From the IMG/VR virus record IMGVR_UViG_3300009079_000105, positions 1-26,409 of that record: a stretch of DNA of 26,409 nt, one strand, 5' to 3'. The notes beneath the pieces are model-generated. The model worked only from the letters and a program-made list of their open reading frames with translations. It had not been told where the DNA came from and did no database searches. Positions within the stretch are counted from its first letter, which is position 1. Each line of letters begins with the position of its first letter. This stretch comes from a virus. The position numbers and the translations under genes are program-made. This document shows positions 1 through 26,409 of this stretch, piece after piece.

Positions 1-1
1 A

Positions 2-2305
2 AGTGATCCGGTATCTACCCTAAGGAGTGCGTTAGACACTCGAGTCACATTAGAGATGCTTAACAAGAGCCCAGCTTTACGTTTACTCTATGATCAGTTT
101 GGTGGTAGAAAGAATAAGACATACGGTGGAGTTGACTTTCAGAACGACAAGACTCAAAACTTTACAGATTTTGAAAAGTACTTAAGACCCATGGAAGCGG
201 TACTTGGGAGCTTTAGGGTTAAGGCTAAGTCTTATGGTAAGCGTAAGAAAGCTATCTCTACCTTAGTTTATGACTTTTATCTTAATGAAATAAAGAAAGT
301 CACTAAGACAGATGAGAAGGGTAATGTAAAAACTATGAGTGGTGAGCAGGTTATTGCCGCTATAGATTGGAACAACCTTTCAAAGCCAGAGTACACCGAG
401 AATACTGTAGCTCTTAAGGAGTTTATACAAGAACTGTATAACGTTGATGATGCTATGTATCAAAACGTAACAGCTGTACAAGAGATGTCAGGATCAAGCA
501 AGATAGGTAACCTTCAGGATCACATATTTAGAAGTAAAAGCTTTTTAAAATCTGCTATTGCTAAGAATAAAGAAGAGTTTATTAACCTATTAGCTGAAGA
601 GTATGGTCTCAGTAGAGATGTAGCAGCTAGTGTTACTGATCTTATTGTAGATAACCCCGATGTGAATACATTAGATGAAGCTTTTGATTTGACTAAGGGT
701 GGTATACTACCTAAGACACACAAAAGAAGATCATTAAGTCTTTCGGATAACCCTAAGTTTGATAAGTTTGTAGAACAGGATTTGTTTAGAAACTTAGAGA
801 ACCTTATGAAAGGGTCTGCTCGTTACATGACAATGACTAAGTTTGTTGGACGTAACAGTGAAGTGCTACTACAGCAAATAACTGATGTGTACAATGACTT
901 GCGTGGTGATGCGGAGGTTAACTCTGAAGCTGAGAAAGAAGCCAGAAGAGTTGTAGAAGAGCTAGCGGCAAACCTTAGGGACCTTGTAAATGCTGACTCT
1001 GGTAACTATAAAAGAATTAATAACCCTACTATACGTGGGGCTCAGAAGTTCTTAACAGCTACAGCTACACTCAGTATGCTACCACTTGCAGCTATATCTT
1101 CTGTAGTAGAGTTCGCCCTAGTATTTAAGGGTGCATCTTTACAAACAATACATAAGAATGTAGGTAGTTTTGGTATACTTGTAGGCAAGGAGCTTCATGA
1201 GTACTTTAAGGAAGTTGGAAGGATTGCGGGGGTAACACCACAGTTTAGTAACTTTGACTCACAACTTAAGTCAAGAGCTCAAAGATTAGGTGAAGACTGG
1301 AGACATAAGGATATAGATGACCCTAGGAAACTCATAAGGGAAGCTGGTTTCTTATCTCAAAAGACTGGTGCAGCTACAGTGGTAGGTGTGTCTGAGTCTA
1401 ACCAGTTTACTGAAGCACTAATGAACTCTTTCTTTAAGATTATTGGTTTGCAAGGTATTACTAACCTTACCCGTACCATGAGAGCAGCTATATACAATGA
1501 CTTCTTAATTGAAAACTTAGACATAATACACAGACAAGAAGGTAAACCACCCACTAATGAATCTGCTGAATCTGAGAAAATGCTAAGGTATATAGGTATC
1601 CCTATAGACCGTATGCTTGACCTTTCACGTAGACTTAAAGTGGCTCAGGATACCGATGGTAACGTTAGTGAAGAGCTAATTGCAGCTTGGGATAGAGAGT
1701 TTAATAATGGATTAATTAACTTTGTCAACGCTTCAGTACCAATGCCAGGAGCTATGAGCAGACCACTGTTCTATAGTAACCAGCACTTTGCAATGTTCAC
1801 TCAGTTCCAAGGTTTTATCTCTGAGTTTACAGCTAATCACTTACCTAATATGTGGGACACTGTTAAGACTGCAAACCCAGGGATGAAGTTTTCTGTCTTT
1901 GCATCTATCATGTCTATGCTTATGCTAGGCTATGCATCTCAGTACCTCAAGGACCTTATAAAATATGGAGAAGGATCACCATACTTATCAGATCAAGAGA
2001 AGTATTTGAGAGCATTGTACTCTACAGGATTGTTAGGTACAACAGAAAGAATATGGAGTAACAACTACATCTTACCTTTGTATAAGGATAGAAGTAGAAA
2101 TGCAACAGAAGCGATTTGGAACTTTGCGTCAGGAGAAGCCCCTGTCACAGGTATCTTTGAGAATGTAGTGGGCTTCGGACGGAGTGCAATGGAAGGTGAT
2201 ACAAGAGGTACCTTTAAAAGAGGTTTAGGTCTAACACCATTAGGCCCCTTTAAGCACAGACTATACGACACATCCGTAGAACAAGGTTGGATAACAGGAG
2301 AATAG
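2..2305 (+). CDS. Probable internal virion / DNA-ejection protein, 5' end outside window
   Basis: The reading frame is open from the first bases of the window, and the first ATG (56) has no convincing ribosome site. The gene therefore almost certainly begins upstream and only its last ~767 codons are present. The visible part is rich in charged helices and has two hydrophobic stretches, at about residues 330-356 and 615-635 counted from that ATG. These could insert in or cross a membrane. The C-terminal ~130 residues are aromatic- and Gly-rich. I recognise no catalytic motif. Size, mixed helical/hydrophobic make-up and position directly before a second giant gene, at the end of a rightward operon facing the replication genes, fit the large internal virion proteins of podoviruses (T7 gp15/gp16 class). 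That assignment rests on context, not on a recognised domain. The next gene starts 3 nt after its stop. Confidence 0.6.
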   Translation, partial: SDPVSTLRSALDTRVTLEMLNKSPALRLLYDQFGGRKNKTYGGVDFQNDKTQNFTDFEKYLRPMEAVLGSFRVKAKSYGKRKKAISTLVYDFYLNEIKKVTKTDEKGNVKTMSGEQVIAAIDWNNLSKPEYTENTVALKEFIQELYNVDDAMYQNVTAVQEMSGSSKIGNLQDHIFRSKSFLKSAIAKNKEEFINLLAEEYGLSRDVAASVTDLIVDNPDVNTLDEAFDLTKGGILPKTHKRRSLSLSDNPKFDKFVEQDLFRNLENLMKGSARYMTMTKFVGRNSEVLLQQITDVYNDLRGDAEVNSEAEKEARRVVEELAANLRDLVNADSGNYKRINNPTIRGAQKFLTATATLSMLPLAAISSVVEFALVFKGASLQTIHKNVGSFGILVGKELHEYFKEVGRIAGVTPQFSNFDSQLKSRAQRLGEDWRHKDIDDPRKLIREAGFLSQKTGAATVVGVSESNQFTEALMNSFFKIIGLQGITNLTRTMRAAIYNDFLIENLDIIHRQEGKPPTNESAESEKMLRYIGIPIDRMLDLSRRLKVAQDTDGNVSEELIAAWDREFNNGLINFVNASVPMPGAMSRPLFYSNQHFAMFTQFQGFISEFTANHLPNMWDTVKTANPGMKFSVFASIMSMLMLGYASQYLKDLIKYGEGSPYLSDQEKYLRALYSTGLLGTTERIWSNNYILPLYKDRSRNATEAIWNFASGEAPVTGIFENVVGFGRSAMEGDTRGTFKRGLGLTPLGPFKHRLYDTSVEQGWITGE

Positions 2306-2308
2306 CTA

Positions 2309-5300
2309 ATGGCTAGACGAGCAGGCGGAGGGTCTACGATTGTAGGCCCTAAGGATGTTACACCAGAACAAGAACAAGCTAGGTTAGATGAATCACTAGC
2401 AGCCCTAAGGGCTACGGCAGCCAAAGGACAGGCTGAACGTGACAAGATGGATGAAGTTATTGGGGCTACGGAAGGCCCCCTTGACTTACCTTCAGAGCAG
2501 GTTACGGAACAACTAACACAGGAAACAGAAGCTGCAAAGATCCTACCACAAATAGAGATCCCAGCGACCCCTGATGTATCTGAAGATAATACTTTAGCAG
2601 AACTATCTGCAAGACAGAGGGAAGCTGAGAGGGTGCCAGGGCTTCTTGAGCGTACAGGGATAACACCTGTAACTGAAGGTGGTACTACTAGGCTTAAAGG
2701 TGCTGAGAATGCTTTTGGTCTTGAGATGGTTGATAGGCTTAGGGGTTTTACTGATAGGGTTTCTACTCAATTAGATCCTGTATCATTACCTATATCTAGA
2801 GCTGCAGATATGGACCCTAATAATCCATTGTTTGATGATCAGCTTGAAAAGTTTAATACCGATGACCCAGAACAAACCTTACGTATGAATAAAGGTGAGG
2901 GTGCTTTAGCACTTACTAAGTCTAATGTTTTGTTGTCAAGACAAGGGTTGGGTATAGGTAAATGGAACCCTGATTGGAACCCTGCTGAAGTAGACATTGA
3001 TAGTAATGGTAAGCTTACTAACTACAACGACTTAACTACTGTGCAACCAGCAATAATTGATCCTGTATATGGCATAGGTGTAGCCTCTGTAATAGAACCT
3101 TTTTTACTACAACAAGAAGCTATGGATGCTATTGCTGTACTTGATGAAGATCAAGGGGGAAGGCCTAAGGAAGAATCTCAGGATTTTTCTATGCAGGCTG
3201 GAGGTCGTGAACTTTTTAAGGCTTTACGTAAAATGCGTTCTGAAATTGAAGGCGAACCCTCTGACTCTTATGTGGCAGATTATGAAAACTTTACACCTGA
3301 AGCTTTTGAGCTTATTTTTAAATGGGGTTTAGATACCTATGCTCAAGCTAACCCAGAGATGGTTACAATAATTCCAGGTATTAAGGGAGAAGCTACTAGA
3401 GGTTATGCGTTGACTCGTGAAGGTATGGATACGTTAGAGCGTGAAGTTGATAAGTATAGACCTGTAGACTTTGACTATCCACTTATGGTTGAGACATCAC
3501 CTGAGGGGACCTTTCAGTATGAGCAAAGGACTGCACGAGGTAGTACAGGACAGAACCCTAATAGAGATCCGTCTATAGTAGAGGAAGCTAAGTATAACGC
3601 ACACCAAGTTAACATAGTGTTTGACAATCAACGTACTAAGATTGCTACACTATTTGGTGCTCATGCACTTGCTACTGCACCTGTAGAAGGTAGACAGGAA
3701 GGTACAAACTTTACTCTTGATGCGTTTGATATAGGCCCTCAAAGATACTTGAAGATTAAGAGTATTGCTGCTAAACAACAAAGTCTTGTAGAGAAATATA
3801 AGATAGATCGTGAAGAGGTTAAGGCTCAAATAGAAGAAAACCCACTACCTTTCTTATATGCTAAACTTGATAGGCTTAATGAGAATATTAAGTTTAGAGA
3901 AGAGTTGGTAGAAAAGTACACTAAACCTGAAGTTATTAAGCAGCTGTACTATCAACATGCTAATAAGAATCTTGAGGTCCTTGTGAATCTAGCTAAGTAT
4001 GATGGAGATACTTTTCATTATTCTTATTTTAATCAACGAGCTACCCAAAGACTAACTACTCATCAGAATAAGATGTCATTTCAAAACAATCACCTTGTAC
4101 GTAACGTAGTAGGGTCTGGTGTTAAGTATGACATACGCCCTATGAGTGGTTCCCCTAATGAAGTTTCTTTCTTAGAAAACATGGGGTACTTATTCTTTGA
4201 TGGTGCAGGTATGGTGCCACAAGCAGCAACTAATAGAGCAAGGCAGCACATAACCCAAAGGTCTCCTAGGTACAAGCGACTTGTAAGTATGGGGTCTAAG
4301 CTTAAGGATGCGTTAGATAACTATAACCCAGAAGTAACTAGGGGTCAGTTTAAAAACGTTAAGGTTACCCCTAAAGGTATCTCTGGTGTAGATGGTATTA
4401 AGGCTACAATGCCTGAGTCTATTATGAATGATACTGAAGTTAAGTCTTTCTTAGATGCTATGTCAGCTGAACCTGATTCACATAAACACTTTGTACAAGT
4501 TATGGATTATCTTATAGACTTGGCTAAGTATGATGAATCTATGAAAGCAGGTAAGTCATTCCATACTTCTATAAACTCTATTGAGGTTGATGGTATTTCT
4601 AACGGACTAGCTTCTATGTTTTCTGCATTAGGTATGGAAAGTAAACTATATAGGGTTGGAGTTAAGAGGGCTGCAGGTCAGGAGAAAATCCTTGGAAACT
4701 TTAAGGATATACCTAACAGGGATGCTTATGAAGGTAATATCAGAGCTACACTACAACAAAACCTTCAAGAGTTTTTATCAGACGATTTAGGTGTACTATA
4801 TGATTCCGCATGGATGCGTAAGTATGGTTATAATGAAACTCAAGTACCTATGCTACAAGAGATAATTAAAATTGCCTCTGATGACCGCAATGAAACTACT
4901 TTTAAAAAAATGCCACTTATGACGTTTAGTTATGGTCAAGAGTTACCTAATTTAATTGGATCTGTATATGACACTATCTTAGGTGACCCAGAACTTAAGG
5001 CTCTTATTGAAGATGCTTTCCCTGGGGGTATCCCTAAAGCTGCTGAGTTCCTTAACGATTTTAGGAATTTAGCTATCGAGTTAACTTTAGGTAGTGAGAT
5101 AACTAATTTTGCATCTAGTCTGAAAAGGTTTGTTGAAGTATCTTCTATGTATAATAGACCTGTAGTATTAGACAGTGCAGCTGGTGGTAAGATTTCTTTT
5201 GGTGGGTTTATTACTAAAGATGACCCTACTAAAAAGCAATATGCTACTAGACCTGCACCACCAATAGACAAAGGTGGTAGACAAATAAGCCGTAAGAAAC

Positions 5301-6136
5301 TAGAAGCCCAGATTAAGAAAGCTAAAACACCTAAACAAAAAGAAGCTTTGCAACGTCAGCTAGATAGACTACCCCCAGAAACTAAGGTTGTTATTAAGCC
5401 TAAGGTTTCTACGTTTAGTCCTCATGCTGAGAAGCAAGGTATGATTGGTGCAAGAGCCCGAGGTTCTATACTGATTGCTTTTGGTCAGGGTTTTGATGGT
5501 GCTACTATGCTTAATGTTTTTGCAGGTAAGAACTGGAATAATATTACTAAGCAGAATGGTGGTAGAACACCTTTTATTTTACCTATCTATGACGCTATTG
5601 TGACTGACCTAGGTTCTATGCAAGCATCAAGACAAGCTATTAATAATTCATGGGTTGATCTAACAACTAATGGTAAGGTTCTTAAAAGTTTACAAGATAA
5701 TGTAACAGGGAATGTTGTCTATGGAAGGAAAGAGTTTAAGCGGATGGCTGAAGAGTCTCCTAAGAAACTTATAGATCAGGAAGAACATGGAATGTTAGTA
5801 GGGTATATAGCCAGTAAACTAATCCGATTAACTTCAGCTGATCCAGACCTCAAGGAAGTAGGTAGGGATTTGCGTCAAGAGTTATTGGGTGAAGGTGCTA
5901 CATACTTAGACTTGTTTGCAGCTCAGGAGTTCTTACTTAAGAATGAGTATGAACTGGGTGATACTATCCCTGCACAAGTTAGCAAGTTAGTAAGGAATGC
6001 GAATGAAAGATCAAGGAAGGTAGCTCAGAATATCAAAAAGGATTATGATATTATGGGTACTGAAGCAGAGGTACTACAGTATGCTGCTGACGATTTAAAA
6101 CTTAGCAAAGTCCTTAAGACCTTTGACGAGGGATAG
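2309..6136 (+). CDS. Candidate virion-associated single-subunit RNA polymerase (N4 vRNAP-like, very divergent)
   Basis: This 1275-residue protein starts at an ATG 8 nt after AGGAG. It carries, in order, what look like the conserved blocks of single-subunit RNA polymerases. A T/DxxGR-like block holds R577-ATQ-R581, followed by a conserved-looking N587, Q592 and R598. Motif A is EVDGISNG with D761 as the putative metal ligand. Motif B is K867-MPLMTFSYG with Y875. Motif C is PIYDAIVTD with D1095. The spacing D761-Y875-D1095 (114 and 220) lies between T7 RNAP (102 and 173) and N4 virion RNAP (119 and 273, as I recall its catalytic residues). The first ~550 residues are unrecognised; residues ~995-1030 are a Lys-rich predicted helix. 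Placement as the last gene of the late operon, behind a probable ejection protein, fits a polymerase packaged in the capsid. The TxxGR glycine is replaced by Gln, so activity is unproven. The alternative is an unrelated internal virion protein. Confidence 0.62.
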   Translation: MARRAGGGSTIVGPKDVTPEQEQARLDESLAALRATAAKGQAERDKMDEVIGATEGPLDLPSEQVTEQLTQETEAAKILPQIEIPATPDVSEDNTLAELSARQREAERVPGLLERTGITPVTEGGTTRLKGAENAFGLEMVDRLRGFTDRVSTQLDPVSLPISRAADMDPNNPLFDDQLEKFNTDDPEQTLRMNKGEGALALTKSNVLLSRQGLGIGKWNPDWNPAEVDIDSNGKLTNYNDLTTVQPAIIDPVYGIGVASVIEPFLLQQEAMDAIAVLDEDQGGRPKEESQDFSMQAGGRELFKALRKMRSEIEGEPSDSYVADYENFTPEAFELIFKWGLDTYAQANPEMVTIIPGIKGEATRGYALTREGMDTLEREVDKYRPVDFDYPLMVETSPEGTFQYEQRTARGSTGQNPNRDPSIVEEAKYNAHQVNIVFDNQRTKIATLFGAHALATAPVEGRQEGTNFTLDAFDIGPQRYLKIKSIAAKQQSLVEKYKIDREEVKAQIEENPLPFLYAKLDRLNENIKFREELVEKYTKPEVIKQLYYQHANKNLEVLVNLAKYDGDTFHYSYFNQRATQRLTTHQNKMSFQNNHLVRNVVGSGVKYDIRPMSGSPNEVSFLENMGYLFFDGAGMVPQAATNRARQHITQRSPRYKRLVSMGSKLKDALDNYNPEVTRGQFKNVKVTPKGISGVDGIKATMPESIMNDTEVKSFLDAMSAEPDSHKHFVQVMDYLIDLAKYDESMKAGKSFHTSINSIEVDGISNGLASMFSALGMESKLYRVGVKRAAGQEKILGNFKDIPNRDAYEGNIRATLQQNLQEFLSDDLGVLYDSAWMRKYGYNETQVPMLQEIIKIASDDRNETTFKKMPLMTFSYGQELPNLIGSVYDTILGDPELKALIEDAFPGGIPKAAEFLNDFRNLAIELTLGSEITNFASSLKRFVEVSSMYNRPVVLDSAAGGKISFGGFITKDDPTKKQYATRPAPPIDKGGRQISRKKLEAQIKKAKTPKQKEALQRQLDRLPPETKVVIKPKVSTFSPHAEKQGMIGARARGSILIAFGQGFDGATMLNVFAGKNWNNITKQNGGRTPFILPIYDAIVTDLGSMQASRQAINNSWVDLTTNGKVLKSLQDNVTGNVVYGRKEFKRMAEESPKKLIDQEEHGMLVGYIASKLIRLTSADPDLKEVGRDLRQELLGEGATYLDLFAAQEFLLKNEYELGDTIPAQVSKLVRNANERSRKVAQNIKKDYDIMGTEAEVLQYAADDLKLSKVLKTFDEG

Positions 6137-6164
6137 GAACTTACCCGACTTATACTAATAGCAA

Positions 6165-6191
6165 TAAAAAAAGGGGCCCGCTAAGGCCCCT
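6165..6191 (-). terminator. Rho-independent terminator of the leftward block
   Basis: The 7-bp perfect stem AGGGGCC/GGCCCCT (6172-6191) has a 6-nt loop. On the minus strand it is followed directly by seven T (A run at 6165-6171). It lies past the last leftward gene and ends that transcript. Confidence 0.85.
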
Positions 6192-6194
6192 CTT

Positions 6195-6222
6195 GGACCC
6201 CTTAATTGGGGTCCTTTTTTTT
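6195..6222 (+). terminator. Rho-independent terminator of the rightward late operon
   Basis: The 7-bp perfect stem GGACCCC/GGGGTCC (6195-6214) has loop TTAATT and is followed by eight T (6215-6222). It lies ~60 nt after the stop of the 1275-residue gene. The T run overlaps the stop codon of the convergent leftward gene, so the two operons are packed end to end. Confidence 0.9.
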
Positions 6223-6487
6223 AATAACCTTTCTTATTTAAGATAGGCTCTGCATGGTTAACGGTAGCTCTAGCTTTGTTTGCTAGATCGTTAGCCATCC
6301 TTTCAGCTACCTCAGGGTCTAAGCCCTGGGCAATGTACCCTGCAAAGTTCTCTGCAGCTACATGTTCGATGATAGCATCATTGATCTCTGGTGTGTACGC
6401 TAGCTTAGGGTCTAGTCCTAACTCCTCAACGTAATCCATATCATCAATGCCATCATGCCTCATAATGTTATAAGACTTCTTACTCAT
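6221..6487 (-). CDS. Hypothetical protein, 88 aa
   Basis: This small acidic, helix-prone protein is not recognised. Its middle has a run resembling a UBA-like or short helical segment (AENFAGYIAQGLDPEVAERM), but the match is too weak to assign. The start ATG overlaps the stop of the upstream 69-aa gene by 8 nt. GGAG lies only 2-3 nt upstream with AAGGAAG further out, so translation is probably coupled. It is the last gene of the leftward block, and its stop codon lies inside the T tract of the convergent terminator. Confidence 0.75.
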   Translation of the reverse strand: MSKKSYNIMRHDGIDDMDYVEELGLDPKLAYTPEINDAIIEHVAAENFAGYIAQGLDPEVAERMANDLANKARATVNHAEPILNKKGY

Positions 6488-6689
6488 ACTCCACTTCCTT
6501 ATATACTTTACCGATTGATATATTAATAAATGGTAAGAGGATTATAACCCCTTCCATACACATGGTATCTATATCACCAGTCTCTCTGTTCATTGTCCAT
6601 ACTGGCCGTGAGTCTACAAACTCAAGGTCAATACCCACTCCATTTCTTAGCTCACCAGATATAATGGTATCTTTAATACTAAAATTCAT
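6480..6689 (-). CDS. Hypothetical protein, 69 aa
   Basis: This is a short protein with alternating beta-prone segments and a hydrophobic stretch near residues 45-60 (GVIILLPFINISIG). It is too short and mixed for a confident membrane call. The family is not recognised. The start codon shares a base with the stop of the MazG-like gene (TAATG) and AGGATGAG precedes it, showing coupling in the same transcript. It sits in the distal accessory tail of the leftward block, after the RNA polymerase gene. Confidence 0.7.
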   Translation of the reverse strand: MNFSIKDTIISGELRNGVGIDLEFVDSRPVWTMNRETGDIDTMCMEGVIILLPFINISIGKVYKEVEYE

Positions 6690-7027
6690 TACTCATCCTT
6701 TACGAATACGCCGTCAACCATTCGCCCTGTTCGTGTACTGATAACCTCATAGGCTTGATTGAGACAATCGTACAGGTTAGTGTTCCAAAGCTTTGATTGC
6801 ATGATTAGTGTTACAAGTATATCACCAATAGCATCCACAGCTTCCTCTCTGTCCTCAGCCTTGATGGCATCAAACAACTCTATTACTTCCTCTTCTGTCT
6901 TGGAGAACTGCTTTAGCTTACGCTCAGTAGACGGAGGAGCATCTGTAAGGATACCCTTAGACCACCCCCAATCAACTACTTTAGATTCCAGATCTTCAAA
7001 TATTTCATAACCACTAGACATCTTCAT
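6689..7027 (-). CDS. MazG-like nucleotide pyrophosphohydrolase
   Basis: This 112-residue protein has the arrangement of all-alpha NTP pyrophosphatases: an EEEVIEL helix at about residues 45-51, then EAVDAIGDILVTL at about 62-74. Together these give the ExxE...ExxD acidic metal site of the MazG/dUTPase-2-like fold. Such enzymes cleave NTPs or dNTPs to NMP and pyrophosphate. Phage copies are usually thought to adjust nucleotide pools or alarmone levels, but the substrate cannot be read from the sequence. The start at 7027 has GGAGGT 6 nt upstream; a second ATG two codons later (7021) is possible. It overlaps the end of the upstream 74-aa gene by 14 nt. Confidence 0.8.
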   Translation of the reverse strand: MKMSSGYEIFEDLESKVVDWGWSKGILTDAPPSTERKLKQFSKTEEEVIELFDAIKAEDREEAVDAIGDILVTLIMQSKLWNTNLYDCLNQAYEVISTRTGRMVDGVFVKDE

Positions 7028-7238
7028 TCATTACCTCCAAGGACCCAAGGGAAATCATATTAGCGTAGAGTTGGAACGCACCAATGATGGCTACGTTAGA
7101 TACCCTACCGTTATACTTAAGGATTATTTCTTCAAGGTCAGTGACTAAAGCCTCCTCAATCTTGAAGTGATCTTCCGTTAAAACTGGTGTGTCTGTATCT
7201 ACGACACCAGGCATTGTTAATACTTTTTTATTTTTCAT
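7014..7238 (-). CDS. Hypothetical protein, 74 aa
   Basis: This short protein has a basic N-terminus (KNKK) and two predicted amphipathic helices, about residues 25-41 and 47-65. I do not recognise the family. AAGGA lies about 8 nt before the ATG. It sits between the RNA polymerase gene (15-nt gap) and the MazG-like gene, so it belongs to the same leftward transcript. Confidence 0.7.
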   Translation of the reverse strand: MKNKKVLTMPGVVDTDTPVLTEDHFKIEEALVTDLEEIILKYNGRVSNVAIIGAFQLYANMISLGSLEVMNEDV

Positions 7239-7252
7239 ATGTAATCCTTAGG

Positions 7253-9349
7253 TTAAGAAAAGAAATAATCTGAGCTAACTACTTCCTCTACTTTGAGGGT
7301 TCCTAGCTCGGGTTGTTGTACAGAGTACCCTTTGAAGTTTTCAATCAACATGGATTGTATTCTATCAAAGAAGTTGTTTACGTTGTATAGCATAGCAAAT
7401 TGCCACTTAGTGTGCTCGACTAATTTATCTATGTCACAAGCATGGGTAGAGAATGAATCATGGATAGCCCCAAAGGTCCCAGGGAATGCTTCAATAACCT
7501 TAGCCATATGGGCTGCATCCATTGAGTGTACAAAGTTAGGTGAACATCCAGATGCAAAGGACCTTCTACAAGGTATTCTGTTACCCTCTTTCGTGGTTAC
7601 AGGTATCTTTACACTATGTCCTATCCTACCTACTGTACGTATGGTGCTTCGGAACGTCATGTTCTTTTGCTTCCATACCTCATAGAGCACAGGGAACCCT
7701 GAGGGTGTAGTCCATTGTAGACAAGTCTCTCCGCTTTCGATTATAAAGTTAGTTACCTTCTGCAGAAACTTCATGGTCTTTAGGGGACCAACACATGTAT
7801 CGTTAATAGCAAGGATTAGATTACGTGCAAGTAACTCAGAGTCCTCTTTGGTTACCTTATACTTCTTATGGTAACCTTCAACCTTACAATCATGATACAT
7901 ATTCTCTGCTATCTTACGTTGACCTGCAGAGTAGGCTCTTGTCATAGACCCACGTTTAGCGATCCCTTTCCTAATACACTTCATTGGCATATTACGTTCA
8001 GCAAACCAATCAGGCATTCTCTTTATTAATCGTTTAGCTACTTGTACATAGAAGTCTTTCTGTATCTCTTGGGGTACAAGGGACACTAACTCACCTGCTT
8101 GTTTGTCTTTGGACATTGCAGCTAGGTGTTGCCACCCATTGTTACTGCCATCTACAGGTATTGGTAAGTGTGACTTGTAATCCTCACCAGTATCAAGGTA
8201 TCCCTTAAGGTCCAGTGCACATGCCAATAGAGTTACTGGTTTCTCTGCGTCCATCTTGAACTCCAGGTTCTTTGCAGAATCCAGAATCATATTGATGTTC
8301 TTCAGAGTCCATTGTGCTCTATCATCTAAGGTCATCTTGTCTACTGATATAGTATCCAAGCCTTCCTCTTCTAAGTGTGCCTTGTAATCTTTTCTTAGCC
8401 ACGGCATAGTCTCCAGCTCATCTAACGTATATGACTTGTTGTATGAACAGGCAGTATGTATGCACAGCCAATAGTAACCTCGAGGTCCTAGGCGTTTACC
8501 TTCATCAAACTCAAACAAACCCTTAGCTATATCAGAGCCTTGGAAGTTTAAGAATGATTCCGTGTAGTATACCCTACCTCTATAATCACATTCGACTGCT
8601 TGATAGAAAGTCTGATCACCAATTGCATTAGCCTTGTTCAGTACGAACTTCATTTCAATACGTTTAGACTTACCCTTATCGGATGAGTCTTTCATATCTA
8701 CAAACTTAGATACGTTATCTCTCATAGCCTTTACAAGGGTAGTGTTTAAACGCCATGGAACTCTCTGTAGCTTGTCTAAAGCTTTTACAAAGGGCTCATC
8801 AAGGCATTGGTTAAAGTCTCTCTCAGAGGTCATACGTTTGATATACGGCCTCTTGGTTATTGGGTTACGTAAGCCAGTTATACGTGGGAATTTCCTGAAG
8901 CTAGTACCTGTTAAGGTTGACCCTTCATATGCGGGTGGTATGTCTCCTAGTTTTTCCCAAGTATCTGTAAGGTATATCACATAAGGTGCACGATAACCTT
9001 CATACTCACGTTCAAGCTCCATGTACCCTAAGATTATAAAGGCTTCTACAAACAAATCACCTACACAGAATAACTCTGTATACGTACTGTTAGTTAAACC
9101 TATCCTGGATACTACAGCTAACCCTATGGCTGATGATGTAGCGGTTAGTTTGAATGGTTTCCCATGGGCCCTACGGGACTTTAGGAACACACTCTGTGCA
9201 GCCTGTACTGCTGCAATAACTAACTCCTCATAGTCAACACCATAATCTACATGCCTGTTTAACAACTCGATGCCCGAGTGATTCCTACCTCGGGCACCTT
9301 CTCTATTACTTCTTATATACTCTGCTACTTTATGGATAGCATTAGTCAT
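7253..9349 (-). CDS. T7-like single-subunit DNA-directed RNA polymerase
   Basis: This 698-residue enzyme would transcribe phage promoters. All catalytic blocks are clear. D255-YRGR (R259) is the DxxGR motif. Motif A is PVDGSNNGWQHLAAM with D400. Motif B is K465-RGSMTRAY with Y473, the residue that selects ribonucleotides in T7 (Y639). NFVHSMDAAHM is followed by motif C, IHDSF, with D631. The C-terminus SDYFFS resembles the aromatic 'foot' that ends T7 RNAP. It is ~185 residues shorter than T7 RNAP (883 aa), mostly at the N-terminus, so promoter-binding elements differ. Motif B reads Y-S-A-G rather than Y-G. The ATG directly follows the stop of the primase-helicase gene, with AGGAG 6 nt upstream. 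Unlike in T7, the gene is near the end of the early/middle block. Confidence 0.97.
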   Translation of the reverse strand: MTNAIHKVAEYIRSNREGARGRNHSGIELLNRHVDYGVDYEELVIAAVQAAQSVFLKSRRAHGKPFKLTATSSAIGLAVVSRIGLTNSTYTELFCVGDLFVEAFIILGYMELEREYEGYRAPYVIYLTDTWEKLGDIPPAYEGSTLTGTSFRKFPRITGLRNPITKRPYIKRMTSERDFNQCLDEPFVKALDKLQRVPWRLNTTLVKAMRDNVSKFVDMKDSSDKGKSKRIEMKFVLNKANAIGDQTFYQAVECDYRGRVYYTESFLNFQGSDIAKGLFEFDEGKRLGPRGYYWLCIHTACSYNKSYTLDELETMPWLRKDYKAHLEEEGLDTISVDKMTLDDRAQWTLKNINMILDSAKNLEFKMDAEKPVTLLACALDLKGYLDTGEDYKSHLPIPVDGSNNGWQHLAAMSKDKQAGELVSLVPQEIQKDFYVQVAKRLIKRMPDWFAERNMPMKCIRKGIAKRGSMTRAYSAGQRKIAENMYHDCKVEGYHKKYKVTKEDSELLARNLILAINDTCVGPLKTMKFLQKVTNFIIESGETCLQWTTPSGFPVLYEVWKQKNMTFRSTIRTVGRIGHSVKIPVTTKEGNRIPCRRSFASGCSPNFVHSMDAAHMAKVIEAFPGTFGAIHDSFSTHACDIDKLVEHTKWQFAMLYNVNNFFDRIQSMLIENFKGYSVQQPELGTLKVEEVVSSDYFFS

Positions 9350-10963
9350 CTAAGCTCCTGCATTGTAGTCTAAGAAATCTACTTGACCTTTCAATCGTTT
9401 TGTTCTCTGGTCATAGTAGGCAGAACCACAGTCACCTGTGAGACCAGTAAATCTGGACTTGAGAACTCTCAGGTGTATGGTGTTGCGCTCATCTTCATTC
9501 TGTGCAATTAAGTTACGTGCAAAGGTAATGATGTCAAAGCTAATTTGTTTGATCGAACCTGACCCCTTGATGTCATCAATAGAAGCTAGGTGTCCCTCTT
9601 CGAAGGACTTACCCTGAGACTTACGTAGGTGGGATATAATACCCAACCATACATCATGCTTCTTAACTACCTTAAGTAAGTCAGACATGATAGCATCAAT
9701 AGCTTCATTACCTGTCTTACCATCAGAGCCTTCTGACACTGCAATAGTTATGTGGTCAAGCACTAGGTATTTACAGCCTAGTAAACAAAGGTTTTCTATC
9801 TGATCTATAAGAGATGAATCTGATACAGCACCGTTGTGATCAAGCAAAATGAGACGATTATCTCCAAATACTTTATCAAAAGCTTTTCTCTCCTGTTCTT
9901 CTGTAGGATCTTCAGGTGTAAACATCTGTATAAACTTTTGAGCGGAGTCACCGATAGATTCCTCTAGTGATATCATCCCTATGTTATCTTCGGTTTCTGT
10001 CTTCAGTTGTAAGATGATCTCCTTGATCATTGTTGATTTACCGCTACCTGTACCTGAGGTAAACAGAGTAATCTCTCCCTGCCTCATACCTGATAGCTTA
10101 TCGTTAAGTCCTTCTAGACACTTGGGGTAAGGCACAGATTTAACTGTCTTACGTTTAGTAAACTCCTCCCAAATATCTTCCCCTCTTACTACGCTTGCTG
10201 GGGTATACTGTCTAGCACCCCAGAAAGCACTGATGATTGCAGAGTGACCATGCTTTATTAGTGTTTCACATGGGTCATTCTCTGGCAAGTGTGCTACCTT
10301 TACTTTATCCCAACCAATAATCTTGGCGGCCTTGTCGATAGCTTTCTCACCTGCTTCATCTTGGTCGAACATAAGTACAACCGTATCAAAAGATCTTACC
10401 CACTCCCTGTTAGCAATCAATGGGTTTAGATTACTAGATGAGGGCAGGGAAACTACAGGGTATATCTTTCCACTTTGACTTAAGTTTGCTTGGGCTACAG
10501 CCATAGCATCCAACTCACCCTCAGTGATAGTCAAAGTCTTACCGCCCCGACTAAAGGACGATTGACCAAAGAGTTCAATGTCAGAGAAGTTACCCTTGAC
10601 CTTGAAGGCCTTAGGTAGTTCTCGTATCTTGAACGCTGTAGTCTTACCCTTAACTGTGTAAGGATAGTAGTGTGCCTCGATAGTACCATCCATATTGTAC
10701 GATACTTTCATTCCATAGTGCATTGCAACTTGCTTAGTGATACCTCTCTCTTGAACCCCACGGGTATCATAGGATTCAATTGTTTCTAATGTTTCAGTTG
10801 CTACTGGAGTCTTTGGTTCTGGCATATCAGTTTCTCTATCTTTTTCTACTGTAACTTTCCCACAAACAAAACACTTACCAATACCGTTGGAGTACATACC
10901 AACGCCATCAGAAGATCCACAATGTTTACAGGGCATATGTTTTACAAATCTATCTTTAGTCAT
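9350..10963 (-). CDS. T7 gp4-like bifunctional primase-helicase
   Basis: This ~537-residue protein primes and unwinds DNA at the replication fork. An N-terminal zinc ribbon (Cys12, 15, 31, 34) is followed by a TOPRIM primase core (ITEGELDAMAV and FDQDEAG). A RecA/DnaB-type helicase follows with Walker A SGTGSGKST (K309) and Walker B KYLVLDHI. Length matches T7 gp4 (566 aa). I prefer the ATG at 10963, which has GGTGG 5 nt upstream, over a GTG at 10972 that has no ribosome site. The gene ends directly against the RNA polymerase start codon and follows the GIY-YIG gene after ~18 nt, within a compact replication cluster. Confidence 0.96.
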   Translation of the reverse strand: MTKDRFVKHMPCKHCGSSDGVGMYSNGIGKCFVCGKVTVEKDRETDMPEPKTPVATETLETIESYDTRGVQERGITKQVAMHYGMKVSYNMDGTIEAHYYPYTVKGKTTAFKIRELPKAFKVKGNFSDIELFGQSSFSRGGKTLTITEGELDAMAVAQANLSQSGKIYPVVSLPSSSNLNPLIANREWVRSFDTVVLMFDQDEAGEKAIDKAAKIIGWDKVKVAHLPENDPCETLIKHGHSAIISAFWGARQYTPASVVRGEDIWEEFTKRKTVKSVPYPKCLEGLNDKLSGMRQGEITLFTSGTGSGKSTMIKEIILQLKTETEDNIGMISLEESIGDSAQKFIQMFTPEDPTEEQERKAFDKVFGDNRLILLDHNGAVSDSSLIDQIENLCLLGCKYLVLDHITIAVSEGSDGKTGNEAIDAIMSDLLKVVKKHDVWLGIISHLRKSQGKSFEEGHLASIDDIKGSGSIKQISFDIITFARNLIAQNEDERNTIHLRVLKSRFTGLTGDCGSAYYDQRTKRLKGQVDFLDYNAGA

Positions 10964-10981
10964 TAAGACCACCGCTGTTCT

Positions 10982-11530
10982 TTAAGGTTCTTTACTATCT
11001 GTCTCTTCTTCTGAGACTGCTGTTTCTTCTGCATCCGTGCGGTTTTCTTGCTCCTTGAACTCTTCTCGTATATCGTCTGTGATTCCGACAAGTCTTTGTC
11101 TTGTTTCATTGTCTACTGATTCCTTAGGTATAAATTTAATTGCACCTATTTGTCTGTTAAGAAAGACAGGAGTACCATCAGGGTACTTCTCTGTTAACAC
11201 ATCAAGATCCCATTGTACCTTAACTTCTCCTGCAGATAAACCACCTTTGGTTTCAAACAGTTGTAGTATCTCATAGGTAAAGTACTCTTCACCAAGGTTA
11301 CTTATCATTTTATTGATGTGAGATGATGAGCTACTATAGGTTTTCCAGTTGGATACCTTACGTTCTTTACCCTTACGATACATATGGAACTGCTTCCTAC
11401 CTATATATCTTTTAGGTTCTTCAGGGTGACTACAAGTAATTAAGTAGATGAACCCAAAGTAATCATCAGGGTCGAAGTCAGGACCACTGTATACCCAGTG
11501 GCCAAGGTTTTGTTTAAAGTCTGTCTTCAT
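10982..11530 (-). CDS. GIY-YIG superfamily endonuclease
   Basis: The 182-residue protein has GIY-YIG hallmarks: G26-F-I-Y29, then R41-Y-I-G44-R45-K46, the NWKTYSSSS block, and a later putative metal-binding E102 in GLSAGEVKVQ. This arrangement is common in phage proteins annotated as Seg-like homing endonucleases. The C-terminal ~45 residues are an acidic, low-complexity tail. It sits between exonuclease and primase-helicase genes, where T7-like phages often carry a nuclease. It could act in DNA breakdown or replication-intermediate processing, or be a free-standing homing nuclease. The start overlaps the 84-aa gene by 17 nt. Confidence 0.82.
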   Translation of the reverse strand: MKTDFKQNLGHWVYSGPDFDPDDYFGFIYLITCSHPEEPKRYIGRKQFHMYRKGKERKVSNWKTYSSSSSHINKMISNLGEEYFTYEILQLFETKGGLSAGEVKVQWDLDVLTEKYPDGTPVFLNRQIGAIKFIPKESVDNETRQRLVGITDDIREEFKEQENRTDAEETAVSEEETDSKEP

Positions 11531-11768
11531 ATACTAACTGCCTTAGAGTTTCACTGGTTGTATAGTAGACATCATCCATCCAGTCACATACACCATCGAA
11601 GCCTCTTTCTTTAACCCAAGAGTTAAGATCTAAAAGATCTGGTTCTTCTTTAAATATTTTAAGGTACTCCTTAAAGGAATACTTTTCATATTCACTTAAC
11701 TTAGACTTAACTACAATGTACTCACTTTTAGACTTAGTAGTTTTACCAACATCTTTAAAGTCGCTCAT
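11514..11768 (-). CDS. Hypothetical protein, 84 aa
   Basis: This small charged protein is Lys/Ser-rich at the N-terminus and has a Trp/Asp-rich C-terminal half (SWVKERGFDGVCDWMDD). I do not recognise it. The ATG overlaps the exonuclease stop (ATGA) and has GGGAGGG about 9 nt upstream. Its own stop lies 17 nt inside the next gene. It is therefore embedded in the replication operon and presumably co-translated. Confidence 0.75.
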   Translation of the reverse strand: MSDFKDVGKTTKSKSEYIVVKSKLSEYEKYSFKEYLKIFKEEPDLLDLNSWVKERGFDGVCDWMDDVYYTTSETLRQLVYEDRL

Positions 11769-12523
11769 CGTAAGTTACCCTCCCCATAGACTTCTTCAAT
11801 TGTCATATGGCGTAAGTCATCAAAGCTCCTACGCATATAGATTAGGTTGAAACATACTTCTAGTTTCTCTTTCCAATCTCGGGGGTGCTTCTCTCTCCAA
11901 GTAGACCTAACAGCATCTAACATCTTATCAGGCTCTACACCTTTAAGAATCTTCTCAGCAGTCTTAGGACCTACACCTTTCAAACCCTGGATATTATCTG
12001 AAGCATCACCAGTTAGCAATTGCTTGCACAATAAGTAATGACCAGCATCCTTATCAGTAAGGTAGAGTTTGTTCTTGTTAAAGTTGTAATGCCAACCAGG
12101 AACCATGTCGATATCCTTGTCCACATGTGCAATAACAAATGAACTACCTTCAGCCTCAGCTTCAGTAGCCCATATAGATACCACATCATCTGCCTCACAA
12201 CCATCAGAAGCCACACACCCAGTGTCCCAACAGTATTGGTACAGGCTATCAAGTCTTTCCTTAACCTTAGGGTCCATATCTTGTTTACTACGAGTAGCCT
12301 TGTAGTCATCTACTATATCATACCTGAAGTTACCTTTACCCTTAACAGCAACGTAACCCTGAATACTATTAGTATCTCGCATTACAGCCTTAAGGGCTAA
12401 GTCAAAGGTACTCTGAGCTTGAGCATCAGAACTTACAGTATATGCTATCCGATATAACATAGAGTCTGCATCAATAAAACATTTATCAAAATCATATTCT
12501 TCTTTATCAGTGAACGTCAGCAT
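11765..12523 (-). CDS. T7 gp6-like 5'-3' exonuclease (FEN/PIN-like)
   Basis: The 252-residue protein has the acidic metal-binding pattern of 5' nucleases: FIDADSMLYR at the N-terminus, EADDVVSIWA, then HVDKDIDMVP. The helix-hairpin-helix region TGDASDNIQGLKGVGPKTAEKIL follows. In T7-like phages this enzyme removes RNA primers and degrades or resects DNA for recombination. The length is slightly below T7 gp6 (300 aa). The ATG has AGGAG 6 nt upstream and lies 17 nt inside the DNA polymerase gene, which implies coupling to it. Confidence 0.93.
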   Translation of the reverse strand: MLTFTDKEEYDFDKCFIDADSMLYRIAYTVSSDAQAQSTFDLALKAVMRDTNSIQGYVAVKGKGNFRYDIVDDYKATRSKQDMDPKVKERLDSLYQYCWDTGCVASDGCEADDVVSIWATEAEAEGSSFVIAHVDKDIDMVPGWHYNFNKNKLYLTDKDAGHYLLCKQLLTGDASDNIQGLKGVGPKTAEKILKGVEPDKMLDAVRSTWREKHPRDWKEKLEVCFNLIYMRRSFDDLRHMTIEEVYGEGNLR

Positions 12524-14339
12524 AGCTTTCTCCTATTTGTCCGTCACCATCCATACACATAACACCAACACTCTTAGGTGCCTCTCGGAAAGCCTCAACA
12601 CAGATATCCTTTACGGCTTCTGCATCAGACTCCTTAGCTACAAATACTACCTCATCATGATAGAACAATGTTGGGTAGGCTTCAAGGTTATTCTCTTTGA
12701 TTTTATTGTAAGCATATACCAATGCTGCTTTACAAGTAATACCTTCGAGTGTTTGTAACAAGTAGTTTAGAGTCTGGTGTTCAGACCCTACCATGATACG
12801 TCTGCCATCAGCACCTTCAATAAACCCAGTACCAGTCTTCATTTGAGATAACCTGAACTCATGTTCGAGATCGTCCTTTAGAACCTTAAGGCCTGGGAGT
12901 GTAGCCTTGAACTTAGCATCAGCTTCTTTACCAATCTTAGCAGACTTCTTACCAGAGATAGCCTCACCTAGTTTAGCATGGCCTGCACCAAAGAGATAAG
13001 CATAGATAAACGTCTTAGCCCCTGGTCTACTGATACCCAGTACATCTGCATTACGTTGGTGTACATCCCCATTGATTACCTCATTGGTAAACTCAGGGTC
13101 ACCGATGTAATGGCATAGACCTCTGAACTGATTACCTGCAGAGTCAGCACCAACTACTTTGTAGCCAGTCTCACAAGTTAAGAGACTACGTAGTTCCTTA
13201 CCGTAGGGGGCATAGACACCTGGAATGTTGACGATTGTCCTGTGTCTACACCTGAACGATGGAGTACCGATTGTAAACATAGAGCCATGAAGGCGACCAT
13301 CATTAAACTTTTCTTCATCCTTTACCTCTTCTATCCAACCTTCTACTGTACCTAGTCTGTTACGTAGCATATAGTAATCACTAATATACTTACCTAGTTT
13401 ACCCAAAGGTTTTAGGGAAGTGTCTGTTAGCTTAGGGCTTTGTCTGATCCACTTACCGTTAATCTTTTTAACAGTCCAGTCATCAGGTTTCCAACCCCTA
13501 TCCATTAGGAACTTCTTAACCTCTGCCATCTGACCAATGTCAACATCTACTAGCTCAATCCTGGTGTATGGTCCAGATACGATACCATCAGAAGCTCTAC
13601 AGTCTTCTTCTATTTGGAACCAATCAGTAACCCTTTTGTAATAGAACCCATCTTTCTTGGTGATCTGATCAACCTCTTTGTTGCCACGCATTACTGCTAC
13701 CTTACCTAGCTGAGGGTTGATTTCGTCTTCAATGGTTTCCATCTCTTCAAGGATATGCTCGTATAAGTTCTGAGCTTTCTCCATATCAAACACCCAACCT
13801 TTCTGCGTGATCTCTGCATTTACTTTAGCAAAGTCATGTTCAAGGTTAAGTGCCTGTAGGAACATAGGGTTACTCTTCATCATTACAGATGCTTCTTTAG
13901 ACAGCCGTTGGTATACCTTAGTGTTTAGATTTACATCTCGGATACAATAGGTAAGCATCTCTTGGCTGTAACAAGTCCAATCTTCATGATCCCCTTTAGG
14001 ATACTCAAAGAAATCACCCCAACCTTTAAGACCATGCAGGTGACCACGTTGGTACTTACATAATTGAGACATCAAGAAGGTGTCCCATATCTTAGTAGTA
14101 GGGCTAGGCTCCCAGCCTGTAAGGTTCTTGAGGATAGGGAAGTCAAATGCTATTACGTTATGCCCTGCAAGAACGGTTGCTTTAGACATGAATGCTAGAC
14201 CGTCATCAAGAGATGGTAGGTTATCATCATAGTCTGAATAAGAATAGACCTCACCTGTCTTAGTATCCTCAAGTACAAGGCACCAGATTTTATCAGGGAA
14301 TAGTCCGTTTGTTTCAATATCAAATACATACTTGCTCAT
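12507..14339 (-). CDS. Family A DNA polymerase with 3'-5' exonuclease domain (T7 gp5-like)
   Basis: This 610-residue replicative polymerase has a proofreading domain: Exo I FDIETNG at residues 4-10, Exo II GHNVIAFDFP, Exo III YCIRDV. The palm and fingers have motif A GADSAGNQFR (D399), motif B RPGAKTFIYAYLFGAG and motif C YHDEVV (D562). The C-terminus ends in His, as in T7. Two substitutions stand out. The motif A steric-gate glutamate (T7 E480, Klenow E710) is Q404, and the residue at T7 Y530 (Klenow Y766) is Phe. The residue at the Klenow F762 position is Tyr, as in T7. GAGGAC precedes the ATG, and a 49-nt gap separates it from the RNR gene. Confidence 0.97.
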   Translation of the reverse strand: MSKYVFDIETNGLFPDKIWCLVLEDTKTGEVYSYSDYDDNLPSLDDGLAFMSKATVLAGHNVIAFDFPILKNLTGWEPSPTTKIWDTFLMSQLCKYQRGHLHGLKGWGDFFEYPKGDHEDWTCYSQEMLTYCIRDVNLNTKVYQRLSKEASVMMKSNPMFLQALNLEHDFAKVNAEITQKGWVFDMEKAQNLYEHILEEMETIEDEINPQLGKVAVMRGNKEVDQITKKDGFYYKRVTDWFQIEEDCRASDGIVSGPYTRIELVDVDIGQMAEVKKFLMDRGWKPDDWTVKKINGKWIRQSPKLTDTSLKPLGKLGKYISDYYMLRNRLGTVEGWIEEVKDEEKFNDGRLHGSMFTIGTPSFRCRHRTIVNIPGVYAPYGKELRSLLTCETGYKVVGADSAGNQFRGLCHYIGDPEFTNEVINGDVHQRNADVLGISRPGAKTFIYAYLFGAGHAKLGEAISGKKSAKIGKEADAKFKATLPGLKVLKDDLEHEFRLSQMKTGTGFIEGADGRRIMVGSEHQTLNYLLQTLEGITCKAALVYAYNKIKENNLEAYPTLFYHDEVVFVAKESDAEAVKDICVEAFREAPKSVGVMCMDGDGQIGESYADVH

Positions 14340-14388
14340 GTTTAGTCCTCTATGAACAGTTTAAGGACAGTGTTCAGGTCAATTAGTT

Positions 14389-16242
14389 TTAGTATGTTAT
14401 TTCACAGGCCCCGCCTGCACAAGCTGCCTCAGCACTGAGGTCAGTCTTGTCTTCTACTTCTTTAACTTGGGTCAGGTCAATACCTGTAAGGGCACCTTCC
14501 ATAATACGATATCGTTCTTCTGAGATATCCTCAAAGGGTGCTTGTACATATGTGCCACCATTATAAGGGAGTACAGAGATACCGTTGTAAGTGTAACGAT
14601 TCTTCCACATCCACTCACCTACCAGTTCCCACTCATCTTCTTTAAGAGAGATAGTACATGATACGTTATGTGAGTTCTGCCCTTCACGGTGACCAACACC
14701 TACCCATTCTACATTGTACTTACGTACACGCTCGAGTAGATTAAGTGGACTTTCAGTTCTTAGAATAGAACCTTCAGGTGCAGCTTGAGGGATTTCAATT
14801 ACAGCTTGCTCTTCAGGGTTGAAATACTCATCTTCAACCAGCTCTGGATGGTGCTCAGAGAAGTAACCATATAAGGCTTCATTCTTTCCAACACGTTGGC
14901 GACGAATATAATAATCGTTATGCCAAGCGTGGATACCAGAACTACTACCAAGGACGCAAGAACTTGTACCAGAAGGCTTAACTGTCGTACATCTTGCCGC
15001 AGGATTGATACCCAGTAGCTTTGCCACTCTTTCATTTTCTTTCTTAACTTCATTTGCTGCTTCCTCCAGATCATATTCTAACACAGTACCTGAACCAATA
15101 CCAGTTTGACCTACACCAATAAGTGCATCACGTTGACAAGTCTCTTGCCACTCAGGTCTTAGGTAATGGAAGTCAGTGTACCCTGCTTGTAGTGTACCAA
15201 TTAAAGATGCTGCTCTTGCTCTTTCGTTTAGATCCTTTTGAGATTCAACGTTAGAAGCATTAAGCTCTGTTAGGTTACACATCTGGTAAGGTCGTAAACC
15301 AATCTCACAACATGGGTTAGTACCCCAGTCTTTGTCATTGGTAAAGTATAACCCTGGCTCACCAGAACCAGACAACTCTACACGTTCCCATAGTTTATCA
15401 AAGGCTTCCTTTGTAATCTTATGGCGCAGCATAACAGCTGAGTTGTTTGATCGTGCACGTTGTGGGTTCTCTTCCCACCAATTACCAGCCTTACAGGCTA
15501 ACATATCATTGTCATCCATAGAGAACAACGAGATCATAGCAGCCCTACGGATACCACCAGTCAATACAGCGTCAGCAATGTAGCACATCATATCATGCAC
15601 TTCTAACGTTGTTAGTTGACGACCGATAGCTTGGTCAAAGATAGCTCTCATGTTGTGAATACAATCCTTGAGGGGCTGAGGGCCTGGAGCTTTACCACCA
15701 GTAGTAATAAGCATTGCACCCTTAGGTCTAATATCACGATAGTCAAACTCAACATCCATCATGTTATTAAAGTAAGATTCACATAGAACCTTTACTGCAT
15801 CTGCCCACCCTTCGATGTTATCAGATACTAGGAACCTACGCTTACGTGCCTTAGGCCCTGCAACTTCTGGTAGCTTACGTACATGGTGACGTTGAACTGA
15901 GTAACCTACACCAGTACCACCTAGTAGCAGGAACATAGACTCAGCGAAAGCTTCAGGGCTTTCTATAGGTAGGTATGCACAGTTGTAGATTCGATTAGGT
16001 GCTAACTCAATTGGTGCACCACCAAACTGTAGTGATCGCATTGATGGCAGTACTTTCTTACTATACACAAGCTTGTACGCCTTCTCGATTTCCTTACGCA
16101 TCTTAGGGTACTTACGTTGGTGCATCTCTTTATTTCTAGTTACCAGTTCATACCAAGTTTCCCTACGCTCAAGGTCTGGTATATATTTAGCGTACTTACT
16201 GAATACTGTTATGTCTGATAGTATTTTATTTGATGTGTTCAT
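14389..16242 (-). CDS. nrdJ: Adenosylcobalamin-dependent (class II) ribonucleotide reductase
   Basis: The 617-residue enzyme reduces ribonucleotides to deoxyribonucleotides using a B12-generated thiyl radical. The key residues line up with Lactobacillus leichmannii RTPR: C88 (NCAYLPI), radical C311 in NPCCEI, E313 and C322 (MCNLTEL). The 311/313/322 spacing is the same as C408/E410/C419. The C-terminal redox pair C608-AGGA-C613 matches C731/C736. TVKPSGTSS is the phosphate-binding loop. It is shorter than RTPR (739 aa) and of the monomeric type; I see no ATP-cone. No small subunit or activase is present or needed. AAAGGTAGAG precedes the ATG, which overlaps the endonuclease VII stop. It supplies dNTPs for the adjacent polymerase and makes replication dependent on host-derived cobalamin. 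Confidence 0.96.
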   Translation of the reverse strand: MNTSNKILSDITVFSKYAKYIPDLERRETWYELVTRNKEMHQRKYPKMRKEIEKAYKLVYSKKVLPSMRSLQFGGAPIELAPNRIYNCAYLPIESPEAFAESMFLLLGGTGVGYSVQRHHVRKLPEVAGPKARKRRFLVSDNIEGWADAVKVLCESYFNNMMDVEFDYRDIRPKGAMLITTGGKAPGPQPLKDCIHNMRAIFDQAIGRQLTTLEVHDMMCYIADAVLTGGIRRAAMISLFSMDDNDMLACKAGNWWEENPQRARSNNSAVMLRHKITKEAFDKLWERVELSGSGEPGLYFTNDKDWGTNPCCEIGLRPYQMCNLTELNASNVESQKDLNERARAASLIGTLQAGYTDFHYLRPEWQETCQRDALIGVGQTGIGSGTVLEYDLEEAANEVKKENERVAKLLGINPAARCTTVKPSGTSSCVLGSSSGIHAWHNDYYIRRQRVGKNEALYGYFSEHHPELVEDEYFNPEEQAVIEIPQAAPEGSILRTESPLNLLERVRKYNVEWVGVGHREGQNSHNVSCTISLKEDEWELVGEWMWKNRYTYNGISVLPYNGGTYVQAPFEDISEERYRIMEGALTGIDLTQVKEVEDKTDLSAEAACAGGACEITY

Positions 16243-16613
16243 TCTCTACCTTTCTTTAAATAATTTCTTATACGAGTCAATGCACCGAAGTCATCCTTCA
16301 GTCCGCCTAGTGTTCTGTTACACGAGTGGCATATCCATCCCCTAAACTTACTGGTTAGGTGGTCATGATCTAATGCCCATGGTGATTTATTCTTACCACC
16401 ACAACCCTTTGCTTCCTCTGCATTACGTAAACAGATAGGGCATTGGTAATCTTCTGGAGGTGGTTCAACTGTATCCCTAAGTTCCTTACGTACCTTTGCA
16501 ACGGATCTTATACAAAGTCTACAGGTAGTCTTACGATATGCCCTACCACTTTCCATAGGGAAATCTTCTTCTGACTTTTTTACTCCACACTTATTACATA
16601 TTTTATATTGCAT
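16239..16613 (-). CDS. Recombination endonuclease VII (HNH-type)
   Basis: This ~124-residue protein has an N-terminal CxxC...CxxC zinc knuckle (CNKCG, CRLC), then CPIC, and the endonuclease VII core ALDHDHLTSKFRGWICHSCNR with a following GG. The family (T4 gp49) cuts Holliday junctions and branched DNA before packaging; small versions can also act as HNH nickases. I place the start at ATG 16613, with AGAGGT about 9 nt upstream. An in-frame ATG at 16643 has no ribosome site and would overlap the upstream gene more deeply. Its stop overlaps the RNR start (ATGA). Confidence 0.88.
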   Translation of the reverse strand: MQYKICNKCGVKKSEEDFPMESGRAYRKTTCRLCIRSVAKVRKELRDTVEPPPEDYQCPICLRNAEEAKGCGGKNKSPWALDHDHLTSKFRGWICHSCNRTLGGLKDDFGALTRIRNYLKKGRE

Positions 16614-16791
16614 AAATAGAGACCTCTTCTGTAAGCTCTGCATCTACTTTAGATACAAAGTTAATAAACCCAGAGGGCTCCCGTGATTTATACTCTTGTT
16701 CTTCTTCTTCTAGCAATGGTATTACTTGGCCCACAAGGGATGCATACCATTTACTACTGTCGTTACAACTAATTATCTTTATATTTTTCAT
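16603..16791 (-). CDS. Hypothetical protein, 62 aa
   Basis: This short protein begins with KNIKIISCNDSSKWYASLVGQ, a pattern (beta strand, then SxxWYAxxxG) that I associate with small conserved phage proteins of unknown role. The C-terminus is acidic. The reading frame continues upstream to a GTG at 16857, but the ATG at 16791 forms an ATGA overlap with the stop of the 55-aa membrane ORF upstream. That decides the start. Function unknown. Confidence 0.65.
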   Translation of the reverse strand: MKNIKIISCNDSSKWYASLVGQVIPLLEEEEQEYKSREPSGFINFVSKVDAELTEEVSIYAI

Positions 16792-16955
16792 ATCCAACCT
16801 AGCTGAGTTGCACTGTTGATTATAATCATAAAGCAAGTTACGATATGGACAAGCCACCAGAAAGTCCTGATGACTGCCACAGCATCTGCTTGGTTCTTAC
16901 TTTCGCCCACCTTTTCGCCCAAGCTTTTTGCCCAGATACGCCACCACTTTTTCAT
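16788..16955 (-). CDS. Small membrane protein, 55 aa
   Basis: This ORF encodes MKKWWRIWAKSLGEKVGE, a short polar linker, and one transmembrane helix (TFWWLVHIVTCFMIII, residues 31-46). The N-terminal basic/Trp-rich amphipathic start followed by a single helix resembles small membrane proteins that recur in marine phages, as I recall. AAGGA lies ~10 nt upstream, and the TGA overlaps the next ATG (ATGA). Its first 59 nt overlap the end of the 54-aa ORF in another frame. Its role is unknown; lysis or envelope interaction is possible but not shown. Confidence 0.65.
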   Translation of the reverse strand: MKKWWRIWAKSLGEKVGESKNQADAVAVIRTFWWLVHIVTCFMIIINSATQLGWI

Positions 16956-17061
16956 ATCCAATCTTTCCTTTTAAGAATTTCTTCTGGGTTTTACTTAAGC
17001 TTTCACTTAGTACATAGGTTATTACGATAGCTAATGATACTACTACTAAAACTTCAAACAT
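16897..17061 (-). CDS. Small membrane protein, 54 aa
   Basis: This ORF has one N-terminal transmembrane helix (FEVLVVVSLAIVITYVL, residues 2-18) followed by a strongly basic tail ending LGKKLGRKGGRK. It starts 3 nt after the stop of the 46-aa gene, with AAAGGT about 9 nt upstream. Its last 59 nt are shared, in another frame, with the next membrane ORF. A single helix plus a basic cytoplasmic tail is compatible with a holin-like or other small membrane effector, but nothing in the sequence proves it. Confidence 0.6.
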   Translation of the reverse strand: MFEVLVVVSLAIVITYVLSESLSKTQKKFLKGKIGYEKVVAYLGKKLGRKGGRK

Positions 17062-17063
17062 AA

Positions 17064-17204
17064 TTATTTACCTTTTGTTTTATCTTTTGAGGAGCCCGAA
17101 GGGCTCTTAGTTTCTTTCTCTTTGTTTCCAAATATCTTATCCCAATTGTCTTTGAAACTGGTTTGATTTGGGATAGGTCGAGGTCTTGATCCTTTACCTG
17201 ACAT
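17064..17204 (-). CDS. Small conserved phage protein, 46 aa
   Basis: The product begins MSGKGSRPRP and contains FKDNWDKIFG followed by a Lys/Ser-rich tail. I recognise this SGKGSRPR...F..NWD.IFG pattern as a small protein frequent in tailed phages, of unknown function. AGGAG lies 7 nt before the ATG, and the gene begins 1 nt after the DUF6378-like stop. The codons for KSPSGSS contain a perfect 6-bp hairpin (17092-17106) repeated elsewhere in the window. Confidence 0.75.
   Translation of the reverse strand: MSGKGSRPRPIPNQTSFKDNWDKIFGNKEKETKSPSGSSKDKTKGK
17092..17106. repeat. GAA-triloop hairpin, copy 1 of a 17-nt repeat
   Basis: GGAGCCCGAAGGGCTCT (17091-17107) forms a 6-bp perfect stem with loop GAA on the plus strand. 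An identical 17-mer occurs at 26113-26129. This copy lies inside the 46-aa gene. There is no minus-strand T tail, so it is not a standard terminator for the leftward transcript. Confidence 0.7.
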
Positions 17205-17205
17205 A

Positions 17206-17472
17206 CTATTCTCCTGTAAGTTCCTGATCAATTAGTGTTGCATATCCTGCAATGTCATGCCAACTATCTGCATAGTTAGGATCACCGTTAAGTATCCTTG
17301 CAATCTTATGCACTACCATTTCAAGAGATTCTTTTTGAGAGCATGTAAGCCTGTCCCAGTTGTCGGTGTTTCTCATTGTCTCTTTAAAAGACTGAGAGAT
17401 TTTACCCTGGGACTCAAAGGTTCCGTACCTATTACCTCTTTCTTCTAATGTAATATCAGTGGACTGTGGCAT
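17206..17472 (-). CDS. DUF6378-like phage protein, 88 aa
   Basis: The core EERGNRYGTFESQGKISQSFKE...NWDRL...QKESLEMVVHKIARILNGDPNYADSWHDIAGYATL is the small helical domain I know as DUF6378, common in phages and prophages; its function is not established. The conserved Asp/Glu/His positions (EMxxxKIARI, DSWxDIAGY) recall the helical layout of MazG-type metal-binding proteins, but I would not infer activity. The ATG at 17472 with GGAGAAG ~6 nt upstream is preferred to a TTG at 17517. It overlaps the upstream 68-aa gene by 17 nt. Confidence 0.8.
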   Translation of the reverse strand: MPQSTDITLEERGNRYGTFESQGKISQSFKETMRNTDNWDRLTCSQKESLEMVVHKIARILNGDPNYADSWHDIAGYATLIDQELTGE

Positions 17473-17662
17473 CAGGTTCTTCTCCATCAGTTTCTGGGCC
17501 TGTCTCTTCACCCCCAATATCTTGTACGCAATCTAATATGTATGCGCATAATTCAAAGGCTTTACTTTCTTCATCTACTATATCAATTCCTTCAGACTCA
17601 AAGCTTACTTTAACATTTGAGTTATCTTCTGTATCTTTTACTCGTATAATATACGATGACAT
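17456..17662 (-). CDS. Hypothetical acidic protein, 68 aa
   Basis: A beta-prone N-terminal half (SSYIIRVKDTE, VKVSFESEGIDIV) and one helix are followed by a very acidic tail. The family is not recognised. Several ATGs lie close together; the one at 17662 has GGAGG with 8 nt spacing and is preferred over 17677 and 17668. It is the first gene after a terminator and a pair of repeated motifs (17665-17717), so it probably heads a transcription unit. Confidence 0.65.
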   Translation of the reverse strand: MSSYIIRVKDTEDNSNVKVSFESEGIDIVDEESKAFELCAYILDCVQDIGGEETGPETDGEEPDATVH

Positions 17663-17664
17663 TT

Positions 17665-17684
17665 GCATGTCCTCCATTGTCGGT
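17665..17684 (-). promoter_or_regulatory. Repeated motif ACCGACAA-n6-ACATGC, copy 1
   Basis: On the minus strand this reads ACCGACAA, six bases, ACATGC. It covers the ribosome site of the 68-aa gene. Two other intergenic copies lie at 17697-17717 and 25461-25479. It could be a binding site for a regulator or part of a promoter; variable spacers (5-7) argue against a rigid promoter. Confidence 0.45.
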
Positions 17685-17696
17685 TGCTTAAAAAAA

Positions 17697-17717
17697 GCAT
17701 GTAACTACATTGTCGGT
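17697..17717 (-). promoter_or_regulatory. Repeated motif ACCGACAA-n7-ACATGC, copy 2
   Basis: This copy is on the minus strand, directly after the terminator of the 143-aa gene and before copy 1. The two copies are separated by a T-rich stretch. Placement between a terminator and the next gene is what a promoter or operator would need. Confidence 0.5.
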
Positions 17718-17720
17718 GTA

Positions 17721-17749
17721 GCAATAAAATAAGGGGCATAAAAGCCCCT
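17721..17749 (-). terminator. Rho-independent terminator after the 143-aa gene
   Basis: The stem AGGGGC/GCCCCT (17732-17749) has a 6-nt loop, and on the minus strand it is followed by TATTTTATTGC. The stem overlaps the stop codon of the 143-aa gene. Confidence 0.75.
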
Positions 17750-18179
17750 ATTGAGATAGTCGTTGCATCTCTTCTGCTAACTCTTCATCTGTTAAATCAG
17801 TATAATCAAAGTTAGTATTAATATTTTCTGTACGTTGTAGCTTAGGTTGTTCGTACTCTGCTACAATTGAAGCAAGCCTTGCGGCTTCTACCATATCATC
17901 ACTCGAGATAGCCTTAAGCATTGCGAGTTTCATTACAGTAAGTCCTTTGGGTATTGAATCCATAAGACTGTCTGAAAGATTGTTGACAAGTTTAAGTACA
18001 TCACCCATCTGTTCTTTCATTGCTTCGTTCTTTAGCCTAGCTTCAGTTGCTTTCTCTGCCATCATTTGCATGTGTTCTTTATCATGCCTTGGTTTAAGAT
18101 TAGCTAGTGAGTTAGGGTGTATCTTTTTCTTACCATCTTTAACATCTTCTTGCGTATAAGTTTTTTGGGTGTCTTCCAC
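17748..18179 (-). CDS. Hypothetical protein, 143 aa, helical, possible DNA-packaging related
   Basis: This is a mostly helical, Met/Glu-rich protein with a basic N-terminus (KDGKKKIHPNSLANLKP) and a C-terminal FDYTDLTDEELAEEMQRL. The HPNSL.NL start and the LTDEELAEE end resemble sequences seen in phage small-terminase-like or DNA-associated proteins, but this is only a resemblance. It starts with GTG, which has a strong GGAGG 5 nt upstream. It is flanked by terminators on both sides, with a palindrome-rich leader (18191-18234), so it seems to be its own transcription unit. Confidence 0.75.
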   Translation of the reverse strand: MEDTQKTYTQEDVKDGKKKIHPNSLANLKPRHDKEHMQMMAEKATEARLKNEAMKEQMGDVLKLVNNLSDSLMDSIPKGLTVMKLAMLKAISSDDMVEAARLASIVAEYEQPKLQRTENINTNFDYTDLTDEELAEEMQRLSQ

Positions 18180-18190
18180 TTTTACCTCCG

Positions 18191-18234
18191 TTCTAGGTAG
18201 TTCCCTATAAGGTACCTAATTGCCTAGAAGGAAC
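18191..18234. promoter_or_regulatory. Nested inverted repeats with T7-like initiation sequence
   Basis: TTCTAGG (18191-18197) pairs with CCTAGAA (18223-18229), TAGGTA (18194-18199) with TACCTA (18213-18218), and GTTCC (18200-18204) with GGAAC (18230-18234). On the minus strand the centre reads ACCTTATAGGGAAC, similar to the CACTATAGGGAGA start region of T7 promoters. It lies just upstream of the GTG-started 143-aa gene. It is a candidate promoter/operator, inferred from position and similarity only. Confidence 0.4.
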
Positions 18235-18264
18235 AGAGAAGCCCCTGGTTTCACGTTAGACGTT

Positions 18265-18304
18265 AAAAAAAGAAACCCTACCTAGCCTACAAGAAGCCAG
18301 GTAG
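18265..18304 (-). terminator. Rho-independent terminator after the ssDNA-binding protein unit
   Basis: On the minus strand, CTACCTGGC pairs with GCTAGGTAG (one mismatch, 9-nt loop; 18278-18304), followed by GG and TTTCTTTTTTT. It follows the 22-codon ORF and the ssDNA-binding protein gene. Confidence 0.75.
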
Positions 18305-18332
18305 AGTCCCTTAGAATGTAATCTATTGCGTT

Positions 18333-18401
18333 TTACTCACACTTATCACGCATATCTAGTGCAAGCAACGAAATAAACAACACGGAAATAAGAATAAACA
18401 T
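18333..18401 (-). CDS. Candidate 22-aa hydrophobic microprotein
   Basis: The ORF MFILISVLFISLLALDMRDKCE starts at an ATG with AAGGA 6-7 nt upstream. It is almost entirely one membrane helix with a short charged tail. It lies alone between the ssDNA-binding protein gene and a terminator, so there is room and a transcript for it. At this length chance cannot be excluded, but the ribosome site and pure membrane-helix composition support it. Confidence 0.4.
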   Translation of the reverse strand: MFILISVLFISLLALDMRDKCE

Positions 18402-18436
18402 TTTAATCCTTAGCTATTCTTATCCCTTTGGGTAAT

Positions 18437-18463
18437 TAGTTTACATATTAAGGAAGTAAACTA
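18437..18463. repeat. Inverted repeat TAGTTTAC-n11-GTAAACTA
   Basis: A perfect 8-bp inverted repeat lies in the leader between the ssDNA-binding protein stop and the 22-codon ORF. There is no T tract in the leftward direction. It could be an RNA hairpin or an operator. Confidence 0.5.
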
Positions 18464-18470
18464 GTTCCTT

Positions 18471-18938
18471 TTAAAATTCTGAGTCGTCAGCCTCAGCACC
18501 TTCAACATCGAAGTCCACCGAACCTGTATATTCAATTAGGTTTGTGATCTGAATTGCTGTAAGGATCGTAGAGATACCTTGTCTACCTGCAACATCATAC
18601 TCTCTTCGATATACTTTGACGTTACCTACTGAGCCATTACCAATCTTAATGGTAGGTGCAATAGGTTGTTTCTTTCCATCAACAAGGACTACAGGGTCAT
18701 TAGCAGAGCCATCTTTACGTACGGCTTTACGTTTCAAGTTGATTGCGACTCTACTTGGATCATCTTTGACAGGTTTAACTGTGCCATATTGAGATAGTTC
18801 CTCAGATCTTTCAGAAGGTACAACTAGCTGACACTCCCACTGGAGAGTACCAAAAGGTTCTGTTGGATTTTCAGGATCTACTTTGACATAGTTAAGTGTT
18901 ACGTCACGGATGATAGAGGTTCCAAGAATTGCTGTCAT
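18471..18938 (-). CDS. T7 gp2.5-like single-stranded DNA-binding protein
   Basis: The 155-residue protein has an OB-fold-like layout. A beta-rich N-terminus ends in the charged NLKRKAVRKDG segment. The block VVLVDGKKQPIAPTIKIGNGSVGNVKVYRREYD...LTAIQITNLIEY follows; its IGNGS.GNVKV...LxAIQI..LIEY pattern is characteristic of phage gp2.5-type SSBs. An acidic tail EADDSEF ends in Phe, as in T7 gp2.5, where the tail contacts polymerase and helicase. AAGGT lies ~8 nt before the ATG. The gene has its own 60-nt leader and a downstream terminator, fitting a protein needed in large amounts. Confidence 0.85.
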   Translation of the reverse strand: MTAILGTSIIRDVTLNYVKVDPENPTEPFGTLQWECQLVVPSERSEELSQYGTVKPVKDDPSRVAINLKRKAVRKDGSANDPVVLVDGKKQPIAPTIKIGNGSVGNVKVYRREYDVAGRQGISTILTAIQITNLIEYTGSVDFDVEGAEADDSEF

Positions 18939-18979
18939 ATTTATTACCTTATATTATAATTTAAGTTTGGGATTTTTAT

Positions 18980-19000
18980 CTTGATGCTTTATGCTTCAAG
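18980..19000. repeat. Imperfect hairpin in the leader of the ssDNA-binding protein gene
   Basis: CTTGATGC and GCTTCAAG pair at seven of eight positions around a 5-nt loop, just past the stop of the GGCT-like gene. No T tail follows on the minus strand; the downstream A/T-rich leader includes TTATAATAT, which could be a -10-like element. Confidence 0.4.
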
Positions 19001-19384
19001 TCAAATTAGTTCCTTTAAAGTTGCACTATGTGCTTTCCAATTTCCAGAGGACACTATTGGGCTACGCTTGTAGCGTTCACCTTGTAAGGTGTATATCAAT
19101 GCGTCTCCGAATTTAGTTGATACTTCTTCCTTGTCATAAAAGTTATTCACACTATCTTTAGAGTGGTAACCTTCTAACATATCAAGTCTTTCAAGTGTAT
19201 CAGAGTCTACTTTGTATACTTCTACAAAGATAGACCCCTCACCTTTACGGATACCAGGGAAACTACCAAGTGAAAACATTTCATAGTTTGGTATCCACTC
19301 TCTTCCGATAAGCTTAGAGTTACCTAATACTCTATGATTACCTAAGCCTTCACGGAGTGAACCGTACACTGCTACTTTAGTCAC
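19001..19384 (-). CDS. Gamma-glutamylcyclotransferase-like (GGCT/AIG2 fold) protein
   Basis: The 127-residue protein has the fold's signature VAVYGSLREGLGNH at the N-terminus. A central LDMLEGYHSKD segment has a Glu in the position expected for the catalytic acid, and the WKAHS end is typical. Enzymes of this fold cyclise gamma-glutamyl groups and so release the amine partner (GGCT, GGACT, BtrG). Here it lies last in the amidoligase cassette, so it may cut a gamma-glutamyl or similar amide made by the upstream ligases, or protect against misligation (inference). I prefer the GTG at 19384, 8 nt after GAGGA and 4 nt after the preceding stop, over an ATG at 19423 that lies inside the upstream ORF without a ribosome site. 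Confidence 0.85.
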   Translation of the reverse strand: MTKVAVYGSLREGLGNHRVLGNSKLIGREWIPNYEMFSLGSFPGIRKGEGSIFVEVYKVDSDTLERLDMLEGYHSKDSVNNFYDKEEVSTKFGDALIYTLQGERYKRSPIVSSGNWKAHSATLKELI

Positions 19385-19388
19385 GATA

Positions 19389-19544
19389 TTAATCCTCTTT
19401 GGTTTCGTGTTTACTATACTCATCTATAAGAAACTCTTTATACTCTGAGCAATAGTCTTTGTATTGAAGAATAGGATCACCATAAGCAATCCTTTCATCA
19501 ACGTTTTCTTTAAACATTTCTTTTTTAAACTCTTCAAAAGTCAT
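19389..19544 (-). CDS. Hypothetical protein, 51 aa, within the amidoligase cassette
   Basis: This is a small acidic ORF (MTFEEFKKEMFKENVDERIA...) rich in Glu, Lys and Tyr, predicted helical. It begins 2 nt after the ATP-grasp stop, with GAAGAG upstream, and ends 4 nt before the preferred GGCT start. The tight fit between two genes supports it as real. A short highly charged protein in such a cassette could be a peptide substrate or carrier, but there is no direct evidence. The family is not recognised. Confidence 0.6.
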   Translation of the reverse strand: MTFEEFKKEMFKENVDERIAYGDPILQYKDYCSEYKEFLIDEYSKHETKED

Positions 19545-19546
19545 AG

Positions 19547-20695
19547 CTACTCTTCTATATAATCAAGTAATATCAAAGGTATGTGGAAATCAACAAGACA
19601 AGAATCATCTGTCTCATCAGTAAATGCTATCTGAGCTATACCTCTTCTATGGTTTACTGAATGTATATAAAAGTAACCACCATAACCTTGGTGCTCAGCA
19701 TTCATCCAATGACTAATACCTACATCATTACCACCAATAGAGCAGAAGTTTATAAATATTTCCTCAAGAGCACGGGTGATATCAACAGTGTCTCCCTCAT
19801 GGATATCCATTTCATAGTAAGCATATTGAGTAAACTTATTTTCTAAGATCTCTCTGGGTGATGATAGTCTAATAGGCGTATCCCACTTAGGTATGCTTTC
19901 ATTTTTGAGTAGCTTTTCAAAGCCATTCTTATACCTTGTAATAGTAGTGTCACCTTTTAAACCACATGCAGTATTAATTTCAAGAACAGTAGCTAACTTC
20001 TTATGCTCATTCCAAATAACATCTACTGCACCGAAGTCTAATCCAAGAAGATTAACTGCGTTAATAGCTTGACTTATTACAGATGAATCAGGTTCAACAT
20101 CTGATATTAGATAAATGAATCCATTAGCAGTGTTGCGTATCTGATAGGTTGAAGGGCTCTGAGAAGTCCTTATGCCTTTACGTTGAACTAAAATAGGAAC
20201 TCCACCCATAACATGTATACGAAACTCATCTCTCTTCTTCATATACTTGGTATACAGTGGGGCATTATAGATAACATCATTAGCATTATCATTAAGATTG
20301 TAACGGATAAGATCAATGCCTTCACCAGAGTGACCTTGAAGTGTATTACGGATCACAACATCATGACCCTCTGTGTACCAATCTTTAGCAACCTCAGGGT
20401 CAGTAGTCCAATCAGGAATGTTAATAGGTACAAAAGCATCTTTGTTTTCTTCTTCTATCTTACTGAAGAAGTCAAGTTTATTAGAAGCTAGCCGTACACT
20501 ATCCTGTTTGTTTATTACTTTTGCGGAGGGCAAGTGAGATAAATCTTTTGTTGAGTTGCCCCAGTTAATAATAGTTAGACCTTCTTTATCTCTGATAGAA
20601 GAGTTTTCTAACTTCATTCTTTTGCAGTTAAGAGATACAGATAAACTCTTTGCAGATTCACTGGCTTTCTTATACGGTAATACAAGGACTGTCAT
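19547..20695 (-). CDS. ATP-grasp ligase (RimK-like), 382 aa
   Basis: Residue numbers count from the ATG at 20698. The ATP-grasp core has VVIRNTLQGHSGEGI (114-128, nucleotide-binding loop), KYMKKRDEFRIHV (about 151-163), DFGAVDVIW with D216, and VLEINTACGL with E230 and N232 as Mg ligands. Such enzymes activate a carboxylate as acyl phosphate and join it to an amine. After the core, residues ~270-383 form an extra C-terminal domain that I do not recognise. Two ATGs are adjacent; the one at 20695 has GGAGG at the better distance (6 nt). It overlaps the glutamine amidotransferase gene by ~26 nt, so the two are co-produced. Confidence 0.9.
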   Translation of the reverse strand: MTVLVLPYKKASESAKSLSVSLNCKRMKLENSSIRDKEGLTIINWGNSTKDLSHLPSAKVINKQDSVRLASNKLDFFSKIEEENKDAFVPINIPDWTTDPEVAKDWYTEGHDVVIRNTLQGHSGEGIDLIRYNLNDNANDVIYNAPLYTKYMKKRDEFRIHVMGGVPILVQRKGIRTSQSPSTYQIRNTANGFIYLISDVEPDSSVISQAINAVNLLGLDFGAVDVIWNEHKKLATVLEINTACGLKGDTTITRYKNGFEKLLKNESIPKWDTPIRLSSPREILENKFTQYAYYEMDIHEGDTVDITRALEEIFINFCSIGGNDVGISHWMNAEHQGYGGYFYIHSVNHRRGIAQIAFTDETDDSCLVDFHIPLILLDYIEE

Positions 20696-21845
20696 CATAC
20701 TCCTCCACAGATAAGGTTACTTGTTTAGATACTAAAAGCTTTTCAACATCTTCTTTCTTATCTTTGTTATTAATATCATCTTCAATAACTTCAGTAATAA
20801 AAGGTGTATCACAAATAACAATATCTTCTTTGTTATCTTTACCACCCTTGATCATACTCTTTACATAAGCAGAATAGTATCCAGCTATGGCTGGGTTTGG
20901 TGCATTGAAACATTTAACTTCAAGGTGTAACCCATCAGTACTAATACCAAGCAAGGGCTTTTTATTCTTACCCTTTAGGTGCTTAGCCTTAACACCTTCA
21001 GAGTAGAACTCAATCTCATCACCAATCTTTAGGTCATACTTAGTCAGATTGTTAAGTGGGTGAGAAGGCTTACTCTTTACCGCCTTAGACCATGCACCAC
21101 TACTGCCATAGTAACCTTGGTAACCTAACTGAGGTTTGATATACTTAGGTTGAATCTTAACTGGACGTTGAGTAGGCTTAAGACCTTTAGTATCTTTTAG
21201 ATTGAAGGATAGTAGAACACCAACAGGTAACTCTTCAAGAGAATACGTTATATCATTACGACATAGTATAGCTTCAAGCATATATCTTTCTGAAGCATAG
21301 TAATATGTATCACGTTTAGCATTCTTTGCTATCCACAGTGGACGTTCTTCATTACGTACTAAGTAGAACTCCATGGTGTGATCATTGTACCAAGACAAAG
21401 CAAAGGCACCTTTAAGGACACTGATAACCTCTTCAGGATCTTTAGTAAGTCCCATAGCATACGCAATGTTCTCACTATCCACAGTGAAATCTTTGTGGTC
21501 AGGGAGGGTTGTCTGGTCACCTAGTGTACCGTTGTGTGCCAGCGTTACATTACCGTATGTAAATGGGTGAGCATTGATGTCGTTAACTGCACCCTGGGTA
21601 GCATATCTATTGTGACCAAGCAAGAAGTCACCTGAAGTATTATTTGCTATATTAGCCCCATGTTTTAACTGAAGAAAGTCAGGGGCACTAAGGGCTTTTT
21701 TGTAGGTAGTAACTACATTATCTATATCATTAGTAGCTACACCTGTACTATGAGCACCACGTAGAGTGTCTACAAACAACAGTTGATTAAACACTTTTGT
21801 ATCTTGGAAGTTGATATCACCTATTACTCCAACTAATCCGCACAT
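20670..21845 (-). CDS. Class II glutamine amidotransferase with unrecognised C-terminal domain
   Basis: This 391-residue protein starts MCGLVG, which places the nucleophile Cys2 at the mature N-terminus. The glutaminase fold is complete: R29-GAHSTG, GHNRYATQG (R80), NAHPF, AHNGTL (N105/G106) and D123-SEN, the same set as in GlmS/PurF-type domains. It should release ammonia (or a glutamyl enzyme) from glutamine. Instead of the sugar-isomerase or phosphoribosyltransferase partner domain, residues ~230-391 are a novel segment. It has an aromatic/Gly-rich linker (YQGYYGSSGAW), then a beta-rich part and an acidic tail, so its synthetase partner is probably one of the neighbouring ligases. AAGGA lies 6 nt before the ATG; both ends overlap adjacent genes. 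Confidence 0.93.
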   Translation of the reverse strand: MCGLVGVIGDINFQDTKVFNQLLFVDTLRGAHSTGVATNDIDNVVTTYKKALSAPDFLQLKHGANIANNTSGDFLLGHNRYATQGAVNDINAHPFTYGNVTLAHNGTLGDQTTLPDHKDFTVDSENIAYAMGLTKDPEEVISVLKGAFALSWYNDHTMEFYLVRNEERPLWIAKNAKRDTYYYASERYMLEAILCRNDITYSLEELPVGVLLSFNLKDTKGLKPTQRPVKIQPKYIKPQLGYQGYYGSSGAWSKAVKSKPSHPLNNLTKYDLKIGDEIEFYSEGVKAKHLKGKNKKPLLGISTDGLHLEVKCFNAPNPAIAGYYSAYVKSMIKGGKDNKEDIVICDTPFITEVIEDDINNKDKKEDVEKLLVSKQVTLSVEEYDDSPCITV

Positions 21846-22738
21846 AATTTATCCTTTATCTTTGACAATTGTCTTTCGCCTTGGTTATGACTTACTATTA
21901 AGTCGTGAACTTCTCTTAAACGAGAATTAAAAAGTAACTCTTCTGCTACCCATACACCTTGAAAGATCTTCATGCTTGAGTCATTAGCATGGATCTTATT
22001 TTCTCTTACAAGATCACCGAACACATACTTTAGCATAGCTTTAGAACCTTCAGTGCTAAGTAGTGTTGGTATATCTGAGATGTATTTATTAGGATCTAAT
22101 ACAAACTGTTTCAAACAAAGTAAATGATTGATCCAATTGATTAGCCTATCTTTATCACAGGTACCTTCATGACCTCTGAACTCAATAGCCCCACGTTCCA
22201 CAAGGGATTGCAGGTTTATTGCAGAGTATTTCTCCCAAGATGAATGCCTTAAACGATCAGGTCCATCCTTAAAGATATCAAGTAGCCTACTGATTTGGTT
22301 TTGACCACGGTATAAAGACAGAGAGTATATACTTTCTTCTCTCTCTTGACCACATATACTAAACAGGTAAGGCTCTACCATAGCATACAGTGTAACGAGG
22401 TCACATACTTTAGACCATAGCATATCTCTCGCATCTACATGGACATGTACTGAAGTTCTAAAACCAAAAGTACCTTGGCCTTCCAGTGCTTCTTCAAGCT
22501 TTGATAGCCTTGAGACTGCAGCAGAACCACCAAGAGGCCCACGGAATACATACTCTACTCCATTGTTACGTAAAGATCCATCGGGTATACAACGCCACCC
22601 AGGGACTTTAGGGGCATCAGGTAAGTTTTCTATCTCAACCTCAACACCTACCCTTGTTCCTGAGATAAGCTCCCCTAACCTAGTTGTATCTGGGTCAGGT
22701 TCTTTATGGTTGTAATAAGATTGAATTGTGTAGTCCAT
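21833..22738 (-). CDS. Amidoligase (glutamine-synthetase fold, Amidoligase_2 type)
   Basis: Numbered from ATG 22738, the GS-like catalytic pattern is clear. GVEVEIE (E33, E35) is followed by DGSLRNNGVEYVF (D53, E62), SVHVHVD (H98, H100), KYSAINLQSL, and IEFRGHEGT (E176, R178). The family is predicted to make amide bonds between a carboxylate and an amine with ATP. I choose the ATG with GGAGG 10 nt upstream over a TTG at 22747. It overlaps the genes on both sides. A second, different amidoligase lies two genes upstream. Its substrate is unknown. Confidence 0.88.
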   Translation of the reverse strand: MDYTIQSYYNHKEPDPDTTRLGELISGTRVGVEVEIENLPDAPKVPGWRCIPDGSLRNNGVEYVFRGPLGGSAAVSRLSKLEEALEGQGTFGFRTSVHVHVDARDMLWSKVCDLVTLYAMVEPYLFSICGQEREESIYSLSLYRGQNQISRLLDIFKDGPDRLRHSSWEKYSAINLQSLVERGAIEFRGHEGTCDKDRLINWINHLLCLKQFVLDPNKYISDIPTLLSTEGSKAMLKYVFGDLVRENKIHANDSSMKIFQGVWVAEELLFNSRLREVHDLIVSHNQGERQLSKIKDKLCAD

Positions 22739-23387
22739 TTGGGACAATCCTCCGAAGCATTGGAATTAAATGGTTTACTTGATCAGGTATCAATACTTTA
22801 TTATCCTCAATGATACCCACGATATTGTTACGATACATAAGAACAGGTTTGTCTAAGTAGTAACAGGATGATATAGCAAAGTGTGGAGAGATACAACGTG
22901 CTATCTTTTCACCCTCAACTACTAGCTCAATTGCATCCTTAAGATTTGTGTAGGTTGGATTGTACAACTCTCCGATAGCTGAATCAGAGAATGATCCATC
23001 GACTGTAATCCCGTCATCTTGAAGAGCTATAAGTAACCTACGATCTGTTGGTGCAACATGTATACAAGATTGCCTTAGACCTTTCTTCCATTGTCTTTTG
23101 GCAGCCCTTTCAACATACAGAGAGTGAGCCTTGTGGTTGATGTAGCCTAGCTCAGGCCAATCGAACTTGATGGCGTTACTAGGGTCTTTAGGGTCAAGCC
23201 TTACAGTATCACCGTTGAGCTTTCTTAGTATAAGTAAGAAAGAATCATCAGTATAGTTTACATCTAAGACACGAGCAGGGTACCACCCATCATCATCTCT
23301 GGTTTTGAATTGGAGATAGGTATCAGCATAGGTAACACTGAAGTCACGAGCTGAGATATCCGATAGGATTTCTTCACCGTTAATCAT
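22704..23387 (-). CDS. Unrecognised 227-aa protein of the amidoligase cassette
   Basis: An N-terminal beta-rich part (about 20-70: GWYPARVLDVNY...LLILRKLNGDTVRLDP) looks like a small barrel. A basic segment LYVERAAKRQWKKGLRQS (about 90-107) and a mixed C-terminal half follow. I know no family name. The RQWKKGL segment is reminiscent of other phage proteins encoded next to amidoligases. The ATG overlaps the upstream ligase stop (ATGA) and has GGAGG 4 nt upstream. Its 3' end overlaps the next ligase, so it is made in step with both and may form a complex with them (inference). Confidence 0.75.
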   Translation of the reverse strand: MINGEEILSDISARDFSVTYADTYLQFKTRDDDGWYPARVLDVNYTDDSFLLILRKLNGDTVRLDPKDPSNAIKFDWPELGYINHKAHSLYVERAAKRQWKKGLRQSCIHVAPTDRRLLIALQDDGITVDGSFSDSAIGELYNPTYTNLKDAIELVVEGEKIARCISPHFAISSCYYLDKPVLMYRNNIVGIIEDNKVLIPDQVNHLIPMLRRIVPNGLHNSILLQP

Positions 23388-24175
23388 ATAACCTCCAAGT
23401 TTAAGTCATTGATAATGTTAGTTGCCTCCCTTGACTTACTGTTGTTGATTACTTTACGGATAGTATTACCGTCTGCAATCTCCATAAACTCTGGTAGTAA
23501 GTTAAGGTTCTGAGTGGCCCATAGGGTACGATCATATACCCAAGACATAAGCTCCTGTGATCCGAGCCAGAAGTTACTTACAGTTCTGTACTCAACACCG
23601 TAATCCTTGTGACGCATGGAACCTGCCTTGCCATAGAGCTTTCGCCTTTGACTGTCGGTATCAATCAAAATAGAAGGCAACCCAATAACATAGTCTAACA
23701 TCTTAACCAAAGAGAGGTTAGTAAAGGTTTGTGGGTCGTCATAACCAACATGAATGTGACCACCAGCAGTCCTTAGGGTATGCCCTTCAGCCTTAGGCTT
23801 AGGCAACCTACGGTCCGTCCAAGCATTCCATTCAGAACTACAACCAAACTCCATAGCATCCGGACCAAAGCTTTGTAGCTGCTCTGTGGTGTACGTATGA
23901 CTAGGGATAATAATAGGTTGCAGTTGGTTACTTTCAAGGATACTCTTGAGATCAGCCATGACGGAATCCATATTGTTTATGAACTCCATCTTGGATCTTG
24001 CAGGATTGATGTTGAACTCTGCAAGTACATTGTCCTCTTGAACACCACCGTCAGTTACTGGTCGAGGGAATAGCTTACTGCCACCCACATGACCAATGGC
24101 TGATGTGATAGAACCATCGGATGTCGCAACGAATACTTCAGGGTCTGCACCCACAGTTACATTAGAAAGTCTCAT
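23384..24175 (-). CDS. Phage amidoligase, phiEco32-like COOH-NH2 ligase type
   Basis: The 263-residue protein has the GS-like pattern of the phage COOH-NH2 ligase family first noted in phiEco32-like phages. It has GADPEVF (E13), DNVLAEFNINPA (E53), MEFGCSSEWNAW, TAGGHIHVGY (H140, H142), RRKLYGKAGSMR, and VEYRTVSNFWL (E195, R197). It should form an amide or peptide bond using ATP. It is only distantly like the second amidoligase downstream, so the two probably perform successive or different couplings. GGAGG lies 6 nt before the ATG, which begins 1 nt after the upstream gene stop. Confidence 0.9.
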   Translation of the reverse strand: MRLSNVTVGADPEVFVATSDGSITSAIGHVGGSKLFPRPVTDGGVQEDNVLAEFNINPARSKMEFINNMDSVMADLKSILESNQLQPIIIPSHTYTTEQLQSFGPDAMEFGCSSEWNAWTDRRLPKPKAEGHTLRTAGGHIHVGYDDPQTFTNLSLVKMLDYVIGLPSILIDTDSQRRKLYGKAGSMRHKDYGVEYRTVSNFWLGSQELMSWVYDRTLWATQNLNLLPEFMEIADGNTIRKVINNSKSREATNIINDLNLEVI

Positions 24176-24176
24176 G

Positions 24177-25082
24177 TCACTCCTCCATCATTGCAATTAG
24201 TTCACGCATTTGATCATCGTTAAGGATGTAGTTATTGCCATACTGGTGATGTAACTGCCAGTGTCTTTTTACTGGGGGTAACTTAAGGATATCGTTGTTG
24301 ATGATACACTGGAGATTACCTGTTGAGTAACTACACCCTTGTTTCTTTGCGAAGAATCTACCCAGAGCTTTCTTGTTCCTTATGGGGAACCTGTGGTAAG
24401 CATTAGACTGAGACATAATATCTTGCTCACCAGCGTACATAACGGTATCAAAGTCATCACCTAACAACCTGTTAAGCATAAGCTTTGCACCTGTGTAGCT
24501 GAAATATCCAGGGTAAATGATAGAACTTTCTTCATCTGTGGAAGGATTGAAGCGTTGAAGGTACGTATCTTTGTCTGGATAGTTGTACCCTCTAGCACCA
24601 TAATTGGTGTTGTTCAACGCAAATGCCAGCACGAAGGCGACATCTTTGGAACATCTAAATTTATCCACAATATGACACCAAGTATTAACGATACCTGCTT
24701 GGAACTGTGGGGCTCTGAACATAAACAATGCGAGCATCACTCGGTCCGAAGGGGCATTACATCTTACCTTGAATCCGTGTTGCATTGCATAGTGATTATC
24801 GGGACGATCAGCTACCATGTTACCGAAGTATGGTAAGCTTAGTAGGTAGTCCCACCATCGACATGCCCTGCCCCAACTCATTGATTCATTTATCGAGACC
24901 TTCTCAATGCTTTTATTGGCGTCACTATCCCACTTGCATTGCAGGAAGGGTAGGTACTCTATGTAGTCTAGTCTAGCATGAGAGATGTTGTGGGTTGCTC
25001 CATTGACTGAAGCGAAGCAGGGTTTACTAAGGTACTTAAGGGTACGGTAGTCACTAAGGTGAACATTGAATGAAACACTCAT
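24177..25082 (-). CDS. Unrecognised 301-aa protein at the head of the amidoligase cassette
   Basis: This Trp/Tyr- and Asn-rich protein has WGRACRWWDYLLSLPYFGN at about 70-88 and a VRCNAPSDRVMLALFMFRAPQ segment at about 108-128. A hydrophobic FVLAFALNNTNYGARGYNYP follows at about 150-170. No motif that I know of is present. Conservation of the cluster would suggest a substrate-binding or scaffold role. It begins 1 nt after the stop of a 28-codon ORF and shares its GAGGATAAGTGATATG junction, and ends 1 nt before the first amidoligase. No signal peptide or transmembrane helix is evident. Confidence 0.8.
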   Translation of the reverse strand: MSVSFNVHLSDYRTLKYLSKPCFASVNGATHNISHARLDYIEYLPFLQCKWDSDANKSIEKVSINESMSWGRACRWWDYLLSLPYFGNMVADRPDNHYAMQHGFKVRCNAPSDRVMLALFMFRAPQFQAGIVNTWCHIVDKFRCSKDVAFVLAFALNNTNYGARGYNYPDKDTYLQRFNPSTDEESSIIYPGYFSYTGAKLMLNRLLGDDFDTVMYAGEQDIMSQSNAYHRFPIRNKKALGRFFAKKQGCSYSTGNLQCIINNDILKLPPVKRHWQLHHQYGNNYILNDDQMRELIAMMEE

Positions 25083-25083
25083 A

Positions 25084-25170
25084 TCACTTATCCTCTTGGT
25101 AATACAGGCACAAGCCTGTGTGTAGAATTAATACTGTAATACACAAAACACTAGCGTCATTTAATGACAT
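25084..25170 (-). CDS. Candidate 28-aa membrane microprotein
   Basis: This tiny ORF has an excellent ribosome site, GGAGGT 7 nt before ATG. It encodes MSLNDAS, a hydrophobic VLCITVLILHTGLCLYY helix, and QEDK. It overlaps the end of the HTH-like gene by 10 nt, and its stop is 1 nt before the ATG of the 301-aa gene. It may be a real membrane peptide, a leader that couples translation of the cassette, or both. Confidence 0.55.
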   Translation of the reverse strand: MSLNDASVLCITVLILHTGLCLYYQEDK

Positions 25171-25427
25171 ATCAAAGACCTCCGTAAGAATTTACTTGAA
25201 AGCTCACTGGCTTTGGTTTCAAATTGTTTCCAAGGTGAAGATTTTGAACGGGGTCTTACGGGCCTTACGTGTTTATCACGTATGACAGTGTTTGAGTTTA
25301 TTCGATTACTCAAGGACTTTTCGTTGATATCGAGTATCATTGAGAGTTCTCTGAGGGTATACATTGCATCATAGACAAGCCTATCGTGGCTTGATTGGTT
25401 GCGATAGAATCTTAGGGACCTTGGCAT
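25161..25427 (-). CDS. Small HTH-like basic protein, 88 aa
   Basis: The middle (YTLRELSMILDINEKSLSNRI, about residues 23-43) has the helix-turn-helix look of a small DNA-binding domain. Both flanks are very basic (RSLRFYRNQ, RPVRPRSKSSPWK). GGAGG lies 7 nt before the ATG. It is the first gene after a strong terminator and a repeated motif, directly ahead of the amidoligase cassette, so it may regulate that unit or act on host DNA. The family is not identified. Confidence 0.7.
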   Translation of the reverse strand: MPRSLRFYRNQSSHDRLVYDAMYTLRELSMILDINEKSLSNRINSNTVIRDKHVRPVRPRSKSSPWKQFETKASELSSKFLRRSLICH

Positions 25428-25460
25428 TTGCCTGCCTCCATTTGGTTGTTGGTTGATTTT

Positions 25461-25479
25461 GCATGTATGTGTTGTCGGT
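25461..25479 (-). promoter_or_regulatory. Repeated motif ACCGACAA-n5-ACATGC, copy 3
   Basis: This copy lies on the minus strand just after a terminator T tract and ~35 nt before the HTH-like gene, at the head of the amidoligase unit. It is the same order and orientation as copies 1 and 2. Candidate promoter element or operator. Confidence 0.5.
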
Positions 25480-25485
25480 TAGAAC

Positions 25486-25521
25486 AAAAAAAGGGCAAGC
25501 ACCCACGAAGGAGTGCTCACC
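25486..25521 (-). terminator. Rho-independent terminator after the OB-fold protein
   Basis: On the minus strand, GGTGAGCAC pairs with GTGCTTGCC (two wobble pairs; 25494-25521), then C and seven T. It separates the OB-fold gene from the HTH/amidoligase unit. Confidence 0.85.
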
Positions 25522-25537
25522 ACTAGGGGAAGAATTA

Positions 25538-25559
25538 GAGACGCACCGAAGTACGCCTC
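25538..25559 (-). other. Nine-bp hairpin with UUCG tetraloop
   Basis: On the minus strand, GAGGCGTAC pairs with GTGCGTCTC around a TTCG loop closed by C-G (two wobble pairs). This is an unusually stable RNA fold between the OB-fold gene stop and the terminator. It lacks its own T tail and may protect the 3' end of the transcript. Confidence 0.65.
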
Positions 25560-25565
25560 ATGGGG

Positions 25566-26045
25566 TTAGAACAACTCTGCTGAAGCTTTAGAGTCTGATT
25601 CTACTTCAAGACCTAACAGGGCTGATGAAAGACGATCTTGTTTAGATTGCTTGACATTGAAGTCAAGGGCACGAACTGCAACAAGTCTAACATTAGTACC
25701 AGCTTTGAACTTGGTACCATCTTTACGAACACCTGCAGGGTAATCACGAAGCTCAAACAACATATGAGCCTTAGCACCATTCTCTAAGTCATCAGTGATG
25801 TCTTCACCGTTCTCATCCATAATATCTACAGGAGGAACTTCAACATCCATTGAACCATACTTAGCATTAGTACTGTACCAATAACCACCATCATTGGCTT
25901 CTTTCAGACCTATCTCAGCCAGACCTTCACCCATAAGATGAGCTCCGTACTGTAGACCATACTTGCCTTGATACGCTCTACGCAACTTACACGCAGAGAT
26001 AGTTATATTGGGGATTGCTACTTCACGAATTTTAACGTTTGACAT
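25566..26045 (-). CDS. Second gp2.5-like OB-fold, probable ssDNA-binding protein
   Basis: The 159-residue protein starts at ATG 26045 (AGAGGA ~8 nt upstream); the frame runs further upstream but without a better start. Its C-terminal half mirrors the ssDNA-binding protein at 18471-18938. VDIMDENGEDITDDLENGAKAHMLFELRDYPAG...NVRLVAVRALDF lines up with VLVDGKKQPI...IGNGSVGNVKVYRREYD...LTAIQITNLIEY. Both end in an acidic or polar tail with terminal Phe (here KASAELF). This suggests a diverged paralogue that binds ssDNA or nucleic acid early in infection. Similarity is by eye only. Confidence 0.65.
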   Translation of the reverse strand: MSNVKIREVAIPNITISACKLRRAYQGKYGLQYGAHLMGEGLAEIGLKEANDGGYWYSTNAKYGSMDVEVPPVDIMDENGEDITDDLENGAKAHMLFELRDYPAGVRKDGTKFKAGTNVRLVAVRALDFNVKQSKQDRLSSALLGLEVESDSKASAELF

Positions 26046-26113
26046 ATTACTATCCTCTTGGGAATTAACCACTTGGTAAATGAATTTAAGAAGAGCCACT
26101 AGGACTCTCCAAG

Positions 26114-26128
26114 GAGCCCGAAGGGCTC
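26114..26128. repeat. GAA-triloop hairpin, copy 2 of a 17-nt repeat
   Basis: This 17-mer at 26113-26129 is identical to the one at 17091-17107: a 6-bp stem GAGCCC/GGGCTC with loop GAA on the plus strand. Here it is intergenic, after the 63-aa gene and ~70 nt before the OB-fold start. A second weak stem (AGAG-CC/GG-CTCT) lies just downstream. Confidence 0.7.
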
Positions 26129-26136
26129 TAAGATAA

Positions 26137-26328
26137 TTACGCACGTTTACGAAGTCTACGGCGCAATTCACGATCACACATTTTAGTAGCCCCATACTTA
26201 GGCTTTCTAAGGTAATTGATGTGACCTTGAATACTTATAACGAATGCACAGATAACAATTAACAACACCATACCTGATATAATAGACATGGCAAACAGAC
26301 CCCAAGGGTCATTAAGAACTTCTAACAT
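26137..26328 (-). CDS. Small membrane protein, 63 aa
   Basis: One transmembrane helix (about residues 14-34, MSIISGMVLLIVICAFVISI) is followed by a strongly basic C-terminus (CDRELRRRLRKRA). GGAGGT lies 6 nt before the ATG. The N-out, basic-tail-in layout is compatible with a small holin-like or membrane-targeting phage protein, but no family is recognised. It is the first leftward gene in the window; more may lie to the right. Confidence 0.7.
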   Translation of the reverse strand: MLEVLNDPWGLFAMSIISGMVLLIVICAFVISIQGHINYLRKPKYGATKMCDRELRRRLRKRA

Positions 26329-26339
26329 GATGATACCTC

Positions 26340-26370
26340 CGATGAGTCCCTAGGGATTCCTAAGGAACTT
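26340..26370. promoter_or_regulatory. Palindrome pair in the leader of the first leftward gene
   Basis: TCCCTAGGGA (26347-26356) is directly followed by TTCCTAAGGAA (26357-26367), a 4-bp stem with a 3-nt loop. On the minus strand the first reads CCCTAGGGACTC, similar to the AGGGAC sequences at 18200-18221 and near 18305. It is a candidate promoter or operator, seen only as structure. Confidence 0.35.
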
Positions 26371-26409
26371 TAATGATGATGTGTACCTACCAGTATACTG
26401 ATAGATTCT

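Follow-up and report, generated by a model that had tools for sequence, protein, structure and literature searches.

The gene at positions 2309–6136 (+ strand) of the 26,409-nt stretch of viral DNA analysed here (the window) encodes a relative of the virion RNA polymerase (vRNAP) of phage N4. We consider it probable, at roughly 80%, that its product is a compact packaged RNA polymerase (RNAP) which transcribes the early genes, probably from DNA-hairpin promoters. As the gene encodes a relative of N4's packaged RNAP, such phages probably arrive in the cell with a transcription machine of their own. The assignment of the protein to the single-subunit RNAPs and to the kin of N4 vRNAP is well supported by its fold and family, and the 'virion' label is suggested by the position of the gene, its co-inheritance with an ejection protein and the presence of candidate promoter hairpins.

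Identification of the protein family

The open reading frame, which starts with ATG and specifies 1275 aa, is real; standard annotation gives it no name, either in this uncultured marine phage or in many of its relatives. A label of hypothetical or internal virion protein had been anticipated in the original prediction, and the corresponding gene of Roseobacter phage CRP-7, gp33, is annotated as "hypothetical". The polymerase core comprises residues ~200–1275 (about 1,070 residues) and is preceded by ~200 N-terminal residues that are probably flexible. Relatives of the protein are 1190–1342 aa long, and the family consists of 23 homologues with 21–92% identity to the window protein. A search with alignment A1 gained nothing, and the diversity of the family was supplied by using the T7-like RNAP as bait; a search of genome contigs found no relative of the T7-like RNAP.

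No match for the window protein was found in Pfam or NCBIfam, none of the 23 members matched an RNA polymerase Pfam, no polymerase was found among PDB sequences by phmmer and profile HMM, and a tblastn search against 50,697 phage records missed the protein. In PHROGs, the window protein showed a weak match to N4-type virion RNA polymerase (E 1.6e-4), and PHROG 2206 'virion RNA polymerase' was matched by five of the 23 members (best E 2.2e-7), fewer than the seven that matched PHROG 414 'RNA polymerase'. At the level of sequence, profile–profile comparison places the family closer to N4 vRNAP than to the T7-like RNAPs of the phage itself: hhalign scored 56.9 (E 3.3e-5) for the family against Schitoviridae vRNAP, in an alignment that pairs each of the five catalytic residues with its counterpart, and 32.0 against the T7-like RNAPs, whereas reversed and neighbour controls reached at most 37.7.

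Conservation of the catalytic motifs

Five residues had been picked in the original prediction before any homologue was known. R581 (4049–4051, +), invariant in 23 of 23 homologues, is the counterpart of N4 R424, the arginine of TxxGR, in the hhalign register. In motif A, EVDGISNG (E759–G766; 4583–4606, +), E759 and D761 correspond to N4 E557 and D559. Motif B, K867-xPxxTxxY875G876 (4907–4936, +), contains the counterparts of N4 K670 and Y678, and motif C, IYDAIVTD (5585–5608, +), is flanked by two strands in the structural model and carries D1095, equivalent to N4 D951. EVDGISNG, K867 with MTFSYG (Y875) and PIYDAIVTD (D1095) were thus all found at the residues and spacings originally proposed. 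The proposed TxxGR-like block held for the conserved arginine, whereas T420 and G423 of N4 TRVGR are not conserved; a family-invariant Q576 aligns to T420.

Across the 23 homologues, 46 of the 1275 columns are invariant, and R581, D761, K867, Y875 and D1095 are all included (p about 5e-8, assuming independence). Because these five pre-chosen residues all fall in so few columns, the motif match can be taken to exceed chance. The four motif residues that had been put forward for a conservation check (D761, K867, Y875 and D1095) do not vary even in homologues of as little as 21% identity. All 38 full-length convergent ORFs contained the patterns DGxxNG, KxPxxTxxYGQ and [YF]D[AE]xx[TGP]D, which were derived from the family alignment. 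N4-type motif A, ExDGxxxG, occurs in 20 of the 23 members, the window protein included, and PVDGSNNG in 16 of 17 T7-like RNAPs of the same phages, so that the residue before VDG is E in the window family versus P in the phages' own T7-like RNAPs. The distances D761–Y875 (114) and Y875–D1095 (220) lie between those of N4 (119 and 273) and those of T7 RNAP (102 and 173).

Predicted fold

The original prediction had also proposed a comparison of an AlphaFold model with N4 mini-vRNAP. The AlphaFold2 model of the window protein (pLDDT 78.5) was predicted as a right-hand single-subunit RNAP with palm and fingers, and the N4 mini-vRNAP promoter complex 3c3l was its top Foldseek match in the PDB (E 2.3e-12); all 50 of the PDB matches listed were single-subunit RNAPs, and the first two matches in BFVD were vRNAPs. 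Comparison by VIA with N4 mini-vRNAP 3c2p_B gave Z 17.8 (609 aligned, rmsd 6.5). Since this score ties with that of yeast mtRNAP (Z 18.2), the modelled structure alone cannot tell an N4-type from a mitochondrial/T7-type enzyme. Together, the predicted fold and the register would imply that D761 and D1095 sit in one active site.

A second AlphaFold2 model, of the L117 type from the CRP-7 clade, was poor (pLDDT 58.6, pTM 0.45). Single-subunit RNAPs nevertheless headed its PDB matches (E 1.5e-4 or worse, Z about 9), and the model therefore lends weak support.

Genome context

The gene is the last of the late genes, beside a putative ejection protein gene and convergent with a T7-like RNAP gene, in 50 of 50 loci, counting those in which the downstream sequence extends to 2,250 nt or more. 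In the window, positions 2–2305 (+) encode the C-terminal part of this putative ejection/internal virion protein (PHROG 6958, virion structural protein), whose full length is ~1520 aa and whose 5′ end falls outside the window; full-length relatives have 1517 and 1604 aa, and an endolysin-family match was present in L004. Back-to-back terminator-like hairpins (6169–6214) separate the convergent late and early operons. The single-chain T7-like RNAP (698 aa; 7253–9349, −) belongs to PHROG 414 and matches PF00940 (E 1.2e-60) over positions 1–376 of 448.

Subtypes in the CRP-7 clade

In the CRP-7 clade the RNAPs are 84–99.6% identical, yet the vRNAP versions look unrelated and form at least four subtypes. 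Inheritance links each subtype to the neighbouring ejection protein rather than to the RNAP of the replication module. CRP-7 gp33 resembles the window protein in gene position, size (1235 aa), D / YG / D motifs and neighbour order; tblastn detected no similarity between the two at E 0.01, profile comparison of gp33 with the window family or N4 stayed at noise level, and it is tied to the window family solely through the CRP-7-clade subtypes as intermediates, in which the D / YG / D pattern recurs at about 13–16% identity. Profile scores were 207.6 for A4–A6, 76.5 for A4–A7 and 43.9 for A5–A6. Those of the window family with A7 (42.2) and of N4 with A7 (38.4) were barely over the best reversed control (37.7), and A6–A7 (31.1) and A5–A7 (19.5) were among the pairs not above it. 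In other groups of the same isolates, a motif pattern applied to three large late proteins (CRP-3 gp20 and gp36; CRP-4 gp39) revealed no similar protein.

Candidate hairpin promoters

Two candidate vRNAP promoter hairpins, GAGCCC-TTC-GGGCTC on the early-coding strand, were located in the window. Hairpin 1 (26114–26128, −) lies about 70 nt before the start codon (ATG at 26045) of the first early ORF (159 aa; 25569–26045, −; no PHROG match), and hairpin 2 (17092–17106, −), with the template loop GAA, sits inside a possible 55-aa ORF. Triloop hairpins numbered 21 in the early-coding orientation and 2 reversed, with 0 of 42 in late regions, compared with a mean of 1.2 and a maximum of 4 in a shuffled control; as sites in related genomes are not independent, they count as about 4–5 independent sites. 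Oriented C-GNA-G triloops were enriched in the early regions of window-like and L078-like phages; in two further clades the early regions contained none, across 54 kb in the L072/L081-like phages and 39 kb in the CRP-7 clade. Position −8, a contacted G in N4, is C in these hairpins, and DNA folding energies gave no distinction between GNA and TNC loops.

Possibly, the hairpins serve instead to terminate transcription or to process or stabilise the early mRNAs, the vRNAP promoter being elsewhere. Terminators can be hairpins of the same size, and in G013 and G018 CTTTT follows the GAGCCTTCGGCTC copies. However, no T-run was present at the window copies, ORFs of at least 60 aa do not cover a tandem 73-bp array, and the loops, as in N4, are specifically of the 3-nt TNC type, TTC leading the triloops counted without bias (19 of 102; runner-up 9).

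Discussion

We propose that the vRNAP would be made late and packed together with the ejection proteins, and that it would leave the particle with (ahead of) the DNA. Once inside the cell, it would read the early genes on the leftward strand, probably starting at short template-strand DNA hairpins with an N4-like C-GNA-G triloop. The T7-like RNAP at 7253–9349 would be among its products and would then transcribe the later genes.

That the enzyme is active but unpackaged, serving in the cytoplasm as a second RNAP, made late, that transcribes late genes or makes replication primers, seems unlikely. The fold is equally near to T7 and mitochondrial RNAPs, and the matches of seven members to PHROG 414 would fit such a role; against it, the gene closes the late operon next to the ejection protein, is inherited with that protein rather than with the replication-module RNAP, and has the packaged N4 vRNAP as its nearest profile. 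Catalytic activity itself is argued for by the five invariant residues, in a protein where so few columns are, and by the persistence of D / YG / D among the highly divergent CRP-7-clade subtypes. A T7 gp16-like ejection protein of RNAP descent, with the fold kept and catalysis lost, is for these reasons very improbable, even though the gene sits in an ejection-protein cluster and its sequence diverges very fast.

We find it rather likely that compact vRNAPs are carried by a large group, so far unrecognised, of marine short-tailed phages that do not belong to Schitoviridae. The enzymes would evolve fast and be swapped freely with the adjacent ejection protein, giving several subtypes with almost no sequence similarity, some using C-GNA-G hairpins like N4 and others having moved to different promoters. 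If so, the giant N4 enzyme would represent an elaborated offshoot within a wider class of ejected polymerases. In its introduction, a 2025 preprint on N4 gp50 (PMC12633501) describes the large vRNAP as unique to the N4-like phage family, and compact vRNAPs seem undescribed in the open-access literature searched. According to its Methods, a survey of N4-like viruses dropped vRNAP-like proteins under 2,500 aa (PMC10654107), and compact vRNAPs would therefore have been filtered out. A natural vRNAP of one-third size in other phages would reveal which parts ejection and transcription depend on, provide small enzymes for use on single-stranded templates and account for how such phages might express their early genes independently of the host RNA polymerase. 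Packaging is directly testable in CRP-7, which has been isolated and whose host is in culture.

The window protein shares with N4 gp50/mini-vRNAP motif A (ExDGxxNG; the ExDGxxxG motif is defined in PMC10654107), KxPxxTxxYG, motif C and the arginine of TxxGR, the rest of which is not kept, together with a colinear profile alignment and the fold, at about 12–14% identity. Both are encoded by late genes convergent with the early operon and near other virion genes, and the candidate hairpins have the loops (TTC/TCC) of N4 sites 90 and 557. In contrast to gp50 (~3,500 aa; 2,842–3,820 aa in the reference N4-like genomes of PMC10654107), the window protein has about a third of the length and lacks the ~1,000-aa N-terminal and ~1,400-aa C-terminal regions; its description as minimal relative to N4 was therefore fair. 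Where N4 has a two-gene RNAP1/RNAP2, the window phage has one single-chain T7-like RNAP. With T7-like and mitochondrial RNAPs (PF00940) the protein shares the right-hand fold and motifs A, B and C, but it differs in its late-operon position, the lack of an RNA polymerase Pfam match and the E instead of P before motif A. In Thermus phage P23-45, as described in PMC10770324, a virion RNAP likewise transcribes pre-early genes that include the gene for a second RNAP, although that enzyme is homologous to cellular RNAPs, has another fold and is fused to the tape measure protein.

Sequence, conservation and predicted fold of the window protein

The virus record analysed is 26,409 bases in its entirety (completeness unstated), and within it ORF 2309-6136 (+), taken in the original prediction for a compact virion RNA polymerase (vRNAP), is intact and encodes 1275 aa carrying all the motifs assigned to it, each at its predicted residue. 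The protein had no match in Pfam, only chance matches in a PDB sequence search and no tblastn match among 50,697 phage records; its sole PHROGs match, over residues 724-876, was 'virion RNA polymerase' (E 1.6e-4).

Close relatives (68-100%) were few. More productive as bait was the phage's T7-like RNA polymerase (RNAP; 7253-9349, minus strand), which yielded 79 loci, of which 77 were examined (L044 and L093, both ending within the RNAP, were omitted). A large convergent ORF was found in 50/50 loci with at least 2,250 nt past the RNAP; 38 of these ORFs were full-length (1190-1342 aa), and all 38 showed the three motif patterns. When the window protein was aligned with 22 representatives (21-92% identity to it), 46 of 1275 columns were invariant, including R581, G762, N765, G766, P869, T872, G876 and the four residues whose conservation had been anticipated, D761, K867, Y875 and D1095.

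An AF2 model of residues 150-1275, built with 23 sequences (pLDDT 78.5, pTM 0.69), had the expected polymerase fold, with the N4 mini-vRNAP (3c3l_A, E 2.3e-12) as top PDB match in Foldseek, and all of the 50 PDB rows listed were single-subunit RNAPs. In BFVD the two leading matches were vRNAPs, one from Vibrio phage phi50-12 and the other from Roseobacter phage RD-1410W1-01. In VIA-align, the Z scores of yeast mtRNAP (18.2; 622 aligned, rmsd 8.1), N4 3c2p_B (17.8; 609 aligned, rmsd 6.5) and T7 1s76_D (17.4; 535 aligned, rmsd 5.1) were tied. The predicted fold is that of a polymerase, but on its own it does not identify the N4 kind.

Relation to N4 vRNAP

The N4-side profile was built from the mini-vRNAP regions of N4 and five other Schitoviridae; four more were excluded because their C-terminal parts misaligned. 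Its alignment with the window family (score 56.9, E 3.3e-5, probability 72%) covered 765 columns and placed R581, D761, K867, Y875 and D1095 in register with N4 R424, D559, K670, Y678 and D951. With the T7-like RNAPs of these phages the family scored 32.0; in the same comparison its scores were 18-26 with CRP-7-type gp33, with the neighbour protein and with reversed profiles. The best reversed control over all pairs reached 37.7. ExDGxxxG, employed as an N4 vRNAP signature in PMC10654107, occurs in 20/23 members, the T7-like RNAPs of these phages having PVDGSNNG in 16/17 and that of CRP-7 AIDGTCNG at the motif A position. In single-sequence scans, 7/23 members matched PHROG 414 (RNA polymerase) and 5/23 PHROG 2206 (vRNAP), and in sequence the family therefore falls between both polymerase kinds. 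Kinship of the window family with N4 vRNAP is shown computationally.

Gene context and exchange together with the ejection module

The vRNAP gene is the last of the late operon. The adjoining gene encodes a protein of ~1520 aa that matches virion-structural PHROGs, and back-to-back terminator-like hairpins lie between the vRNAP gene and the early operon. The replication operon contains a GIY-YIG SegE-like homing endonuclease (10982-11530, minus), and a small cysteine/histidine-rich ORF (16239-16643, minus), HNH-like by eye, lies near the RNR gene. An early cluster of peptide/amide-bond enzymes (19001-24175, minus) encodes a gamma-glutamyl cyclotransferase, a RimK-like ATP-grasp protein, a class II glutamine amidotransferase, an amidoligase and a COOH-NH2 ligase; similar ATP-grasp/amidoligase genes occur in Salinivibrio phage CW02 and others. 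In the related locus L005 (15810-17642, minus), the DNA polymerase region, a single 610-aa ORF in the window, is divided into ORFs of 340 and 227 aa separated by ~126 nt, which could reflect an intron, an insertion or an assembly error.

CRP-7-like RNAPs were found in 41 IMG/VR loci, 27 of which were scanned downstream, and 17 full-length convergent ORFs (near-duplicates removed) were compared with gp33, the protein at the equivalent position in Roseobacter phage CRP-7. Seven were of the gp33 subtype (42-83% identity), and the other ten formed at least three further subtypes with about 13-16% identity to gp33. The motif A D and motif B YG were kept in 18/18 proteins, gp33 included. Three subtypes also showed the motif C D in the MAFFT block; for L110/L123/L128 it became visible only with a later alignment (A8; ten proteins, three subtypes), where 24 columns were invariant, including D665, K756, Y764, G765 and D955.

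Most extreme is the pair L123 and L124, whose RNAPs are 99.6% identical but whose vRNAP-position proteins have no BLAST match to each other: the ejection-linked gene was replaced very recently. Between L110 and L123, identity is 87% for the RNAP, 63% for the vRNAP and 75% for the adjacent ejection protein, which across subtypes is about 20-29% identical. Therefore, the vRNAP-position protein moves with the ejection module and not with the replication module; of the indirect evidence for its putative virion role, this linkage is the best.

Candidate promoter hairpins

Two identical candidate promoter hairpins, GAGCCC-TTC-GGGCTC, lie on the early-coding strand at 26128-26114 and 17106-17092. Among 22 relatives' records, the exact sequence was present twice in 4 (like-oriented, with about 9 kb between the copies), once in 1 and not in 17. 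At about the corresponding place, L038 and L047 have GGAGCC-TCC-GGCTCC and GGAGCC-TTC-GGCTCC, in which both stem sides are altered and the loop type is kept. The same scan in N4 gave GTTGC-TTC-GCAAC at 90 and AAGAAGC-TCC-GCTTCTT at 557, which we take to be P1 and P2. The N4 promoter hairpin has a 3-base loop with -10G/-12A pairing, according to PMC4496689.

Early sequence of 16 phages, 279,849 nt in total, contained 21 triloop hairpins closed by C-G with a coding loop TNC, compared with 2 reversed and 1.2 on average in shuffles, counts drawn from related genomes and representing about four or five independent sites. None of 42 late-region hairpins was of this type. Early regions of the L072/L081-like and CRP-7-clade phages had no such triloops, and promoter recognition there has therefore changed or gone undetected. 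In L160 (G013:C1:39600-59500, reverse strand), a tandem array of five hairpins CTCAC-T(G/T)C-GTGAG with exact 73-bp spacing was found at string positions 9737-10029, upstream of early genes and outside ORFs of at least 60 aa.

Proposed mechanism and comparison with known systems

The polymerase fold, the conserved catalytic set, the late position and the linkage to the ejection module are computational results. The vRNAP would be packaged in the virion and then ejected, would be catalytically active and may initiate at template-strand hairpins, its transcription yielding the T7-like RNAP, which would then take over.

Among the papers listed in searches of the open literature, none was identified as reporting a compact vRNAP of the N4 type outside Schitoviridae. 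In PMC10654107, vRNAP-like proteins of <2,500 aa were discarded; in the text of PMC12629253, 'RNA polymerase' is absent and 'CRP-7' matches only CRP-701. For CRP-7, PMC6918029 gives one RNA polymerase, ORF30, and functions for 18/73 ORFs. The arrangement in this phage (MK613349) is the same as in the window, with gp33 (1235 aa) annotated as hypothetical, and in N4 the gp50 gene occupies the same kind of position as the window vRNAP gene.

What the first reader, a model, noticed from the sequence alone, without database searches (positions are those of the whole stretch)
19001..25082. Six-kilobase amidoligase / ATP-grasp / GATase II / GGCT cassette
Eight consecutive ORFs overlap or abut: an unknown protein, a phiEco32-like COOH-NH2 ligase, another unknown protein, an Amidoligase_2, a class II glutamine amidotransferase, an ATP-grasp ligase, a 51-aa ORF and a gamma-glutamylcyclotransferase-like protein. 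Amidoligase clusters in phages were predicted by comparative genomics (Iyer, Aravind and colleagues), but their product is, as far as I know, unknown. The set contains an ammonia source, three ATP-dependent ligases and a gamma-glutamyl-cleaving enzyme. That is enough for a complete pathway that makes a peptide-like metabolite or tags a protein, envelope component or nucleotide.
Basis: partly seen in the sequence, partly recalled or inferred. Interest (0 to 1): 0.88.

Follow-up and report, generated by a model that had tools for sequence, protein, structure and literature searches.

The report
Known phage amidoligase gene cassette
This stretch is a real and intact set of phage genes for joining and trimming amino-acid-like building blocks, already known from many phages of Gram-negative bacteria; what it makes has never been shown, and here it turns out to have two overlooked partner genes and to be confined to viruses.

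Summary
On the minus strand, 25082 to 19001, lie a COOH-NH2 ligase, an Amidoligase_2, a class II glutamine amidotransferase, a RimK-like ATP-grasp ligase and a GGCT-like protein, plus two unknown proteins and a 51-aa ORF. Catalytic residues are invariant or nearly so across 62-92 homologues per family. Gene order matches phiEco32, LUZ24 and PaP3. It is not new: papers citing Iyer 2009 and Hardies 2013 describe it, and Duhaime 2017 calls it a seven-gene 'peptidoglycan modification cassette'. No experiment on its product was found.

Additions here. (1) The core is the four enzymes plus unknown 'B' (22704-23387), almost always next to the amidoligase. GGCT and unknown 'A' (24177-25082) are common. 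The 51-aa ORF is not part of it. (2) Relatives selected by DNA polymerase all carry cassette genes where sequence reaches (14/14). (3) In 84,980 cellular genomes only six hits appeared, all in MAG contigs; the two examined carry phage replication genes. (4) It is middle-expressed in PaP3, and its proteins look cytosolic. (5) Cassette phages tf and Delta have restriction-cuttable DNA, against a general DNA hypermodification role. The target (murein precursor, protein or soluble metabolite) remains unknown. New member of a known kind.

The parts
24177..25082 (-). Unknown protein A (301 aa), first gene of the cassette; same position as phi32_87, LUZ24 gp15, PaP3 orf49
   Evidence: Found in 49 of 87 loci and in three independently fetched loci at E 1e-15 to 1e-20. 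Direct profile match of the window clade to named-phage proteins 79% probability; via intermediates 97-98%. AF2 pLDDT 86.9, no significant PDB match.
23384..24175 (-). COOH-NH2 ligase, phiEco32-like type 2 (PF14395), 263 aa
   Evidence: D11, E13, E53, H140, H142, E195, R197 invariant in 89/89.
22704..23387 (-). Unknown protein B (227 aa, phrog_11055); probable non-catalytic partner of the amidoligase
   Evidence: In 74/87 loci, next to the amidoligase in 72 and overlapping it in 67. AF2 pLDDT 93.9; only weak Tudor/SH3-barrel-like matches, none at E <= 0.001.
21833..22747 (-). Amidoligase_2 (PF12224), 304 aa from a TTG start
   Evidence: E38, E65, H101, H103, E189, R191 invariant in 89/89.
20670..21845 (-). 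Class II glutamine amidotransferase (GATase_6 domain, about residues 1-200) with a C-terminal region of unknown fold; no synthase domain found
   Evidence: Cys2 in 85 of 86 aligned sequences, N105/G106 in 91, D123 in 92/92.
19547..20698 (-). ATP-grasp ligase, RimK/MptN-like, with a C-terminal extension of about 100 aa seen in the window's clade
   Evidence: K74, E158, R160, K174, D226, E240 invariant in 83/83, N242 in 80/83.
19389..19544 (-). 51-aa ORF; lineage-specific, probably not part of the pathway
   Evidence: tblastn over the loci then held finds it only in the window and L010/L012.
19001..19423 (-). GGCT/AIG2-like gamma-glutamyl cyclotransferase (PF06094); start codon uncertain
   Evidence: Putative catalytic E84 in 62/62, Y-G-[ST]-L motif in 61/62.

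Best explanation
This is the phiEco32/LUZ24-type phage amidoligase cassette. It is a cytosolic, middle-infection pathway: two glutamine-synthetase-fold ligases (C and M) and a RimK-like ATP-grasp ligase (P) activate carboxylates with ATP and join them to amines. The class II amidotransferase (G), lacking a synthase domain of its own, feeds ammonia to a ligase, most likely M with partner protein B, or removes a gamma-glutamyl group. The GGCT-like protein (Y) trims gamma-glutamyl groups. The acceptor I judge most likely is the soluble murein precursor, as earlier authors proposed for peptidoglycan, so that newly built wall in the infected cell carries altered stem peptides. Shown here: gene content, order, catalytic residues, co-occurrence, restriction to phages. 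Taken from a paper: middle expression. Inferred: ligase-partner assignments, order of reactions, acceptor and benefit. My split: cassette identity 0.97, one coordinated pathway 0.85, murein target about 0.45.
For: Gene order A-C-B-M-G-P-Y in 34 loci and close variants in most others, and in phiEco32, LUZ24, PaP3 and tf. Near-equal phage record counts: C 312, P 309, G 340, M 330, with matching counts per genus. Catalytic residues intact. Independent ascertainment by DNA polymerase: 14/14 loci with at least 7.9 kb upstream carry cassette genes. Only six cellular-collection hits, all MAG contigs, with phage replication genes beside the cassette in both contigs examined. PaP3 ORF32-48 are middle genes and the cassette is orf42-49. 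No transmembrane segment in the window's seven proteins by hydropathy scan. P is RimK/MptN-like; Y is annotated BtrG-like in tf. The rows listed for C-bearing phages show Gram-negative hosts. Peptidoglycan proposal; superinfection proposal for phiEco32 cited.
Against: No experiment in the papers read shows any product. The murein target rests on enzyme analogy only. GGCT is absent from 27 of 87 loci (some truncated), so it is not essential. The C-terminal region of G and proteins A and B have no known fold that would tie them to the wall. Gram-negative restriction could be lineage history.
Confidence: 0.45

Rival explanations
1. Protein tagging: the RimK-like ligase adds glutamate or another amino acid to the end or side chain of a host or phage protein, and the two GS-fold ligases extend or amidate the tag.
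For: The ATP-grasp profile matches RimK and other alpha-L-glutamate ligases best (E 1e-8 to 5e-6; MptN 5.6e-8, RimK family 1.5e-6). All proteins look cytosolic. Conserved proteins A and B could be targets or adaptors.
Against: RimK and MptN scores are far below the curated cut-offs (32 of 350 bits, 27.8 of 143.4). No conserved small substrate protein was found: the 51-aa ORF is private.
Confidence: 0.22
2. Soluble gamma-glutamyl or amidated peptide metabolite for counter-defence or takeover, made with a gamma-glutamyl protecting-group logic as in butirosin (BtrJ/BtrG) or ergothioneine (EgtA/EgtC) synthesis.
For: Ligases, GGCT and a synthase-less class II GATase fit that logic (own knowledge of those pathways); tf GGCT annotated BtrG-like. 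Virus-only and lineage-wide retention. Gordonclarkvirinae, which carry it, resist restriction-modification with no known mechanism.
Against: GATase match to EgtC is very weak (18 of 218.65 bits). No known defence is linked to it; no PADLOC match except a weak Cas8a hit (E 0.012) for protein A.
Confidence: 0.22
3. DNA base hypermodification made by the ligases.
For: Unexplained restriction resistance of Gordonclarkvirinae; genes lie next to replication genes.
Against: Phage tf was cloned with RsaI, HpaI, EcoRV and SmaI and cut with HaeIII; its first 18 kb hold 10 SmaI sites. Phage Delta was cut by BamHI (6 sites), and its failure to cut with SmaI is explained by having no site. These enzymes test only some sites and modifications.
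Confidence: 0.04
4. Auxiliary metabolism: nitrogen or glutathione/amino-acid recycling for the host, as proposed for phage ZRK32.
For: ZRK32 authors' reading of growth promotion with nitrate or ammonium.
Against: Virus-only distribution rather than recent host acquisition; fixed multi-ligase order; the ZRK32 record is a partial, unverified genome and no enzyme was tested in the passages read.
Confidence: 0.07

Closest known systems
phiEco32 / LUZ24 / PaP3 amidoligase cassette ('peptidoglycan modification cassette' of Duhaime 2017 PMC5498523; Iyer 2009 and Hardies 2013 as cited there)
   Same: Same five enzyme families, two unknown proteins in the same positions, same order A-C-B-M-G-P-Y, next to primase/helicase
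   Different: Window has a tighter operon with overlapping genes, a shorter GATase (391 aa against 510-676), an ATP-grasp with a C-terminal extension, and a private 51-aa ORF
RimK / MptN alpha-L-glutamate ligases
   Same: ATP-grasp core with conserved Lys, Arg and metal-binding D..E-x-N
   Different: Scores far below family cut-offs; acceptor unknown
Arthrobacter phage LiSara GGCT-amidoligase-GATase trio
   Same: Three of the enzyme families in a row
   Different: No COOH-NH2 ligase or ATP-grasp found in the stretch read; Gram-positive host
Butirosin BtrJ/BtrG and ergothioneine EgtA/EgtC (gamma-glutamyl on/off steps; own knowledge)
   Same: Ligase plus gamma-glutamyl-removing enzyme logic
   Different: No biosynthetic partners; EgtC model not met

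Membership tests
phiEco32-type phage amidoligase cassette | COOH-NH2 ligase, Amidoligase_2, class II GATase and ATP-grasp ligase together in one transcription direction | tested here: met
phiEco32-type phage amidoligase cassette | GGCT-like protein | tested here: met
   PF06094 75.2 bits against cut-off 22.8
phiEco32-type phage amidoligase cassette | Gene order as in phiEco32 and LUZ24 beside replication genes | tested here: met
phiEco32-type phage amidoligase cassette | Catalytic residues intact | tested here: met
phiEco32-type phage amidoligase cassette | Alters host peptidoglycan / prevents superinfection (proposed role) | not testable with these tools
   Only predictions in the papers read
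RimK family alpha-L-glutamate ligase | Score above TIGR00768 cut-off (143.4 bits) | tested here: not met
   27.8 bits; remote relationship only
GlmS / PurF / AsnB-type amidotransferase synthases | GATase domain plus a synthase domain, score above full-length cut-off | tested here: not met
   Only residues 1-221 match; 20-56 bits against cut-offs of 267-418
EgtC gamma-glutamyl hydrolase | Score above TIGR03442 cut-off | tested here: not met
   18 of 218.65 bits
GGCT/AIG2-like gamma-glutamyl cyclotransferase | YGSL motif and catalytic Glu | tested here: met
   Y20-G21-S22-L23 and E84 conserved
Known anti-phage defence system components | Credible PADLOC match | tested here: not met
   Only Cas8a E 0.012 for protein A

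The most novel reading that the evidence does not exclude
The cassette, with proteins A and B as core parts, makes a virus-only peptide-like compound or protein tag, unrelated to the cell wall, that defeats a bacterial defence; it could account for the unexplained restriction resistance of Gordonclarkvirinae.
Probability: 0.2. Interest if true: 0.85.

Novelty: new member of a known kind. Interest (0 to 1): 0.4.

Why it matters
The cassette is present in more than 300 sequenced phages, including model phages of E. coli and Pseudomonas, and related COOH-NH2 ligase genes lie in about 500 viral-contig stretches. Its product has stayed a prediction since the proposal of 2009. The comparison here narrows the parts list (four enzymes plus B, often A and GGCT, not the 51-aa ORF), shows it is virus-only at this sensitivity and lineage-wide in this group, and argues against general DNA modification. 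Kuravirus phages that plate on O-antigen-restored E. coli K-12 make a direct test possible.

Tried and rejected
Ribosomal peptide substrate: the 51-aa ORF is not conserved, so rejected as a core part. B-amidoligase fusion: loci without B have amidoligases with N-terminal extensions of about 160-220 aa, but no detectable homology to B; left as suggestive. Solved relatives of C and M by sequence: only chance-level or unrelated hits. Fold matches for A: none. Long ATP-grasp and GATase proteins scanned for fused domains: no extra Pfam domain. First genome scan with the full alignment failed for lack of conserved stretches and was redone with a closer set. The first test of A against named phages was contaminated because both alignments held the window protein; redone cleanly. 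Iyer 2009 itself is not held, so its content is known only through papers citing it. Four further papers could not be opened because of the paper cap.

Full report
The window is a 26,409-base IMG/VR virus record. Besides the cassette it carries a T7-type RNA polymerase, a primase/helicase, a family A DNA polymerase, an exonuclease, a ribonucleotide reductase and a Gp2.5-like single-strand-binding protein. The cassette lies beside these replication genes on the same strand. It comprises, in order of transcription, protein A (24177-25082), COOH-NH2 ligase C (23384-24175), protein B (22704-23387), Amidoligase_2 M (21833-22747), class II GATase G (20670-21845), ATP-grasp P (19547-20698), a 51-aa ORF, and GGCT-like Y (19001-19423). 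Family assignments are strong. P is recognised only by phage families and by profile: its 46-sequence profile matches solved alpha-L-glutamate ligases and RimK.

Co-occurrence. In 50,697 phage records, C matches 312, P 309, G 340 and M 330; counts agree almost exactly by genus (Pseudomonas 121/120/121/119, Escherichia 93/93/92/92, Vibrio 22/22/22/21, in the order C/P/G/M). GGCT is looser (131 records). Exceptions are informative: Arthrobacter phage LiSara carries M, G and GGCT without C or P in the stretch read. In viral contigs 503 stretches encode a relative of C; 79 distinct loci were fetched. The commonest order is A-C-B-M-G-P-Y (34 loci), the order in phiEco32 and LUZ24.

Because those loci were selected by C, a second set was selected by the window's DNA polymerase. 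All 14 loci with at least 7.9 kb upstream of the polymerase carry cassette genes, at polymerase identities of 72-99%; several are contigs already seen in the first set. The cassette is therefore a standing part of this phage group, not sporadic cargo.

Catalytic residues are conserved: C D11, E13, E53, H140, H142, E195 and R197 in 89/89; M E38, E65, H101, H103, E189 and R191 in 89/89; G Cys2 in 85 of 86 aligned and D123 in 92/92; P K74, E158, R160, D226 and E240 in 83/83; Y E84 in 62/62.

Parts list. The 51-aa ORF is found only in the window and one near-identical contig, so it is not a pathway component. In phiEco32 the host RNA polymerase inhibitor gp79 lies at a similar place between ATP-grasp and GGCT, which shows that unrelated takeover genes can settle there. 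Protein B sits directly before the amidoligase in 72 of 74 loci and overlaps it in 67, so it is probably a partner of M. Its AF2 model is confident (pLDDT 93.9) and has only weak Tudor/SH3-barrel-like matches, none significant. Protein A is divergent. The window clade matches an intermediate viral set at 98% probability and that set matches named-phage proteins at 97.5%, while the direct match is 79%. Three independently fetched loci hold it at E 1e-15 to 1e-20, with a profile whose seeds had been chosen by position. Its AF2 model is good (86.9) and has no PDB match.

Distribution and timing. A scan of 84,980 bacterial and archaeal species genomes found six relatives of C, all in MAG contigs of 5-50 kb, each with further cassette genes. 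In both contigs examined, phage primase/helicase and DNA polymerase genes lie next door. The scan reaches limited divergence, so 'virus-only' means at this sensitivity. In PaP3 the cassette is orf42-49, and ORF32-48 peak at 10-30 minutes as middle genes. The window's seven proteins show no transmembrane segment in a hydropathy scan.

What it does. Papers citing Iyer 2009 and Hardies 2013 propose modification of host peptidoglycan, and for phiEco32 prevention of superinfection. I found no experiment on the product. The chemistry is clear in outline: three ATP-dependent carboxylate-amine ligases, an ammonia source without its own synthase domain, and a gamma-glutamyl-cleaving enzyme. The acceptor is not known. 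DNA modification as a general role is unlikely: cassette phage tf was cloned and cut with several restriction enzymes, it has 10 SmaI sites in 18 kb, and phage Delta's resistance to SmaI is explained by having no site. It is still notable that Gordonclarkvirinae, which carry the cassette, resist restriction-modification without a known mechanism. The authors point to a dCTP deaminase and a nucleotidyltransferase; the cassette is not mentioned in the passages read. I place murein precursor first (about 0.45), then protein tag and soluble metabolite (about 0.22 each).

Verdict. Real, intact, strongly conserved, and already described: a new member of a known kind. The open question is old and good, and laboratory phages exist to test it.

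Noticed in passing
L093:6715-7338, L094:4777-5391, L006:2011-2646: A second, separate glutamine amidotransferase gene near the cassette: phrog_7218 next to protein A in L093 and L094, and a 211-aa gene annotated glutamine amidotransferase near the protein A homologue in phage T5S1; could be a further, unrecognised cassette part.
   Followed up: no
L046, L050, L054, L060, L067, L069, L070, L071, L073, L083, L088, L089: Loci lacking protein B have amidoligases with N-terminal extensions of about 160-220 aa (measured in the loci), without detectable homology to B; may replace it.
   Followed up: partly
L002:10675-10923 (phi32_79): The phiEco32 host RNA polymerase inhibitor gp79 is encoded inside the cassette, between ATP-grasp and GGCT.
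   Followed up: no
window:2309-6136: 1275-aa protein with a weak match to a virion RNA polymerase family (phrog_2206, E 1.6e-4), encoded on the opposite strand to the replication genes.
   Followed up: no
window:10982-11530: 182-aa protein matching phrog_447 ('NAD synthetase') and homing-endonuclease families; the annotation looks doubtful.
   Followed up: no
window:19547-20698, residues about 280-383: ATP-grasp C-terminal extension present in the window's clade and absent from most other cassette ATP-grasps (alignment A7).
   Followed up: no
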